From the NCBI RefSeq assembly GCF_947499265.1, contig NZ_CANMNK010000001.1, positions 581,001 through 645,000 of the forward strand: DNA of 64,000 nt. Reading direction: 5' to 3'. This DNA is from an uncultured Roseobacter sp. (GTDB lineage: Bacteria; Pseudomonadota; Alphaproteobacteria; Rhodobacterales; Rhodobacteraceae). The notes beneath the pieces are model-generated. The model saw nothing but the letters and a program-made list of their open reading frames with translations. It searched no databases and was not told the DNA's origin. The position numbers and the translations under genes were made by a program. Below are positions 1 through 64,000 of the stretch, in pieces (position 1 is the stretch's first letter; every line of letters starts with the position of its first letter).

Positions 1-561
1 GCCAAGATAGGCAATGTGGCGATGTCCCCGGTCAACAAGATGCTGGGTTGCACAGGCCGTTGCCTCTGCATTCCGAATGCCGACGTGATCGAACCCGCCC
101 ATTTCGGTGCGCCGCAGGAAGGTCACGACCGGGATACTGTGTGCCCTGAGCAGTGAGAAGGTTTCCGCCGGTGTGTCCAGCGCGGGCAGCCATAGTAGCC
201 CGCCACGGCCATTGCGGATGAAGGCTTCGAGGTGCCGGCCCTGGCGTTCGGTATCGTCGCGCGCGTCCAGAACGGAGACGAGATACCCGTCTGCTTCAAG
301 CAAATCGCTTACGCCAAAGATAACTTCGGCGTTGAAGGGGTTGGAAATCTGATTGATGACAAAGCCAATCTCGCGATTTTCACCGGATCGCATGGCGGCG
401 GCGCGTGAGTCCGGCACATAGTGCAGTTTCTTGGCTGCCTGAAGCACCTTTCTGCGGGTCTGCTCGGAAATTCGGCCAGTCCCACGCATCACCTGACTCA
501 CGGTGGGAATCGAAACGCCCGCCTCCTTTGCAACGCTCCCAAGGGTCGGCTTGCCTGCCAT
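1..561 (-). CDS. LacI-family transcriptional regulator (3' end beyond the window)
   Basis: The first 187 codons of a DNA-binding repressor are visible; the rest lies left of position 1. The N-terminus (residues 5-50) is a LacI-type helix-turn-helix with the characteristic VAKEAGVS and TVSQVMRG segments, followed by the hinge (TRRKVLQAAKKLHYVPDSRA). The periplasmic-binding-like effector domain then begins (IGFVINQISNPFNAEV). The ATG at 561 is the only start in front of the HTH. It is divergent from the sugar ABC operon that begins at 864, and two LacI-like palindromes lie between them, so it most likely represses that operon and itself and is relieved by the imported sugar or a derivative. Family assignment is secure; the effector is inference. 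Confidence 0.93.
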   Translation of the reverse strand, partial: MAGKPTLGSVAKEAGVSIPTVSQVMRGTGRISEQTRRKVLQAAKKLHYVPDSRAAAMRSGENREIGFVINQISNPFNAEVIFGVSDLLEADGYLVSVLDARDDTERQGRHLEAFIRNGRGGLLWLPALDTPAETFSLLRAHSIPVVTFLRRTEMGGFDHVGIRNAEATACATQHLVDRGHRHIAYLG

Positions 562-579
562 CGAAACTCCGTTTTGGTG

Positions 580-592
580 ATGTAACGTTATG
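580..592. promoter_or_regulatory. Candidate LacI-type operator O1
   Basis: The palindrome TAACGTTA (583-590) sits in ATGTAACGTTATG, with the central CG typical of LacI-family operators. It lies 20-30 bases upstream of the regulator's start codon, a position suited to autoregulation. Confidence 0.55.
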
Positions 593-686
593 CCTGATTT
601 TGTCGGCGCGGGCCAAAGGAATCAAGGCAAATCTCCCGAAACCGCAAGGATAAGCCCAATAAGAAAGAAAAAATCATTTGACTAAA

Positions 687-702
687 GATATATCGTTATA
701 TC
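687..702. promoter_or_regulatory. Candidate LacI-type operator O2
   Basis: GATATATCGTTATATC is a dyad around a central CG with one mismatch. It shares the core CGTTAT with the candidate site at 580-592. It lies in the divergent region between the regulator and the binding-protein gene. The whole 562-863 gap contains no credible gene. Confidence 0.55.
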
Positions 703-863
703 ATGATGGCGACCATCGGTTGAGTCGTTCTCGTAATACGTGAGGGTGGCTGACCCGATGACGGACGTGGCCTGAGCCCCGACCCCGAGGCAAAGCTACG
801 GCCGTGGATATGATTGGCGCCGACAACGCATTCGGCTCCAAAATCAGCTACGGGAGGAAACCA

Positions 864-2132
864 ATGACCCTACATACGAAAATCGCCGGTGCAGCCACCG
901 GCATCGCGCTCGCCCTGTCGGCCAGCGTGTCGCAAGCCGATGTGCTCTTTTGGTCAACACAGGCCAAACCGGTGGAAGAGGCGCAGGCCATGCGCGAACA
1001 GGTGCTGGGCGCCGCAGATCAAACCGTTGACTACCAGCCCAATGATGGCGGACCCTGGCTGACACGGCTTCAGGCGGAGCTTCAGGCCGGGTCGGGCACC
1101 ATTGGCCTGCTGGGCGCGCTGCATGGTGATTTCTCGGCCATGAACCCCGATGATCTTGTAGATCTCGATGAATTGGGCCTTGCGTCGGCCAGCGGCACCT
1201 TCAACAGCCTCGCCAAACTGGGCACCGATGGGATGCAGTATATCCCGTGGATGCAGGCCAGCTATATCATGGCGGCGAACAAGGAGGCCTTGCAGTATCT
1301 GCCTGACGGTGCCGATATCGACGCGCTGTCTTATGACGAGCTGATTGCCTGGGCCGCCAATGTGCACGAAGCGACGGGCGAGCCCAAATTCGGCTTCCCT
1401 GCCGGCCCCAAGGGCCTGAAGCATCGGTTTTTCCAGGGCTATCTCTATCCCTCCTACACCAACGGCGTTGTGCGGACTTTTGCATCTGATGAAGCCGTCG
1501 TGGCCTGGGAGAAATTCCGCGAGCTTTGGGAGCATACCAACCCGGCCTCGACCAACTTCTCTTTCCTGCAGGAACAGCTCCTGTCGGGCGACGCCTGGAT
1601 CGTGTTTGATCACACATCGCGCTTGGCGCAGGCCTTCAATGAGCGTCCGGATGATTTCGTGGCCTTCCCGGCTCCAGCCGGTCCTGCGGGCCGTGGCTTT
1701 ATGCCGGTGCTGGCCGGTGTGGCGATCCCGCGTACCGCGCCGGACATGGATGCCGCCAAATCGCTGGTTGCGCATATGCTGAAACCGGAAACACAGATCG
1801 CGACATTGCGGGCGACCAATTTCTTCCCGGTCATCGATGTGGAGCTTCCCGCGGATCTGCCGACCTCTGTTCAGGCAGCTGGTGCGGCTGTCGCCAAGAT
1901 GAGCGGTTCTCCGGATGCCAATCCGGGTCTGCTGCCCGCCGGTCTCGGCGACAAGGGTGGTGATTTCAACCGGGTCTTCGTGGACTCGTTTGAGCGCATC
2001 ATTCTGGCGCGCCAGGACATCCGCGCCGTGCTCGATGATCAGAAGGGCAAGCTTGCCGCGATCATGAATGAGACAGGCGCACCCTGCTGGGCACCCGACG
2101 CCCCATCTGACGGTGCCTGCCCGGTCGAATAA
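864..2132 (+). CDS. ABC transporter sugar-binding protein (family 1 extracellular solute-binding)
   Basis: Periplasmic receptor of a carbohydrate ABC importer, about 422 residues. The N-terminus is a signal peptide (charged MTLHTKIAG, hydrophobic stretch, cleavage after VSQA), and the mature protein begins DVLFWSTQAKPVEEAQ. I chose the ATG at 864 because GGGAGGAAACC sits just before it and the signal peptide begins there; an in-frame ATG at 804 would put 20 unlikely residues ahead of the signal. It is the first gene of a six-gene co-directional run (two permeases, ATPase, hydrolase, isomerase-like). The ligand is probably the glycoside cleaved by the downstream hydrolase (inference). Confidence 0.9.
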   Translation: MTLHTKIAGAATGIALALSASVSQADVLFWSTQAKPVEEAQAMREQVLGAADQTVDYQPNDGGPWLTRLQAELQAGSGTIGLLGALHGDFSAMNPDDLVDLDELGLASASGTFNSLAKLGTDGMQYIPWMQASYIMAANKEALQYLPDGADIDALSYDELIAWAANVHEATGEPKFGFPAGPKGLKHRFFQGYLYPSYTNGVVRTFASDEAVVAWEKFRELWEHTNPASTNFSFLQEQLLSGDAWIVFDHTSRLAQAFNERPDDFVAFPAPAGPAGRGFMPVLAGVAIPRTAPDMDAAKSLVAHMLKPETQIATLRATNFFPVIDVELPADLPTSVQAAGAAVAKMSGSPDANPGLLPAGLGDKGGDFNRVFVDSFERIILARQDIRAVLDDQKGKLAAIMNETGAPCWAPDAPSDGACPVE

Positions 2133-2236
2133 GGCCGCGATTGCACCCCTCCCGGTATCCGGGCTCGCATGAGGCCCGGATACACCTCCTCCCCTGATTT
2201 CACATGCGCGCGCTGCGCTATGAAAGGAGCGATCCG

Positions 2237-3082
2237 ATGAACGCTCGGCTTTTGCCCTACATCCTGATTGCACCGGTCACGCTGTTTCTTTGCCTGTTCT
2301 TCCTCTATCCCTTCGTTTTGGTGGCAAAACAGGCCTTCAGCACCGGTGCTGGTTTTTCGATGGATAACTTCCGCGATGTTGTGACCTACTGGAAATTTCC
2401 GATCTCGCTGAAGAATACGATGCTGCTGGCACTGGCGGTTGTCCCGGTGCAGGTGGCGCTGGCGCTCTTGATGGCGACGATGGTCACCCGCATGCAAAAA
2501 GGGCGCGATCTTGTGCTCTATGTCTGGACCATTCCGTTGGGCATTTCGGATCTTGCGGCCGGGATCATCTGGCTGGCGATCTTCGAGCAGTCTGGCTTCC
2601 TCAACACGATGATGAATGGTCTTGGCGTGGTGGACAAACCGGTGAACCTCCTGAGTTATCAAAACCCCGGGATCGTCTTTTTGGCCATCGCCCTGGCGGA
2701 GATCTGGCGGGCAACGGCGATCATGCTGGTTATCCTCGTGGCGGGCATCGGCCTGATCCCCAAGGAATATTACGAGGCCGCCGAAGTCTTTGGCGCCTCT
2801 CCCTGGAAACGCTTCATCCGGATCACATTGCCGATGCTGCGCCCCTCGCTGCAAACTGCGCTGGTGCTGCGGGTCATTCTGGCCTTTGAGATCTTCGCCG
2901 TGGTGGCGGCCTTGGGTGGCACGCTCTTCCCGGTTCTGATGGGCGAGACCTATGCCTATCAATTCGATCTGCTCAACAGCGGTGCGGCGGCGGCGATGGC
3001 GCTGATCATCCTCGCGATCTCCATCGGCTTCACCCTGATCATCCTGCGCATCCTGCGCGTGCCGAAAGGAGCCTCGATATGA
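2237..3082 (+). CDS. Sugar ABC transporter permease (MalF/UgpA type)
   Basis: Inner-membrane permease of about 281 residues with six predicted hydrophobic segments. The conserved cytoplasmic EAA loop is visible as YYEAAEVFGASPWKRFIRITLPMLRP, which contacts the ATPase. The ATG at 2237 follows AAAGGAGCGATCC; the in-frame ATG at 2204 lacks a ribosome site. The last four bases overlap the next permease (ATGA at 3079-3082), so the two are translationally coupled. A gap of about 100 bases after the binding-protein gene contains a G+C-rich hairpin-like stretch (about 2140-2185) that may adjust expression, as is common after binding-protein genes. Confidence 0.9.
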   Translation: MNARLLPYILIAPVTLFLCLFFLYPFVLVAKQAFSTGAGFSMDNFRDVVTYWKFPISLKNTMLLALAVVPVQVALALLMATMVTRMQKGRDLVLYVWTIPLGISDLAAGIIWLAIFEQSGFLNTMMNGLGVVDKPVNLLSYQNPGIVFLAIALAEIWRATAIMLVILVAGIGLIPKEYYEAAEVFGASPWKRFIRITLPMLRPSLQTALVLRVILAFEIFAVVAALGGTLFPVLMGETYAYQFDLLNSGAAAAMALIILAISIGFTLIILRILRVPKGASI

Positions 3083-3918
3083 CCGATGCTGCGATTGTCG
3101 ACACCTCTGGCGATACCCGCAAGACAGGCCGTTACGTCTATGTCTCTGCCGTCGTCCTGCTCTGCGCCTGGGTGCTGGTCCCGATCTACTTTCTGCTGAT
3201 CAACACCCTGTCGTCGCCTGATACCGTGAACAGTTTTCCCAAACCGTTCTTTCCGGAGTTTGACCTGGGCTCGCTCACCTTCTTCGCCAATTTCGCGGGC
3301 ATGCTCACGGCGCTCAAGAACTCGGTGCTGGTGGCGGGCATCACCATGGTGCTGTCGATCCTGATCGGCGCGCCCGCGGGCTACGCGCTGTCGCGGTTCG
3401 AGTTCCGCGGCAAGGAGCTTTTCCGGCTGCTGATCCTGCTGACCCGCGCCTTTCCCCTGCCGCTGCTGGCGCTGCCCTTGGCGGTGATGTTCATCCGCAC
3501 CGGGCTCGATGATACGGTGTTTGGTCTGGCGCTGGTGCACACGACACTGGCGATCCCCTTCGCGGTGCTGATCACCTTTTCGCTCTTCTCCGGCATTCCG
3601 CTGGAACTTGAGGAGGCCGCCTGGACCCTGGGTTGCACACGGATCACGGCCTTTACCAAGGTGGTGCTGCCGCTGATCCTGCCGGGGATCACCGCTTCGG
3701 CGATCTTTGCCTTCGTGATCTCCTGGAACGAGGTCTTCGCAGCAGCGGTGCTGACCATCGAGAACCGCACGCTCACCGCCTTCCTGCTGCAGAACCTCGA
3801 CACCTCACCGCTGCACCTGAAGTTTGCAGGCGGCTTCATCCTCGTTGTGCCCGCGCTGATCTTCATCTTCGCCGTGCGTAAATACCTCTTTGCCATGTGG
3901 GGCATCGCCAACCGCTGA
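3079..3918 (+). CDS. Sugar ABC transporter permease (MalG/UgpE type)
   Basis: Second membrane subunit, 279 residues, with about six membrane segments. The EAA loop is LELEEAAWTLGCTRITAFTKVVLPLILPG, and the C-terminus ends in the basic short tail usual for MalG-like proteins. Its start overlaps the stop of the first permease by four bases. It partners the 2237-3082 permease and the ATPase at 3951. Confidence 0.9.
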   Translation: MTDAAIVDTSGDTRKTGRYVYVSAVVLLCAWVLVPIYFLLINTLSSPDTVNSFPKPFFPEFDLGSLTFFANFAGMLTALKNSVLVAGITMVLSILIGAPAGYALSRFEFRGKELFRLLILLTRAFPLPLLALPLAVMFIRTGLDDTVFGLALVHTTLAIPFAVLITFSLFSGIPLELEEAAWTLGCTRITAFTKVVLPLILPGITASAIFAFVISWNEVFAAAVLTIENRTLTAFLLQNLDTSPLHLKFAGGFILVVPALIFIFAVRKYLFAMWGIANR

Positions 3919-3950
3919 GCGGTATGCGACAGATATAAAGGAACACAGAT

Positions 3951-4994
3951 ATGGCTGAAATTCAGATCAAAAACGTCGCCAAACGCTTCGGAGATTACCA
4001 GGCGTTGCACGACATCAACCTGACCATCGCAGATCAGGAGTTCATGGTTTTGCTGGGCGCATCCGGTTGTGGTAAATCCACGCTGTTGCGCATCATCGCG
4101 GGGCTTGAGACGGCATCGACCGGTGAAGTCTGGATCGGCGGGCGCCGGGTGGATCACCTCTCGCCCAAGGATCGGGGCATTTCCATGGTCTTCCAGAACT
4201 ACGCGGTTTTCCCGCATATGACCGTGTTCGAAAACATCGGTTTTGGTCTGCGGATGCAGAAACTGCCGGATGAGGAGGTGACACGCCGGGTCGAACGCAC
4301 GGCGACCTTGATGCACATCGAGCAGTTGCTCAAACGCTATTCCGGCGAGTTGTCGGGCGGTCAACGGCAACGTGTGGCCGTTGCGCGCGCTCTGGCCATG
4401 GAACCCGACGTGATCTTGATGGACGAACCGCTGTCGAACCTCGATGCGCTGTTGCGGATGGAAATGCGCGCCGAACTCAAGGGCGTTCTGGCCGAAAGCA
4501 AGACCACCGCGATCTATGTGACCCACGATCAGGTCGAAGCCATGAGTATGGCCGATAGGATCAGCGTCATGCATGAAGGCAAGATCGTACAGGCGGCCTC
4601 GCCCATCGAGGTTTACCGCAACCCGGCCGCGGAATTTGTTGCCGGTTTCATCGGCAACCCGCCGATGAATTTCCTCAAGGCGACTCCTGTGGGGGCGGGC
4701 AAGTGGTCGGTCGCCGGACAGGTTGTCGAGGGTCCGAACACCGGCCCGGGGCCGCTGCAATTCGCCATTCGGCCCGAAGACATGCAGCTTGCGGAAAGCG
4801 GGCTGGCAGCAACCGCCAAGGTCGTGGAGCCGCTGGGGGCGCATCTTCTGGTGACTTGCGAGGTAGAGGGTCACATGTTCCGCGCCGTGCTCGACAGCGA
4901 TATGACCGTGCGCACCGGGGAGACGTTGACGCTGGCGCCGCTGCCTGATCGGGTGCGCTGGTTCGATCCTGAAACCACGCTTGCGGTGGCCTAA
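3951..4994 (+). CDS. Sugar ABC transporter ATP-binding protein (MalK/UgpC type)
   Basis: Cytoplasmic ATPase of 347 residues. Walker A is GASGCGKST (about residues 36-44), the signature is LSGGQRQRVAVARAL (about 135), Walker B is VILMDEPLSNLD, and the H-loop is YVTHDQ. A C-terminal regulatory TOBE-type domain follows (about 235-347, including FAIRPEDMQL). The length matches MalK-class ATPases. It sits 32 bases after the second permease and three bases before the hydrolase gene, so it belongs to the same transcript. Confidence 0.93.
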   Translation: MAEIQIKNVAKRFGDYQALHDINLTIADQEFMVLLGASGCGKSTLLRIIAGLETASTGEVWIGGRRVDHLSPKDRGISMVFQNYAVFPHMTVFENIGFGLRMQKLPDEEVTRRVERTATLMHIEQLLKRYSGELSGGQRQRVAVARALAMEPDVILMDEPLSNLDALLRMEMRAELKGVLAESKTTAIYVTHDQVEAMSMADRISVMHEGKIVQAASPIEVYRNPAAEFVAGFIGNPPMNFLKATPVGAGKWSVAGQVVEGPNTGPGPLQFAIRPEDMQLAESGLAATAKVVEPLGAHLLVTCEVEGHMFRAVLDSDMTVRTGETLTLAPLPDRVRWFDPETTLAVA

Positions 4995-4997
4995 GTC

Positions 4998-6278
4998 ATG
5001 GCCAGCAAGAGCGAGATGGCACACCAAGCCAAAGAGGTGCTGCGACTGAACGACCGGGGCACCTATACGGTGCCGACGCATGGGCTCTATCCCTTCCAGT
5101 GGAACTGGGACAGTGCCTTGAGTGCCATCGGTTTCGCGCATTTTGACGAAGCCCGCGCCTGGACGGAGATCGATACGCTTTTTGCCCATCAATGGGAGGA
5201 TGGTATGGTGCCCCATATCATTTTCCACCAACCGGATGAGGGGTATTTCCCCGGCCCGGAGGTGTGGCAAACCGGGCGTGACGTGCCCACATCCGGCATC
5301 ACACAACCACCCGTGACCGGGTTTGCCGTGCGCCGGATTTTCGACAGAGCGCAGGATAAAACGCTGGCGACCCTGCGCGCCACCGCGCTTTTGCCGAAGA
5401 TCCACGCCTGGCATCAATGGTTCTTTCGCGCGCGCGATCCGCAGGAGACCGGGCTGGTTGCGATCATTCATCCCTGGGAATCCGGGCGCGACAATTCGGT
5501 GGATTGGGATCGCGCGTTCGAACGCGTCCCAATCGAAGGCGTCGCCCCCTTCACCCGGCGCGATACAAGTCATGCCAACCCGGCACACCGTCCGACCGAC
5601 GCGCAATACAAACGCTACATCTGGCTGGTCGAAAAATTCCGCAGCCTGGGCTGGGACAATACGCAACTGCACGACGCCTCGCCATTTCGCGTGGTAGATC
5701 CGGGTTTCAATGCGATCCTCATCCGGTCCTGCAGCGATCTTGCCGATCTTGCGGATCGTCTGGGCGAGCCGGAGATCGCGGATCAATCCCGCGCGATGGC
5801 GGCAAAGGGCATTGCGGCCATGGAGACGCTTTGGAGCGATGCACATGGTCAATATCTCTGCGAGGATCGGACGCTTGGCACCCTGATCGACAGCCCCTCG
5901 ATCGGCGGCATTCTGGCGACCTTTGCCGCGATCCCGGCGGATCGGGCGAAGGCCCTTGCGCAGCGGATCGACATCCTTGCAAAGAGCTGTGATTTTCTTG
6001 TCCCCAGCCATGATCCCACCGCCCCTGATTTCGATGGTTTACGGTACTGGCGGGGTCCTGCCTGGTTGATCGTGAACTACATGATTGCCGATGGGATGAA
6101 ACAGGCGGGCCAAACAGCGATTGTCGACAAAATCATGTCGGACTGTGTGCGTCTCATTGAGAAAAGCGGATTTGCGGAGTACTACGACCCGACCACGGGC
6201 GCGCCTTGCGGGGGGACACAGTTCACCTGGACGGCGGCCATGGTCATAGAAATTCTGCAAACCCACGAGGCCGCATGA
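4998..6278 (+). CDS. GH63-like glycosylglycerate (mannosyl-/glucosylglycerate) hydrolase
   Basis: Predicted cytoplasmic (alpha/alpha)6-barrel glycosidase of 426 residues with no signal peptide. The motifs WNWDS (35-39), HPWESGRDNS (158-167), RYWRGPAW and FAEYYDPTTG near the end are those of the MGH1/GgH branch related to GH63. This branch hydrolyses 2-O-glycosyl-D-glycerates to sugar plus glycerate. By analogy with characterised mycobacterial and Thermus enzymes, Asp165 and Glu394 are the likely general acid and base (inference from motif and spacing). It follows the ATPase by three bases and overlaps the isomerase-like gene by four. The link with an importer argues for scavenging an external compatible solute rather than turnover of an internal one. 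Confidence 0.78.
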   Translation: MASKSEMAHQAKEVLRLNDRGTYTVPTHGLYPFQWNWDSALSAIGFAHFDEARAWTEIDTLFAHQWEDGMVPHIIFHQPDEGYFPGPEVWQTGRDVPTSGITQPPVTGFAVRRIFDRAQDKTLATLRATALLPKIHAWHQWFFRARDPQETGLVAIIHPWESGRDNSVDWDRAFERVPIEGVAPFTRRDTSHANPAHRPTDAQYKRYIWLVEKFRSLGWDNTQLHDASPFRVVDPGFNAILIRSCSDLADLADRLGEPEIADQSRAMAAKGIAAMETLWSDAHGQYLCEDRTLGTLIDSPSIGGILATFAAIPADRAKALAQRIDILAKSCDFLVPSHDPTAPDFDGLRYWRGPAWLIVNYMIADGMKQAGQTAIVDKIMSDCVRLIEKSGFAEYYDPTTGAPCGGTQFTWTAAMVIEILQTHEAA

Positions 6279-6976
6279 AACGCTCGCGCATCAACGACAT
6301 CATGGCCGAAGCGGATGAGATGATCCGCTTATACGGCTTTGTCCTGCCGCCTTTTGCCAGATGGACCCCGGATGAATTCCACGCCCGCCGCGATGATGCA
6401 CGTCAGGTGATCGAGGCCCGCTGCGGGTGGGACATCACCGACTATGGCGCCGGGCGCTATGATGAGATGGGCCTCTTTCTCTTCACATTGCGCAACGGGC
6501 GTCTGGCCGATCTGCAGCGCGGGGGTGGCATGTGTTATGCGGAAAAACTGCTGATCTCCAAGCAGGACCAGCTGAGCCCGATGCACACCCATGTGATCAA
6601 GGCCGAGGATATCATCAATCGCGGCGGTGCAACGCTGGTGATCGAGCTTTTCGGGTCGGATGATGACGGCAATTTCGCCGAGGATCGTGGCGGTACCGTG
6701 TGGTGCGATGGTATCGAGCGTGTTTATGCCCCGGGCGAGAAGCTCAGGTTCGCACCGGGGGAGAGCGTGACCCTGATGCCGGGCGATTGGCATGCGTTCT
6801 GGGGCGAGGGCGGCGACGTGTTGATTGGCGAGGTCTCGACCGTGAATGACGATGAGACGGATAACATCTTTCGTGACCCCATCGGCCGTTTTGCCGAGGT
6901 CGAAGAAGATGTCGCGCCGACGCATCTGCTGGTCAGCGACTATCGCAGCTGGCTGGGCGGTGGATCTCCGGGCTAA
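6275..6976 (+). CDS. D-lyxose/D-mannose isomerase family protein (cupin)
   Basis: A 233-residue protein of the D-lyxose ketol-isomerase family, a cupin-fold metal enzyme. The metal-ligand region is SPMHTHVIKAEDIINRGG, with a second histidine and glutamate in LMPGDWHAFWGEGGDVLIGEVS. Family members interconvert D-lyxose/D-xylulose and often D-mannose/D-fructose. I start it at the ATG overlapping the hydrolase stop (ATGA, 6275-6278). Translational coupling to a glycosylglycerate hydrolase fits a route from released mannose to fructose (inference). The N-terminal 40 residues are helical, as usual for the family. Confidence 0.8.
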   Translation: MKRSRINDIMAEADEMIRLYGFVLPPFARWTPDEFHARRDDARQVIEARCGWDITDYGAGRYDEMGLFLFTLRNGRLADLQRGGGMCYAEKLLISKQDQLSPMHTHVIKAEDIINRGGATLVIELFGSDDDGNFAEDRGGTVWCDGIERVYAPGEKLRFAPGESVTLMPGDWHAFWGEGGDVLIGEVSTVNDDETDNIFRDPIGRFAEVEEDVAPTHLLVSDYRSWLGGGSPG

Positions 6977-7091
6977 GCGCGTTGGCGGCTCTTGCGTCCT
7001 TATTGGGGATCAAATCGGGCCGAAAGTCTTGCAGCGATCTCTGGGAGAACTACAAGCACAGGCGCACTAGCGTCCATCGAAAGGTTCCCAC

Positions 7092-7880
7092 ATGTCCAAG
7101 ACCATCCTCATCACCGGATCGACCGACGGGATCGGTTTGCTGACGGCGCAATTGCTTGCATCCGAAGGGCATACCATCCTGTTGCACGGCCGAAGCGCGG
7201 CCAAGCTGGCGACTGCTGCGGCTCAGGTCGACGGCGCTACTGAAAGCTATGTGGCCGATCTGTCGCGGATGGATGAGGTCGACGCCATGGCGGTGGAGAT
7301 TCTGCAACGTCACGAAAAGCTGGACGTCTTGATCAACAACGCTGGCGTTCTGAAGGCGCCCGAAACACAGACGGCGGAGGGGTTGGACATCCGCTTTGTC
7401 GTCAACACGCTCGCACCCTATCATCTGACCCGCCGCCTGTTGCCGATCATCCCCAAGGATGGCCGCATCGTGAACCTGTCCTCTGCGGCGCAGGCGCGTG
7501 TCAACGGTGAGGCCTTGGCCGGTCAGATGATACTTGATGACATGGCCGCCTATGCGCAAAGCAAGCTGGCGATCACGATCTGGACGCAGGAGCTTGCCAA
7601 GGAGCTCGGCGAGGGCCCTGTGGTTGTTGCCGTAAACCCGGGCTCCTTACTGGCCTCAAAGATGGTCAAGGAAGGATTCGGGATTGCGGGGAGCGATCTG
7701 AGCATAGGTGCCGAAATCCTCTGTAAGGCGGCACTTGATCCGAGCTTTACCACTGCGTCCGGCAGGTATTTCGACAATGATGCCGGTCAGTTTGATCCGC
7801 CAAATGCAGCGGCTTCGGATCATGATCACGTTGGAATGGTGATGCAGGGGATCGAAAAGACGCTGGCACGATTGATCTAG
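7092..7880 (+). CDS. SDR-family NAD(P)-dependent oxidoreductase
   Basis: Short-chain dehydrogenase of 262 residues. The cofactor motif is TGSTDGIG (about 8-15), followed by NNAG (about 83-86), a catalytic serine in NLSSAAQ and the YxxxK pair in YAQSK. The C-terminus resembles the retinol-dehydrogenase-like/WW-domain oxidoreductase group. It lies 115 bases after the isomerase-like gene in the same direction and could be a separate unit. The substrate cannot be deduced. Confidence 0.85.
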   Translation: MSKTILITGSTDGIGLLTAQLLASEGHTILLHGRSAAKLATAAAQVDGATESYVADLSRMDEVDAMAVEILQRHEKLDVLINNAGVLKAPETQTAEGLDIRFVVNTLAPYHLTRRLLPIIPKDGRIVNLSSAAQARVNGEALAGQMILDDMAAYAQSKLAITIWTQELAKELGEGPVVVAVNPGSLLASKMVKEGFGIAGSDLSIGAEILCKAALDPSFTTASGRYFDNDAGQFDPPNAAASDHDHVGMVMQGIEKTLARLI

Positions 7881-7924
7881 CACGGACCCGCATGGATCGC
7901 GCGGTGAAGATGCCTACCCCGCGC

Positions 7925-8221
7925 TCAGGGTGCCGTATCGGTTTCTGGTCCCAGGCTTTCAAAACGCCCTTCAGTGAATTCTGCGGCGGAACGAATCCAG
8001 ACGGTGCCTTCAGCATCATCATAGATGACCGCTTGCGTGCGATCCGCTTCCAATATCCCGTGTCCGACGACCCGGTAGAGCCCGCCCTTGCGGTGCCTGT
8101 GGGTTGGCACCCAATTTGCGTCAGGTGACGGTGCAAGGCCGCCCGGTTGTGAGGGGTCAGGCGCGGGGGGTCCGGGGTCATTTCTTCGAAAGACCCGCGC
8201 CAGATTTGTCATCAGTTTCAT
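7925..8221 (-). CDS. DUF1653-type small protein
   Basis: Small protein of 98 residues. The conserved part (about residues 37-85) reads HRHRKGGLYRVVGHG, then QAVIYDD and VWIRSAAEFTEG, matching the short beta-rich DUF1653 family, whose function is not known. The N-terminal 35 residues are proline-rich and poorly conserved. The ATG at 8221 overlaps the stop of the ribonucleotide-reductase gene by four bases (ATGA on the minus strand), so the pair is translationally coupled. Confidence 0.7.
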   Translation of the reverse strand: MKLMTNLARVFRRNDPGPPAPDPSQPGGLAPSPDANWVPTHRHRKGGLYRVVGHGILEADRTQAVIYDDAEGTVWIRSAAEFTEGRFESLGPETDTAP

Positions 8222-9942
8222 GCGGATAGAATCGATCCTGTAACGGGGTTTGGTCGATAAGTCGTACACCCCTTGCAGCCGGAATCGAAGGCCTGTCTGT
8301 AGACGTCTTCGAAGACCGCGAACGGAATGTCTTCCGGACAATTCACGGTCTTGGATATGCCGCTATCCACCCAGCGCTGTGCCACGGCTTGCATGCGGAT
8401 GTGATCGGCCGGGCGCAGGTCCTGCGCGGTCACAAATGCATCGGTCAGCGGCGCGGATTTCCCGAACATCCGGTAGTAGAGCCAGACCGCGTAGTCCTGG
8501 ATCAGCTCTTCGCTTTTGCTGCCATCCGGGCGGGTGATTTTGCGGGTGTAAGACGTCGCAAAAACCGGCTCGATCCCGGAGGATACGTTGCCGCCATACA
8601 TTGACGTCGTCCCTGTCGGGGCGATGGTGGTCAACACGCCATTGCGCAGGCCGTGCTTTGCAATGGCATCACGGACATGTGGATCAAGCGCCTGGATGCC
8701 GGCCCGCTGCAGGTGTTGCTCTGCGTCATAGAGCGGGAAGGCGCCACGCACCGCTGCGAGCTCTGCAGAGGCAAGATATGCGGCGTTCTGGATGGCCTGC
8801 AACCAGGACCCGACCTGCCGCACAGCCGAAGGGGTGCCGTAGCGCACACCCATCATGATCAGCGCATCGGCAACGCCGGTGACGCCAACGCCGATGCGCC
8901 GTTTGGCCTGAGCTTCGCGCCGCTGCGCCTCGACGGCAAATCGCGACACATCGATGACGTTGTCCAGCATGCGCACGGCGACCGTGACCAACCGGCGCAA
9001 TTCTTCCAGATCAAACGTGGCTTTTGAACTGAACGGATCGGACACCAGTCGCGCCAGATTGATCGACGCCAGAGGGCAGGTGCCGTTGGGGGGCAATGGT
9101 TGTTCCGCACAAGAGTTAGTGGATGAGAGATGTTCCAGATACCCCAAGGGGTTCGCGGCGTTGATCCGATCAATGAACAGCACCCCGGGTTCCGCCGCGC
9201 TATAGGTGCGCGACATGATCTTTTCCCAGATATCGCGCGCCTTGACGCTGCGGACCGGCTTGCCGTCCCAGATCAAATCCCAGTCGGCATTTTCTTCAAC
9301 CGCGGCCATGAAACTGTCCGTGATCATCACGGATGTGTTGAAATTCCGCAGTCGCAGGGGATTGGCTTTTGCGGTGATGAAAGCTTCGATATCCGGGTGG
9401 TCGACGCGGATGGTTGCCATCATTGCGCCGCGCCCCATGCCGGTGACCAGCATCCCGCAGACCGTGTTGCAGATATCCATCGCCGCCAGCGGACCCGCCG
9501 CCGGACAATCAAGACCGCTGACCAGCGTGCCCTTCGGGCGCAGGGTGGAAAAATCAAACCCGATCCCGCCGCCCATCTGCATGGTCAGGGCTGCGTCCTT
9601 TACCGTATCCATGATGCCTTCAACCGAATCGGGTATCGCGCGCATCACGAAGGTATTGGCCAGGGTGACATTTCGATGTGTTCCGCTGCCTGCGAGAATG
9701 CGACCGGCGGGCAGCAATTTGAAACCCTCCATAGCCTGATAGAAGGCCAGCGACACGTTTTGCCGGTCGCTGGGTTTTTCAGGTTGAGCAAGGCTGTTCG
9801 CGACGCGCAGCCACGTATCGTTGACGGTGATATCCCGCTCTTTGCCGCCAGTGATGTACTGGTATTTGGAGCGCCAAATCTGTTCCGAAATAGGCTGGTC
9901 GAAAGATGCGGGTGACAGGATGGTTTCTGGATAACTTAACAT
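8218..9942 (-). CDS. Class II (adenosylcobalamin-dependent) ribonucleotide reductase-like protein, short form
   Basis: 574-residue protein related to NrdJ, which reduces ribonucleotides using coenzyme B12 as radical source. Recognisable parts are LLPAGRILAGSG (about 75-86), the loop GGGIGFDFSTLRPKG, the catalytic thiyl region NSCAEQ (Cys278), its partner Cys289 in GTCPLASINL (11 residues apart, as in characterised class II enzymes), the phosphate-binding APTGTTS, and CKGCTTYRPNP at the very end (Cys556/Cys559). It stops where larger NrdJ proteins continue. The first redox cysteine, normally in an NCFV context, is Thr97 here (ANTFVM). It may be a divergent reductase or a paralogue with another role. 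The upstream region carries two CtrA boxes; downstream it is coupled to the DUF1653 gene. Confidence 0.85.
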   Translation of the reverse strand: MLSYPETILSPASFDQPISEQIWRSKYQYITGGKERDITVNDTWLRVANSLAQPEKPSDRQNVSLAFYQAMEGFKLLPAGRILAGSGTHRNVTLANTFVMRAIPDSVEGIMDTVKDAALTMQMGGGIGFDFSTLRPKGTLVSGLDCPAAGPLAAMDICNTVCGMLVTGMGRGAMMATIRVDHPDIEAFITAKANPLRLRNFNTSVMITDSFMAAVEENADWDLIWDGKPVRSVKARDIWEKIMSRTYSAAEPGVLFIDRINAANPLGYLEHLSSTNSCAEQPLPPNGTCPLASINLARLVSDPFSSKATFDLEELRRLVTVAVRMLDNVIDVSRFAVEAQRREAQAKRRIGVGVTGVADALIMMGVRYGTPSAVRQVGSWLQAIQNAAYLASAELAAVRGAFPLYDAEQHLQRAGIQALDPHVRDAIAKHGLRNGVLTTIAPTGTTSMYGGNVSSGIEPVFATSYTRKITRPDGSKSEELIQDYAVWLYYRMFGKSAPLTDAFVTAQDLRPADHIRMQAVAQRWVDSGISKTVNCPEDIPFAVFEDVYRQAFDSGCKGCTTYRPNPVTGSILSA

Positions 9943-9998
9943 CGAATCTCACTGTTTTGTTCGAATTAAACTCACTAACTGGCAACTCGCATAACCGA

Positions 9999-10014
9999 TT
10001 AACTATTTGTTAAC
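9999..10014. promoter_or_regulatory. CtrA full binding site 1
   Basis: TTAA, seven bases, TTAAC: an exact match to the alphaproteobacterial CtrA consensus. It ends 57 bases before the reductase start codon (9942) on the other strand. It is part of an unusually TTAAC-rich divergent region. Confidence 0.7.
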
Positions 10015-10038
10015 CAAGAGAAAAATATTTTTAGACAC

Positions 10039-10054
10039 TTAAAATTTGGTTAAC
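10039..10054. promoter_or_regulatory. CtrA full binding site 2
   Basis: A second exact TTAA-N7-TTAAC, 40 bases from the first, about four helical turns. Further GTTAAC palindromes without the full spacing are at 10094-10099 and 10274-10279. The 9943-10327 gap holds no gene that I can support. Confidence 0.7.
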
Positions 10055-10327
10055 GGTCATCATCAATGCCGAAAGTTTCATCAAACGGGCTGCGTTAACG
10101 AATTTTTCGGGGGTGCGTTAAGAAAATCAGGGTCGGATTACGCGTATGGCCTTGCTCAGTACAGCTCCAGGTTGCATTTCTGCTCGGCGGTAGATTGTTA
10201 CGGTCAGGCTGACCCAAGACCGCGCCAATTTAGTACGTATTCGAAATTGGTTTGGGCCAGAAATTCAGACCGCGTTAACGGCGATTTCTTAACCAGAGGG
10301 GAAAAGTTAAAAGAGAAGGGAAGTCTC

Positions 10328-10960
10328 GTGACAAAACTTTATGCGTGTCTGGGGTCCGGTAATTGCTTCAAGCCATGGCTTGCCATGCATCAACTTGGCC
10401 ACCCTTTTGAGGTGGTGCTGATCGATGTTTTGAAAGGCGAGCAGAAATCACCGGAATATCTCGCGATCAATCCGCTTGGCGTGGTTCCGCATCTGCAAAC
10501 GGATACCGGACAGGGCATCGGTGAAAGCAATGCGATGCTTTGGTATCTTGCCGAAGGGAGCTACCTGATGCCCACAACCCGTGAGGCGCGCGCCGAGGCG
10601 CTTCAGTGGATGTATTTTGAACAATCCAAGCTTGAGCCCTTCATTTCCCCGGCACGGTTTTTCACAACCATTTTGCCAGACCAGCGGGAAGCGCGAGCTG
10701 CCGACATCAAAACCTGGCAAGCCTCGGCCGATATTGGACTGTCGCGGTTGGATGCGCATCTGGAGAACCGTGAATTCATGTTGGATACCGGCTATTCAAT
10801 CGCGGACATTGCCACCTTTGGATACGTGCATGTCCTTGAAGAAGCGGGGCTTAACATGGCTGACTATCCGGCGATTGCGCATTGGGTGAATTCTGTTGCC
10901 CAGACAAAAGGATTTCGTCCGCTCGCTGAATTGGGACAGGCCGAAAGCAAGGCTGCCTAA
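10328..10960 (+). CDS. Glutathione S-transferase family protein
   Basis: About 210 residues with a thioredoxin-fold N-terminal domain. The start has the GST-like N-terminus (TKLYACLGSGNCFKPWLAMHQ), then NPLGVVPHLQ and GESNAMLWYLAEGS (glutathione-contacting loop), and a helical C-terminal domain ending around 200. I chose GTG at 10328 because it follows AGAAGGGA at a normal distance and begins exactly at the first strand; the longer in-frame reading from 10046 would add 94 residues unlike any GST. The c-di-GMP gene follows 26 bases later and may be co-transcribed. Substrate unknown. Confidence 0.85.
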   Translation: MTKLYACLGSGNCFKPWLAMHQLGHPFEVVLIDVLKGEQKSPEYLAINPLGVVPHLQTDTGQGIGESNAMLWYLAEGSYLMPTTREARAEALQWMYFEQSKLEPFISPARFFTTILPDQREARAADIKTWQASADIGLSRLDAHLENREFMLDTGYSIADIATFGYVHVLEEAGLNMADYPAIAHWVNSVAQTKGFRPLAELGQAESKAA

Positions 10961-10986
10961 GACATCGTTGCTGGAGCAATGGTTCA

Positions 10987-13074
10987 ATGCGCAACGAAAA
11001 AATAGATCATGGCGCTGCGGTGTCGTCGCCACGTCTGGCGGCAACACCGACAGATACGTCCGACGAGGTGTTGATCGCAGCACAGCGGTTGAAAGCCGCT
11101 GTCTGGATCTACGATGTGGACAATTCGTGCATTCTTTTTGCCAACGCATCGGCATGCACATTGTGGCAGGCAAAAAGTGAAGAAGACTTGCGCAGCCGCG
11201 ACCTGTCCAAAGACATGTCGCCGACCGTTGCCAAGCGTTTGAAGCAATACCAGATCGATTTCATTGAGCGCGACGCAAGCTTTAGCGAGATGTGGACGCT
11301 TTATCCGAACGGCACACCTACAAGCGTCATGGTCATCTATCGTGGCTATCGCCTTGCTGATGGCCGGATGGCCATGCAATGCGAGGTCGTCGGCGGTGCG
11401 GAAGATGAACCAGACAATCTGCGCAGCGCGGAAGCCTTGCTGCACACCGATGTCATGATCGCCCTGCATGACGCGAGTGGGCCACCCATTTATATGAACC
11501 CGGCCGCCCGCAATACAGCGACACACGCGCAGCAAAGTATCGCGGAGAAGTTTGTTGATCCATCCGACTATGACAAGATGGTTGGCGAATTGGAGACATC
11601 GGGCGAGCATCGCATGGTCTCAAAGGTCAACACCGGGATAGGCCCGCGTTGGCACGATCTGACCGTCAAACGATGCTCGGATGCGGTGACCGGTAATCCG
11701 GCAATCCTGCTGACGGCCATTGATGTGAGCGAACTCAAAATCGCGCGTGACAAAGCGCGGTATCTCGCGGACCGTGATCAGCTCACGGGGTGCTACAATC
11801 GATCCTATCTGCAGCAACACATGGCGACGCTTGCGGAATATCAAACCGAGCGCTGCGCACTTTTGTGCTTTGACATCGACCGCTTCAAGCAGATCAACGA
11901 CCGCCTTGGCCATGAGATGGGAGACGTTGTTCTCAAGGAGATTTCTGAACGGGTTTTCGCAACAATTCGGAGAACGGACACGTTCGTGCGATTGGGTGGC
12001 GACGAATTCGTCATCGTTCTTGAGGATATCCCTTCCGAACTGGAGCTTGCCGCAAAACTTGAAGACCTGCGCGCCGCCATCTCCAAGCCGATTTGTCACG
12101 ATGCCACCCGGGTGAGCGCAACGGTGAGCATGGGGGTCGCGCTCTTCGTGCCGTCGTCCGCCAATTATACGGCTATCATGCGCGAGGCGGACATCGCGCT
12201 TTATGCATCCAAGCAAACCGGGCGTAATCGCGCGACTTTCTTCAGTGACGAAATGGGCGCTGAAGCAAAAGCACGCGATATGGTCGAAATTGAGCTGAAG
12301 CGGGCCATCGAAAATCGCGAATTCATGTTGCACTATCAGCCGCGTTTCAGTCTGAAAAGCAGCAAGGTCGTGTCAGTCGAAGCGCTTGTCCGATGGCAAA
12401 ATCCGGATCGTGGCTTGATTATGCCAGCAGACTTCATCCCGATTTGTGAAGAGACAGGGATGATCGAGGATCTTGGACAGATGATCTTGGAGATGGCCTG
12501 CGCCGAAGCTATTTCATGGCATCAGAACGGTTGTGATATCGAGCTTTCAATCAATATTTCACCGCGCCAATTCGACGACAAAAGACTGCTGCAATCTCTG
12601 GCATCATTTGCCGAGCGCTCGGATTTTCCGAGGGGAAAAATCGAATTGGAAATCACCGAAAACGTATTGATTGGTGATCACGATCTCATCGCGGAGAAAC
12701 TGCAAGCCATCTCACAAATGGGATATCGAATTGCAATTGACGATTTCGGTACAGGCTATTCCAATCTTTCCTATATTTCGCGCTTTCCATTGAATTGCCT
12801 CAAGATCGATCAGTCGTTTATCGCCCAGCTTCCAACGTCAGGGCCTATTATCAGCCTCATCCTCACATTGACGAAACAGATTGGTGCGACGATCGTCGCC
12901 GAAGGCGTTGAAACAAGTGACCAACTCGATTGGCTTTGCAAACATGATTGTGATCAGGTTCAAGGGTATTATCTGTCGCAACCCGTGGAAAGCCGCGAGC
13001 TTATGGGCGTAATCGCAGAGCTGGATGCCATGGGGCTGACTGATGGTAAAAATGATCGCATTATCATTCCCTGA
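10987..13074 (+). CDS. PAS-GGDEF-EAL cyclic-di-GMP turnover protein
   Basis: 695-residue cytoplasmic protein. Two PAS-like sensor segments occupy about residues 20-250. A GGDEF diguanylate cyclase domain follows, with an intact RLGGDEF signature (GGDEF at 337-341) and FDIDRFKQINDRLGH. An EAL phosphodiesterase domain comes next, with EAL at 465-467, DDFGTGYSNLSY and QGYYLSQP. Both active-site signatures are intact, so it could make or degrade c-di-GMP, and its net activity cannot be read from sequence. No membrane segment is present. It lies just downstream of the CtrA-box region; c-di-GMP genes are known members of CtrA regulons in roseobacters. Confidence 0.92.
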   Translation: MRNEKIDHGAAVSSPRLAATPTDTSDEVLIAAQRLKAAVWIYDVDNSCILFANASACTLWQAKSEEDLRSRDLSKDMSPTVAKRLKQYQIDFIERDASFSEMWTLYPNGTPTSVMVIYRGYRLADGRMAMQCEVVGGAEDEPDNLRSAEALLHTDVMIALHDASGPPIYMNPAARNTATHAQQSIAEKFVDPSDYDKMVGELETSGEHRMVSKVNTGIGPRWHDLTVKRCSDAVTGNPAILLTAIDVSELKIARDKARYLADRDQLTGCYNRSYLQQHMATLAEYQTERCALLCFDIDRFKQINDRLGHEMGDVVLKEISERVFATIRRTDTFVRLGGDEFVIVLEDIPSELELAAKLEDLRAAISKPICHDATRVSATVSMGVALFVPSSANYTAIMREADIALYASKQTGRNRATFFSDEMGAEAKARDMVEIELKRAIENREFMLHYQPRFSLKSSKVVSVEALVRWQNPDRGLIMPADFIPICEETGMIEDLGQMILEMACAEAISWHQNGCDIELSINISPRQFDDKRLLQSLASFAERSDFPRGKIELEITENVLIGDHDLIAEKLQAISQMGYRIAIDDFGTGYSNLSYISRFPLNCLKIDQSFIAQLPTSGPIISLILTLTKQIGATIVAEGVETSDQLDWLCKHDCDQVQGYYLSQPVESRELMGVIAELDAMGLTDGKNDRIIIP

Positions 13075-13401
13075 AGACTAAAAAATTGAGTGAGGTACGA
13101 AAAGTCACCTCAGGCCAACAAGCTCCAACCTCCGTAGACTGATGAGTAGCGTAATGCTGAAGTGATCAAGGGTGGCTCCGCCTTTATCATGAAAGTTTTT
13201 ATGTGCCTCTAACAAAGTCCGAACTGCTCCAGGCGGTTTTGACAAGAGCACCTAAGCTATCTGTTCAAGTCGGACTTGCGTTAAAATTGAAAGCTGCTTC
13301 TGGTTTGGTTTAATTGCGTGATGGTTCAAATGGGGCCAATATGGTCTGTTCCATTTGTCGCCTGTGCCACCGTGTCTAGAGTCCAAAAGAAGCGCGGTCT
13401 A
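13075..13401. other. Intergenic stretch without a supported gene
   Basis: Lower G+C than the neighbouring genes. A short hairpin, TGAGGT paired with ACCTCA (about 13090-13112), follows the c-di-GMP gene without a T-run. An inverted repeat AAGTCCGA/TCGGACTT (13215-13222 and 13270-13277) is separated by 47 bases. No coding potential is recognised. Confidence 0.5.
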
Positions 13402-14259
13402 TCATCGAAGCGGAGCCGCATTCAAACCGTATTTCTGTACACTTTCGGCCCATTCTTCAGAACGCTTCAATTGCAATATGGCCTCTTGGAGGAATTCATG
13501 CAGGGACTCTAAATGCGGTTGGACCATAATGTATCGTTGATAGGTGGAGTGAGGCTTTTTTGAAAAGTGAATCGCATCACTCAAATCTAGCTCTCTGACA
13601 AAGTAGCGTGCCGCTGAGTTGGCGATAATTGCGACCTGACCCCGACCGCTGGCGACGAAACGCATCAACTGGCCTTCAGCATTCAAGTCAATTCTGTCGA
13701 CAAGGCCCTCTTCCACCAATCCGTCGACTTCCGTATAGCTATGGCCTCTGACCCCAATCAGGGTCATGCCGTGAAGCGATTGCGGCCCTTCATACTGGAA
13801 TGACGCCCCCTTTGGTGAGACGATAACATTTTTGTCCGCCAGAATGGGATTGGTCCAAAGAAATCTGGTTCTGTCCGGGTCTCCGAACCAAACATGGTTC
13901 ACCCACAGCACAATTCCCGGGTCTCCGGACATGAAGCGTTTTTCCAGCCTTGGCCTCGGGAGTACTTCTACATTGAACTGAAAACGTCCGTCCGACATTT
14001 CGGTTAGCAACCGGACCAAATCATAGCTAATGCCTTCCTTTTCGGTTGCGTTCACAATGTAGGGCGGAAAGTTGTGATAAACCCAAACAGAAACCTCCTC
14101 GGCTGCTGCCCTTGCTCCAGCCGATATGGTTGTCGCGGCGAAGAGCAGAAGGAAAAAGAAGTGCCGTGCCCGGGCATTTTTTGAGTCGTGCTTGATTATC
14201 TTGACCTCCAAGTCAGTGTCCAAAGGCATGTCTGACTTTGATGGTCCCGTATACCGCAT
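13402..14259 (-). CDS. Periplasmic solute-binding protein, amino-acid type (SBP family 3-like)
   Basis: About 285 residues. After a charged N-terminus there is a signal-like stretch (HFFFLLLFAATTISAGARAAA, about 33-53), then VWVYHNFPPYIV, GISYDLVRLL and YTEVDGLVEEG, the pattern of PBPb/transporter substrate-binding domains. No permease or ATPase gene is adjacent, so it may act as a stand-alone receptor or be an isolated survivor in a decaying region. Start choice is uncertain: ATG at 14259 or 14229, neither with a strong ribosome site. The base composition is lower in G+C than the core genes here. Confidence 0.65.
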   Translation of the reverse strand: MRYTGPSKSDMPLDTDLEVKIIKHDSKNARARHFFFLLLFAATTISAGARAAAEEVSVWVYHNFPPYIVNATEKEGISYDLVRLLTEMSDGRFQFNVEVLPRPRLEKRFMSGDPGIVLWVNHVWFGDPDRTRFLWTNPILADKNVIVSPKGASFQYEGPQSLHGMTLIGVRGHSYTEVDGLVEEGLVDRIDLNAEGQLMRFVASGRGQVAIIANSAARYFVRELDLSDAIHFSKKPHSTYQRYIMVQPHLESLHEFLQEAILQLKRSEEWAESVQKYGLNAAPLR

Positions 14260-14783
14260 TTTCCGCGTTCCCAGAACTTGTTCTCCAACGTCAGAAGATA
14301 TTGCGCATTGGGGTGGTCGGGTTTTGGAGACTCAGGCTCGTTTATGTGATCGATCTTTCGCCTGTATCAGGTGCGTCTGCTTCAATATTTGGCACGCCAT
14401 ACCCCCGCCAGTTCACCATATGCTCAAGCGTCGCCTCGAACGCGCAGACAGAGTTTAGCAAGATTGTGGAGGGTGAGCGGGGACGGGAGCCATACGGGCA
14501 CTAAGACGCCTCTTAGACGCGCGTGGAGTGTCGAGTTCGAGGCGCTCCGCGCAGCGCTTATCCGAAGCGGTGGCCAAGTTTACAAAATTATATGCTGCGA
14601 GCAGACCAATCCAGACGGCACGTGTTTTGCGTGGTTCGACATGAGGTCGTTTCCTGCGTTACCGCTGCTGGTAGTTGCGAGGTCAAATCGAGGTTGCTAA
14701 CACATTCGCCCGCACATCGGCTTAACGACACGCGCAATGCAACCGGTTGAATTTAAAAGAACTCCTAAAGGTTCTGAGGCCGC
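14260..14783. other. Gene-free stretch
   Basis: Short open frames on the + strand overlap each other and resemble no family; their codon use is not like the real genes here. I see no RNA gene, repeat or promoter that I can support. Confidence 0.45.
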
Positions 14784-15338
14784 TCAGACCCTGGCGTGTC
14801 TTCGCACAAGCACAAGGCCACCCAGTCCACCAATCAGAAACGGGAGCGTCGCGGGCAGTGGCACTTCAGGCACGCTGGCTACGACGAACGAGCCACTCTG
14901 TTCAAACTCAGATAGGGTCGTCGCTGGCACATTCACCAAAATCCCGGTCAAGACCCCCGTGTCGAAGCTGCAAAGACCATCAATACAGAAATAGATCGCT
15001 TCTGTATCATCATCATTTCTAAAGCCGCCAATGAAGCCTGGCGCGCTCGCAGAAAAATCGAAGACCAGTTTGTCCTCCGTCAGAATCCACGGCGAACCCG
15101 TCCCGCGCACAAAGTCGTAATTCGGACCGACAAACGTGAAATCAAAGCCCGGAACCGATACGTTCAAGCTAAAATCCAGGAACTCATCAACGCCATCGAC
15201 CGCTCCCAGCGTGCCGTCGGTTGTGATGAAGCCGCCGACAGAAATGTCACCAGCGGTAAAGTCGACGTTGTAAGTAGTGGCATTGGCAGACGACGCAATG
15301 AATATTGCGGTTGCCGTTGCTAGGGCGGATTTGTACAT
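14784..15338 (-). CDS. VPLPA-CTERM sorting-domain protein
   Basis: Exported protein of 184 residues. An N-terminal signal peptide (MYKSALATATAIFIASSANA) is followed by a beta-rich, Asp/Gly/Phe-rich middle. The C-terminus is the tripartite sorting signal: EVPLPATLPFLI motif, a hydrophobic helix (GGLGGLVLV) and basic residues RRHARV. Such signals are recognised by an exosortase-type enzyme and mark proteins for the outer surface or exopolysaccharide matrix. No exosortase is in this window. The middle contains a single cysteine pair (FCIDGLCS). Function beyond surface export is unknown. Confidence 0.82.
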   Translation of the reverse strand: MYKSALATATAIFIASSANATTYNVDFTAGDISVGGFITTDGTLGAVDGVDEFLDFSLNVSVPGFDFTFVGPNYDFVRGTGSPWILTEDKLVFDFSASAPGFIGGFRNDDDTEAIYFCIDGLCSFDTGVLTGILVNVPATTLSEFEQSGSFVVASVPEVPLPATLPFLIGGLGGLVLVRRHARV

Positions 15339-15613
15339 GATTTTATCCCAAAATTGGATGACCGAAGCCGTATCTATGGTGCTTAGCGCAGCTACATAGA
15401 AGTGCCATCTCGGGCGCTGTGTCGATTGTCGGTGGCGAATTTGTCCGAAATATCACCATTTTTGTCCGATATGGAGCATGCGAGGCCTGTTTCAGGCTGA
15501 TCCTATCTGCATCGGATAAAAGCTATGGTGTGGTTTTCCAGTATGGGTCCGTTAGTCGCGACGCACTTGGGCATCTGCACTTTACCGTCATCAAACAAAG
15601 GACAGTTCGCAAC

Positions 15614-15760
15614 TCAATTCCAGAACGATGCGTCACGCGGCGCATCCAGCGGCATCTTATGCACCCGGGGGATAGCAAGAGCGTCCAGACGGCCCGTCAG
15701 CTCCAGCGCGTCAACCATGCTGCCAGCGATGGCGTACCCTTGGCCGCCGACGGGATCTAG
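15614..15760 (-). pseudogene. Orphan C-terminal coding fragment after the bactofilin gene
   Basis: About 47 codons with no usable start read HRLDPVGGQGYAIAGSMVDA and onward through RVHKMPLDAPRD to a stop at 15614-15616. Third positions are G+C-rich, as in real genes here, unlike the surrounding spacer. The reading frame differs from that of the bactofilin whose stop it overlaps. I take it as the tail of a lost gene that I do not recognise. The remaining 15339-15613 spacer holds nothing I can support. Confidence 0.4.
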
Positions 15761-16074
15761 CCTGTGCCGGTAATTTCGACTTTTCCCAAGACCTTCGCGC
15801 CACTCTCGGTGGTCATCGTCTCGGCTTTTACATCGGCCTGAACGCTGGATGTCGATGCAAACGTGACATCATCGCAATTCAGGCTGCCTTTGTGTTTACC
15901 TTCGATAACGATAGTCTTCGCAGACACCGCGCCCTCGATTGCTCCACCTGAGTTGATAACAACTGCGGTGGCAGTTACGTCCCCTAAAACGTTGCCTTTT
16001 ATTTCCACGCTTCCTTCATTTGACTTGATGTTACCCTTTATCGTCAGTTCACTTTGAATGATTGAGCTAGCCAC
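15757..16074 (-). CDS. Bactofilin-family protein
   Basis: 105 residues that are almost entirely the bactofilin beta-helix repeat: ELTIKGNIKSNEGSVEIKGNVLGDV, then SGGAIEGAVSAKTIVIEGKHKGSL. Bactofilins polymerise without nucleotides into cytoplasmic filaments that organise cell-envelope enzymes. It is short compared with most bactofilins (about 130-200 residues) and lacks long disordered tails. Neither the M23 peptidase nor other usual partners is adjacent. Confidence 0.8.
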   Translation of the reverse strand: MASSIIQSELTIKGNIKSNEGSVEIKGNVLGDVTATAVVINSGGAIEGAVSAKTIVIEGKHKGSLNCDDVTFASTSSVQADVKAETMTTESGAKVLGKVEITGTG

Positions 16075-16712
16075 TTTGAGTTCCTTTATATGGCAATCTC
16101 AGCGACAGTAGATTGTGGGCAATGTTAAGCACAGGTCGCTTGGAAATGAGCTGTGCTCTGAGCAAAAGGCCGCCAAAAGCCGTGAACCAGGTCAGCGGGA
16201 ATGGCTGCACGGTTGGTTACCTTCGTCGGTGGCAGCGTCCCATTAATGGCTAGTCACTTAGGTAGACGCAAGATTGGCTCAAAAGAGGAAAAGCCTGTCG
16301 CAAGGAAAAATCACGTGTCGTTTGGCAATTGGTGTCAGTAACGCATAAGAGTGCAATTTTTGACTCTCTCCAATCGAAAGAAACGTAACTAGCTGACAAT
16401 ATGAGAAAAATTACTACACTTTCGACCACCTAACCATATGTATACAGGCGAAACTCACAAGTTCGCAGAAATTCATGTGGGCCGAAAAGAAACACCCGTG
16501 AGCCCCAACTCAGTCATGGTGTGAATGTCACGTACGCTTGGCGAGGATTGAAAGAGATGTGCCTGAGATTCCTGCGTCGTCTGTCACGAATGGCCTTGCA
16601 AGAATTGGTTGCCAGCAAGCAGAAACTGCCTTCAAAGATTTCATACATGAGTTTTGGGGCAGCAGCGCGTACAGATCTGCCTTTCCAGTCCGATATTCAG
16701 CTGACGAACGGT
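16075..16712. other. Gene-free stretch
   Basis: A+T-richer spacer upstream of the bactofilin gene. Possible short frames on both strands between 16521 and 16847 overlap one another and match nothing that I recognise; none has a convincing ribosome site. Confidence 0.4.
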
Positions 16713-16991
16713 TCAGAGTCCGGCAAGACGCTTGATGCAAGAGTTGATAGCCGCTGCACCGTGAGCCGTTCCACCAAGCTTCTCGACTGGCCGTGCGCGT
16801 GGGAGCGCATCTTCGGGATTATTGCTAGAAGTGGCCTGGACGGGTGAAATTGAGTAAGCTCCAGGGGCCTGGATTTCTTGCATGCAAGAGTGTACGACTG
16901 ACTCTTCCTGACTAGGTGAGAATGTTGGGTGCACGGTACAGCCGGTTATGGTCAGAGCTGCAAATGATGCAACGAAAATGATCTCTTTCAT
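16713..16991 (-). CDS. Small predicted lipoprotein
   Basis: 92 residues beginning MKEIIFVASFAALTITGC: a short basic start, a hydrophobic run and an acceptable lipobox (ITGC) with Cys18 as the lipidation site. The mature part is Ser/Pro/Gln-rich with two further cysteines and has no recognised domain. An earlier ATG at 17024 would give a longer N-region (MKTKSHKFSWK). Neither start has a strong ribosome site, so the gene could be decayed. No operon partner is present. Confidence 0.45.
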   Translation of the reverse strand: MKEIIFVASFAALTITGCTVHPTFSPSQEESVVHSCMQEIQAPGAYSISPVQATSSNNPEDALPRARPVEKLGGTAHGAAAINSCIKRLAGL

Positions 16992-17622
16992 TTTCCAACT
17001 GAACTTGTGCGATTTCGTTTTCATCTGAGCGTGAAGTGTCTCGTGAAGTTGGCTGGCGTGAGGTCTTCGTGCGTTCACAAGGGAGCTTTGTTGGAACGTG
17101 GGATCTAGTCGGATCGATCCGTAACACCCCATTTCAGCATCTTTGGGAGATCGCGCTTGCTTCGATTGAATGAAGCACACAGCCCGAATGGCCGCCATTT
17201 CCGCCGCGTTGCAAATAAATTTGTTACCGTAGTGCAACAAGAATTCTTCAGCGAGTGCGTGCAGCAAGATTTGGACACTTCGCTATGGGTTCGGTGCGGA
17301 CTTTAGCGATCATAGGCAGAAGCAGCACAACTCCACCGCCTAGTTACTCCAGCAAACCCGCTTATCTGGGCTTCAAGGCCACATGCATTGCTGCGGGAAC
17401 AAGTGGGCGTGGTCCATGCCAACCAAAGCCTGCGCTTCGGCTTCGCTATCAGGACGCACGTATCCTTGCCGTATGTTAGGTATTTGCGGATCTGGATAGA
17501 TGCAGGCTTTCCAAACATTCATTTGGACATCTCGCTGAAACCAGTGTTAACGCCAAGCTAAATGCTGGTGGGCGGGAGAAAGCGCCTTTTCGCTGCGCTT
17601 GCGTGAATGTCAGCTTCTAACA
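16992..17622. other. Gene-free stretch
   Basis: I find no supported gene. Short open frames here lack ribosome sites and family resemblance. The base composition is lower in G+C than in the core regions. Confidence 0.4.
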
Positions 17623-18426
17623 CTAGCTAACTGTAAGCTCATCGATTGACGATGCCAGCTTCACTAGGTCGGCTTCATAAAAGCCGGCGGCATTGATGCA
17701 ATTCGTTTCAAGCATCTTCAATCCATCCTCGGTGCGACAGATGTCGATAACATAGGCGGGCGCGTAACTTGGGTTGGCCTCCACCAATCGCTTGGCAAAT
17801 TCTAAAGCGTCCTCATCAATTTCGTGTCGGTAAACGACGCGCGCGCCCACTTTATATAGAGAGTACTTGACAATCTCATCTCTTATCGCCCAAAGTAGCT
17901 ATTCTTTAAGCAAAGTAGCTATTCTCTAAGGATGCGAACGGGTTTGGTGAGCATCAATTCAGTATCGTGACGAATGAACCTTTAGGAATTTCGTGTTCTT
18001 CAAGCGCGAGCACCTTGTTAGCCAAATCAATGATTTCACCAGTAGACTTTACGTTTCCCGGCTCTTCTTTGCTGTCTTCTACTGGACGCAAGAACCATTA
18101 TGTCCCATCATCGGTAAGGTGCTCGGGAACATCTCGCAATGCTAAGAAAAGCGCATCCGCGCCGTTAAGAAGGAACGGGTGCCACGGTGCTTCATGGACA
18201 AAGGGCCTTACCTTGAAGACGCCGGGCTTCAGGCCATTGGCCTGTGCATATCGCCATAGGGTATAGGAACCGAACATGACCACGGCGTTCGGGTCACTAA
18301 CATCGGAGCGGGTGTCAGGTCACCTACGAAAGGAACAACTTTGTGCCATGTGTATGGAATTTCGAGCCGATCAAGTGCGTTAGCCATCTTCCGGGTGTCC
18401 TCAAAGTCCTGAAGTACCCATTCCAT
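17623..18426 (-). pseudogene. R2K-clade ATP-grasp protein (DUF4343-like), multiply disrupted
   Basis: Reading the minus strand from MEWVLQDFEDTRKMANAL (ATG 18426), the family can be followed to the stop at 17623 only by correcting several lesions. These are a frameshift near 18299-18301 (…PAPM then SDPNAVVMFGSYTLWRYA), an in-frame TAA between DDGT and WFLRPVEDSKEE (about 18098-18100), a frameshift near 17974 (GSF then RHDTELMLTKPVRI), and a TAG in the next segment next to a 20-base tandem duplication (17891-17930). The tail (YSLYKVGARVVYRHEIDEDA … MLETNCINAAGFY) is intact. The family carries out ATP-dependent ligation reactions on unknown substrates, often in phage or mobile contexts. Confidence 0.8.
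17891..17930. repeat. 20-base tandem duplication inside the ATP-grasp pseudogene
   Basis: CAAAGTAGCTATTCTTTAAG is followed directly by a copy differing at one base (17891-17910 and 17911-17930). Removing one copy restores the flanking reading frame into WAIRDEIVKY, so it is a recent duplication within the broken gene. Confidence 0.85.
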
Positions 18427-18762
18427 GTATCTGTGCGCAATTCTGATAATCTTTCTGCGCACCTAGAGAACACCATTCGGGCAAATGCTCAACAGCAGAT
18501 TTCCGAGCAGCGCATGATCTCGGTAGGTAAGGACTCATCGCAGACATTGACTTCTAATGTTTCATCTCCCGATGTCGGCAACGCAGGACTAACCTGCCTT
18601 TCGGAATTCATCGGTCGAAGTCTGCTTCCGAAGGCGCCAGCGACGCGTGCGGCGGCATTTAATATCGAGAGTACAGCCTGTCTCCCCGCCTCTTTCCGTC
18701 GTCTGTTTGGAGTTGTCCATTCGGGCGCCCAGTGAATGAAGCGCCTGAATGGGGAGATGGTG
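18427..18762. other. Spacer between pseudogene and binding-protein gene
   Basis: No supported gene. A 40-codon minus-strand frame beginning MNSERQVSPALP (about 18612 downwards) and an overlapping + strand frame are present but have no recognisable relatives. This is the 3' side of the hydantoin operon and the 5' side of the pseudogene. Confidence 0.35.
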
Positions 18763-20334
18763 TTATTCGCAGACCCACTTCATGGTGTGGAAGTTATACT
18801 CAAAACTCTGCATCGGCACCCATGTGAAGCCCTGCAGGCAGTTGTGGAACGCTTGCTGGCTGCGCTGGGTCAGCAGGAAGACCCCCACCTGATCTTTGAC
18901 CAGCTTGCGTTGCAGGTCCTTGTAGATCGCGTTTTGCTCTTCAACGTCCGCCGTGGCGCGCGCGGCATCGATCATCGCGTCAACCTCGTCGCTCAGCACC
19001 CATTCCATAGACGCCCAGGTTCCCGCCGCGCGGCTGTGGTATTGAGGAAAGAAGAATGTGTCGGGCGACGGATAGGTGGCGCCATAGAACACTTGGTTGA
19101 TCGCAGGCGTCGTTGCCACATCGCCCGCAAGTTCCGTCATCCGGTTCCACGGTTCAGGGCGAAGAATGGTGTTGAAGCCGATGGTGTCGAGGATCGATTT
19201 CATCAGCAGGCCAATCTCTTCTTCGAAAGCAAGGCCAGCAACATACATGATTTCCACATCAATCGGACCTTGCCCTGCGTAGCTGGATGCCTCGACATGT
19301 TCGCGCGCCTTTTCGAGGTTGAACTCCGGCATAGGAATGTCATCCGCAAAGGCGTCGGCAAAGATCGGCGCCATGGGGCCGGACAGCGGCTCACCCGGCA
19401 GAATCAACTCGCGAATGGTTTCGTAATCTGTGGCATAGGCGATCGCCTTGCGGATGTTTACATCATCCGTGGGGGCCCGGTGGTTGTTGAGCTTGAAGTA
19501 GAAATTCACCGCCGTCGCGTATTCCTCGATCCGGTAGTCTTCGAGCGCGCCGATACTGTCAAATGTTTCCTGCGCCTGGCTGTCGGCGGACATCGACAGT
19601 GTACCGGCAGCAGCGAGCGCCTTCACGGTTGCCTCTTCATTGGTGATGACAAAGCGTACTTCGTCGATGCTCTGTTCATCCCAGCCGAGATGATACCCTT
19701 CATAGGCCTTGATCGTCATGCTGGCACCGCGTTCCCAGCTGTCGAGCATGTAAGCTCCGGCCCCGACCGAGTTGCTGGCGACAAAGTCCTGCGCCCAGGG
19801 GTCGTCGTCGGTTGCATTCTCCGATGCCAGGTCAGCATTCACGACGAATAGAATAGGGGTTGTCGTCAGGAAGGGCGCATAGGTTTTTTCCAGCTGAAAC
19901 TGCACTGTGCGCGCGTCAACCTCAGTGACGGACCCTACACTGAGGATGCCTTCAAACAGATAGGCGGGGCCCTCATTGATGCTGAGCAACCGGTCGACTG
20001 ACCACACGACGTCCTTGGCTTCGATGGTGCTGCCATCCTGAAAGGTAGCGTCTTCTTTCAGCGTAAAAGTCCATGTCAGCCCGTCCTCGGACGCCATCCA
20101 GCTTTCGGCCAGAAGCGGCTGAATAGCGCCGCTTCCATCCAGCGTGGTCAGTCCCTCGTAGAGGTTCACACCGGCCATGTATTCGGTGTAATCGTTGATC
20201 TTTGCCGGATCGACGGTGCCGAAAATCTGGGTCGCATTGACCGTGATGACGTTATCAGCCGAAGCCATTCCTGCGCCAAGCAGCAAGGCCGATGCGGCCA
20301 CCGCACTTATGCCTTTCGATCTCAGGGTTTGCAT
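18763..20334 (-). CDS. Dipeptide/oligopeptide-type ABC transporter substrate-binding protein
   Basis: About 523 residues, family 5 extracellular solute-binding protein. Signal peptide MQTLRSKGISAVAASALLLGAGMASA is followed by mature DNVITVNATQIFGTVDPAK; LAESWMASEDGLTWTFTLKEDATFQDG and the region around VWSVDRL are the family signature. The ATG at 20334 follows GGAGGTACCAACA, so the in-frame ATG at 20421 is rejected. It is the last gene of the operon (27674 to 18763), 20 bases after a DUF917 gene, and supplies the receptor for the two permeases and the fused ATPase. The ligand is probably a hydantoin-, oxoproline- or heterocycle-like compound rather than a peptide (inference from neighbours). 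Confidence 0.9.
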   Translation of the reverse strand: MQTLRSKGISAVAASALLLGAGMASADNVITVNATQIFGTVDPAKINDYTEYMAGVNLYEGLTTLDGSGAIQPLLAESWMASEDGLTWTFTLKEDATFQDGSTIEAKDVVWSVDRLLSINEGPAYLFEGILSVGSVTEVDARTVQFQLEKTYAPFLTTTPILFVVNADLASENATDDDPWAQDFVASNSVGAGAYMLDSWERGASMTIKAYEGYHLGWDEQSIDEVRFVITNEEATVKALAAAGTLSMSADSQAQETFDSIGALEDYRIEEYATAVNFYFKLNNHRAPTDDVNIRKAIAYATDYETIRELILPGEPLSGPMAPIFADAFADDIPMPEFNLEKAREHVEASSYAGQGPIDVEIMYVAGLAFEEEIGLLMKSILDTIGFNTILRPEPWNRMTELAGDVATTPAINQVFYGATYPSPDTFFFPQYHSRAAGTWASMEWVLSDEVDAMIDAARATADVEEQNAIYKDLQRKLVKDQVGVFLLTQRSQQAFHNCLQGFTWVPMQSFEYNFHTMKWVCE

Positions 20335-20353
20335 TGTTGGTACCTCCGTTCTG

Positions 20354-21448
20354 TCAGTTTTTTGCGTTAATGTCTTCGATGGGTTGGTAGGGAATGTCGT
20401 AACCAAAGTATTTTGGCCCAACCAATTCCAGCCCGTGATCCGTGCGCCATTTCGGATCGCTGGGTAGGCCGAACACGATCACGCGGTAGCCATAGGCCAT
20501 CTGTTCTGTCGTGATCGGTTGCCCGGTTTCCAGATCGAGAAGGCAAATCAGATCAGGCGTAATCGCGGCAGGCGTGCCGTCTTCCTCCGCCAACAGGAAC
20601 TCGTTCTGGAATTTCAGTGTCAGGCTGCGGCCCTGATAGGCTTCCAGCCCTTCGATCACCGCCTGACCGCGGGCAAAGCCACCTTCGGTGCGCCGGTCCA
20701 CATCTGTGACGCGCCCCTCGAAGAGGCGCATGCCGCCCAGATCGGCGGCCAGCCTGTCGGCAGGGTTGCGATTGGCGGTTTGTTCAGCGGTGATGATCCG
20801 CCCGATGCTGGCGATCAGCGACAGGGAGTCCGGCAGGATTGCGCGTTTCGCCTGCGCCCCGGTCATCGGGTAAAGCGCGATCAGCCCGGCGCCACCCATT
20901 TCAACGGTAATGACGCGGGCAAACTTCTCCGTCGACAGATTATCGACGGTGTTGAGCACCAGCGCGTTGCCCTTCTCGTCTGCCATGGCCATCGGGCAGG
21001 CGTGGACATCAAACATCGTCATCGACACCATCTGCAGTTCAGGAAAGGCACGCCCCATGCCGTCACCATCCACGATGGGCAAACCTGCCGCAGCCGCGAC
21101 CGCGATGGGAATGGTCGAATTCAAACCACCGGCCTCGATGCAAAAAATGGCATCTGCCTTGCGACCAAGCACCGCCTCGAGCGAGCGCAGCGCTGAGATT
21201 GCCTCGTCGCCGCGCGGGAGCTTTTCGAGCATAACTGTTGGCGCCCCCATCATCGCGACCGGCACAATAAGAGCGTCATCATCAAGCGAAGCGATCCCGA
21301 TGACCGGGACCGGGCCGTTTTCGCCAATGGCCTGTTCTGCCATCAGCTTGCCAATGTAAGGGTCTCCACCGCCTCCGGTACCGAGAAAGGCGCCACCTAG
21401 GGCGACATCCGCCATGTCCGCGCGTGTGATCGTCTTGATCTTTTCCAT
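20354..21448 (-). CDS. DUF917 protein (S-methyl-thiohydantoin desulfurase family), copy 2
   Basis: 364 residues. N-terminal glycine-rich motif GTGGGGDPYIGK (about 23-34), then VDGDGMGRAFPE (about 125-136), and a C-terminal domain with FQNEFLLA and DLICLLDLETGQPITTE. These are the two conserved blocks of DUF917, members of which act on thiohydantoin-type rings in heterocycle catabolism. Its start overlaps the stop of the other DUF917 gene (TAATG at 21448), so they are translated as a pair. The two copies are clearly homologous but well diverged, suggesting a heteromer or two successive reactions rather than a recent duplication. Confidence 0.88.
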   Translation of the reverse strand: MEKIKTITRADMADVALGGAFLGTGGGGDPYIGKLMAEQAIGENGPVPVIGIASLDDDALIVPVAMMGAPTVMLEKLPRGDEAISALRSLEAVLGRKADAIFCIEAGGLNSTIPIAVAAAAGLPIVDGDGMGRAFPELQMVSMTMFDVHACPMAMADEKGNALVLNTVDNLSTEKFARVITVEMGGAGLIALYPMTGAQAKRAILPDSLSLIASIGRIITAEQTANRNPADRLAADLGGMRLFEGRVTDVDRRTEGGFARGQAVIEGLEAYQGRSLTLKFQNEFLLAEEDGTPAAITPDLICLLDLETGQPITTEQMAYGYRVIVFGLPSDPKWRTDHGLELVGPKYFGYDIPYQPIEDINAKN

Positions 21449-22539
21449 TACGACGTCTCCATCGGGGTGAACGTGATGTCGTCATATCCAAAGGCCGCGG
21501 GCCCCACGACGGCCAGTGCTTCGGGTGAGCGCATGAGCGGGTGGGCCGGAAGGCCCAGCACGGCGATCCGCTGTCCGTAGCGCAGCATTTCGGTGGTGAT
21601 CGGTAGCCCTGTGTCACTGTCGAGCACGACAACCAGATCGGGCGTGCACACCTCGACATTTCCATTGCGCCGAAAGACCAGAAACTCGTTCTGCAGATCA
21701 ATCCGCCCGGTGTCGCCCGCAAAAGCACCAAACCCTTCCAGCGCCAGATGGCCCACCGCAAAGCCCCCTTTGAGGTGCCGTTCGAGATCGACAATTTTGG
21801 CCGTCATTAGCAACCGGCCACGCTCCTGATTGATGACCGTCTGAACCGGGTCGGCATTGGTCTGATGCGCGTTCAGCACGGCCCGGCCCAGGTTGAGCGC
21901 CTGCGTAATTGTTCCCGGAATGGCGGCGCGTTTGACGAATGCGCCGCGCATGGGTTGGGTCGCAAGGCCCGCCGCAGCCCCCATGGTCACCACAACCGCG
22001 CGCGCGATACGTTCCAGCCAGATGTCGTCCGGCGTGTCACGGATCACCACGATGGATCCCTTTTCGTCAGCCATGGCGGCCGGGGCCTCACGGTGTCCGT
22101 AGATCGACCAAGTGCACATCTGCATCTCGGGAAATGCGCGGCCCATGCCGTCGCCGTCTACCACGGGCAATCCAGCTTGCGCCGCCGTCAACATCGGTTC
22201 CATCGAGTTGGCGCCGCCAATCTCGACCGAAATCAGCGCATCCACCGGTTTTCCCACTTCGCGTTCGACTGCGCGCAGGGCGCGCAGGCACTCCTCGCCT
22301 TCCTCGATCTTTTCAACGCCCACCACCGGCGCGCCGATGCCGCCCAGCGATACGACCAGCGCGTCGTCTGGCAGTTCCTCTAGCGGGATCACGGGAATGC
22401 GTCTCCCCTTTTTCAATTCCTCACGGCAGCGGAGCTTGCCGATATAAGGGTTACCGCCTCCCCCCGTTCCAAGGATGGCCGCTCCGATTTCGATTGCATC
22501 GAGATCGGCATTGGTGACTTCTCGTAACCGCTCAGCCAT
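21448..22539 (-). CDS. DUF917 protein (S-methyl-thiohydantoin desulfurase family), copy 1
   Basis: 363 residues with the same architecture: GTGGGGNPYIGK (about 24-35), VDGDGMGRAFPE, then LQNEFLVF and DLVVVLDSDTGLPITTE. It overlaps the hydantoinase gene by eight bases at its start and the second DUF917 gene by one base at its end. No signal peptide or membrane segment is present, so it is cytoplasmic. Family known, substrate inferred only as a hydantoin-like compound. Confidence 0.88.
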   Translation of the reverse strand: MAERLREVTNADLDAIEIGAAILGTGGGGNPYIGKLRCREELKKGRRIPVIPLEELPDDALVVSLGGIGAPVVGVEKIEEGEECLRALRAVEREVGKPVDALISVEIGGANSMEPMLTAAQAGLPVVDGDGMGRAFPEMQMCTWSIYGHREAPAAMADEKGSIVVIRDTPDDIWLERIARAVVVTMGAAAGLATQPMRGAFVKRAAIPGTITQALNLGRAVLNAHQTNADPVQTVINQERGRLLMTAKIVDLERHLKGGFAVGHLALEGFGAFAGDTGRIDLQNEFLVFRRNGNVEVCTPDLVVVLDSDTGLPITTEMLRYGQRIAVLGLPAHPLMRSPEALAVVGPAAFGYDDITFTPMETS

Positions 22540-24076
22540 TCATGTCACCGACGACTTTGAGGCGGATTCGCGTGGCATTGCCGGGAAGATAGGCTAGCGG
22601 CACGTCCTCTTGATCCAAAAGCTCGATGCTGTCTGGTCTGGCACCGGCGGCGATGGCCTTGTCAGTCGCCTCCTTGCGGGCGTCGTTCAGCGCCTCCTCG
22701 CGTGATTTGCTTTCCAGCGAGAAAATGCGATCCACCTCGCCTGAAATCTGGCCGATCGCCGCACCAACCGCATTCGCGACAGAAAAATGTTCAGGCCTGA
22801 TAACCGGTAAGTCGCCTACCTGTTCCGGCACAAGGATGGACCCGCCCCCAACCGCCAGCACCGGGATCGGATCAGGCGACACACGCATCCGTTCGACCGC
22901 GTTGAGCAACATGTTGTCGGTGTGCGCCTTGACGGCCTGCATGTGATCCGGTGACACGCCGGTTAGCGCGGATGTGTCGCCGAAATCAGCAAGACCAAGG
23001 CCCACGGCGATATCGGAGGTGGTCAAGGTTTTGCCGCCAAAGATCAGGGCCTCTTGCGTCAATCGGTAGCCGACGGATTTCGGGCCAACGCTCAGAGGTT
23101 CTCCCTCGGCGCTGACAATCGTACCGCCGCCCAGTCCAATGGCAAAGACATCGGGCATGCGGAAATTCGTGCGGACCCCGCCCACATCAACCGTGGTGCT
23201 GGCCGGGCGCGGGAAGCCTTTAACCAAAGCGCCGACGTCCGTGGTTGTTCCGCCCACATCCACAACGATGGCCTCGGTCTTGCCGGATAGGAAGGCAGCG
23301 CCGCGCATAGAGTTGGTGGGGCCGGACGCAAAGGTCAGCACGGGGTACGATTGTACGAAATCGCGATTCATCAGCGTGCCGTCATTCTGCGTGATGAAAT
23401 AGGGGCAGGTCACACCCACCTTTTCCAGCGCCCGACCAAAGGCATCCACGGTCCGTTCTGACAGGGCTCGCAGCGATGCATTCATGATTGCTGCATTCTC
23501 GCGTTCCAGAATGCCCAGACGTCCGATCTCGCTCGACAAAGTGAAGCTGGCATCTGGCAGGCGCTCGGCAAGGCGCGCCATCGCTGCGCGCTCCATCTCG
23601 TCGCTGACCGGCGAAAACACGGATGTGATGGCGATGGTGTCGATCCCCGCTTCGCCGATCTCGGCGGCGATGGTGTCGATCTCGGCCATGTCGAGCGCTG
23701 AAATCTTGCGGCCATCGAATTCGTTGCCACCTTTTGCCATCCAGAAGTGGCCACCGACGGCCTCGCACATGTCATCGGGCCAGTCTACCATCGGGGGCAG
23801 GCACTGCGCGGCGGGCAGGCAAAGACGGACGGCGGCTGTTCGCGCAATATGACGGCGCTCAACCACGGCGTTGGTGAAGTGGGTCGTGCCAATCATCACC
23901 GCTGTGACACCTGACTTTTCGATGCCAGCGTCGGTTATCGCGCGTTCGACCGCATCGACCACGCCCCCCATCACGTCTTCGGTCGTGGGTGATTTCACAC
24001 CGGACAGAATCTGATCGCCCTGCATCACGACAGCATCCGTATTCGTGCCGCCAACATCGACGCCAATTCGAAACAT
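22532..24076 (-). CDS. Hydantoinase/oxoprolinase family protein (HyuA-like)
   Basis: 514 residues. N-terminal ATP-binding motif GVDVGGTNTDAVV (about 5-17) and a second phosphate-binding loop VVDVGGTTTDVGAL near 270 are the actin-fold signatures of hydantoinase A/oxoprolinase. Members hydrolyse hydantoin, N-methylhydantoin or 5-oxoproline rings using ATP. It is shorter than the 690-residue HyuA type and has no HyuB partner; such short forms are found with DUF917 proteins. It abuts the ATPase gene (24077) and overlaps the first DUF917 gene, placing ring opening in the centre of the transport operon. Confidence 0.9.
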   Translation of the reverse strand: MFRIGVDVGGTNTDAVVMQGDQILSGVKSPTTEDVMGGVVDAVERAITDAGIEKSGVTAVMIGTTHFTNAVVERRHIARTAAVRLCLPAAQCLPPMVDWPDDMCEAVGGHFWMAKGGNEFDGRKISALDMAEIDTIAAEIGEAGIDTIAITSVFSPVSDEMERAAMARLAERLPDASFTLSSEIGRLGILERENAAIMNASLRALSERTVDAFGRALEKVGVTCPYFITQNDGTLMNRDFVQSYPVLTFASGPTNSMRGAAFLSGKTEAIVVDVGGTTTDVGALVKGFPRPASTTVDVGGVRTNFRMPDVFAIGLGGGTIVSAEGEPLSVGPKSVGYRLTQEALIFGGKTLTTSDIAVGLGLADFGDTSALTGVSPDHMQAVKAHTDNMLLNAVERMRVSPDPIPVLAVGGGSILVPEQVGDLPVIRPEHFSVANAVGAAIGQISGEVDRIFSLESKSREEALNDARKEATDKAIAAGARPDSIELLDQEDVPLAYLPGNATRIRLKVVGDMNG

Positions 24077-25777
24077 CTAGGTGTCCTCCAGTTCTGTTGA
24101 GGTGGCAAGCACAGCGGCCCGCTCCTCCTTGCTGACAATGGGTTTGAGCGCGTCTTCTTCAGGGGAGATCACAGGAATCGCCGACAGTAGTGCGCGCGTG
24201 TAAGGATGGCCCGGCGTGTCGAAAATCTCCGCGACCGGACCGGTTTCGACGACCTCACCGCGCAACATGACAGCGACGCGGTTGCAGAAATTGCGCATGA
24301 GGCTGAGGTCGTGGCTGATGAAGATATAGGTCAGATCAAATTCGCGCCGCAGATCATGCAAAAGGTCGATCACCGTGGATTGCACAAGAACGTCAAGCGC
24401 CGAGGTCGGTTCGTCCAGCACAAGGATCTTTGGGTTCACCGACAGCGCGCGCGCGATGGCAACCCGCTGCTTTTGCCCGCCGGACAATTCATGCGGATAC
24501 ATGGCCGAATAGTTCTGCGGCAATTCCACGAGGTCGAGCAGTTCTGAAATGCGGCGATTGATTGACGGCTTGTCAAAGCCGGTGAACTTCAGCGGGACCG
24601 CCAATTGATCGCCCACCGTTCGGCGCGGGTTCAGCGACGAGCCCGGATTTTGATAAACGATCTGTATGAGCTTGCGAAATTCCTGCGTGCCCGCGAACCC
24701 GTCCAGCGATCGTCCGTCGATCTGCACCGCGCCCTTGGTGGGGGCGGTCAGCCCCATGATGATCTTGGCCAGCGTCGTCTTGCCGGAGCCGCTTTCACCA
24801 GCGATCCCGAAGATGTCGCCCTGCTGGACGGTCAGAGACACGTCGTTCACCGCTCGGAAACTGCCGGTGACCCGATTGAGCCAACCGCTACGCGTCTCGA
24901 AGTCCTTTGACACGGATGCAACATCGACAATCGGCTGAGTACCCTCATGTTCGGTGGTCTTGACGCCATCGCCATAAAGCGGCGGCACTGCGGCCATCAA
25001 TTCGCGGGTGTAGGCGTGCTGCGGGGCGTCAAAAATCTCGTCGCGCGTGCCGGTTTCGACGATATGGCCGCGCTCCATCACGTAGACCCGGTCAGCCATC
25101 TCGCGCACCACGCCGAGGTTGTGGGTGATCAGCAGAAGCGACAGCCCCTCTTCCACCACCAGCCGGTTGAGCAGCGCGAGGATTTCGTCCTGTGTGGTCA
25201 CGTCGAGCGCGGTACCCGGCTCATCCGCGATCAGCAGGCGCGGCTTGTTCAACAGAGCCATCCCGATCAACACACGCTGGCGCATCCCACCCGACAGCAT
25301 CATCGGATAGCTGTCGAGAACACGGCCGCCATCCCTGAGCTGTACCTTGTTCAGCGTCTCAATCATATGTGTGCGACGGTCCGCCCGGGAACGCGAATTT
25401 CTGAGCCGCAGGTCGCCGTAGCGGATGACATCATCCATCTGCCGCCCGATGGTCAGCACCGGGTTGAACGACAGCATCGGGTCCTGCAGGACAATCGAGA
25501 TGCCTATGCCCTTCAGCCGATTACGGTCCTGCTTGTTCAGATCGAGCAGTGATTGACCGTTATAGTAAATGCTGCCCTGTTCGACCTTGCCCGGCGGCAT
25601 CGGCAGGGTCCCGATGATCGTGCGCATGGTCACGGTCTTGCCTGAGCCAGACTGCCCGATCAGCGAAACCCGCTCGCCTTCGTTCACATGCAAATCGACG
25701 TTGTGCAGCACACGCCGGTGCTGACCGTAGGCGTCGAACCCGATGCACAGGTCGCGGATATCCAGAAGCGGGTTCAT
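24077..25777 (-). CDS. Fused double ATP-binding subunit of a Dpp/Opp-type ABC importer
   Basis: 566 residues containing two complete ABC ATPase domains, equivalent to DppD plus DppF. First half: Walker A GQSGSGKT (41-48), signature LSGGMRQRV, Walker [13 protein letters not shown]. Second half: Walker A GESGSGKT (about 329), signature LSGGQKQRV, Walker [13 protein letters not shown]. Oligopeptide-specific C-terminal tails follow each half ([21 protein letters not shown]). The start overlaps the permease stop by four bases and the stop touches the hydantoinase start. Confidence 0.93.
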
Positions 25778-26655
25778 AATTCGACATCCAGCATGTCGCG
25801 CAACCCGTCACCCAAGAGGTTGAAACCGAGGATCGCGTAGAGAATTGCCAGGCCCGGCATCACCGCCTGCCACCACATCTCGGGCAGATATTCGGACCCG
25901 GTGGCGACCATCGTGCCAAGGTCCGGGGTCGGCGGTTGCACACCCAGCCCGAGAAATGAAAGTGCTGCGCCAAAGAGGATGACAAAACCCGCGTCAAGCG
26001 AGATCTTGACGGCCACCGCAGAAAAGCAGTTGGGGAGCAATTCCCGGAACAGGATATGGGCGTGAGACGCCCCTGCGACGCGGGCGGCCTCGACGTAGTC
26101 TTCGTTCATCTGGCCCTTCACTATCCGGTAGATCAAGCGGGTGTGCCAGGTCCACCAAAGAAGCGTGATCGCGATCATCGCATTGATCAGATTTGGCGAC
26201 AGAACCGCGGTGATTGCCAGCGCCATAGCAAGCGGCGGCAGGGCCAGCATGATGTCGGTGAACCGCATAATGATGGTTTCCGTCCAGCCACCGAAATACC
26301 CAGCGCAGAGACCGAGTATGACGCCGAACGGCACCGCAACCCCCAGAACACCCACGACCAGTCCGAGCGAGACCCGGTAACCAAAGATGACCCGGCTGAA
26401 CACGTCGCGCCCGACGTTGTCGGTACCCATGAGGTTATCCCAGTTCGGTGGGCTGTGCCGATTGCGAAAGTCGACAAAGGACCCCGCACTTTCCGGCGCC
26501 GGGGCGATCCAGGGTGCGAAAACCGCCGCGAGGATAACGCTGAACACGATCAGCGTGCCGACAACCGCCAACGGGTTGCGACGGAAGCGATATAGAGCCA
26601 TCTGGCGCGCAGTCAGCCCGTGGACCGGGGCGTCGGGATCGTTCATCGCGCTCAT
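25774..26655 (-). CDS. ABC transporter permease (DppC type)
   Basis: 293 residues: the OppC-type N-terminal segment (YRFRRNPLAVVGTLIVFSVILAAVFAPWIAP), the luminal MGTDNVGRDVFSRVIFGYRVSLGLVVG hallmark, about six membrane segments and the EAA loop DYVEAARVAGASHAHILFRELLPN. It overlaps the upstream permease and the downstream ATPase by four bases each, so all three are coupled. Confidence 0.93.
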   Translation of the reverse strand: MSAMNDPDAPVHGLTARQMALYRFRRNPLAVVGTLIVFSVILAAVFAPWIAPAPESAGSFVDFRNRHSPPNWDNLMGTDNVGRDVFSRVIFGYRVSLGLVVGVLGVAVPFGVILGLCAGYFGGWTETIIMRFTDIMLALPPLAMALAITAVLSPNLINAMIAITLLWWTWHTRLIYRIVKGQMNEDYVEAARVAGASHAHILFRELLPNCFSAVAVKISLDAGFVILFGAALSFLGLGVQPPTPDLGTMVATGSEYLPEMWWQAVMPGLAILYAILGFNLLGDGLRDMLDVEL

Positions 26656-27674
26656 GCCCCACGCCCCGCCCGAATACGGTGTCGGGGATCGAGGATGCCA
26701 AGCAGCAGATCGATGGTCAGGTTGGCGACGACGAAGAACACGCCGGAGACCAGCACGACCCCGATCACTGCATTAAGGTCCTTCTGCAGGATCGTGCGCA
26801 CGCCATAGCTGGCAATGCCAGGCCAGGAGAAGACGAACTCGACAATGAAGGCATTGCCAATAAGTGAGGCGAATTCCAGCCCGAGAATGGTCAACGGTGC
26901 CACCGAGGCAACGCGCAGCATGTAGCGGAACGTCACCACGCGTTCTGGTATGCCGTAAGCCCGCGATGCCTCGACGAAATCGCGCGAGGCGACCTCGATC
27001 ATCGCTGTACGGGTGATACGCATCACTTGCCCTATGCCAGCAGCAGCCAAAGCAATCGCCGGCAGGAATAAATGCCGCAGCGCGTCGACAACGACGTCGA
27101 AGCGTCCAGCAATCAGCCCATCAATGGTCAGAAGCCCCGTCACATCTGCGGAAAAACCGATACCGGGGTCGAGGCGTCCCGTCACAGGGAAGAATCCCAG
27201 GTAGTGCGCTGCAATCAGTTGCAGAATAATCGCCAGGACGAACCCCGGGGTGACCACACCCAAAAGGGAAATCACCCGTAGAACGCTATCAATCCATGTA
27301 TTACGGTAAATGGCGGCGATAACCCCGAGTGGGATCGAAATCAGAACCTGCAAAACGACCGTGAAAAGCACGAGTTCGAACGTGGCGGGCAAAGCACCCA
27401 TGATGTCATCCATCACCGGACGCGATGTCAGAAGCGACTTGCCCAGATCGCCTTGGACCAGTCCGCTCAGATAGGTCCACAGCTGCACCGGATAGGGATC
27501 ATTGAGGCCCATTTCCTCTTGCAACTGAGAGACCTGTTCAGCGGTCGCCAAAGGCCCCAGCGCGATACGCGCAGGATCGCCCGGAACAATCCGCGCGATC
27601 ACGAAGATCAGAACGGCGAGTCCCAAGAGGACAAAAAGAAGCGTAAATGTGCGTCTGAAAAGATAAGCGAACAT
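26652..27674 (-). CDS. ABC transporter permease (DppB type)
   Basis: 340 residues with the DppB/OppB pattern: MFAYLFRRTFTLLFVLLGLAVLIF as first membrane segment, VPGDPARIALG, LQEEMGLNDPYPVQLWTYL and the EAA loop DFVEASRAYGIPERVVTFRYMLR. I start at ATG 27674 (GGGGAAATCTTG ahead of it) because it begins directly at the first membrane segment. It is the first gene of the operon, 80 bases downstream of the LuxR-type regulator. Confidence 0.92.
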   Translation of the reverse strand: MFAYLFRRTFTLLFVLLGLAVLIFVIARIVPGDPARIALGPLATAEQVSQLQEEMGLNDPYPVQLWTYLSGLVQGDLGKSLLTSRPVMDDIMGALPATFELVLFTVVLQVLISIPLGVIAAIYRNTWIDSVLRVISLLGVVTPGFVLAIILQLIAAHYLGFFPVTGRLDPGIGFSADVTGLLTIDGLIAGRFDVVVDALRHLFLPAIALAAAGIGQVMRITRTAMIEVASRDFVEASRAYGIPERVVTFRYMLRVASVAPLTILGLEFASLIGNAFIVEFVFSWPGIASYGVRTILQKDLNAVIGVVLVSGVFFVVANLTIDLLLGILDPRHRIRAGRGA

Positions 27675-27754
27675 CAAGATTTCCCCAGGGGAACCTTGGA
27701 CGACGGATACCAAAGCAGGCATCCAGAATTTAGTCGAATACTGATCTAAAAAGT

Positions 27755-29242
27755 CTAGAAATACTGAAAAGCTTCTAAATTTGACATTAAATCAATAAGT
27801 TGAATTCTATTCGAAACACCCGCCAGTCGGTACACGGATGTCAAATGATACTTCACCGTTGCCTCCGAAATGCCCAATTGTCGGGCAACCTGCTTGTTAG
27901 ATGAGCCCGATTGCAGTGCTGCGGCGACTCGGTATTGCCGGCTGTTAAAGCCTAGAGCCTTTAGTTCTTCAGGCACCACATAGCTTTGCTCGACGGCCCG
28001 TACAATTTGTCTGGCCAGACGAGACAGGGGGATGTTGCCACGCAGGAATTGGCCGGAGGTCATGCGCGCACTTGCGCCCAGAAAAACGTCCCTGTGTTCG
28101 ATAAACGGCGCGATCTGCCGTTCCTCCAGCGCCAACCTCATCGCGCGTTCGATATGCTGTCGTCGAAGTTTCCCGCGCACGCGTTGCGCATCTTGAAGCG
28201 CAGCCACAATGGCACCTCTTGGCGTGGCGGAGGGGGCAGGCTCCTTGAGACGCAATGCGGTTTGCAGCTCATCCCGAACAATTTGACCAATCGAACTGTG
28301 GATCGGGGCGGCATCAAGTGCCTCAAGCTGCCGCTCGGCTTCGTTGGGATGCCATTCAAGATGCGATACCTGCGCCTGCAGCACATCAATGGTGAGCGGG
28401 GCGCCGCTGTGACGGCGGGCATAATCGGCCTGATATGTCTCAAGCTCAATCTGCGCGGCCTGCCGACCTTCCAGGAAATAGGTGCTCATGACACCGATGC
28501 GCGCCAGCTGGTAGAAAAGCTCTGACCAACTGTCGCCGGTCAACAGGCTGTTGCGCAGATCGGGCGCGCGTTGCCGGACGCGTTCCAGATTTCCGCGCTC
28601 ATACTCGATTGCCAGGCGGATGACCTCAATGACCTCTTCTTCGTTTCCGTATCGGGTGCGAGACACTTCCAGACACCGCTCCGCCGTCCGCAGCCCGCGC
28701 GCCGCGCGCCGCAATCGACCGTCCACGACATCGAGATCAGCCAGATGGATATGAATGAAGTGCTCCAGATAGGAGTGACCATCCTCGCGGTAGCACGAAA
28801 TCGCCTGCTGACCGGCCACCCGAGCGTCCTCCAGCCGCAGCAGGCGCACAAGCATCGCCATCATGGCGTTATAATAGAGCCCCTGTAGTAATGCGTTCGA
28901 GATCGGCAGGGCGCGTTCCAGCCTGCGCCATGACGCAAGTTTGTTGTCGCTGACAGGTTCACCAAGATGAAGGGCCAGCAACAAATCCAGTAACTCGAAC
29001 TGGTAGGTCTTCTCAAACTCCAAGTTGACAGCATGCAAATAGGATTTCGCGCGGGAGGCCTGACCGGACTTCAAAAGGTGCATGACCAGACCGCCTAGCA
29101 CTGCCTCGTCCTGACGCCACTCATCGGGCTGCAACTTGTCGAGGAGATGCGCAAGCTTGGCGTATCCGTGGCGAAACGGGTAAATAAGCCCGCCACCCCT
29201 GATGAACTCTTTACGAGCCTCTGATGCGTCAGCTGCCGGCAT
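27755..29242 (-). CDS. Large LuxR-family (MalT-like) transcriptional regulator
   Basis: About 495 residues. The bulk (about 30-400) is helical with TPR-like regularity and no visible nucleotide-binding motif; the C-terminus (about 415-475) is a LuxR-type helix-turn-helix (SSNKQVARQLGISEATVKYHLTSVYRLAGVSNR). It resembles MalT-type regulators lacking the ATPase domain. It precedes the transport/hydantoinase operon in the same orientation, so it is the obvious candidate regulator. Start is uncertain: ATG 29242, or TTG 29299, which would add 19 residues. Confidence 0.82.
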   Translation of the reverse strand: MPAADASEARKEFIRGGGLIYPFRHGYAKLAHLLDKLQPDEWRQDEAVLGGLVMHLLKSGQASRAKSYLHAVNLEFEKTYQFELLDLLLALHLGEPVSDNKLASWRRLERALPISNALLQGLYYNAMMAMLVRLLRLEDARVAGQQAISCYREDGHSYLEHFIHIHLADLDVVDGRLRRAARGLRTAERCLEVSRTRYGNEEEVIEVIRLAIEYERGNLERVRQRAPDLRNSLLTGDSWSELFYQLARIGVMSTYFLEGRQAAQIELETYQADYARRHSGAPLTIDVLQAQVSHLEWHPNEAERQLEALDAAPIHSSIGQIVRDELQTALRLKEPAPSATPRGAIVAALQDAQRVRGKLRRQHIERAMRLALEERQIAPFIEHRDVFLGASARMTSGQFLRGNIPLSRLARQIVRAVEQSYVVPEELKALGFNSRQYRVAAALQSGSSNKQVARQLGISEATVKYHLTSVYRLAGVSNRIQLIDLMSNLEAFQYF

Positions 29243-29299
29243 GCTGGCAGTAGACTCGGAGTGGCAGGGTTTTTCAAGGTGATCGGATACCGGCCGCAA

Positions 29300-29934
29300 A
29301 CCGCAAGACTATGTCCATCAAGAGGTATCGATCTTGAACCTATGTGCGTCGTCGGCTGATCGAAGAATTGCCGCGAGTGCGCCGATGGGTCGAAGCGATT
29401 TCAAAATATTGGTTTGAAACGTTAGTCGTGGAATTAGCGGGTGCCCCACAGCGGACACTAGCGAGTTGTGAAGCATGCGTTGCTTTGGGCTCACAGCGGA
29501 CACTGGTTAGATCCGCCCGCTGCGCAGAACAGCTGTTGTGACCAGGCCAAGCCCGTCCTAGCGTCAGTAGAATATGCTGAGCTCGTATTGTCAGGTTTTG
29601 TCATATGTCGGGTGGAACGGTTCAGCGTGTACGGCGACCAACAGACGTGAATTCATAGTACCTTGAATCAAGTCAAAACGCAGCGCTTCGTCCCCCAGCA
29701 ACACAACGACAGGGCGGGCAACAAGTTACCGCGCGCCAAGTTAGTGATATTATTTATGTAAGATGACACGAAGTTTGGCTCCTAGAATTTCATTATATAT
29801 TTATAATTCAATATTTTAGCCTTACAGCGCCGACAGCAGTTTGGAACTTTTCGAAAGGAAGTGTGTCGCTTTGCAGTTCAAAAAAAACGCGGTGCGCATT
29901 CTGTCTAACGTCATCTCTAATGGGACAGTTTAGG
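29300..29934. other. Gene-free, A+T-rich stretch
   Basis: No supported gene. A 13-base direct repeat CACAGCGGACACT occurs twice about 45 bases apart (near 29447 and 29492). The later part (29740-29830) is markedly A+T-rich. The stretch ends at a transposase fragment. Confidence 0.45.
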
Positions 29935-30179
29935 CTAATTAGACAGCCGCCGTTCGGACCGAATTCCGAAGCAGTAGCCAACAAGAAGCATGCGGATCAA
30001 AAGCTCAGGATCGACTGAAGGACGGCCTGTGTGGTTGTAGAACTCCGCAAGATGCGTCCGAATACTGCTCAGGTCGACGAAGCGATCAATCGGCCGCAAC
30101 AGGTGATCTTGGGAACATGGTCTTCCAGCGAGAACTCGTAGAACAGCGCAGCTTGCGCCTCTTGCCTCGGTCCCAACAT
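29935..30179 (-). pseudogene. Transposase fragment (IS1182-type), N-terminal part only
   Basis: From ATG 30179 the minus strand reads MLGPRQEAQAALFYEFSLEDHVP; after a one-base deletion (near 30107-30110) it continues QDHLLRPIDRFVDLSSIRTHL and GRPSVDPELLIRMLLVGYCFGIRSERRL, the N-terminal DUF772-type region of IS1182-like transposases. The match stops near 29940, leaving about 80 of an expected 350 or more residues and no catalytic domain. It is a dead remnant showing past mobile-element activity. Confidence 0.85.
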
Positions 30180-30259
30180 CGCCAATCCCTCCCTACAGAA
30201 AGAATTGAATCAGCGGTTAGTGCACCAATCAAAGAAGACTTTCTCAACAAAATACGCCC

Positions 30260-30814
30260 TCACCTTGGCTCAACGTCGTTCCAATGCAAGTTCTCAGGCA
30301 ACTCCAAGGCTCGAGCAGAGACATCATCGAATAGGACGGGCGTAAAATCCCAAACGTCGCCCCGGAGGTTCACAGAGTTTCTCGAACCAAGCCAGTTGTT
30401 GTGAACGTGACCAAACATTTGAATGGCGCTACGTCGGGCATGGTTCCATGTGATCATGGGGTAGTGGCAAAGCGTATTGGACTGCTTGAGCGGGCCGTCA
30501 CGGAGCTCTACAAGTGGAGACACAGTATCCCACGGCAGCCTTAACGTCGGTTCGCGATCATGGTTCCCAACGATCAAGTGCTTTCGAGCGCCCGGCAACT
30601 GATCGAATATCCCCTTAAGGTAGCCAGCATCCTTTGACCTTAGGCCGAAAGCAAAGTCCCCGATGATCCAGAGATCGTCATCCTCGTGAACCCTCTCGCA
30701 CATGTTCGCGATCAAGATGGCATCCATCTCCTCCACGGAGGAAAAGGGGCGATCACAGAACTTCATGACGTTCTCATGACCGAAGTGCGTATCAGCAGTG
30801 TATCAGTGAGCCAT
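30260..30814 (-). pseudogene. Metallophosphoesterase with an early in-frame stop
   Basis: From ATG 30814 the reading is MAH, stop (TGA 30803-30805), YTADTHFGHENVMKFCDRPFSS and then an uninterrupted 168-codon frame to 30260. ADTHFGH is the first metal-binding motif (DxH), and later motifs are present (GDFAFG, GNHD, CHYP, GHVHNN). TGG to TGA at codon 4 would explain the stop, since an aromatic residue precedes YTADTH in this family. The next ATG inside the open part (30766) would lose the DxH motif, so the gene is probably inactive unless another start or readthrough is used. Confidence 0.72.
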
Positions 30815-30967
30815 GGCTGCTATCCGAGTTTCCCTGATTTGTTCGGAGGATAGCTGGTCATACCCAGGCTGCAACATCGGAGATGTCAGGCCACAACGCT
30901 GTCTTCAGCGATACTGGCCAAAGCGCCAAATCCGCACTCTTATGAGTAAATGACACTGGTGTTTCAG

Positions 30968-31043
30968 TGGTGAGCCGTGCAGGATTCGAACCTGCGACCC
31001 ACTGATTAAAAGTCAGTTGCTCTACCAACTGAGCTAACGGCCC
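30968..31043 (-). tRNA. tRNA-Lys (anticodon TTT)
   Basis: A 76-base cloverleaf on the minus strand: acceptor GGGCCGT paired with ACGGCTC, D-arm with AGCTCAGTTGGTAGAGC, anticodon arm CTGACTTTTAATCAG (TTT), T-arm GGTTCGAATCC, and an encoded CCA end (30968-30970). Its 3' end points towards the decayed region at lower coordinates. Confidence 0.97.
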
Positions 31044-31149
31044 ACTAGAGCGCTTACTTAGAAAGGTGGTGCGTAAGGGTCAAGCCCTTATTCAGTGTTT
31101 TCGCAAGGACATACTGGATAGTTCTGCCGCATCGGCTTATACGCGCGAA

Positions 31150-31983
31150 ATGACCAAAGTGGATCATACCGGTTTGCCCTTCATGAAGATGCATGGGCTG
31201 GGAAACGACTTTGTCGTTCTGGACGCGCGTGCGCGGGAAATCGACGTGACCCCGGCGCTGGCACAGGCTCTGGGCGACCGGCATAGAGGCGTGGGCTTCG
31301 ACCAGTTGGCGATCATGACAAATGAGGCCGATGATCTCCATTTGAAGTTTTACAATGCCGACGGATCCGTTTCCGGCGCTTGCGGGAATGCCACGCGGTG
31401 CATCGCCAGGCATGTGATGCAGGAAACCGGGCAGAGTTCATTGCGACTGATCACCGAACGCGGAATTCTCACCGCCGAAGACGCAGGCGATGGCCTGACA
31501 TCCGTGAACATGGGCCACCCTCAATTCGATTGGGCGGATATCCCGCTGGCGCATGAGATGGACACGCTTTCGTTGCCAATCGACGGCACGCCGGTGGCGA
31601 CCGGTATGGGCAATCCGCACTGTACCTTCTTTGTCGATGATGTTGATGCGGTCGATCTGGCCACCTTCGGCGCGACCCACGAAAACCATCCGCTCTATCC
31701 TGAACGCACCAATGTTCAGGTCGCGCAAATCATCGGGGATGATCACATCCGTATGCGGGTGTGGGAGCGCGGGGTCGGCATTACCTTGGCTTCCGGCTCT
31801 TCAAGCTGCGCCACGGCTGTCGCTGCCGCGCGCCGTGGCCTCGCCGGTCGGTCCGTTCAGATCGATCTGGATGGTGGCACGCTCCACGTGGATTGGCGCG
31901 ATGACGGTGTCTGGATGACGGGCCCGACGACACATGTTTTCTCCGGCACCCTGACATCTGCTTTTCTGGCTGGTCTGACATGA
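31150..31983 (+). CDS. dapF: Diaminopimelate epimerase
   Basis: 277 residues; converts LL- to meso-diaminopimelate for lysine and peptidoglycan. Family motifs are [27 protein letters not shown] followed by ACGNATRC (Cys78, first catalytic cysteine), [10 protein letters not shown] and ERTNVQ. The second catalytic cysteine, normally in an ACGSG motif, is Ser215 (ASGSSSCA), with Cys220 five residues later. ATG 31150 is chosen; ATG 31183 would begin at the conserved KMHGLG. It overlaps mtaB by four bases (ATGA). Confidence 0.9.
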
Positions 31984-33233
31984 ACGCGCCCGTCTTTTCC
32001 ACCATGGGCTGCCGTCTGAATGCCTATGAAACCGAAGCCATGAAAGAACTGGCAACCGCTGCGGGCCTGGAGAACGCCGTGGTGGTCAACACCTGTGCGG
32101 TGACGGCCGAAGCGGTTCGCAAAGCCCGTCAGGACATTCGGAAACTGCGGCGTGCACACCCGGGTGCGCGGTTGATCGTGACCGGCTGCGCGGCGCAGAC
32201 GGAACCGGACACCTTCGCCCAAATGGCCGAGGTCGATGCGGTGATCGGCAATGCCGAAAAGATGCAGGGCGCGACATGGCAGGGGCTCGCTGCGGATTTC
32301 ATCGGTGACACCGAGACCGTACAGGTCGACGACATCATGTCGGTGACCGAGACCGCAGGCCACCTGATCGATGGTTTTGGGACCCGCAGCAGGGCCTATG
32401 TCCAGGTGCAGAACGGCTGCGATCATCGCTGCACCTTCTGCATCATTCCCTACGGGCGTGGCAATTCGCGATCAGTGCCCGCCGGTGTTGTTGTGGATCA
32501 GATCAAACGGCTCGTTGACACAGGCTATAACGAAGTGGTTTTGACGGGCGTCGACCTGACCAGTTGGGGCGCGGATTTACCGTCCGAGCCGAAACTGGGG
32601 GACCTTGTTATGCGGATCCTCAAACTGGTGCCGGATTTGCCGCGGTTGCGGATCAGCTCCATCGACAGCATCGAAGTGGATGATAACCTGATGCAGGCCA
32701 TTGCCACGGAACCACGGCTCATGCCGCATCTGCATCTGTCGCTGCAACACGGCGATGACATGATCCTCAAACGGATGAAGCGGCGGCATCTACGACAGGA
32801 TGCCATCCTTTTTGCGCAGGAGGCACGCAGGCTGCGCCCGGAAATGACCTTTGGCGCGGATATCATCGCGGGTTTCCCGACCGAGACCGAAGCCATGTTT
32901 CAGAACTCTCTGGCTCTGGTGGAGGCATGTGATCTGACGTGGCTGCATGTGTTCCCCTATTCTGCGCGCCCCGGTACGCCCGCCGCGCGCATGCCAGCCG
33001 TAGACGGCAAGGCCATCAAGGCGCGTGCGGCCCGCTTGCGGCAAACAGGTGCCGCGCAGGTACAGCGGCATCTGGAAAAGCAGGTCGGACACAGCCACAG
33101 GATATTGATGGAAAGCCCGACCATGGGCCGGACAGAGCAGTTTTGCGAGGTGCGGTTTTCTACGCCTCAGCAAGAGGGAAGCATCGTCCAGGTGCCGATT
33201 ACAGGGCATGATCAGACAAGGTTGCTGGCCTGA
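31980..33233 (+). CDS. mtaB: tRNA t6A37 methylthiotransferase MtaB
   Basis: 417-residue radical-SAM enzyme converting t6A37 to ms2t6A in tRNA. The N-terminal UPF0004 domain has the three cluster cysteines in [15 protein letters not shown] and TGCAAQ. The radical-SAM motif CDHRCTFC is followed by GRGNSRS, and LSLQHGDD and [14 protein letters not shown] are conserved. A C-terminal RNA-binding TRAM-like part is short. It is coupled to dapF, a common arrangement in Rhodobacteraceae. Confidence 0.93.
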
Positions 33234-33325
33234 TCGCGGGATCGCCAAACTCAGCTATTTTAGAAAAGCCGTGACAAATACCGGCACGGGTCGCTACTCT
33301 GAGCCTACCTTGTGGGAGAGGTACT

Positions 33326-33685
33326 TTGAGCGATCACATCGAATGGGTCCTGGAAATGGATGTCCAGGACGGCATGTCCGAGGCTGTTTTACCACTGATC
33401 AGTGAAATGGTTATAGCGACCCGGGAGAATGAGCCGGGGGCGCTCACATACGAATACTATCTGACGGAAGACAAATCACGCTGCACTGTGCTGGAGCGCT
33501 ATGCGGACAGTGACGCGCTCATGACGCATCTGGGAAACTTCGGTACCCATTTTGCTGAAAGGTTCTTCAAAACCTTTGCCCCGGTTCGGTTCACGGTGTA
33601 TGGCCCTGCCAATGACACGGTTCGATCCGCACTTTCTGAGCTTGGGGCAACTTTCGACACACGTATTGGCGGCTTTCACAGGTAA
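33326..33685 (+). CDS. Antibiotic-biosynthesis-monooxygenase (ABM) domain protein
   Basis: 119 residues with the dimeric alpha/beta-barrel ABM fold: TRENEPGALTYEYYLTED, CTVLERYADSDALMTHLGNFG and FAERFFKTFAPVRFTVYG. Related proteins are putative quinol or dye monooxygenases, or simply small stress proteins; the activity is not predictable. I use TTG 33326 because GGAGAGG lies five bases before it. Confidence 0.75.
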   Translation: MSDHIEWVLEMDVQDGMSEAVLPLISEMVIATRENEPGALTYEYYLTEDKSRCTVLERYADSDALMTHLGNFGTHFAERFFKTFAPVRFTVYGPANDTVRSALSELGATFDTRIGGFHR

Positions 33686-33828
33686 AGCCCCACTGGTTAA
33701 CCATTCCAAATCCCATAGGTTACACGCAGACGGTTAACCGGCTGTGCCCGTTTTGATTGAAACTGCGTGTCTGACAAGTTACTTTGAGCGGCCATGACTG
33801 CTGAGTGGCCGGAACTGGAGAGGGTGAG

Positions 33829-34503
33829 ATGGATACTGTATTGCTGCCGAATACCGGGTTCTTGGCACATGCCTCCAAAGACCTTTCCGATCTGATGGCC
33901 TCGGTCGCAACCGAGGTCCAGCTTTCCGAAGGCGAAGTGCTGTTTGAGCAGGGCGATGACGGGGACACGCTTTATGCGATCATCTCGGGCTCGCTGGAAT
34001 TCAGCGTCCTGTCGCGTGAGGGGCGCAAGCTGTCTCTGGACGTGATGCGCCCCGGTGCCCTGTTTGGCGAGATTGCCCTTTTCGACCCCGGCACACGAAC
34101 GGCCACCGTCACGGCTTTGGAGCCCACACGGCTGCGCGGTGTCAAAAACGCAGATATGCTGCGGGCGATCCGCGAGGCGCCCGATCTCGGCATTGATATG
34201 ATCCAACTCGCCGGTGAACGCATGCGCTGGATGAGCAGCCAGCTAAATGAGCAGGTCTTTCTGCCAATGCCCGCCCGTCTGGCCCGCAAAATCCTCTATC
34301 TGACCGTGGCCGGATCCGAGCAGCTTTCGATGTTGACCCTGTCGCAATCGGAACTGGCCGAGTTCGTGGGCGCGACCCGTGAAGCCGTTTCAAAGACGCT
34401 CGCCCTGTGGAAACGGGCAGGTGTGATCGAGGCGACGCGGGGCGGTGTGCAGGTACTGGACCGTGAAGCCCTGCAGGTCATGGCGGATCTACATCAAATT
34501 TAA
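33829..34503 (+). CDS. Crp/Fnr-family transcriptional regulator (Crp-like)
   Basis: 224 residues. The cyclic-nucleotide-binding beta-barrel (about 15-125) has GALFGEIALFDPGTRTATV, matching the phosphate-binding cassette of cAMP-responsive members. A long dimerisation helix follows, then a winged HTH (LTLSQSELAEFVGATREAVSKTLALWKRAGVIEATRGGVQVLD). The recognition helix TREAVSKTL keeps the Arg-Glu pair that in Crp contacts TGTGA. It has no N-terminal cysteine cluster, so it is not Fnr. ATG 33829 follows GGAGAGGGTGAG; an upstream in-frame ATG (33805) has no ribosome site. A perfect CRP box follows the gene at 34512. Confidence 0.9.
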   Translation: MDTVLLPNTGFLAHASKDLSDLMASVATEVQLSEGEVLFEQGDDGDTLYAIISGSLEFSVLSREGRKLSLDVMRPGALFGEIALFDPGTRTATVTALEPTRLRGVKNADMLRAIREAPDLGIDMIQLAGERMRWMSSQLNEQVFLPMPARLARKILYLTVAGSEQLSMLTLSQSELAEFVGATREAVSKTLALWKRAGVIEATRGGVQVLDREALQVMADLHQI

Positions 34504-34511
34504 CGCCGACA

Positions 34512-34527
34512 TGTGATCGGTTTCACA
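34512..34527. promoter_or_regulatory. Perfect CRP-type box 1
   Basis: TGTGA, six bases, TCACA. It lies eight bases after the Crp-like gene's stop and about 104 bases before the first small gene, a position suited to activating or repressing that gene. Confidence 0.7.
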
Positions 34528-34630
34528 GACCCCGATTCGATTTTGCGTCATGTTAGGTGCATTGAAGGGCGCTTTGCCCGAACCTAACGACCAGTATTTT
34601 CTGGACCAGACACGCAAAAGGGGCTGCGAA

Positions 34631-34780
34631 ATGGAACATGAACATAGATTTGAGATGGATCGCATGCGAACCACTCCGAACACCTCCCGGGTAAAGGCCG
34701 TGATTGCATGGCTGCTGGAGGCGGACCGCGAATTTCGGGTGGCTCAATCGATGGTCGACAAGACCAAGAACCGGTTCTGA
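34631..34780 (+). CDS. Very small protein of unknown function
   Basis: 49 codons from ATG 34631 with AAGGGG ahead. The product (MEHEHRFEMDRMRTTPNTSR…) is charged and helical, with no signal peptide or membrane segment. Its in-frame extension upstream to 34550 lacks a ribosome site. It lies between two perfect CRP boxes and ten bases before a second tiny gene. No family recognised. Confidence 0.45.
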   Translation: MEHEHRFEMDRMRTTPNTSRVKAVIAWLLEADREFRVAQSMVDKTKNRF

Positions 34781-34790
34781 GGGTTGATCG

Positions 34791-34970
34791 ATGTCTGTTG
34801 CTGTCAAGCTTTCAATCCGGATTGGCTCTGTCGTGTCTGAGGCCAAATTGGGAGCGGCAAATAAGGCGGCTCAGGCATCAAAAGAGCCAGCAAATGCGAC
34901 GAATGTGATCCAGTTCACATACAACGATTCTACATTAATCTATTCTAAACTTATTAGTGGTGACCGGTAA
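34791..34970 (+). CDS. Very small protein of unknown function
   Basis: 59 codons from ATG 34791, ten bases after the previous small gene's stop, with GAGGG at a normal distance. The product begins MSVAVKLSIRIGSVVSEAKL and continues with an alanine-rich helix and a hydrophilic tail (TYNDSTLIYSKLISGDR). A terminator-like hairpin lies 190 bases downstream. It is not known to me from any family, and could be non-coding. Confidence 0.35.
   Translation: MSVAVKLSIRIGSVVSEAKLGAANKAAQASKEPANATNVIQFTYNDSTLIYSKLISGDR
34904..34919. promoter_or_regulatory. Perfect CRP-type box 2
   Basis: TGTGA, six bases, TCACA. It falls within the possible second small gene, about 240 bases before the terminator at 35157-35190. 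It may serve a short transcript that begins after it. Confidence 0.6.
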
Positions 34971-35156
34971 AAAGTAATCGCCTTGGATTGCAAGGCACAC
35001 GATCTGGTAAATCAAGACATTGTAACGATCAGGGACAGGAAAGAGATCACGGCAAAAGATGCTTACGCTGCCGATTAACCGTGAACCCTTGGACCCCCCT
35101 ATTCTGACTCTCCCCAGGGTCTGTCATTAGCCTTTGTGACTGAAGGTGCAGACAGG
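34971..35156 (+). other. Spacer, possible 3' leader or small RNA
   Basis: Between the last small reading frame and the terminator. It contains a stem (GTCTG … CAGAC, about 35119-35153, with an inner CCTT/AAGG pair). A 23-codon frame starts at ATG 35059, without convincing evidence. It could be an untranslated tail of the small genes or a short RNA; it does not resemble SRP RNA. Confidence 0.3.
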
Positions 35157-35190
35157 AAACCCCCCGCGCAGATGCACGGGGGGTTTTTTT
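35157..35190 (+). terminator. Strong intrinsic terminator
   Basis: AAA, CCCCCCG arm (35160-35166), a short loop with GCA/TGC pairing, CGGGGGG arm (35177-35183) and seven T residues (35184-35190). The T-run is on the + strand, so it mainly ends transcription from the left. It also lies just downstream of petC on the minus strand and could act weakly for the petABC transcript. Confidence 0.9.
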
Positions 35191-35213
35191 AATTTCAACA
35201 GTAGCGGTGAGTG

Positions 35214-36005
35214 TTAGAGGGTTTTCTTGCCCTTCACCGGCGCCCAGAGACGCTTGTTGGTCAGGTAAAGCAGAACCGACAGCAGGGTCAGGAAAACAAC
35301 GCCGACAAACCCGGCCTGTTTCCGCGCCATCATCTTGGGCTCGGCCGTCCACATCAGAAACGCGGATACGTCTTCGGCAATGTGGTGCAGGTCATTGGCG
35401 TGACCATCGGCAAATTCGACGTCCTCGCCGTAAAGCGGCGGGGCCATGGAGATCCAGCCGCCCGGAAACGCTTTGTTCTCATAAAGCGTCACACCGGCCT
35501 CTTCTCTCTCCTCACCGGTGTATTCGGTCAGCAGGGACGCGATGTATTCAGCACCGCCGATCCCTTTGAAGAACTGGTTGATGCCCAAGCCGTAAGGTCC
35601 GTGGAAACCCGCACGCGCCTTGGCCATCAGGCTGAGGTCCGGCGCATTCTCCAACCCGGAGGCCGGGAAGTGATCCGCGGGGAGGGCCGGGCGGAAATCA
35701 TCAAGCTCTGCGTCAAAGACTTCGAAGTTCTCCGCGTAGGCGCGCACCTGATCTTCTGGCAGCGATGGGCCGCCTTCCTCAGACAGCGACCGGATCGGCA
35801 CAAATTTCAGCCCGTGGCAGGCAGAGCAAATCTCAGTATAGACCTGAAGGCCGCGTTGCAGCTGGTTCTGGTCATATTTACCGAATGGGCCTTCGAAGGA
35901 GAAATCAAAGTCCTCAACATGGCCTTCGCCACCAGCCGCCAAACCCGCGGTGGCCAGCCCGAAAGCCGCCACAGCACTAAGTGTAAGTGTTCTGAACATG
36001 ATCAT
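35214..36005 (-). CDS. petC: Cytochrome c1 subunit of the bc1 complex
   Basis: 263 residues: signal peptide ([18 protein letters not shown]), haem-binding CSACHGLKF (about 36-44) with PIRSL following, methionine ligand region before the C-terminal membrane anchor ([21 protein letters not shown]), and a basic tail. It receives electrons from the Rieske protein and passes them to soluble cytochromes. It is last in petABC, nine bases from petB. Confidence 0.95.
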
Positions 36006-36013
36006 CTGGTCCT

Positions 36014-37342
36014 TTATTCAGCGGGCGTGCCGTCGGAAGACTTCGGATAGTGCGCGGTGAAGTCCTCTTCGATCGTATCCGGGCTTGCGAGCGGTTTCTC
36101 AACCACGCCCAGCAGCGGCAGGATCACGAGGAAATACGCGAACCAGTAGGCCGAGGCGATCAGTGAGAAGGTCGCGTAGGGTTCTTCCGCAGGCATGGCA
36201 CCCAGCCACATCAGCGCGAAGAAATCGACGACCAACAGGGCGAACCACCATTTGAACATCGGGCGATACCGGCCCGAGCGCACGGAGGATGTGTCCAGCC
36301 AAGGCGCCAGCGCCATCACCGCAATCGCACCGAACATCGCCAGAACGCCGAAGAACTTGGCGTCGATGATGCCCGCGGTCAGGAAGGACGCAATCTGTAC
36401 CACCCAGACCTCGCTCGTGAAGGCCCGCAGGATCGCGTAGAACGGCAGGAAGTACCATTCTGGCACGATGTGTGCAGGCGTCGCCAGAGCATTAGCCTCG
36501 ATGTAGTTATCCGGGTGGCCCAGGTAGTTTGGCATGAAGCCCACCACCGCAAAGAACACAGCCAGGATCACCGCCAGCGCGAACAGGTCCTTGATCACGA
36601 AATAGGGCCAGAACGGCAGTGTGTCTTTCTCAGCTTCTTCTTTCGAGGAACGGCGCACTTCAACGCCCGTAGGGTTGTTATTGCCGGTGGTGTGGAAGGC
36701 CCAGATGTGCACGATCACAAGGCCCGCAATCACGAAGGGCAACAGGTAGTGCAACGAGAAGAAACGGTTCAGCGTGGCGTTATCTACCGCAGGTCCGCCC
36801 AGCAGCCAGGTCTGGATGCTCTCCCCCACAAAGGGGATCGCGCCGAAGAGGCCGGTGATCACGGTCGCACCCCAGAAGGACATTTGTCCCCATGGCAGCA
36901 CGTAGCCCATAAAGGCGGTGCCCATCATCATCAGATAGATCAGCATGCCGATGATCCATGTGATCTCGCGCGGGGCCTTGTAGGACCCGTAGTAGAGACC
37001 GCGGAAAATATGAGCATAGACCGCAATAAAGAAGAGCGACGCGCCGTTGGCGTGCATGTAGCGCAGCATATAACCGCCATTCACGTTGCGCATGATGTGC
37101 TCAACGGAGGCGAAAGCCATATCCACATGCGGCGTATAGTGCATGGCCAGCACGATACCGGTGACGATTTGCAGTGCCAGACAGAAGGTCAGAACAATGC
37201 CCCAGATCCACATCCAGTTCAGGTTCTTGGGGGTCGGGATCATCAGCGTGTCATAAAGCAGGCCAACAACGGGGAGACGGCTGTGCAGCCACTTCTCGCC
37301 CCCGGACTTTGGTTCGTAATGGTCGTGAGGAATTCCAGCCAT
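36014..37342 (-). CDS. petB: Cytochrome b subunit of the bc1 complex
   Basis: About 442 residues with eight or more membrane segments. Conserved Qo/Qi and haem elements: [21 protein letters not shown], the [15 protein letters not shown] region and [14 protein letters not shown] helix segments. The ATG at 37342 follows GGGAGAAATCTGAT and is 15 bases from petA; the in-frame upstream reading to 37483 overlaps petA and is rejected. Confidence 0.95.
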
Positions 37343-37356
37343 ATCAGATTTCTCCC

Positions 37357-37917
37357 TTAACCCAATTTGATCGTGGTTTCGTCCACGAATTCTGCTGTTG
37401 GCACCGGCAGGTTGGTGGGTGCCGGCCCTTTGCGAATGCGTCCTGCGGTATCGTAGTGCGACCCGTGGCAGGGGCAGAACCATCCGCCAAAATCACCCGC
37501 GTCGCCCAGGGGCACGCAGCCAAGGTGCGTACAGACACCCATCATCACCAGCCATTCACCGGTCTCATCCAATGCGCGGTTCTCGTCGGAGGCATCGGCA
37601 TCCGCGGCGATATTCGCGTTTTCCGCACCCTGATCCGGCAGATCGGAAAGGGCAACGTCACGCGCCGCCGCGATCTCTTCCTCGGTCCGGCGGCGGATGA
37701 ACACCGGCTTGCCCAGCCATTTCACGGTCAGTTGCGTGCCTGGCTCGACATCGCTCACGTCAACGCGAATGGATGACAGGGCGCGCACGTCAGCAGAGGG
37801 GTTCATTTGATGGACCAGAGGCCAAATCGCGGCACCTGCGGTAACAGCACCAGCACCAGCCGTGGCGTAATAAAGGAAATCCCTCCGGGTGCCTTCGTGA
37901 TCTTCTGCGTGGGACAC
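37357..37917 (-). CDS. petA: Rieske iron-sulfur subunit of the bc1 complex
   Basis: 186 residues. The start is GTG 37917 (preceded by GGAG), giving [25 protein letters not shown], a twin-arginine-type N-terminal membrane anchor. Cluster motifs are CTHLGC and CPCHGS. An Ala/Asp-rich insert (about 92-106) is typical for Rhodobacteraceae. First gene of petABC; its promoter should lie between 37918 and 38115. Confidence 0.94.
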
Positions 37918-38115
37918 GGGTTTACTCCATTTCCGGGGCCGGTGATCGGCCAAAAGACAGATCGGCCGCAAAATAGCAGCCACACTCATGCGGGTATGTA
38001 GCGTCGTGCTGACGCGCCGTCCAGTGATCAAACGCGCGCAAACGGTCGCAGGCATGCCCGGCAGCCGCGATTTCTAGGCGCAACCCGCGTCGATTCGGTT
38101 AAGCTTTGGCGGTTT

Positions 38116-38742
38116 CTAGGCTTCTGGCGGTTTTGTCGCATGCATTGAGGCGCGCGAATCAAATTCGGCGTGCCATGCTGCCAGGGCCTCGTTGCCCTTG
38201 CGCCAATTGCGCGCGCCGTGGCGAAAATCGACGTAGGACAAAGCGCAACCGACCGAGATGTGGCCCATGTCCATGGGGCCGGACAGATGGCTCATCCAAC
38301 GCGCATTCAGCACTGAAACGGCCCGCGCAACCTTCGCCCATTGGGCTTCGATCCAGTCGCCATATTGCATCTCCGCCGGACGCAGGCGCGCCTCATAGGA
38401 CATGGAAACCGCCGCATCCATGATACCGTCGCCGGTGGCTTCAAGCGTCAATGTCTCCCATCGAGACGTGCCGGTCGGGTACATGTTGCCGCCATAAAGA
38501 TCGTTGAGAAACGCGGTGATCACCCGGCTGTCATAGAGCGTGGTGCCGTTGTCGCGCACAAGGGATGGCAGTTTGGCCAAGGGGTTGCTGGCCGCCAAGG
38601 CATCATCCGACGCAAAGGCCGTCGATGCGACATCGAGCAGTTCAACGTCATCTGCTTTGTCCAACTCATGCAGCAGGACAACAACTTTGCGCACGAACGG
38701 GGACGCCGAGGAATGAAACAGCTTCAGGGGATTTCCTTTCAC
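38116..38742 (-). CDS. Glutathione S-transferase family protein
   Basis: 208 residues. N-terminal thioredoxin-like domain with LFHSSASPFVRKVVVLLHE, NPLAKLPSLV and YDSRVITAFL; the C-terminal helical domain has GDWIEAQWAKVARAV. The SPFVRK motif is of the beta/nu bacterial type. Upstream of the pet operon in the same direction but probably a separate unit. Substrate unknown. Confidence 0.85.
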   Translation of the reverse strand: MKGNPLKLFHSSASPFVRKVVVLLHELDKADDVELLDVASTAFASDDALAASNPLAKLPSLVRDNGTTLYDSRVITAFLNDLYGGNMYPTGTSRWETLTLEATGDGIMDAAVSMSYEARLRPAEMQYGDWIEAQWAKVARAVSVLNARWMSHLSGPMDMGHISVGCALSYVDFRHGARNWRKGNEALAAWHAEFDSRASMHATKPPEA

Positions 38743-38766
38743 GATTCGGTCGCGACCCTAACAGAG

Positions 38767-39399
38767 CTAACCGCCCTGTCTATTGGCGCCGCGCATCAGA
38801 GCCGCCAGCACCGCCAGATCCGTGCCCTGACCGTAGGCTTCCACATGATCGGCGGCCTGCAGGCGCACCGCGTCGGGTTTGTTCTGGTTGAGTTTCCAGG
38901 TGCCATCAACGCCCGTGACCGACATCCGGCAGGGCACGATGGCGCGCATCATCTTCTCCATCACACCCTCCGACATCTTTGACGGGGTCCAGGGAGGTTT
39001 CGGCAGCAGCCGGTCTTCGAAGAACGCCGATTGGCAATCCAGCAGGTCATGCAATTCTTCCTGTGGCCGCACCTCCAGCGTCCCCGTCACATGCACAGCG
39101 ATGTAGTTCCAGGTCGGGACCTGATCATCCACGCCGTACCAATCGGGCGAGACATAGCTGTCAGGACCGGAAACGGCGATCCGGGCAGGCAAGGGTGCTG
39201 CTTTCAAGGCACGTGCAATGGGGTTGGAGCGCAGCAAGTGCAGCCAAAGGGTCTGGCCATCCTCATCCAGCAGAAACGGAATGTGCGACATCCACGGCCC
39301 ATCTGCGCCACTTGCCGCCAGAACACCAAAGGCGCGCTCCCGTGCATAGGCCAGATTGGCGTCATCTTCTTGGGTGTGGAAAATCGGATTCGGGTGCAT
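38767..39399 (-). CDS. PaiB-like FMN-binding negative transcriptional regulator
   Basis: 210 residues starting MHPNPIFHTQEDDANLAYARERAFGVLA, then SHIPFLLDEDG, NYIAVHVTGTLEV and MSVTGVDGTWKLNQNK, the full pattern of PaiB/FMN-binding regulators, which adopt a flavin-reductase-like split barrel. I choose ATG 39399, as the longer in-frame reading crosses the FMN riboswitch on the other strand. It diverges from the riboswitch-controlled ribH gene. Confidence 0.88.
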   Translation of the reverse strand: MHPNPIFHTQEDDANLAYARERAFGVLAASGADGPWMSHIPFLLDEDGQTLWLHLLRSNPIARALKAAPLPARIAVSGPDSYVSPDWYGVDDQVPTWNYIAVHVTGTLEVRPQEELHDLLDCQSAFFEDRLLPKPPWTPSKMSEGVMEKMMRAIVPCRMSVTGVDGTWKLNQNKPDAVRLQAADHVEAYGQGTDLAVLAALMRGANRQGG

Positions 39400-39466
39400 C
39401 GTTTTGCCTTTGCGATGTGTCGTATTTTCTCTTGCAGGCTTTGATACAGATTGGCAAGCTGGCGGC

Positions 39467-39617
39467 ATTCTCAGGGCGGGGTGAAATTCCCCACCGGCGG
39501 TATGCAGCCTTGCGCTGCGAGCCCGCGAGCGCAAGGGATTTCCGGTGGGAACCCCCTTGGTCAAGCAGATCTGGTGAGACGCCAGAGCCGACGGTCACAG
39601 TCCGGATGAAAGAGAAT
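39467..39617 (+). ncRNA. FMN riboswitch (RFN element)
   Basis: Closing stem ATTCTC (39467-39472) pairs with GAGAAT (39612-39617). Inside are the conserved AGGGCGGGGTGAAATTCCCC, ACCGGCGGTA, GCCCGCGAGCGC, TTTCCGGTGGGAACC, CAGATCTGGTGAGACGCCAG and GCCGACGGTCACAGTCCGGA blocks, which match the RFN consensus almost fully. It lies 78 bases before the lumazine-synthase start and should turn it down when FMN is abundant. Confidence 0.97.
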
Positions 39618-39695
39618 GCGGATGCACGCGGGTCTTGGCCCGTGCGCAATCGTGATCGCCTTGGGTGGACGTGTCTGAACCTAAAGGAGATCACT

Positions 39696-40139
39696 ATGAC
39701 ACACACCCGTTTCGCCTTTGTCAAAGCGCAGTGGCACGCTGATATCGTGGACCGCGCCTATGACGGCTTTACCCAGACCATTTCCCCCGCGCAGGTGGAT
39801 GTTTTTGACGTGCCGGGCGCCTTTGAAATGCCGTTGATGGCGCGCGACCTTGCGGCATCGGGGCAGTACAGCGCGGTGATATGCGCCGCCTTTGTGGTGG
39901 ACGGTGGCATCTACCGGCATGATTTTGTGGCCCAGAGCGTGGTTGACGGGCTGATGCGCGCCGGCCTTGAGACGGGCGTGCCCGTGTTGTCGGTGTCGCT
40001 CACGCCACATAACTATCAGGAAACCGATCACCACACTGCCATCTACCGCGACCATTTTGTCACCAAAGGCAAAGAGGCGGCGGCTGCAGCGCTTGGCATT
40101 CTCAAAGCGCGCGAGGGGTTGCAGGCAAAAGCAGCCTAG
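39696..40139 (+). CDS. ribH: 6,7-dimethyl-8-ribityllumazine synthase (type II, RibH2-like)
   Basis: 147 residues; joins the pyrimidine and butanone phosphate precursors in riboflavin synthesis. FVKAQWHADIVDRAYDGF, PGAFEMPLMARDLAA, VVDGGIYRHDFVAQSVVDGLM and PVLSVSLTPHNYQ match the decameric type II enzymes of rhizobia and Brucella. ATG 39696 follows AAAGGAG. It stands alone behind the riboswitch, unlike the main rib operon expected elsewhere, so it is probably a second, FMN-regulated copy. Confidence 0.92.
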   Translation: MTHTRFAFVKAQWHADIVDRAYDGFTQTISPAQVDVFDVPGAFEMPLMARDLAASGQYSAVICAAFVVDGGIYRHDFVAQSVVDGLMRAGLETGVPVLSVSLTPHNYQETDHHTAIYRDHFVTKGKEAAAAALGILKAREGLQAKAA

Positions 40140-40828
40140 CCCAGATAGGCCTGCAAGGCAGGCGGCGGGTTCTCCAACAGAGCGCCCGCCGGTTGCGGTG
40201 CCGCCGCCCGACCGCCTTCGACAAAAATCACGTCATCGGCAATGCGGCGCACATCCTGCGGATCATGCGTGACCATCAGCAAGGTGGCATTGGCCTCCTC
40301 GCTGAGGTCATGCACAAGATCGAGCATTTCATGGCGCAATGCGGGGCCGAGCGCTGCGAAGGGCTCGTCCAGCAAGACAACGGGTCGATCCTGCACCAAT
40401 ACCCGCGCCAGTGCCGCGCGGCTTTGCTGACCGCCGGAGAGTTCACCGGGTTTGCGGTCGGCCATACCCGCCAGGCCGACGCGCTTCAGGGCCTGTTCCA
40501 CCCTCAGATGATCCTCCGGTGTGAGCTTCAGGTCGGGCCGGATGCCCAACCCGATATTCTTGGCGATAGAGAGATGCGGAAACAGGTTGTTATCCTGAAA
40601 CAGCATCGCAATCGGGCGCTTACCCGGTGTGGCATCGGTGATGTCGACATCGTTCCACCAAAGCTTGCCGCCGCCCAAAGGCAGAAAACCACCAAGCGCC
40701 GCAAGCAAGGTGGACTTCCCGGCACCCGACGGGCCGATGACAGCGGTCTTGCGCCCTTGCTGAACCTCGAAATCGGCTTGCAACAGGAAACCACCCTGCG
40801 AAATGGTGACATCTTCAAGCCTCAGCAT
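40136..40828 (-). CDS. thiQ: Thiamine ABC transporter ATP-binding protein
   Basis: 230 residues: Walker A GPSGAGKST (about 32-40), Q-loop FQDNNLFPHLS, signature LSGGQQSRAALARVL, Walker B PVVLLDEPFAALG. The sequence is of ThiQ type. It starts within the end of thiP (14-base overlap), and its stop overlaps the stop of convergent ribH by four bases. Confidence 0.92.
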   Translation of the reverse strand: MLRLEDVTISQGGFLLQADFEVQQGRKTAVIGPSGAGKSTLLAALGGFLPLGGGKLWWNDVDITDATPGKRPIAMLFQDNNLFPHLSIAKNIGLGIRPDLKLTPEDHLRVEQALKRVGLAGMADRKPGELSGGQQSRAALARVLVQDRPVVLLDEPFAALGPALRHEMLDLVHDLSEEANATLLMVTHDPQDVRRIADDVIFVEGGRAAAPQPAGALLENPPPALQAYLG

Positions 40829-42371
40829 GCCAGCGCCCCGCTTTGTCAAAAACCCAGAACAACGCAAGCGCCATGGCCAACAGCAGCAGAGCCGCACCGG
40901 CGGCAGCCTCCGTCCGGTAAGCGCCCATCAATCGGTACATCTGCAAGGGCAGCGTCGCACGATCCGGATCAGCGAAAAGCGCAATCACGCCAAGATCGCC
41001 GACAGACAGCGCGCCGGTCAGCCCCGCGGTAAACCCGATCTGCGCCCGCAACCGCGGCAGCACCAGCCACCGCCACGCGGGCCAGCCGTTCAACCCCAAA
41101 GATCGCGACAAACGGTCATAGGTGGTCAGCACATCGCGCATCGGTGGCACAAGTATGCGCAGGGCAAAGGGCAAGGCCATCAAGGCGTTGATCAGCGCGG
41201 TGACCGGCAGGGCCAGCGGCACCGGGTCGGCAATCGGGTTGATCAGGATGAACCAACCGGTGCCGATCATCAGCGGCGAGGCGGAGAGGCCGATCAGACC
41301 AATGGCCTCTGCGCCGCCTGCCCGCCGGGTGCTGATCCAGCCCGCCATCGGCAGGGCGATGGCAAGGAGCAAGGCAATGCTGAGCATGGCCACGCCCAGC
41401 GAATTCCCCGCTGTTTTCCAGACACCGATGGGCATTTGCGGCAGACCCTGCACGCCCGCCAACGTGATCGCAAAAAGCGGCAGCAGCAGAAATGCGCTGC
41501 CCAAGGCGATTACACAGGCGTCGATTGCCGATTGGAGACCCCCGCGCGCATCCCAACGTCGTACCGCGCGGTCAAGACCGGCGCTCAGCGGAATGTTGGG
41601 AATCACCCAAAGCGCAACAAGGGCCGCGCTGCCCGCCAGAAACAGCTGAATAAATGACAAGAGAGCGGCCCGCGCGAGATCGAAGTCGAAGCGAAACGCC
41701 TGATAGATCGCCAGTTCAATGGTTGTCGCGCGCGGTCCGCCCCCAAGCGTCAACGCGACGGCGAAACTGGTCAGGCAGATGACAAAGATCAACGCCGCGG
41801 CCCCTGGTACAACCTGCACCAACAACGGCACTTCCAGAGTGCGGCGGACCATACGGGGCGGCAGGTTGAGCTGCGCGGCCAGGCGAAACCGTTCTGCGGG
41901 AATGCTTTGCCACCCCTGCAACAGGAGCCGCGTGGCCAGCGGGAGATTAAAGAAGACATGGGCCAGAACCACACCGTGCAGCCCGTAAATCGACAGGGTC
42001 GGCAACCCAATTGCCTCAAAGGCTGTATTGACCCACCCTGTGCGTCCAAAGACGGTAAGCAATCCCAAGACGGCGACGATGACCGGCAGAATAAAGGGGG
42101 CACCCAGCAGCGTGATCAACACCCCGCGCCCCACAAAGCGACGCCGCGCCAGGGCACGCGCCAGGGGAATCGCACAGGCGACGGATATCAGGGCGGAGAG
42201 GGCCGCCTGCTGCAGGGTAAACCGTATTGCCGCCCATTCCGCGGGCTCGATGCCGCGCCCCAATTCCGCGCGCAGACCGATGCCCAGAAAGGACAAAAGG
42301 ACCGCCACGACGACAAAGCCGCCCGCGGCGATCCCCGTGGTGCCGATTATTGGCTGAGCGCGTTGCGCCAT
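40815..42371 (-). CDS. thiP: Thiamine ABC transporter permease (double-length)
   Basis: 518 residues made of two tandem permease halves, about 12 membrane segments in all, as in ThiP. Family features are FNLPLATRLLLQGWQSIPAERFRLAAQLN (first EAA loop) and the second loop LSRSLGLNGWPAWRWLVLPRLRAQ. It overlaps thiB by about 25 bases and thiQ by 14 bases. Confidence 0.92.
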   Translation of the reverse strand: MAQRAQPIIGTTGIAAGGFVVVAVLLSFLGIGLRAELGRGIEPAEWAAIRFTLQQAALSALISVACAIPLARALARRRFVGRGVLITLLGAPFILPVIVAVLGLLTVFGRTGWVNTAFEAIGLPTLSIYGLHGVVLAHVFFNLPLATRLLLQGWQSIPAERFRLAAQLNLPPRMVRRTLEVPLLVQVVPGAAALIFVICLTSFAVALTLGGGPRATTIELAIYQAFRFDFDLARAALLSFIQLFLAGSAALVALWVIPNIPLSAGLDRAVRRWDARGGLQSAIDACVIALGSAFLLLPLFAITLAGVQGLPQMPIGVWKTAGNSLGVAMLSIALLLAIALPMAGWISTRRAGGAEAIGLIGLSASPLMIGTGWFILINPIADPVPLALPVTALINALMALPFALRILVPPMRDVLTTYDRLSRSLGLNGWPAWRWLVLPRLRAQIGFTAGLTGALSVGDLGVIALFADPDRATLPLQMYRLMGAYRTEAAAGAALLLLAMALALFWVFDKAGRWHAEA

Positions 42372-43327
42372 GTCTCAATCGCCTGATCCTTGCGGCTTTC
42401 AGCCTCTTCTTCCGAGTAGAAGAGGACTTTTTCCGGCAGCGCCAGTTGCGCCCAGCCTTCGGGCCATTGATCTTCGGGCAAGGCGGCGGGCAGCGACCAG
42501 TTCGCGGTTGGGATCATTTGCTGAAAATCCTGCGACAACACATAGGCCATGAAGGCGTCGGCGAGTTCAGGCTCCTGAGTTTGTGCAATCTTGCCCACGG
42601 TTTCGACCATGAAGTAGTGACCTTCCGGGAAGATCGCGGCCTTCTTGGTGAAATCCTCTTCGGCGAACATGTGGTAGGCGGGCGAGGTGGTGTAGCTCAG
42701 CACCATATCGACCTCGCCATCGGTGAACATGCCGTAGCTGGCGGACCAGTCCTTGGTCACAGTCAGGATTTTCGGCGCAAGTTTGGTCCAGACTTCACCG
42801 GATTTTTCGCCGTAAACAGCCTCGACCCAGAGTACCAGTGCGAGACCCGAGATCGATGTGCGCGGATCCTGAATGACCAGCTTCACATCATCGTCCATCT
42901 CCAGCAGCGCATCAAAGCTCGCGGGCGGCGCGTCCATCGTGGTCTCATTATAAATAAACGCTGTGTGGCCGTAGTTGAAGGGCAGGAAGGTGTCGTCCGT
43001 CCACTCAATCGGCAGGGTCAGGGCGGAATTGTCCTGACCGTGTGGCGCAAAGAGCCCGGTGGCACGGGCCTTGGCGGTGACATCGGAGGTCAGACCGATC
43101 ACCACATCGGCCTTGGTGCGCTCCCCTTCGAGCAGCAGGCGCGGCAATAGATCGCCAGTAGCAAATTGCAGATCGCAGTCACAGGTTTCTTCAAACCCCG
43201 CTTCGATCATCGGGCCAGGGCCCCATTCCGACGTGAAATAGTCGCCTGCATAGACGGTCAGTACGGGCGTGTCCGCCCCCGCCTGAGAGGCCAGCAGCAG
43301 CGTTGTGGCAAGTAGGGTTCTCCGCAT
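42347..43327 (-). CDS. thiB: Thiamine-binding periplasmic protein
   Basis: 326 residues: signal peptide MRRTLLATTLLLASQAGA, mature protein PVLTVYAGDYFTSEWGPGPMIEAGFE, then FGVAL-like DVVIGLTSD and YGHTAFIYNE. These match ThiB. I choose ATG 43327, immediately ahead of the signal peptide. Preceded by a TPP riboswitch on the same strand; first gene of thiBPQ. Confidence 0.92.
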   Translation of the reverse strand: MRRTLLATTLLLASQAGADTPVLTVYAGDYFTSEWGPGPMIEAGFEETCDCDLQFATGDLLPRLLLEGERTKADVVIGLTSDVTAKARATGLFAPHGQDNSALTLPIEWTDDTFLPFNYGHTAFIYNETTMDAPPASFDALLEMDDDVKLVIQDPRTSISGLALVLWVEAVYGEKSGEVWTKLAPKILTVTKDWSASYGMFTDGEVDMVLSYTTSPAYHMFAEEDFTKKAAIFPEGHYFMVETVGKIAQTQEPELADAFMAYVLSQDFQQMIPTANWSLPAALPEDQWPEGWAQLALPEKVLFYSEEEAESRKDQAIETWRNALSQ

Positions 43328-43373
43328 GATCAATCCTTTCAAATGCGACGAACGGATGAGAGGATGATCAGCT

Positions 43374-43457
43374 CACCTTCCCTCCGCCGGTCTTAACCGG
43401 TTCAGGTTCTACGGGTCCGCGATGGTTCGCATCTCAGCCGGAAAGGCCCCCCGAGGT
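43374..43457 (-). ncRNA. TPP riboswitch (THI element)
   Basis: On the minus strand it reads GGGGGGCC, the GGCTGAGAT block, GGACCCGTAGAACCTGAACCGG, then a stem with GCCGG/CCGGC and the closing GAGGGAAGG. This is the canonical TPP aptamer. It ends about 47 bases before thiB, where it would lower thiamine uptake when TPP is plentiful. Confidence 0.95.
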
Positions 43458-43555
43458 ATGCCCAGACCTAAAGCCGCGCCCGGGGATTGGCAAGCGATAA
43501 GCTCTTGAGGCGGGTGGCCCGCCCGGCTAAGCACCGTCGCAAAGGAGCGTTTGCG

Positions 43556-44656
43556 ATGTCGATCAACAGTTTTGGCCATCTTTTCCGCGTGACCACATGG
43601 GGGGAAAGCCACGGGCCTGCCCTGGGCGCGACGGTAGATGGCTGCCCGCCCGGCGTGGCGATTGACGCGGCGATGATCCAGCAGTGGATGGACAAGCGCA
43701 AACCGGGACAGAACAAATACACCACGCAGCGCCGCGAAGCAGATGAGGTGCGCATTCTGTCAGGTGTGTTCGAAGGGGTGACCACAGGCACGCCGGTGCA
43801 GCTGATGATCGAGAACACGGATCAACGCTCGAAAGACTACGGGGATATCAAGGACAAGTTCCGCCCGGGTCACGCGGATATCACCTATTACCAGAAGTAC
43901 GGGGTGCGCGATTATCGCGGCGGCGGTCGGTCAAGCGCGCGCGAAACGGCGGCGCGCGTTGCTGCGGGCGGTCTTGCGCGCGCGGCGATTGCGTCGCTTG
44001 TCCCGGGCGTCGAGATCAAGGGGTATATGACCCAGATGGGGCCGCATGCCATCGACCGGGATCGGTTTGATTGGGATCAGATTGATCAGAACCCGTTCTG
44101 GGTGCCGGATGTTAAGGCGGCGGAGGACTGGGCCGGGTATCTGGATGGGTTGCGCAAATCCGGCAGTTCCGTGGGTGCGATCATCGAAGTTGTCGCACGG
44201 GGTGTGCCCGCTGGTTTGGGCGCCCCTGTCTACGGCAAGCTCGACACCGATCTGGCGGCGGCGATTATGAGCATCAATGCCGTCAAGGGCGTGGAAATCG
44301 GCGAGGGCATGTCCGCTGCCATGCTCACGGGCGAGTTGAATGCGGATGAAATCACCATGGGGCCGGATGGGCCAATCTATTCCTCGAACCACGCGGGCGG
44401 CATCTTGGGCGGGATCAGCACCGGACAGGACATCGTGGTACGGTTTGCGGTGAAACCCACCTCCAGCATCCTGACCACACGGCGTACGATCACAAAAACC
44501 GGTGAAGAGACTGAAATTATCACCAAGGGTCGGCATGACCCCTGTGTCGGCATTCGGGCGGTGCCGGTGGGTGAGGCGATGATGGCCTGCGTTCTGCTGG
44601 ACCATCTGTTGCTGCACCGCGGTCAGGTTGGCGAAAATCAGGGGCTTATCGGCTAG
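43556..44656 (+). CDS. aroC: Chorismate synthase
   Basis: 366 residues; last step of the shikimate pathway, FMN-dependent. [67 protein letters not shown] and [12 protein letters not shown] are the family signatures. ATG 43556 follows AAAGGAG. Its TAG stop is within CTAG at 44653-44656, which also provides the stop of the convergent TetR gene. Confidence 0.96.
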
Positions 44657-45246
44657 GTGCTTTCAACGTCCAGAAGCCGCGCGATGCTCTCGATACTTTG
44701 CTCAACAATGCCCAGCGGCATGCGGGACCGGGCCAGCACGCGCAGTCCGATATATTGCGTGAGCAGGACGTTGGCCAGCGCACGCTGCTCCGCCTCCGGC
44801 AAGCCGGCATGCACCGGCGACGCACGTAAAGCCGCCTCCAGACCTTCGCGAATACCGCTCATCCCTTTTTCAACCGCCGCCGCGATGTCCGGGTCCGACA
44901 TTTCAAATCCAGCGGCGGCTGAGCACAGCAGACACCCGCGCGTGTCCCCTGCCGCCACGGCGGCATAAAGGGCGGCGAAAAGGCTGACAATTCGGTCGCG
45001 ACCGTCCGGTACGGATGCATTGGTCAAACGCGCCCTGGCCGCCCCTACCGCTTCGTCGTCGTAATGGGCGAGCACCAGCAGGAACAGGTTCTTCTTGTCC
45101 TTGAAAGCCTTGTAAAGACTGCCCCGGGTCAACCCCATGCCCTCCAGCAAGTCAGGCAAGGACGCGTCAAGATAGCCCTTTTCCCAGAAAACGGCTGTCG
45201 CCTTCCTGATCGCATCATCCGTGTCGAATTCTCTGGGTCGGGCCAT
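44653..45246 (-). CDS. TetR/AcrR-family transcriptional regulator
   Basis: 197 residues. N-terminal HTH ([50 protein letters not shown]) and a helical ligand-binding domain containing [12 protein letters not shown], as in the AcuR/YcnC-type group. ATG 45246 follows GGAAGGAGACGC. It diverges from the DM13 gene with a short palindrome between, so it may control itself and that gene. Confidence 0.9.
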
Positions 45247-45274
45247 CTGCGTCTCCTTCCGATAGGCATGATAT

Positions 45275-45285
45275 AGTTCGGAACT
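45275..45285. promoter_or_regulatory. Candidate TetR operator
   Basis: AGTTC-G-GAACT, an 11-base palindrome 29 bases upstream of the TetR start in the divergent region. Confidence 0.4.
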
Positions 45286-45389
45286 GATTGTTACACAACT
45301 CACGCAGACGTGTATTGTACTGCTCGGTTCCAAACCATAGTTTGCCTGCATCACCAACTGCAACCGCACAAAACAGAAAGACCGACCCC

Positions 45390-45770
45390 ATGAAAATCCT
45401 CATCAACGCTTTCCTCGCCTTGAGCCTTACAATGCTTGCCACCTTTGGCGCATCTGCGGGCACTTCCGGCAGCTTTATCGGCAAGAGCGATCACATCACC
45501 ACCGGTGGCGTCACCATCGTCAAAAACGCCGACGGCACGGCAACGGTCACGCTGGACGAAAACTTCTCCCTGGACGGTGCGCCAGACCCCCGCGTCGCCT
45601 TTGGCAAGGACGGCAGCTACGCGCCTGAGGCCGATCTGGGTGTGTTGCAAAAACTGAACGGCAAGCAAGTCTATACCGTGCCCGCCTCCGTGAACATTGA
45701 AGACTACAACGAAATCTACATCTGGTGTCTGAAATTCTCGGTGCCGCTTGGCGTCGCCGCTTTGAACTGA
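45390..45770 (+). CDS. DM13-domain exported protein
   Basis: 126 residues. Signal peptide MKILINAFLALSLTMLATFGASA is followed by a single DM13 domain (GSFIGKSDHITTGGVTIVKNADG, LDENFSLDGAPDPRVAFGKDG, IWCLKFSVPLGVAAL) with the conserved cysteine near the end. DM13 domains are proposed to take part in redox or electron transfer outside the cytoplasm. Divergent from the TetR gene; next gene starts 73 bases downstream. Confidence 0.85.
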   Translation: MKILINAFLALSLTMLATFGASAGTSGSFIGKSDHITTGGVTIVKNADGTATVTLDENFSLDGAPDPRVAFGKDGSYAPEADLGVLQKLNGKQVYTVPASVNIEDYNEIYIWCLKFSVPLGVAALN

Positions 45771-45842
45771 GTGTGACGAAAGGTCGGGCGCGGCTTGCCT
45801 TGCGCGCTTGATCTTTCCTTTCCAGGGGCGCAAGAGACGCCC

Positions 45843-46817
45843 ATGGCCCAAGACCTTACCGAACATCGTCCCGGCCGCGCAATTGCCCTCAAGCTTTGCG
45901 CGGTTTTTCTGTTCATGGTCATGGCCGCGATCATCAAGAGCGTCTCGGGCAAGGTCCCACCGGGTGAAGCCGTCTTCTTCCGATCCTTCTTTGCCATTCC
46001 GGTGATCGCCGTCTGGCTGGCGCAACGGGGTCAGCTGCGCCAGGGCCTGATCCCCTCAAACCTGATGGGCCACGTGTGGCGCGGCATCTTCGGCACCTCG
46101 GCCATGGGATTGACCTTTGCCGGGCTGGGGTTGCTGCCACTGCCGGAAGTCACCGCCATCGGCTACGCCACACCGATGTTCGCAGTCCTTTTTGCCGCGC
46201 TCTTTCTGGGGGAACGGGTGCGTCTGATCCGCCTCTCTGCAGTAGCACTTGGCCTTGTTGGCGTGATGATTGTCATCGCACCACGCCTGAGCGTGGGGGC
46301 CGATGAGATGTCGCGCGCCGCGACTTTGGGTGCGGCGATGGTTCTGATCGCATCGATCCTGCGCGCGATGGTGCAGATCCACGTACGCCGGTTGGTGCAA
46401 ACCGATCATACCGCAGCCATCGTGTTTTACTTCTCCGTGACAGCGACGGGCCTTGCGCTTTTGTCCGCGCCGATTGGCTGGGTTGTGGATCATCCCGCGT
46501 TTGTCTGGGTCTGGCCGGAGACCTCCGTGGTGCTGATGCTGATCGCCGCCGGTCTCATCGGCGGCATTGCCCAGATCATGGTGACTTCCTCCTATCGCTT
46601 CAGTGGTGCGTCTATGCTCGCACCCTTTGACTACGCGTCGATGATCTTTGCGAGTATCATCGGGTATGTGGCCTTTGACGAAGTGCCGACCGGACCCATT
46701 ATGCTTGGCGCCAGCCTTGTGATTGCAGGCGGTGTTCTGATCATTTGGCGCGAACGCCAATTGGGGCTGGACCGCAGCAAATCAAAACCCAATATGCCAC
46801 CCTCAGGTGCCCCTTAA
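45843..46817 (+). CDS. EamA/DMT-superfamily transporter
   Basis: 324 residues with about ten membrane segments in two EamA repeats (KLCAVFLFMVMAAIIKSVSGKVPPGEAVFFRSFFAIP and a second half ending in PTGPIMLGASLVIAGGVLIIWRER). Such proteins export or import small metabolites; the substrate is unknown. ATG 45843 chosen at the start of the hydrophilic N-tail. Confidence 0.85.
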   Translation: MAQDLTEHRPGRAIALKLCAVFLFMVMAAIIKSVSGKVPPGEAVFFRSFFAIPVIAVWLAQRGQLRQGLIPSNLMGHVWRGIFGTSAMGLTFAGLGLLPLPEVTAIGYATPMFAVLFAALFLGERVRLIRLSAVALGLVGVMIVIAPRLSVGADEMSRAATLGAAMVLIASILRAMVQIHVRRLVQTDHTAAIVFYFSVTATGLALLSAPIGWVVDHPAFVWVWPETSVVLMLIAAGLIGGIAQIMVTSSYRFSGASMLAPFDYASMIFASIIGYVAFDEVPTGPIMLGASLVIAGGVLIIWRERQLGLDRSKSKPNMPPSGAP

Positions 46818-46833
46818 CCAAAGGATGATCAGG

Positions 46834-47433
46834 ATGAGTGACGCGGAGACCCACAAAGAAGAAATGAAGAAGGTGCAGGCCAAGCACCGCGCCAAGGTTG
46901 CCGAAGCCCAGGATCCGGAAAAGGGTCTGGTGCTGGTACACACGGGCAAGGGCAAGGGCAAATCTTCCAGCGCTTTCGGCGTGGTCATTCGCGCCTTGGG
47001 CTGGAAACAGACCGTGGGCGTGGTGCAGTTCATCAAAGGCAAGTGGATCACCGGCGAACGTCGGTTTTTTGACCAGTTGGGCAATGTGACCTGGCACACG
47101 ATGGGCGAAGGCTTCACCTGGGACACACAAGACAAGGAGCGCGACATCGCTGCAGCTGAGGCGGCTTTTGCCAAGGCGGTCGAGATGATGGAGAGCGGGG
47201 ATTACGACCTGGTCGTGCTGGATGAGATCAACATTGCACTGCGGTATGACTATCTCGACGTGCACGAGGTGATCGACAGCCTGGAGGGCCGCCACAAACG
47301 CACCGGCGTGATCCTCACCGGCCGCGATGCCAAGCCCGAATTGATGGAATATGCCGATCTGGTCACCGAGATGACCGAAGTCAAACATCCCTACCAAGCG
47401 GGCATAAAGGCACAGCGCGGGGTGGATTTCTGA
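46834..47433 (+). CDS. cobO: Cob(I)yrinic acid a,c-diamide adenosyltransferase
   Basis: 199 residues; transfers 5'-deoxyadenosyl to cobalt in B12 synthesis or salvage. P-loop HTGKGKGKSSSAFG (about 36-49), GVVQFIKGKWITGERRFF, WHTMGEGFTWDTQD and VVLDEINIALRYDYLDV match CobO. No other cobalamin gene is in the window. It could serve the B12-dependent reductase at 8.2-9.9 kb (inference). Confidence 0.94.
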   Translation: MSDAETHKEEMKKVQAKHRAKVAEAQDPEKGLVLVHTGKGKGKSSSAFGVVIRALGWKQTVGVVQFIKGKWITGERRFFDQLGNVTWHTMGEGFTWDTQDKERDIAAAEAAFAKAVEMMESGDYDLVVLDEINIALRYDYLDVHEVIDSLEGRHKRTGVILTGRDAKPELMEYADLVTEMTEVKHPYQAGIKAQRGVDF

Positions 47434-47475
47434 TCGCAAAGAAACATCTTGCCCTCAAAATGCAGGATGTGAGCG

Positions 47476-48090
47476 ATGCGAAGGAAAGCAGAAAACCGAC
47501 CTGACATCGCGTCAATCACCAGCGGTGCGGAATTGCGCCGCTGGTATTGGCTGAAGGCCGAACTCGATGTGCAAGCCAAGGCCTGTGGGCTGCGCCGGTC
47601 GGGCGGCAAATTCACGATACTGGAGCGTTTGGCGCATTTTCTGGATACAGGTGAGACCTCCTGGCCTAGTGACGTGAAGGTCACGCCCAGGTCAAAATTT
47701 GACTGGCACAGTGCCGATCTGACGCCGCAGACGGTGATCACCGACAGCTACCGAAACTCACAGAATGTGCGGCGGTTTTTCAAGCGGCATGCCGATCCCA
47801 AATTCAAGTTCAACATCGCCTTTATGGCGTGGATGAAAGAAAATACCGGCAAAACCCTTGCTGACGCCGTTGCCGAATACAAACGGCAACAGGTGGAGGT
47901 CGCGAAACCGGGCTATCAAAGCGACATTGCCCACCATAATCAGTTCAACCAGTACACGCGTGATTTTCTGGCGGATAACCCGGATATGGGCATGTCCGAC
48001 GTGCGCAAATACTGGGCCCTGAAACGCGACATGCCGTCCGAGAATGGACGGCATGCCTATTCGAGGTCGGACTTGGACCTTACTGATTAA
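47476..48090 (+). CDS. SAP-domain-containing protein (DUF6434 type)
   Basis: 204 residues. The N-terminal SAP-like segment (GAELRRWYWLKAELDVQAKACGLRRSGGKFTILERLAHFLDTG) suggests nucleic-acid binding. The middle (SQNVRRFFKRHADPKFKFNIAFMAWMKENTGKTLADAV) and tail (KYWALKRDMPS) match the small bacterial SAP/DUF6434 proteins, which lack a known function. It follows cobO by 43 bases and its stop overlaps that of phoD. Confidence 0.75.
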   Translation: MRRKAENRPDIASITSGAELRRWYWLKAELDVQAKACGLRRSGGKFTILERLAHFLDTGETSWPSDVKVTPRSKFDWHSADLTPQTVITDSYRNSQNVRRFFKRHADPKFKFNIAFMAWMKENTGKTLADAVAEYKRQQVEVAKPGYQSDIAHHNQFNQYTRDFLADNPDMGMSDVRKYWALKRDMPSENGRHAYSRSDLDLTD

Positions 48091-49655
48091 ATGCTGACCC
48101 CTTTGGGATCCAGCGTCACCGCGTAAAGCTCTGTGTCTGCGCGATCCATCAGCCGCACTTTCATCTGTTGCGTCTGCTCATCGATATCCACCAACCCGAA
48201 AAACTGCAGGCCAGCGCTGGGCGGTAGGTTGACACCTTGCTCTTCTGTCGGCGCTTTGACGAATTTCACTTCGGCGCCAAAGGTGCCGTCCATCTCATTC
48301 GGCCCGAAGGTGCCCGCGTGCAGTGGGCCGGACACGAACTCCCAGAAGGGCTCGAAATCCTGGAACTGCGCTTTGTCCGGATTGTAGTAATGCGCAGCGG
48401 TGTAATGCACATCCGCGGTGAACCAGACCGTATTGTCGATCTTGGCGGTTTTGATGAAGCGCAGCAGTTCTGCGACCTCAACCTCGCGCCCCATCGCCGG
48501 GCCGCTGGTGCCATCCGCGATGCCTTCCGCGCCCGCCTGTTCGCGGAAATTGTCCCAGACAATCAGGCCGATGGGCTGGTCGGAGGCGATCACCTTCCAC
48601 GTGGCCTTGGATGCGGCCAATTCGCGTTTCAGCCATGCCATCTGCTCCGCGCCCAGCACGCGCTGATCATCGGTCAGTTCGGTGGTCGGCGTGGCCGTGT
48701 TCGGCCCCCGATAGCTGCGCAGATCCAGAAAGAAAACATCCAGCATCGGGCCATAGTTGATCTTGCGATAGACGCGGTTCGGCTCTTCGGGTGTGATCCG
48801 CAGCGGGGTCATCTCGTGGAAGGCGCGTGTGGCGCGGGCCTGCAACAGATGCACCGATTTCTCGGTGTAGCGGTCATCGGCCATCATGTCCTTGCTGTCG
48901 GACCAGTTGTTCACCACCTCGTGGTCATCCCACTGCATGAAGGTCGGCACGTTTGCGTTCATCTGACGGACGTGTTCGTCGAGCAGGTTGTATTTCCATT
49001 GACCGCGGAATTCATCCAGCGTCTCGGCCACTTTGCGCTTTTCATCGGGCAGCACGACGTTTTTCCAGATGACCTCGCCGTCCTTTTCCACCTCGTCCTG
49101 CATCGGTCCATCGGCATAGATGGTATCGCCTGAATGGATGAAGAAATCGGGTTGGTGCTGCGCCATGGTGGCATAGGTGGCCATGCCCTGATCGTCGATG
49201 CCCCAGCCCTGACCGGCGGTATCGCCGGACCAGGCAAACCGGATGTCACGCCGGGCCATCGGCGCGGTGCGGAACCGCCCGACCAGTGGCTCGGAGACCG
49301 CGTTCACATCACTGAGATCGGTCGCAACAAAGCGGTAAAAGATGTCCTGATCCGATGGCAGGTCACGCACCAGGCGTTTGATCGCCATGTCGCTGGAGGG
49401 GATGGCATCCATCGAGGCCAGGCGCCGCACATCGGCGAAACTCTCGGTGGTGGACACTTCCATGCTGACGCGGGCGGGCCGGTCCGTGCGTGTCCAGATC
49501 ATGCCCGACGACGTATCGACGTCCCCCGATTGAACACCATGCGTGAAGATCGGGCGTGACCCTGCACGGCTGAGGCTGGGCATGGCGAGGCTTGCGGCAA
49601 AGGCGGTGGAACCGGCCAGAACGGCGCGGCGGGTGGGACGAATGAGTCGTGTCAT
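48087..49655 (-). CDS. phoD: PhoD-type alkaline phosphatase/phosphodiesterase
   Basis: 522 residues. Tat signal peptide (RPTRRAVLAGSTAFAASLAMPSLSRA) directs export after folding. PhoD features include GVQSGDVDTSSGMIWTR, AWSGDTAGQGWG, FIHSGDTIYADGP, QWDDHEVVNNW and WFTADVHYTAAHYY. It releases phosphate from organic esters using Ca/Fe. I start at ATG 49655; ATG 49667 adds four residues. A Pho box is not evident to me. Confidence 0.92.
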   Translation of the reverse strand: MTRLIRPTRRAVLAGSTAFAASLAMPSLSRAGSRPIFTHGVQSGDVDTSSGMIWTRTDRPARVSMEVSTTESFADVRRLASMDAIPSSDMAIKRLVRDLPSDQDIFYRFVATDLSDVNAVSEPLVGRFRTAPMARRDIRFAWSGDTAGQGWGIDDQGMATYATMAQHQPDFFIHSGDTIYADGPMQDEVEKDGEVIWKNVVLPDEKRKVAETLDEFRGQWKYNLLDEHVRQMNANVPTFMQWDDHEVVNNWSDSKDMMADDRYTEKSVHLLQARATRAFHEMTPLRITPEEPNRVYRKINYGPMLDVFFLDLRSYRGPNTATPTTELTDDQRVLGAEQMAWLKRELAASKATWKVIASDQPIGLIVWDNFREQAGAEGIADGTSGPAMGREVEVAELLRFIKTAKIDNTVWFTADVHYTAAHYYNPDKAQFQDFEPFWEFVSGPLHAGTFGPNEMDGTFGAEVKFVKAPTEEQGVNLPPSAGLQFFGLVDIDEQTQQMKVRLMDRADTELYAVTLDPKGVSI

Positions 49656-49787
49656 GAAGGTCTCCATGTGGCGATTGGCTACCGCAACATGGGACACCTT
49701 CTCTGTGACGTCCGTGGCACACCCGTGTAACGGGTATGAAAAACTTTTGTGACGCCTGCGTTTGCGCACAGGCGTCAGAGTATTCCA

Positions 49788-50657
49788 TTAGCTGCGCACG
49801 AGCGTTTCATAGCTTTCGGCAATCTCGCGGGTGATGCTGCCGACCTCGAAGTTATAGTCGCCGATCTGACCCACGGGTGTGACCTCAGCCGCCGTACCCG
49901 TCAGCCAGCATTGCTCGAACCCTTCCAGCTCTTCCGGCATGATGTGGCGCTCATGCACTTTGATCTGGCGATCCTTGAGCATGCCGATCACGGTTTGACG
50001 GGTGATCCCGTTGAGGAAGCAATCCGGGTCCGGCGTGTGCACCTCGCCTTCTTTGACAAAGAAGATATTGGCGCCTGTCGCCTCAGCCACATAGCCGCGG
50101 TAGTCGAACATCATCGCGTCCGAGCACCCCTTGGCCTCTGCCGCGTGCTTGGACATGGTACAGATCATGTAGAGGCCCGCGGCCTTGGCATGACTGGGGA
50201 TCGTTTCCGGGCTTGGGCGTTTCCATTTGGAGATGTCGAGCTTGGCGCCCTTCATCTTGGCGTCTCCGTAATAGGCGCCCCATTCCCAGGCCGCGATGGC
50301 CAGTTGCACCGGGTTGCGCGCTGACGCGACCCCCATATCCTCGCCTGCGCCGCGCCAGGCGATGGCGCGCACATAGGCGTCCTGCAGACCACTGGCGGCA
50401 AGCACCTCGACCTTCGCGGCCTCTATTTCATCCACCGTGTAGGGGATTTCGAAGTCGATCATCTGGGCCGACCGGACCAAACGTTCGGAATGCTCGCGGC
50501 TTTTGAAAATCTTGCCGTTGTAGGCGCGCTCTCCCTCAAAGACCGAGGAGGCATAGTGCATTGCATGGGTCAGAATATGGACGTTGGCCTCGCGCCATTC
50601 GGTCATTTGACCGTTCATCCAGATCTTGCCATCGCGATCATTGTAAGCGCCTGCCAT
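49788..50657 (-). CDS. ilvE: Branched-chain amino-acid aminotransferase
   Basis: 289 residues, PLP-dependent class IV fold. MHYASSVFEGERAY, EDMGVASARNPVQLAIAAWEWGAYYG, SHAKAAGLY (lysine region), YVAEATGANIFFV and LNGITRQTVIGM agree with IlvE. ATG 50657 follows GGAAGGAAAGACG. It diverges from the PetP-type regulator with a pair of identical palindromes between. Confidence 0.94.
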   Translation of the reverse strand: MAGAYNDRDGKIWMNGQMTEWREANVHILTHAMHYASSVFEGERAYNGKIFKSREHSERLVRSAQMIDFEIPYTVDEIEAAKVEVLAASGLQDAYVRAIAWRGAGEDMGVASARNPVQLAIAAWEWGAYYGDAKMKGAKLDISKWKRPSPETIPSHAKAAGLYMICTMSKHAAEAKGCSDAMMFDYRGYVAEATGANIFFVKEGEVHTPDPDCFLNGITRQTVIGMLKDRQIKVHERHIMPEELEGFEQCWLTGTAAEVTPVGQIGDYNFEVGSITREIAESYETLVRS

Positions 50658-50696
50658 CGTCTTTCCTTCCTGGGTTCGTCGCAAACTTTTCAAATA

Positions 50697-50736
50697 TTGC
50701 GCAAAATACGTCCGATACGGTCATAAAGTTGCGCAA
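50697..50736. promoter_or_regulatory. Paired TTGCGCAA palindromes between ilvE and petP
   Basis: TTGCGCAAAA occurs at 50697-50706 and again at 50729-50738, 32 bases apart (about three helical turns). Each includes the perfect palindrome TTGCGCAA, a size and spacing fitting a MarR-type dimer. They lie upstream of both ilvE and petP. Confidence 0.6.
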
Positions 50737-50827
50737 AAGATGCGATTCGATAGCCCTTCACCCTTGGAATGTCAACAACACTGACATATGCTGACACAGA
50801 TTAAAGCGATAGTTATTGAGGCATGGT

Positions 50828-51340
50828 ATGGCAGACGGGCGGAGCACGACGGCCCAGAGCGGTGAAAACCTTCTGTTTTTGACCGACGAACAATTGCGAC
50901 AGGGGATCGAGGCAATGTTCTTTGCCTATCGCGGTTTCACCGCCGACCCTGATCGCATTCTGGCCGATATGGCATACGGTCGGGCACATCACCGTGCCGT
51001 GCACTTCATCAACCGCGCGCCGGGCACCACGGTCAATAATCTGCTCAACATTCTTGGCGTTACGAAACAATCGCTCAACCGTGTCTTGCGCACACTGATC
51101 GAGGATGGTCTGGTAGAGAGCAAAGTTGGCAAGCTCGACAAACGCGAGCGGCATTTGTTTTTGACAGAGGAAGGGCAGGCGCTGGAACAGAAACTCTCGG
51201 ATGCGCAGCGCGCGCGGATGCGGATGGCCTTTCGCGATGCGGGGCCGGACGCGGTTGCCGGCTTTCGGCAGGTGCTGGAAGCGATGATGGACCGCGAAAT
51301 GCGCTATGCCTACACGCGGCTGCGGGATAGCGGCACATGA
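50828..51340 (+). CDS. petP: MarR-family regulator, PetP-like
   Basis: 170 residues: helical dimerisation region with MFFAYRGFTADPDRILADMAYGRAHHRAVHFI, then a winged HTH (TTVNNLLNILGVTKQSLNRVLRTLIEDGLVES, KLDKRERHLFLTEEG). It overlaps the response-regulator gene by four bases (ATGA). This pairing is that of petP-petR, described in Rhodobacter capsulatus as needed for cytochrome bc1 production. Confidence 0.82.
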   Translation: MADGRSTTAQSGENLLFLTDEQLRQGIEAMFFAYRGFTADPDRILADMAYGRAHHRAVHFINRAPGTTVNNLLNILGVTKQSLNRVLRTLIEDGLVESKVGKLDKRERHLFLTEEGQALEQKLSDAQRARMRMAFRDAGPDAVAGFRQVLEAMMDREMRYAYTRLRDSGT

Positions 51341-52038
51341 GCGACATGGATGCACATCTGCTGATCGTTGATGACGATGAACGCATTCGGACCTTGTTGC
51401 AGAAATTCCTGATGCGGAGCGGTTTTCTGGTGACCGCGGCCCGGGATGCAGCCCATGCGCGGCGCATTCTGTCGGGTCTGGATTTCGATCTGATCGTCCT
51501 GGACGTGATGATGCCGGGCGAAGACGGTCTGACGCTGACGAAATCGCTGCGCGAAACCCGCGCTGTGCCGATCCTTCTGCTGACGGCCAAGGGGGAGACG
51601 GGCAATCGGATCGAAGGGCTGGAAGCCGGGGCAGACGATTATCTCGCCAAACCTTTCGAGCCCAAAGAGTTGTTGCTGCGGATCAACGCCATCCTGCGCC
51701 GGATGCCGGAGGCGCCGGTTGACCAGACGGCGCCCAAGGTGCTGACACTGGGCACCATCCGCTATGATATGGAGCGCGGCGAGATGTGGCAGGGTGAGGA
51801 TCTTGTGCGGTTGACCGCGACCGAGATGCAGCTGATGAAAATCTTCTCCGCCAGCTGCAATGAACCCATCAGCCGCGCGAAGCTGGTGGAAGAGCTTGGG
51901 CGTGACCGCGGGCAGGCACAGGAACGTGCGGTGGACGTTCAGATCACCCGGTTGCGTCGCAAGATCGAAGAAGACCCCAAGCAGCCGCGCTATTTGCAAA
52001 CGGTGCGCGGCGCGGGGTACATGCTGGCACCGGAATAG
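51337..52038 (+). CDS. petR: OmpR-family response regulator, PetR-like
   Basis: 233 residues. The receiver domain has DDDERIR, phosphorylation Asp in LIVLDVMMPGEDG (about 53), TAK and K in YLAKPF. A winged-helix DNA-binding domain ends RAVDVQITRLRRKIEEDPKQPRYLQTVRGAGYML. No histidine kinase is adjacent. It is coupled to the PetP-like gene and lies about 13 kb from petABC. Confidence 0.84.
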   Translation: MSDMDAHLLIVDDDERIRTLLQKFLMRSGFLVTAARDAAHARRILSGLDFDLIVLDVMMPGEDGLTLTKSLRETRAVPILLLTAKGETGNRIEGLEAGADDYLAKPFEPKELLLRINAILRRMPEAPVDQTAPKVLTLGTIRYDMERGEMWQGEDLVRLTATEMQLMKIFSASCNEPISRAKLVEELGRDRGQAQERAVDVQITRLRRKIEEDPKQPRYLQTVRGAGYMLAPE

Positions 52039-52184
52039 GAGCCCGGGCATTGGGGGCTTTCTGCCCCCGGCCCTGACGGGCCTCCCCCGAGGATATTTCT
52101 GGCCAGAAGAAAGAGGCGGCGGGCTGGCACCGCGCTGAAATACCCGTTAGAAAACCGCCAGTGCACAGACAGGACGTTCCAACC

Positions 52185-52427
52185 ATGACCGATACACCCG
52201 TAGATCAGATGAGTTTCGAGCAGGCAATGGCCGAGCTGGAAAAGGTGCTGGGTCAGCTGGAGCGTGGGGATGTGGCGCTGGATGAGAGCATCGCACTTTA
52301 TGAGCGGGGCGCGGCCCTGAAAGCGCGCTGCGAGACGAAGCTGAAAGAGGCCGAAGAAAAGGTGGCTGCCATCACCCTGGACGGTGAGGGCACCCCGACG
52401 GGAACAAAACCGGCTGAAGGGCTCTGA
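52185..52427 (+). CDS. xseB: Exodeoxyribonuclease VII small subunit
   Basis: 80 residues: MSFEQAMAELEKVLGQLERGDVALDESIALYERGAALKARCETKLKEAEEKV is the complete XseB helical hairpin. It forms exonuclease VII with XseA (not in this window). Two bases before ispA; the three genes xseB-ispA-dxs form one unit. Confidence 0.93.
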   Translation: MTDTPVDQMSFEQAMAELEKVLGQLERGDVALDESIALYERGAALKARCETKLKEAEEKVAAITLDGEGTPTGTKPAEGL

Positions 52428-52429
52428 GC

Positions 52430-53299
52430 ATGTTTGCCGACCGTCTGGGCGAGGCCGCCCAGACCATTCAACACCACTTTGACCTGATCCTTGGCGTTTT
52501 GGACACTCTGCCCGTGGTGGATGCCATGGCGCATGCGACACATGGCGGCAAACGGTTACGCGGTTTTCTGGTCTTGGAAAGCGCGCGGCTGCATGGGATT
52601 GATGCGTCACAGGCGATCTGGCCCGCGACCGGTATTGAGGCCCTGCACGCCTATTCTTTGGTGCATGATGACCTGCCTTGTATGGACGATGATGATCTGC
52701 GCCGTGGGCAACCGACGGTTCACAAGAAATGGGACGAGGCGACAGCGGTGCTGGCAGGGGACGCGCTGCAAACGCTGGCGTTTGAATTGGTCAGCCGGGA
52801 AGAAACCAGCCCCAACGCTGCGGTACGCGCGGAACTGGCGCTGCGCCTGGCACGGGCAAGTGGCGCACAGGGCATGGTGCTGGGGCAGGCGTTGGATATC
52901 GCCGCTGAAACGGCGCAGTCACCGCTGACATTGCAGCAGATTACCGCCTTGCAACAAGGCAAGACCGGCGCATTGATCGAATGGTCGGCAACCGCAGGCG
53001 CTTGCATGGCGCAGGCTGATACGACCGCTTTGCAGGCTTATGCGCACGCGCTTGGGCTGGCCTTTCAGATCGCAGATGACGTTTTGGATGTCACGGGTGA
53101 CAGTGTTACGGTTGGTAAGGCGGTGGGCAAAGACGCGGATGCGGGCAAGGCAACCTTCGTGTCCCTTTTAGGCCTTGAAGCGGCACGCAAACGCGCGTCT
53201 GAACTGGTGGAGACGGCCTGCGACAGCCTGGCGGGTTACGGAAAAGACGCAGACACTTTAAAAGAGGCTGCGCGCTTCGTTGTGACACGCGCGCATTGA
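52430..53299 (+). CDS. ispA: Farnesyl/geranyl diphosphate synthase
   Basis: 289 residues; condenses IPP with allylic diphosphates. First Asp-rich motif [10 protein letters not shown] (about 80-89), GGKRLRGF before it, second motif FQIADDVLD (about 205-213), then [15 protein letters not shown]. Length and motifs fit the bacterial IspA class. Confidence 0.95.
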
Positions 53300-53309
53300 G
53301 AGACAGATC

Positions 53310-55241
53310 ATGACGTCAAAGCGACCTGATACCCCCTTGCTCGACACCGTTCAGCGGCCTGCCGATATGAAACAGCTGACGGACCGGCAGTTGACGCAGC
53401 TGGCGCATGAATTGCGGTCCGAAACGGTGTCGGCCGTCTCCGTCACCGGCGGCCATCTGGGCGCGGGGCTTGGCGTTGTGGAACTGACCGTGGCGCTGCA
53501 TGCGATCTTCGACACGCCGCGCGACAAGATCATCTGGGACGTTGGCCACCAGTGTTATCCACACAAGATCCTGACGGAGCGCCGGGACCGCATCCGCACC
53601 CTGCGCATGAAGGACGGGTTGAGCGGATTCACCAAGCGCAAGGAATCGCCCTACGATCCCTTTGGGGCAGCGCATAGTTCGACCTCGATCTCGGCGGCTT
53701 TGGGGTTTGCCGTGGCGCGTGATCTCGGCGGCGTGGTGCCCGAAGGTCTGGGCGATGCCATCGCGGTGATCGGCGATGGCTCGATGAGCGCGGGCATGGC
53801 CTATGAGGCGATGAACAACGCGGGCCATTTGGGCAAACGTCTGATTGTGATCCTGAACGACAATGAAATGTCAATTGCGCCGCCGGTGGGCGCAATGTCG
53901 ACCTACCTCAGCCGTCTCTATGCCGAAGAACCGTTCCAGGATCTCAAGGCCGCAGCCAAGGGTGCGGTGAGCCTGCTGCCCGAACCCTTCCGCGAAGGGG
54001 CCAAACGCGCCAAGGACATTCTCAAGGGCATGGCCGTGGGCGGGACCCTGTTTGAGCAACTGGGGTTTTCCTATCTGGGACCCATCGACGGGCATGACAT
54101 GGACCAGCTGCTACCGGTCCTGCGCACGGTCAAGGCGCGCGCCACGGGTCCGATCCTCATCCATGTGCTGACCAAGAAGGGCAAGGGCTATGAGCCCGCC
54201 GAAACGGCCCGCGACAAGGGTCACGCCACGGCCAAATTCGATGTGGTAACGGGCGAGCAGAAAAAAGCCCCCTCCAATGCGCCAAGCTACACCCGTGTCT
54301 TTGCGGACAGCCTGCTGCAGGAGGCTGCGGAGGACGACAAGATTTGCGCGATCACCGCGGCGATGCCGGATGGCACCGGCCTGAACCTCTTTGCTGAACG
54401 CTATCCCAGCCGCTGCTTTGATGTGGGGATCGCGGAGCAGCATGGTGTGACCTTCTCCGCCGGGCTGGCGGCGGGCGGTATGAAACCCTTCTGCGCGCTT
54501 TACTCGACCTTCTTGCAGCGCGGGTACGATCAGGTGGTGCATGACGTGGCCATTCAACGGCTGCCTGTGCGCTTTGCCATTGACCGTGCCGGATTGGTCG
54601 GGGCGGATGGGGCCACGCATGCGGGTGCATTTGATGTGGCCTATCTGGCCAATCTGCCCGGCTTTGTGGTGATGGCGGCTGCGGATGAGGCGGAACTCAA
54701 ACATATGGTGGCCACTGCCGCCGCCTACGACGACGGACCCATCGCCTTTCGTTTCCCTCGTGGCGAGGGTCAGGGTGTGGAGATGCCGGAGCGCGGCACG
54801 CCGCTTGAGATTGGCAAGGGGCGGATCATCTCTGCGGGCGCCCGCGTGGCGCTCTTGTCTTTTGGTACCCGCCTGGCGGAAGTCGAAAAAGCGGCCGAGG
54901 CGTTGTCGGCGCGTGGGATCACCCCGACCGTCGCCGATGCGCGGTTTGCCAAGCCGCTGGATCGCGAATTGATCCTCAATCTCGCGGCAGAGCATGAAGC
55001 GTTGATCACCATCGAAGAAGGGGCGGTGGGCGGTTTCGGCAGTCACGTCGCCCAGTTTTTGGCGGAGGAGGCGGTGTTTGATACCGGCCTGAAGTACCGC
55101 TCCATGGTCCTGCCTGATATCTTCATTGATCAGGCGAGCCCAGCGGACATGTACGCGGTGGCAGGCATGAATGCCTCGGATATCGAGAGCAAGGTTCTGG
55201 ATGTTCTCGGTGTCGCGCAGATTGGCGAAGCGCGGGCCTGA
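53310..55241 (+). CDS. dxs: 1-deoxy-D-xylulose-5-phosphate synthase
   Basis: 643 residues; first enzyme of the MEP isoprenoid pathway, thiamine-diphosphate dependent. [36 protein letters not shown], the ThDP motif [19 protein letters not shown], and pyrimidine-domain [20 protein letters not shown] plus [18 protein letters not shown] are all present. It starts 11 bases after ispA. Confidence 0.97.
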
Positions 55242-55311
55242 GAGCAACCGTCCGGAAGGTGAGGCGAGGAGGCGCCGCCACCCTGTTCACCCAACGCCTT
55301 TCTGAAAACGC

Positions 55312-56190
55312 TCACCTTCTTTCAGCAGGCTCGTTCTGGACTTCTGCACGCAGTAAAGCCGTCAATCCGGCACGGTAGTCTGGGTAGAGCAAGGTCACGC
55401 CAAGTTCGTGCTTAATCCGGTCATTTTGCACCTTCTTGCTTTCGGCGTAAAAGCTGCGCGCCATTGGTGTCATCTCTGCGGTCTCGAAATCGACCGCTGG
55501 CGGCAAGGGCAACCCCAGAAGCTCGGCGGCATGGGCGATCACGTCCTGCGGCGGCGCGGGATTATCGTCACAAAGGTTATAAACCGCGCCGGGATTGGGC
55601 TGCGCGAGCGAGGCCTCCAGCACCTGGGCGATATCCTCGACGTGGATGCGCGAAAAAACCTGCCCTTTCTTGATGATCCGGCGCGCCGTTCCCTTGCGGA
55701 CCTTGGCAAAGGGGCCACGCCCGGGCCCATAGATACCAGCCAACCGAAAGATGTGTAGCTTCAGGTCCGGGATCGCCTGCCAGGCTGCCTCTGCCGCGAC
55801 GCGTGCCAATCCGCGCGCTGTTGAGGGGGTCAGCGGGGAGGTTTCATCCACCCATCCCCCCTGGTGATCGCCGTAAACGCCGGTAGTGGAGAGGTATCCG
55901 GCCCAATCTAACCGGGGCGCTGCGGCTTCGATTTCGGCGCGCATCACCGCCAGTGTCGGATCGCCCTCCGGGCCCGGCCCCGCAGAAACCAGCAGCGCAT
56001 TCGCCTGTTCCAGCGCGGCGTTCAAATCCCTGCCGGGCCAAATCACCGGCTCAACACCCGTTGCGGCGATCTCTTCGACCTTGGCTGCGCTGCGGGTTGT
56101 CCCTATCACGCGCCATCCGTTCGGGATCAACCGCGCCGCAAGCGCGCGCGCACTGAAACCGTGGCCAATAGAAAGAAGTGTCTTTGTCAT
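55312..56190 (-). CDS. SDR-family NAD(P)-dependent oxidoreductase (YeeZ-like)
   Basis: 292 residues of the extended, atypical SDR group: GHGFSARALAARL nucleotide-binding start, LSTTGVYGDHQGGWVDE, RLAGIYGPGRGPFAKVRKG and FSRIHVEDIAQVLEASL. Function unknown. It is convergent with dxs and follows the enoyl-CoA hydratase gene in the same direction (53-base gap). Confidence 0.82.
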   Translation of the reverse strand: MTKTLLSIGHGFSARALAARLIPNGWRVIGTTRSAAKVEEIAATGVEPVIWPGRDLNAALEQANALLVSAGPGPEGDPTLAVMRAEIEAAAPRLDWAGYLSTTGVYGDHQGGWVDETSPLTPSTARGLARVAAEAAWQAIPDLKLHIFRLAGIYGPGRGPFAKVRKGTARRIIKKGQVFSRIHVEDIAQVLEASLAQPNPGAVYNLCDDNPAPPQDVIAHAAELLGLPLPPAVDFETAEMTPMARSFYAESKKVQNDRIKHELGVTLLYPDYRAGLTALLRAEVQNEPAERR

Positions 56191-56243
56191 GCGCTCAAAG
56201 TGAACGTCTCAGCGGTAAGGTTCAAGCGCGGAACGCGAGGATG

Positions 56244-57023
56244 CTAGCGCCCTTTCCACACGGGGTCACGTTTTTCGGCAAAGGCGCGCGCGCCCTCAAG
56301 CTGATCCTCGGAGGCATAAAGGCGATCCACTGTTTCCAGCTGACGTTTGGTGATGCGGTTCATCGCGTCCTGGAACTTCGCATCTTCCGCGTCACGCACG
56401 ATTTCCTTGATCGCCGCGTAAACAAGCGGCGGCCCGGAAGCGAGCAATTCCGCCAGCGCCCAGGCGCGGTCCATCAGCGCATCCGCAGATAGGATTTCAT
56501 TGACCAGCCCCCAGTTTTTAGCCTCGGAAGCGTCAAACCAGCGCCCGGTCAGCAAAAGCTCCATCGCGATGTGATAGGGGATACGTTTCGGCAATTTCAC
56601 AGAAGCAGCGTCAGCGACGGTCCCGGAACGGATCTCGGGCAGTGCAAATGTCGCATGGTCTGCGGCCAAAATCAGATCCGCACTCAGCGCCAGTTCCAGC
56701 CCGCCACCGCAGGCAATGCCGTTCACGGCAGCGATCACCGGTTTGTTCATCCCGCGTAATTCCTGCAACCCGCCAAAGCCGCCGATGCCGTAATCGCCAT
56801 CCACCGCGTCGCCGTCTGCCGCCGCTTTTAAGTCCCATCCCGGACAGAAAAACTTCTCACCACCCCCGGTCAGGATGGCGACGCGCAGGTCGGGATCGTC
56901 CCGGAAATCTGCAAAGACCTCACCCATGATGCGGGAGGTTTCCAGATCAATGGCATTCGCTTTGGGCCGGTCCAGCGTGACCAGCAAAACGGCCCCTTTT
57001 CGGGTGGTTTTGATCGGGTTCAT
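56244..57023 (-). CDS. Enoyl-CoA hydratase/isomerase (carnitinyl-CoA dehydratase-like)
   Basis: 259 residues of the crotonase fold: oxyanion-hole segments FFCPGWDLKAAADGD and GIACGGGLELALSADLILAADHATFALPEIRSG, with the two glutamates of the active site present. The sequence is closest in pattern to CaiD. It begins inside the end of the acyl-CoA synthetase gene (77-base overlap). CaiD-type hydration between carnitinyl- and crotonobetainyl-CoA is inference. Confidence 0.85.
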   Translation of the reverse strand: MNPIKTTRKGAVLLVTLDRPKANAIDLETSRIMGEVFADFRDDPDLRVAILTGGGEKFFCPGWDLKAAADGDAVDGDYGIGGFGGLQELRGMNKPVIAAVNGIACGGGLELALSADLILAADHATFALPEIRSGTVADAASVKLPKRIPYHIAMELLLTGRWFDASEAKNWGLVNEILSADALMDRAWALAELLASGPPLVYAAIKEIVRDAEDAKFQDAMNRITKRQLETVDRLYASEDQLEGARAFAEKRDPVWKGR

Positions 57024-59058
57024 CTAAGCCTCCTTGGACGTGTGTGGGGGGGGACATTAGGATCAGCGCATCCGCCGCCACGGCGCGCTCCGGGGTACAT
57101 ATGAGCGGATTGACCTCAACCTCGCTGATTGCGCCTGCATGCGCAATGATGCAAGCCTGCACGGCCATAACGGCGGTGATGATTGCATCCATATGCGCAG
57201 CGGGCCTGCCCCGATATCCGGTCAAAAGCGAATAGGTTTTGAGCGTTTCAAGCGCGTCTGCGACATCTGTTTCCGTCACCGGCAACAAAAGCGATACGCT
57301 GTCCTGCCACAGTTCGGTCAAGACACCGCCTGTCCCGAGGGTCAGCACGAAACCATGTGCTGCATCGCGCGTCACCCCAACGAGCAGTTCCGCAACCGCC
57401 CCCTGCACCATTTCCTCTACGAGAAAGCTGTTGGCCGACATTTCCCGGGCCTTGGTCAGCGCCTCGTGTGTCAGATTCAGCCGAACCGCACCCGCTTCGG
57501 ATTTATGTGCGCTACCTTGCCCTTTCAAAACCAGCGGCGCTGCCAGCCCGCGTGCCGTGCTTGCATCCGGAGGGCGATCAGAAACGATACTGTTCGGCGT
57601 TGGCAAACCGTATCGCCGTAACAGCGTTTTGGCCTCTGCCTCGCTCAGCATGATGGACGCCCGTTCAGGCCCCGGGGGTACGGGCGGAACATCATCCGGT
57701 GGCCTTATGCTGGCGGCGGCCTCGGCGGCGCGCATGGCCTCGCACAGACCGCATATAGGAGTCACACCCGCAGCCATCAGGCGATCCGACACATCCGGTG
57801 GCATCAGCTCAGGCAGTGTCGCGACCACGGCCACGGGGCGTCCGCTGCGCGCGCGCACGGCAATGGCCGCCTGCGTCGCACTTTCCCAATCACTTGCGTC
57901 GGTGTGCGGGTAATCAATGACCAGCATCAGCAAACCAATGTGGGATGCCGCCATCGGCAGCCAGGCCGCCGTCATTTTTGCGACATCTCCCCAGATATAA
58001 GTATGATAATCCAAGGGGTTGGAAAGTGCCACCATCGGACCCAACGCATCGGACAATGCAGTCTTTTGCGCCGCTTTTAGGGGTGGAAAATGCAGGCGCA
58101 TATTGGTCGCCGTATCCGCCGCCAGACTGGCCTCGCCCCCCGAGCAGCTGATGCAAGACAGCGCGTTTGTCTCAAGCGGACCGTTGCAGTGCAGCAGCTT
58201 CAGGGTCTCCAGAAAACTGGGCAGATCGTCCAAACGGGCGATGCCCAACCGGCGCAAAAGCGCTGTGGCACCGGCATCGCTCCCTGCCAAAGACGCGGTA
58301 TGGGAGACGGTTGCGGTTTGCGCCTGCTTAGACGCACCAACCTTCAGCGCGATCAATGGCACCGCCCTGTCGCGCGCCTTCAGCGCCAGGGCATGCCATG
58401 CACTGGGATCCCCAAACCCCTCGACATGCAGGCCGATGGCCGTGATCCGTGGATCATCCAGCAGGGCCATCGCGATCTCGGCCTGGCCGATCTGCGCCAT
58501 GTTTCCGCAGGTCACGACAGCCGCAATCGGCAGCCCCCGCCGCTGCATGGTCAGGTTGATCGCAATGTTGGAACTTTGCGTCAGTATGGCGACACCCTGA
58601 TCGACCCGCTTACACCCGTGCTGATCCGGCCAGAGCAGCGCGCCATCCAATGCATTGATGAACCCATAGCAATTGGGGCCAAGGATTGGCATGTCGCCCG
58701 CTGCGGCAACAAGCGCGGCCTGCAAATTCTGGCTCTGCGCATCTTCAGATGCCGCTTCGGAAAAGCCCGAGGCAAAACACACCGCCCCGCCTGCGCCCAT
58801 GTCCGACAGCGCTTTTACGGTCTGAATGGTGGCATTCCGGTTGACCCCAATAAAAACCGCATCGGGCGGTCCCGGCAAATCTCTAACATCCACAACTGCC
58901 TTGACGCCTGCAACCTCGATCCGCCCCGGATGCACCAACCAGATCTGTCCCGAAAAGCCCATTTTCTGCGCCTGCATGATGACCTGACGACACCACGCAC
59001 CACCACCAATCACCGCAATGGACTGCGGCGCCAGCAACCGCGAAAGATTACGGCTCAT
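56947..59058 (-). CDS. Acyl-CoA synthetase, NDP-forming (acetate-CoA ligase family)
   Basis: 703 residues: CoA-binding Rossmann domain (SIAVIGGGAWCRQVIMQAQKMGF), then two succinyl-CoA-ligase-like domains with the catalytic SHTASLAGSD histidine area, and an ATP-grasp domain (MLSEAEAKTLLRRYGLPTPNSIVSD, LVLKGQGSAHKSEAGAV, EVNPLI). It activates an organic acid to its CoA ester using ATP or GTP. Neighbours suggest carnitine/crotonobetaine-like acids. ATG 59058 chosen at the Rossmann start; the tail of 77 bases overlaps the next gene. Confidence 0.88.
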   Translation of the reverse strand: MSRNLSRLLAPQSIAVIGGGAWCRQVIMQAQKMGFSGQIWLVHPGRIEVAGVKAVVDVRDLPGPPDAVFIGVNRNATIQTVKALSDMGAGGAVCFASGFSEAASEDAQSQNLQAALVAAAGDMPILGPNCYGFINALDGALLWPDQHGCKRVDQGVAILTQSSNIAINLTMQRRGLPIAAVVTCGNMAQIGQAEIAMALLDDPRITAIGLHVEGFGDPSAWHALALKARDRAVPLIALKVGASKQAQTATVSHTASLAGSDAGATALLRRLGIARLDDLPSFLETLKLLHCNGPLETNALSCISCSGGEASLAADTATNMRLHFPPLKAAQKTALSDALGPMVALSNPLDYHTYIWGDVAKMTAAWLPMAASHIGLLMLVIDYPHTDASDWESATQAAIAVRARSGRPVAVVATLPELMPPDVSDRLMAAGVTPICGLCEAMRAAEAAASIRPPDDVPPVPPGPERASIMLSEAEAKTLLRRYGLPTPNSIVSDRPPDASTARGLAAPLVLKGQGSAHKSEAGAVRLNLTHEALTKAREMSANSFLVEEMVQGAVAELLVGVTRDAAHGFVLTLGTGGVLTELWQDSVSLLLPVTETDVADALETLKTYSLLTGYRGRPAAHMDAIITAVMAVQACIIAHAGAISEVEVNPLICTPERAVAADALILMSPPTHVQGGLDEPDQNHPKRGRFAGHAGPAQSECH

Positions 59059-59113
59059 CGCAGCCCTGCCGGTTTCTTCTGGCCGAAAATATCCCCGCCG
59101 GAGGCATAAAACC

Positions 59114-60277
59114 TCATGCGCCCAGCGCCCGCAGCAAATCGCGGCTGATGATATGGCGTTGAATCTCAGATGTCCCGTCCCAGATCCGCTCGACCCGCGC
59201 ATCGCGCCAGAACCGTTCCAGCGGATAGTCATCCATCAGCCCCATGCCGCCATGGATCTGGATCGCGGCGTCGGTTACCCGTGCCAGCATCTCCGAAGCG
59301 TAGAGCTTGGCACTGGCAATCTCCCGGTTCGCGGGCAGCCCCTTATCCAACCTATCCGCGCTGGCCAGCGTCAGCAGATCTGCGGCATCGATTTCCGTAA
59401 CCATATCGGCAAGCTGAAAACTGACGCCCTGAAACTTGCCGATCTTCTGGCCGAACTGCTCGCGCTCGGCGGCATAAGTCAGCGCATAGTCAAACACGCG
59501 GCGCGCGCGGCCCACCGACATGGTCGCAACCGTGATGCGCGTTGCATAAAGCCAGGTGTTCATCACCTCGAAACCACCGTCCACCTCCCCAAGAATCTGC
59601 GTGTCCGGTAGCCTGCAGTCGTCGAAATCGAGGATCATGTTCTTGTAGCCGCGATGGCTGACGGATTTATACCCGTCGCGGATGGTAAACCCCGGCGTGC
59701 CACGATCGACCAGAAACGCTGTGATCCGTTTCTTCGGTCCTTTTGGCGTCTGATCCTCGCCGGTTGCGATGAAAACGATGATGAAATCGGCATGCTCCGC
59801 GCCCGAGATGAAATGCTTGGTCCCGTTCACCACCCAATCGCCCCCCTCGCGCACGGCGGCGCATTTCATGCCCCGCACATCAGATCCGGCCCCGGGCTCG
59901 GTCATCGCCAGCGCGTCCATCTTTTCACCCCTTACGGCCGGCATCAGGTAGCGCTCCACCTGCTCACCTTCACAGGCCATCAGGATGTTCTGCGGACGAC
60001 CAAAGAAGTGATTGAGCGCCATGGAGCCACGTCCCAACTCCCGCTCCACCAATGCAAACTCAAGGTGGTTCAGCCCCGCACAACCGACGCTTTCGGGGAA
60101 GTTGCAGGCGTAAAACCCCAACTCAAGGGTCTTGCGCTTGATCTCCTGCGCGATCTCATGGGGCACTTCACCGGTGCGTTCCACCAACTCTTCGTGCGGG
60201 TAGATCTCTTTTTCGACAAAGCTGCGGACAGTCTCCGCAATCATCTGGTGTTCTTCAGTCAGGCCATAGGCGGTCAT
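59114..60277 (-). CDS. Acyl-CoA dehydrogenase family protein
   Basis: 387 residues with the ACAD fold: YGLTEEHQMIAETVRSFVEKEIYP, LAMTEPGAGSDVRGMKCAA, GTKHFISGAEHADFIIVF, EREQFGQKIGKFQGVSFQLADM, IQIHGGMGLMDDYPLERFWRD (FAD region), and IWDGTSEIQRHIISRDLL. Oxidises an acyl-CoA; with the synthetase and the CaiD-like gene it resembles crotonobetainyl-CoA metabolism. ATG 60277 begins exactly at the conserved domain. Confidence 0.92.
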   Translation of the reverse strand: MTAYGLTEEHQMIAETVRSFVEKEIYPHEELVERTGEVPHEIAQEIKRKTLELGFYACNFPESVGCAGLNHLEFALVERELGRGSMALNHFFGRPQNILMACEGEQVERYLMPAVRGEKMDALAMTEPGAGSDVRGMKCAAVREGGDWVVNGTKHFISGAEHADFIIVFIATGEDQTPKGPKKRITAFLVDRGTPGFTIRDGYKSVSHRGYKNMILDFDDCRLPDTQILGEVDGGFEVMNTWLYATRITVATMSVGRARRVFDYALTYAAEREQFGQKIGKFQGVSFQLADMVTEIDAADLLTLASADRLDKGLPANREIASAKLYASEMLARVTDAAIQIHGGMGLMDDYPLERFWRDARVERIWDGTSEIQRHIISRDLLRALGA

Positions 60278-60518
60278 GGGATCAGGTCTTTCATAAACAT
60301 TGGAAAAAAGCGCAGGGATGCGCTTATCTCCCCAGACGCCGTGTGCTTGTCCAGACCGACAGATCGTCAATAACCACACGACGCCGCATCACGTGTACAT
60401 CTGCTTTTTATGCGTGCGCGCGTCATCCCGTGGGCGCAGCATCCATTGAAACAGCGGGGTCTGCACCAATCGCGCCGGGGGGTGATCGTTCCCGCGCCCG
60501 GCTCCCCGGGCTTCGGCG

Positions 60519-61274
60519 TCATTGGGCATAGGTTGACCCTTCTTCATCCAGAATGGCCATGAGTTCCGCCAAATGACGCGCGTCCTGTTCGGGATAGGTC
60601 TCCAGCTCCTGCGCCGTCTTCTCGGCCACATCATCCGACAATACGCGCAAGGGCTGTCCGGTTTGCAGCGCCATGATGTAGGTCATACAGGCCCGCTCGA
60701 AATAATAGAGCCGGTTGAAGGTGTCCGCGACGGTGTCGCCAATGATCATGATCCCGTGGTTGCCCATGATCATGACCTTCTTTTTCGGGTCATCAAAGAG
60801 CTGCGCGCAGCGCTCCCCTTCCTCTTCGAAGGCCAGCCCACCGTAGTTTTCATCGATGACATAACGATTGAAAAACGTGCAGGCGTTCTGATCCACTGGC
60901 GGCAGGCGGCTGTCGGCCAGGGCTGCCAAAGCCGTGGCATAGGGCGAATGCACATGCATCGCGCAGCGGGCGTGGGCGCAGTGCCTATGCAACCCGCCGT
61001 GCAACCCCCAGGCGGTGGGGTCGGGGGCATCCGGCCCTTGCAGTGTTTCCGGATCATTGGCGTCCACCACGATCAGATCGGACGCCCTGATGCGCGAAAA
61101 ATGCATTTGGTTGGGGTTCATCAGGAATTTGGTACCATCGTCATTGATCGCCAGGCTGAAGTGGTTTGCCACCGCCTCGTGCATGTTCAGCCGCACCGTC
61201 CAGCGGAAGGCGGCGGCAAGGTCCACGCGTTCCTGCCAGTGTTCCATATTCGGGCGCATCTCGGTCACAGACAT
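60519..61274 (-). CDS. Class II aldolase/adducin-family protein
   Basis: 251 residues: VDLAAAFRWTVRLNMHEAVANHFS and the metal-binding histidines in HCAHARCAMHVHSPYATALA and GNHGIMIIGDTVADTFNRLYYFERA. Zinc-dependent retro-aldol or decarboxylase-type activity, substrate unknown. It is the first gene of the minus-strand operon that reads on to the acyl-CoA genes (a 241-base gap, with no gene, precedes the dehydrogenase). Divergent from the LysR gene. Confidence 0.85.
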   Translation of the reverse strand: MSVTEMRPNMEHWQERVDLAAAFRWTVRLNMHEAVANHFSLAINDDGTKFLMNPNQMHFSRIRASDLIVVDANDPETLQGPDAPDPTAWGLHGGLHRHCAHARCAMHVHSPYATALAALADSRLPPVDQNACTFFNRYVIDENYGGLAFEEEGERCAQLFDDPKKKVMIMGNHGIMIIGDTVADTFNRLYYFERACMTYIMALQTGQPLRVLSDDVAEKTAQELETYPEQDARHLAELMAILDEEGSTYAQ

Positions 61275-61351
61275 GGGGCTTCCTCCGCTCAGGCTTGACC
61301 ATATGACAACACCGCCACGCCTTGCTTGACCAACGAAAAAAACGCAATCTG

Positions 61352-61372
61352 TCCATAAGTTGAACTAATGGA
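61352..61372. promoter_or_regulatory. Candidate LysR operator dyad
   Basis: Inverted repeat over 21 bases: outer arms TCCAT (61352-61356) and ATGGA (61368-61372), inner arms AGTT and AACT, with only the centre base and two symmetric positions off. It ends nine bases before the LysR start, as expected of an autoregulatory site, in the divergent region to the aldolase gene. Confidence 0.7.
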
Positions 61373-61381
61373 TGAGTTATA

Positions 61382-62266
61382 ATGGCTGACTTGCCGCCCC
61401 TTAACTGGCTGCGCGCTTTTGAGGCTTCCGCCCGGAACCTCAGCTTCACTGGCGCCGCGCGGGATCTGAACATGACGCAAAGTGCCGTGAGCCAGCAGAT
61501 CAAATCGCTTGAGGCCTTTCTGGGGCGTCCCCTGTTTCATCGCCGAACCCGGGCGCTGGAACTGACCCAGACCGGCATCAGCTACCTGCCCGTGGTGCGT
61601 GACGCCTTTCGCACGCTGGCCCATGGCACCCGTGCGCTGACGCGGAAAGAAGGCGACGTGCTGCAGGTGCAATCCAACCTCAGCTTCGCCATTCATTGGC
61701 TGGCGCCCCGGCTAATCGATTTTCGCCGCAAGCATCCTGAGGTCCAGATCAACATCGAAACCGAGCTTTGGGAGCCGCGCGAGATGGCCGAGGGCGCGGA
61801 TGTCGAGATCCGGTTTTCCCTGCGCCCCTCTGACCGTGTGCATGCCGAGTTGCTGCTCACGGATCACTACTATCCCGTCTGCGCGCCCGGCTATCCTGTC
61901 ACGCTGGACACGCTGGCTGCACAGCCGCTCTATGATTGCTCCAACATGATGGGGACATGGGCGGTCTGGGCCGAAGAACAGGGGTTGCAGTGGCCCGACC
62001 CGCCCGTCACCTATGCCACCACCTATTCGGTTCCCCTGTCTGTCGCCATGACGGGAGGTGGCATGGCGCTGGGGCATGACGCCATAGCGCAGGGTCCGAT
62101 CAAAGCGGGACACCTGATCGCGCCTTTCGCGCATCGCGCGGAGATGCAGGAAGCTTATTACCTGATCCTATCGCCCCGCGCGCAGGAAATGAGCGCAGCA
62201 GAGGCCTTTACCAGCTGGCTCAGAGCGGAAATCGCACAACAGAAAGCGGCTCGCACCTCGCCTTAG
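61382..62266 (+). CDS. LysR-family regulator (GcvA-like)
   Basis: 294 residues: N-terminal HTH (LNWLRAFEASARNLSFTGAARDLNMTQSAVSQQIKSLEAFLGRPLFHRRTRALELTQTG) and a periplasmic-binding-like effector domain (LAPRLIDFRRKHPEVQINIETELW). The GcvA-type start (LPPLNWLRAFEAS) is evident. It is expected to regulate the divergent aldolase/acyl-CoA operon. Confidence 0.9.
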   Translation: MADLPPLNWLRAFEASARNLSFTGAARDLNMTQSAVSQQIKSLEAFLGRPLFHRRTRALELTQTGISYLPVVRDAFRTLAHGTRALTRKEGDVLQVQSNLSFAIHWLAPRLIDFRRKHPEVQINIETELWEPREMAEGADVEIRFSLRPSDRVHAELLLTDHYYPVCAPGYPVTLDTLAAQPLYDCSNMMGTWAVWAEEQGLQWPDPPVTYATTYSVPLSVAMTGGGMALGHDAIAQGPIKAGHLIAPFAHRAEMQEAYYLILSPRAQEMSAAEAFTSWLRAEIAQQKAARTSP

Positions 62267-62268
62267 GT

Positions 62269-62688
62269 TCAAAGCGGACGGCTCGGCACCCACGCATAGC
62301 CATCGTTGCACAGGATATAAGCCTCGCGCAGGCCGTGTGGTTTGTCGGTGGGCGGTTGCAGGATCATGGCACCCAGCGCTTCGGCCCGGGCGACCGCCAC
62401 TTCTGGATCGGTGTCATAGAGGCGGATTTCGATCCCCGCCCCGCGCGGCGGGTTTTCCGGCACCAGACCCAGGAGCGGGTTTTCGGCATAGGTGCCGTCG
62501 CTGTGCAGTTGAAACACCTCTGCGCCATAGGTGATGATCGCAAAATCATCGCTCAACCGGTGCACGCCCACTGCAAAGACCGCCTCCAGAAACGCGCAGG
62601 TTGCCCGCACATCCCGCACCAACAGGTTCAGCCCGATGCCGCGCAGGCTTTTGCCGAAATCATCCGCCGAGACCGTTTCATAGTCCAT
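62269..62688 (-). CDS. VOC (glyoxalase/bleomycin-resistance)-family protein
   Basis: 139 residues: GIGLNLLVRDVRATCAFLEAVFAVGVHRLSDDFAII and EIRLYDTDPEVAVARAEALGAMILQPPTDKPHGLREAYILCNDGYAWVPS, the two half-barrels of a VOC domain. I start at ATG 62688; ATG 62712 is possible. Stop is three bases from the LysR stop (convergent). Substrate unknown. Confidence 0.8.
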   Translation of the reverse strand: MDYETVSADDFGKSLRGIGLNLLVRDVRATCAFLEAVFAVGVHRLSDDFAIITYGAEVFQLHSDGTYAENPLLGLVPENPPRGAGIEIRLYDTDPEVAVARAEALGAMILQPPTDKPHGLREAYILCNDGYAWVPSRPL

Positions 62689-62738
62689 CCGTTGCGCTCC
62701 CCGCTTGAACATCCCCAAAACCCATGGCACCTAGGGAC

Positions 62739-64000
62739 ATGACGCATGCATCTTTCCCTTCATGGCCCTCATCCGCAGCTCAGTTGGTCGCCGTCGCCAC
62801 GGGACGCAGCCCAGCCGATACCGTCATTCGCGCAGGCAAATGGATCAATGTCCATACCCGCGAAATCCTGCCCGATCATGATATCGCGATTGTCGCCGGG
62901 CGCATTGCCTGCGTGGTGCCCGATGCCTCTCATTGCCTGGGTCCTGAAACGCAGGTGATCGAGGCCGACGGCCGCTACATGATCCCCGGTCTGTGCGACG
63001 GGCATATGCATATTGAATCCGGCATGCTGACCCCGGCGGAATTCGCCCGTGCGGTGATCCCCCATGGCACGACCAGCATGTTCACCGACCCACATGAGAT
63101 TGCCAATGTGCTGGGCCTCGACGGCGTGCGCATGATGCATGATGAGGCGTTGATGCAGCCGGTGAACATTTTCACGCAGATGCCCTCCTGCGCGCCGTCG
63201 GCGCCGGGGATGGAGACGACAGGGTTTGAAATCACGGCTGAAGATGTCGCCGAGGCGATGCAATGGCCGGGGATTATCGGATTGGGGGAGATGATGAATT
63301 TCCCTGGTGTGTCGAACGCCGACCCCAAGATGCTGGCCGAGATGGCCGCAACGCAAAACGCGGGCAAAACGGTGGGGGGGCACTATGCCTCGCCCGATCT
63401 GGGGCCTGCCTTTGCGGGCTATGTGGCGGGCGGTCCGGCAGACGATCATGAAGGCACCTGCGAGGCCGATGCCATCGCGCGGATGCGGCAGGGGATGCGG
63501 TCGATGATCCGGCTGGGTTCGGCCTGGTATGACGTGGAAAGCCAGATTACCGCGATCACCGAAAAGGGCCTCGATCCGCGCAACATGATCCTCTGCACAG
63601 ATGACAGCCACTCCGGCACGTTGGTGAATGACGGGCATATGAACCGCGTGGTGCGCCACGCCATCGACTGCGGCTGCGACCCGCTGGTGGCACTGCAGAT
63701 GGCCACGATCAACACGGCCACGCATTTCGGGCTGGAACGCGAGATTGGTTCGCTGACGCCCGGCAGGCGGGGCGACGTGATCCTGACATCCGACCTGAAA
63801 ACCCTACCCATCGAGACCGTGATCGCCCGCGGCCAAATCGTCGCGGAGAACGGCACCTGTCTCGTGGAGTGCCCACACTACGACTGGCCCTCCGCGGCGC
63901 GACAGACTGTGCATTTGGGCAAGACCCTCGCTGCGGATGATTTCGCTATTGCGGCGCCTACGGGGGCCAATGCCGTGCGCGCCAATGTCATCGGCGTGGT
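62739..64000 (+). CDS. ade: Adenine deaminase (3' end beyond the window)
   Basis: The first 420 codons of an amidohydrolase-family enzyme that converts adenine to hypoxanthine in purine salvage. Signs are the YMIPGLCDGHMHIESGM metal-binding motif, FTDPHEIANVLGLDG, GLGEMMNFPGV, GGHYASPDLG and CTDDSHSGTL, all of Ade type. ATG 62739 overlaps nothing. The C-terminal part runs off the right edge. Confidence 0.93.
   Translation, partial: MTHASFPSWPSSAAQLVAVATGRSPADTVIRAGKWINVHTREILPDHDIAIVAGRIACVVPDASHCLGPETQVIEADGRYMIPGLCDGHMHIESGMLTPAEFARAVIPHGTTSMFTDPHEIANVLGLDGVRMMHDEALMQPVNIFTQMPSCAPSAPGMETTGFEITAEDVAEAMQWPGIIGLGEMMNFPGVSNADPKMLAEMAATQNAGKTVGGHYASPDLGPAFAGYVAGGPADDHEGTCEADAIARMRQGMRSMIRLGSAWYDVESQITAITEKGLDPRNMILCTDDSHSGTLVNDGHMNRVVRHAIDCGCDPLVALQMATINTATHFGLEREIGSLTPGRRGDVILTSDLKTLPIETVIARGQIVAENGTCLVECPHYDWPSAARQTVHLGKTLAADDFAIAAPTGANAVRANVIGV

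Follow-up and report, generated by a model that had tools for sequence, protein, structure and literature searches.

In the classic oxoprolinases, hydantoinases and caprolactamase, the partner of the HyuA-type subunit is HyuB (or CapB). Another protein family, DUF917, is widespread, and its family name, S-Me-THD, invites annotation as a desulfurase. Thiohydantoin and S-methyl thiohydantoin desulfurases (NF058529 and NF058532, respectively) belong to this family; their chemistry was taken from the NCBIfam family names, and our literature search found no paper on either. A study of non-CDPS cyclodipeptide-oxidase (CDO) clusters (PMC11055893) reports DUF917 genes, hydantoin racemases and Opp-type transporters around CDO genes, with DUF917 and Opp-type genes enriched. 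Diketopiperazine degradation is described as little known in a further source (PMC3852281). For DUF917 proteins linked to HyuA, the literature searched contained neither a known activity nor an account of the function of such a module.

In the window, which is the 64,000-nucleotide stretch of uncultured Roseobacter sp. DNA analysed here, eight genes on the minus strand form an operon at 18763–29242, as first described. Gene starts were chosen by eye from the sequence, with small corrections to the earlier annotation. The operon begins with a LuxR-type regulator gene from the open reading frame (ORF) list (27755–29242; GerE helix-turn-helix, E-value 3.2e-12; 495 aa from the ATG at 29242), for which the frame also allows a TTG start at 29299 (514 aa); this regulator would presumably control the operon. 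The regulator gene is followed by those for two Opp/Dpp-type permeases, PermB (26652–27674; Pfam BPD_transp_1 and BPD_transp_1_N) and PermC (25774–26655; BPD_transp_1 and OppC_N), and by that for a fused DppD-DppF-like ATPase of 566 aa (24077–25777), with two ABC_tran and two oligo_HPY stretches in one chain. Next come a short HyuA of 514 aa (22532–24076; Hydant_A_N and Hydantoinase_A), presumed to be the substrate-phosphorylating subunit, and two DUF917 proteins, DufA (21448–22539; S-Me-THD_N and S-Me-THD_C, formerly DUF917) and DufB (20354–21448; PF06032 and PF20906). The last gene encodes an SBP_bac_5 periplasmic binding protein (18763–20334; PF00496, E-value 2e-65). Coordinates give 4-base overlaps at the ATPase/PermC and PermC/PermB junctions; the HyuA ATG directly abuts the TAG stop of the ATPase gene (overlap 0), HyuA and DufA overlap by 8 bases (ATGGCTGA), DufA and DufB are coupled by a common TAATG, and 19 bases separate the DufB end from the start of the binding protein gene. 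The tight packing of seven genes from permease to binding protein, as proposed in the first-pass annotation, is thus seen in the 0-, 1-, 4- and 8-base junctions, and the two DUF917 proteins, short HyuA, fused Dpp ATPase and LuxR-type regulator that it named were each matched by Pfam domains.

The Opp/Dpp/Nik-type ABC importer is complete, comprising the SBP_bac_5 protein, two BPD_transp_1 permeases and two ABC domains by Pfam. The nearest full-length NCBIfam models for the fused ATPase were YejF and GsiA, both under their cut-offs. The best solved relatives of the binding protein were AgaA (6hlx) and other peptide- or nickel-type binders, all below 83 bits.

A tRNA-Lys gene (TTT; 30968–31043, minus strand) adjoins the operon, and GC content falls to 49–53% at 10001–18000, vs 55–63% in the other 2-kb bins of the window. 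Together, the tRNA gene and the low-GC stretch look like an island edge; a second copy of the tRNA end was not found within the window. A minus-strand stretch upstream of the LuxR-type gene (29900–30200) is what we take to be a degraded transposase-like sequence, and broken minus-strand frames downstream of the binding protein gene (17600–18500) are presumably the remnant of an ATP-grasp gene. Rfam identified an FMN riboswitch at 39463–39621 (plus strand) and a TPP riboswitch at 43362–43463 (minus strand).

The GTDB genome collection was scanned with an alignment of short HyuA proteins, giving at least 595 pattern matches, at least 565 of which encode HyuA relatives, and the best 80 loci were taken. 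The core of the cassette is thus common by sequence, occurring in many bacteria and some archaea. Qingshengfaniella alkalisoli (L003) carries the same genes, annotated, in the same order, and a genome of the window's genus (L107) has all eight in order at 56–91% identity, with a LuxR homologue (56%) in the same place, indicating that the arrangement is more than chance. In L003 the first permease of the operon was matched in two pieces (5835–6768). The closest group, an alphaproteobacterial cassette, keeps the gene order (e.g., L009, L011 and L012); L009 has no LuxR gene at the locus, and L011 and L012 start at the permease. Core genes in other orders occur in Chloroflexota (L021, L024 and L026), on an Acidiferrobacteraceae contig (L034) and in Haloferax (L007). 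Gene content and this conserved order bear out the view of the operon as a single transport-catabolism unit. Within the genus it is patchy, since HyuA was found at an E-value of 1e-60 in one of 18 other genomes. The suggestion of a new route stands for the undescribed function only; the cassette core is too common for it.

Neighbours were counted in 77 loci, i.e., the window and the best 80 loci minus four in which no HyuA was called (L048, L052, L055 and L077). A DUF917 gene lay within 6 kb of the short HyuA gene in 74 of them and within 200 bp in 55. As called, the 28 loci with an Opp-type importer comprised 19 with DufA and DufB, six with DufA only, one with DufB only and two with neither within 6 kb (L047 and L058). 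Among 19 loci with an NCS1 permease and no Opp-type importer, 18 had DufB only and one DufA only; the 30 with another or no transporter were divided into 19 with DufB only, six with DufA only, two with both and three with neither. A tblastn search found both DUF917 genes in L010 and L018, and DufA with the start of DufB at the contig end in L030, which raised the Opp-type loci with both to 22 of 28. Judged from these sequences, paired DUF917 proteins therefore go with Opp-type import, an association inflated by the shared ancestry of the alphaproteobacterial loci. In three Rhizobium/Agrobacterium loci (L027, L029 and L031), the Opp-HyuA-DufA-SBP genes are directly followed by another DUF917-HyuA pair, which has diverged from the first, and by an Asparaginase_2 gene.

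DufA and DufB matched both Pfam domains (PF06032 and PF20906) at 195–231 bits, vs a gathering threshold of 27, and no other protein of the genome matched PF06032 (E-value 0.001). When 162 DUF917 rows (157 from the loci and five desulfurase-type comparison rows) were placed in a tree with FastTree, the comparison rows were separate (support 100); the remainder comprised a DufA clade (44 rows) and a DufB clade (109 rows), with four rows outside both. This split is the likeliest reading of the tree rather than proof, as the local support of the DufA clade was 84 and FastTree is prone to joining long branches. Residue conservation was counted over the DufA clade and 53 core rows out of the 109 in the DufB clade. 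Positions at least 93% conserved in both groups include (DufA numbering) E76, E106, N111, D128, D130, R134, E138, D158, E176, R180, R254, Q283, N284 and E285. Since DufA and DufB each keep the invariant set, there is no sign in either of an inactive subunit. The alignment contained no invariant histidine in DUF917 that would correspond to a CapB-like zinc site. The predicted structure of DufA (pLDDT 95.6) had a single clear solved relative, 2o3i (CV_3147 of Chromobacterium violaceum; 25% identity), whose database entry reads hypothetical protein.

An ergothioneine-type pathway in which DufA and DufB act as thiohydantoin or S-methyl-thiohydantoin desulfurases would fit their Pfam families, which are identical to those of the desulfurases and named S-Me-THD-like, but every finer comparison makes this extremely improbable. 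Against NF058529 (cut-off 440), DufB scored 81.5 and DufA 109.4 bits, while the comparison protein L103 reached 603.9; against NF058532 (cut-off 450), the scores were 114.7 and 110.8 bits, respectively, the nearest comparison protein, L098, itself lying under the cut-off at 408 bits. Four of the five comparison rows were above the NF058529 cut-off, the fifth being L098. Of ergothioneine catabolism, the search covered the desulfurase step, and the genome contained no match to either desulfurase family at the limits applied, 1e-100 and 1e-90. Both window proteins fell outside the desulfurase clade, and although the comparison rows share D128, R134, R180, N284 and E285 (and one of the five E176), E76, E106, N111, D130, E138, D158, R254 and Q283 occurred in none of them, in an alignment that at 23–26% identity may be locally off. 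Given the scores, the separate clade and the other invariant residues, we dropped the desulfurising half of the proposed "ring-opening or desulfurising module", and the argument for a thiohydantoin falls with it; ring opening is retained as the likeliest role, by analogy with the HyuA family.

The window HyuA scored 116.3 bits against Hydant_A_N and 108.1 bits against Hydantoinase_A, and its best-scoring solved relative was an N-methylhydantoinase. The two phosphate motifs (in the window protein, the regions of D7 and D273) aligned in 95 and 94 of 95 short HyuA proteins, respectively. The adenosine motif GxxPGP occurred in none of these 95 and in three of eight more distant HyuA-like ORFs (L009, L034 and L040); nucleotide binding by the short HyuA must therefore differ from that of CapA and N-methylhydantoinase. 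By Pfam, there was no HyuB among the eight operon proteins. Four HyuB proteins are encoded elsewhere in the genome, so HyuA may partner with one of them in trans.

A joined-query search for DUF917 in long proteins retrieved 41 proteins, of which 20 matched the profiles of both families; among the 20 were 13 full-length HyuA-then-DUF917 fusions of 947–1052 aa with both halves covered. As named by their sources, they come from Coccomyxa viridis (twice), Lineus longissimus, Balamuthia mandrillaris, Stylophora pistillata, Acropora cervicornis and Paramyrothecium foliicola, in addition to two eukaryote transcriptome records and four nameless ones. All fifteen residues checked were kept in eight fusions, and the others showed one (P0142 and P0149), two (P0157), four (P0160) or five (P0159) changes. 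Ten of the 13 fell among rows of the DufA clade (local support 93), and every fusion scored higher against DufA than against DufB. A function for these fusions was not found in the literature searched. Other long proteins join DUF917 to NCS1, SBP_bac_5, racemase or TonB-receptor domains, with one to five sequences each, which may be artefacts; this applies also to the metagenome ORFs P0131, P0132, P0134 and P0137, with DUF917 and racemase, SBP_bac_5 or TonB-receptor domains. The presence of DUF917 near 74 of 77 short HyuA genes and the 13 natural fusions make it very probable that HyuA and DUF917 are parts of a single enzyme, in line with the joint module proposed in the first-pass annotation.

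As a whole, gene content, conservation, fusions, predicted folds and conserved phosphate motifs form the sequence-based layer on which we propose that a two-part ATP-dependent hydrolase probably opens an imported small cyclic amide, with DUF917 in the place of HyuB; complex formation, phosphorylation, ring opening, the substrate class and regulation are what we infer. Counting against the model are the lack of GxxPGP in the short HyuA, the lack of an invariant histidine in DUF917 for a CapB-like zinc site, and the four HyuB proteins encoded elsewhere in the genome. The Opp-type ABC importer would bring in the cyclic amide, the short HyuA, with its actin-like ATPase fold, would phosphorylate the ring amide at its lactim oxygen, and the DUF917 protein would take the activated ring and add water, releasing phosphate and a linear product, either an amino acid or a peptide. 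DUF917 would thereby substitute for HyuB/CapB. A phosphorylated lactim, like an S-methylated thiohydantoin, has a leaving group on a ring C=N carbon, so a fold able to hydrolyse the thiohydantoin could do the same with the lactim after HyuA has acted. DufA is the nearest match to the DUF917 partner fused to HyuA in eukaryotes; DufB, with the same invariant residues, may be a second ring-opening subunit with another specificity, or it may complete a heteromer.

With regard to the substrate, the neighbour families were chosen for counting after they had attracted attention, and the numbers below are raw counts without a background rate. A narrower form of the ring-opening model, in which a 5-substituted hydantoin or similar cyclic ureide is opened to an N-carbamoyl amino acid, is a possibility that we put forward tentatively. 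Asp/Glu/hydantoin racemase homologues (PF01177) in ten of the best 80 loci, NCS1 permeases (PF02133) at 19 of 77 and the N-methylhydantoinase as top-scoring solved relative of HyuA are consistent with it, but the window operon has neither racemase nor carbamoylase, and Opp-type importers are unusual for hydantoins. An M20-type carbamoylase was also absent among the listed families matched by at least two of 115 hand-picked neighbouring ORFs (114 of 271, and one from L096). A hydantoin, which the first-pass annotation had named as probable together with a thiohydantoin, stands as one candidate among several; the racemase and NCS1 neighbours occur in relatives.

The Opp-type importer in 28 of 77 loci agrees with a cyclic dipeptide (diketopiperazine), for which HyuA/DUF917 would be an ATP-dependent cyclodipeptidase with an oligopeptide-type importer. 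CDO-like genes were found in two of the best 80 loci: L058 combines HyuA, a racemase, Opp genes, two DUF917 genes and a fused CDO-like protein (PF00881 and PF19585), and L083 (Archaeoglobus) has separate homologues of both CDO-like halves beside HyuA/DUF917. Dipeptidase-type neighbours (M19 in L080; M24 in L056, L060, L063 and L067; Asparaginase_2 in L027, L029 and L031) and the enrichment around CDO genes reported in PMC11055893 point the same way. We nevertheless regard this substrate as rather unlikely, since the window genome has no CDO-like gene (PF19585) at an E-value of 0.001, the operon contains no peptidase, and the authors of PMC11055893 favour hydantoin- or allantoin-like substrates. 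In another reading, the importer would carry a linear peptide or a metal chelate, and the products of the three catalytic genes would have unrelated substrates. This would suit the binding protein and permeases, which resemble peptide and nickel transporters about equally, but it is highly improbable because the same genes occur together, ordered in Alphaproteobacteria and reordered in other phyla. Xanthine-dehydrogenase-like subunits lie beside the core in L043, L044, L049, L056, L063 and L067; in L056, L063 and L067, HyuA and DUF917 are accompanied by these subunits, a luciferase-like monooxygenase, an M24 peptidase, and threonine-synthase-like and SDR genes, a set that possibly represents a longer N-heterocycle pathway.

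Thus, a large HyuA-linked branch of DUF917 is set apart, with a candidate role, a residue signature and fused eukaryotic copies, and if ATP-driven opening of diketopiperazines or other stable cyclic amides is correct, it would supply a poorly known step. Speculatively, and in our estimation improbably in this full form, HyuA/DUF917 could represent a class of ATP-dependent cyclic-amide hydrolases not described before, with DUF917 in the role of HyuB. In Opp-type operons it would serve as an ATP-driven cyclodipeptidase through which bacteria feed on diketopiperazines, and certain algae, corals, worms, amoebae and fungi would retain the enzyme in fused form.

Compared with known systems, the cassette appears to follow a known type of chemistry, with a different protein in place of one subunit, and its function was not found in the literature searched. 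The desulfurases have the DUF917 family in common with the window proteins, which form a separate clade with other invariant residues; the expected target in either case would be a ring C=N carbon that carries a leaving group. The non-CDPS CDO clusters of PMC11055893 likewise contain DUF917 and Opp-type transporters, whereas the window genome has no CDO-like gene. The eukaryotic fusions have both halves as in the window, mostly of DufA type, but in a single polypeptide. CapAB caprolactamase, 5-oxoprolinase and N-methylhydantoinase share the HyuA fold and phosphate-binding motifs with the window HyuA, and ATP activation of a cyclic amide would be expected here too. CapA has 696 aa and, like N-methylhydantoinase, shows GxxPGP in the alignment, whereas the window HyuA has 514 aa and lacks this motif; CapAB-type systems use HyuB, and the window operon instead has DUF917, of a different fold.
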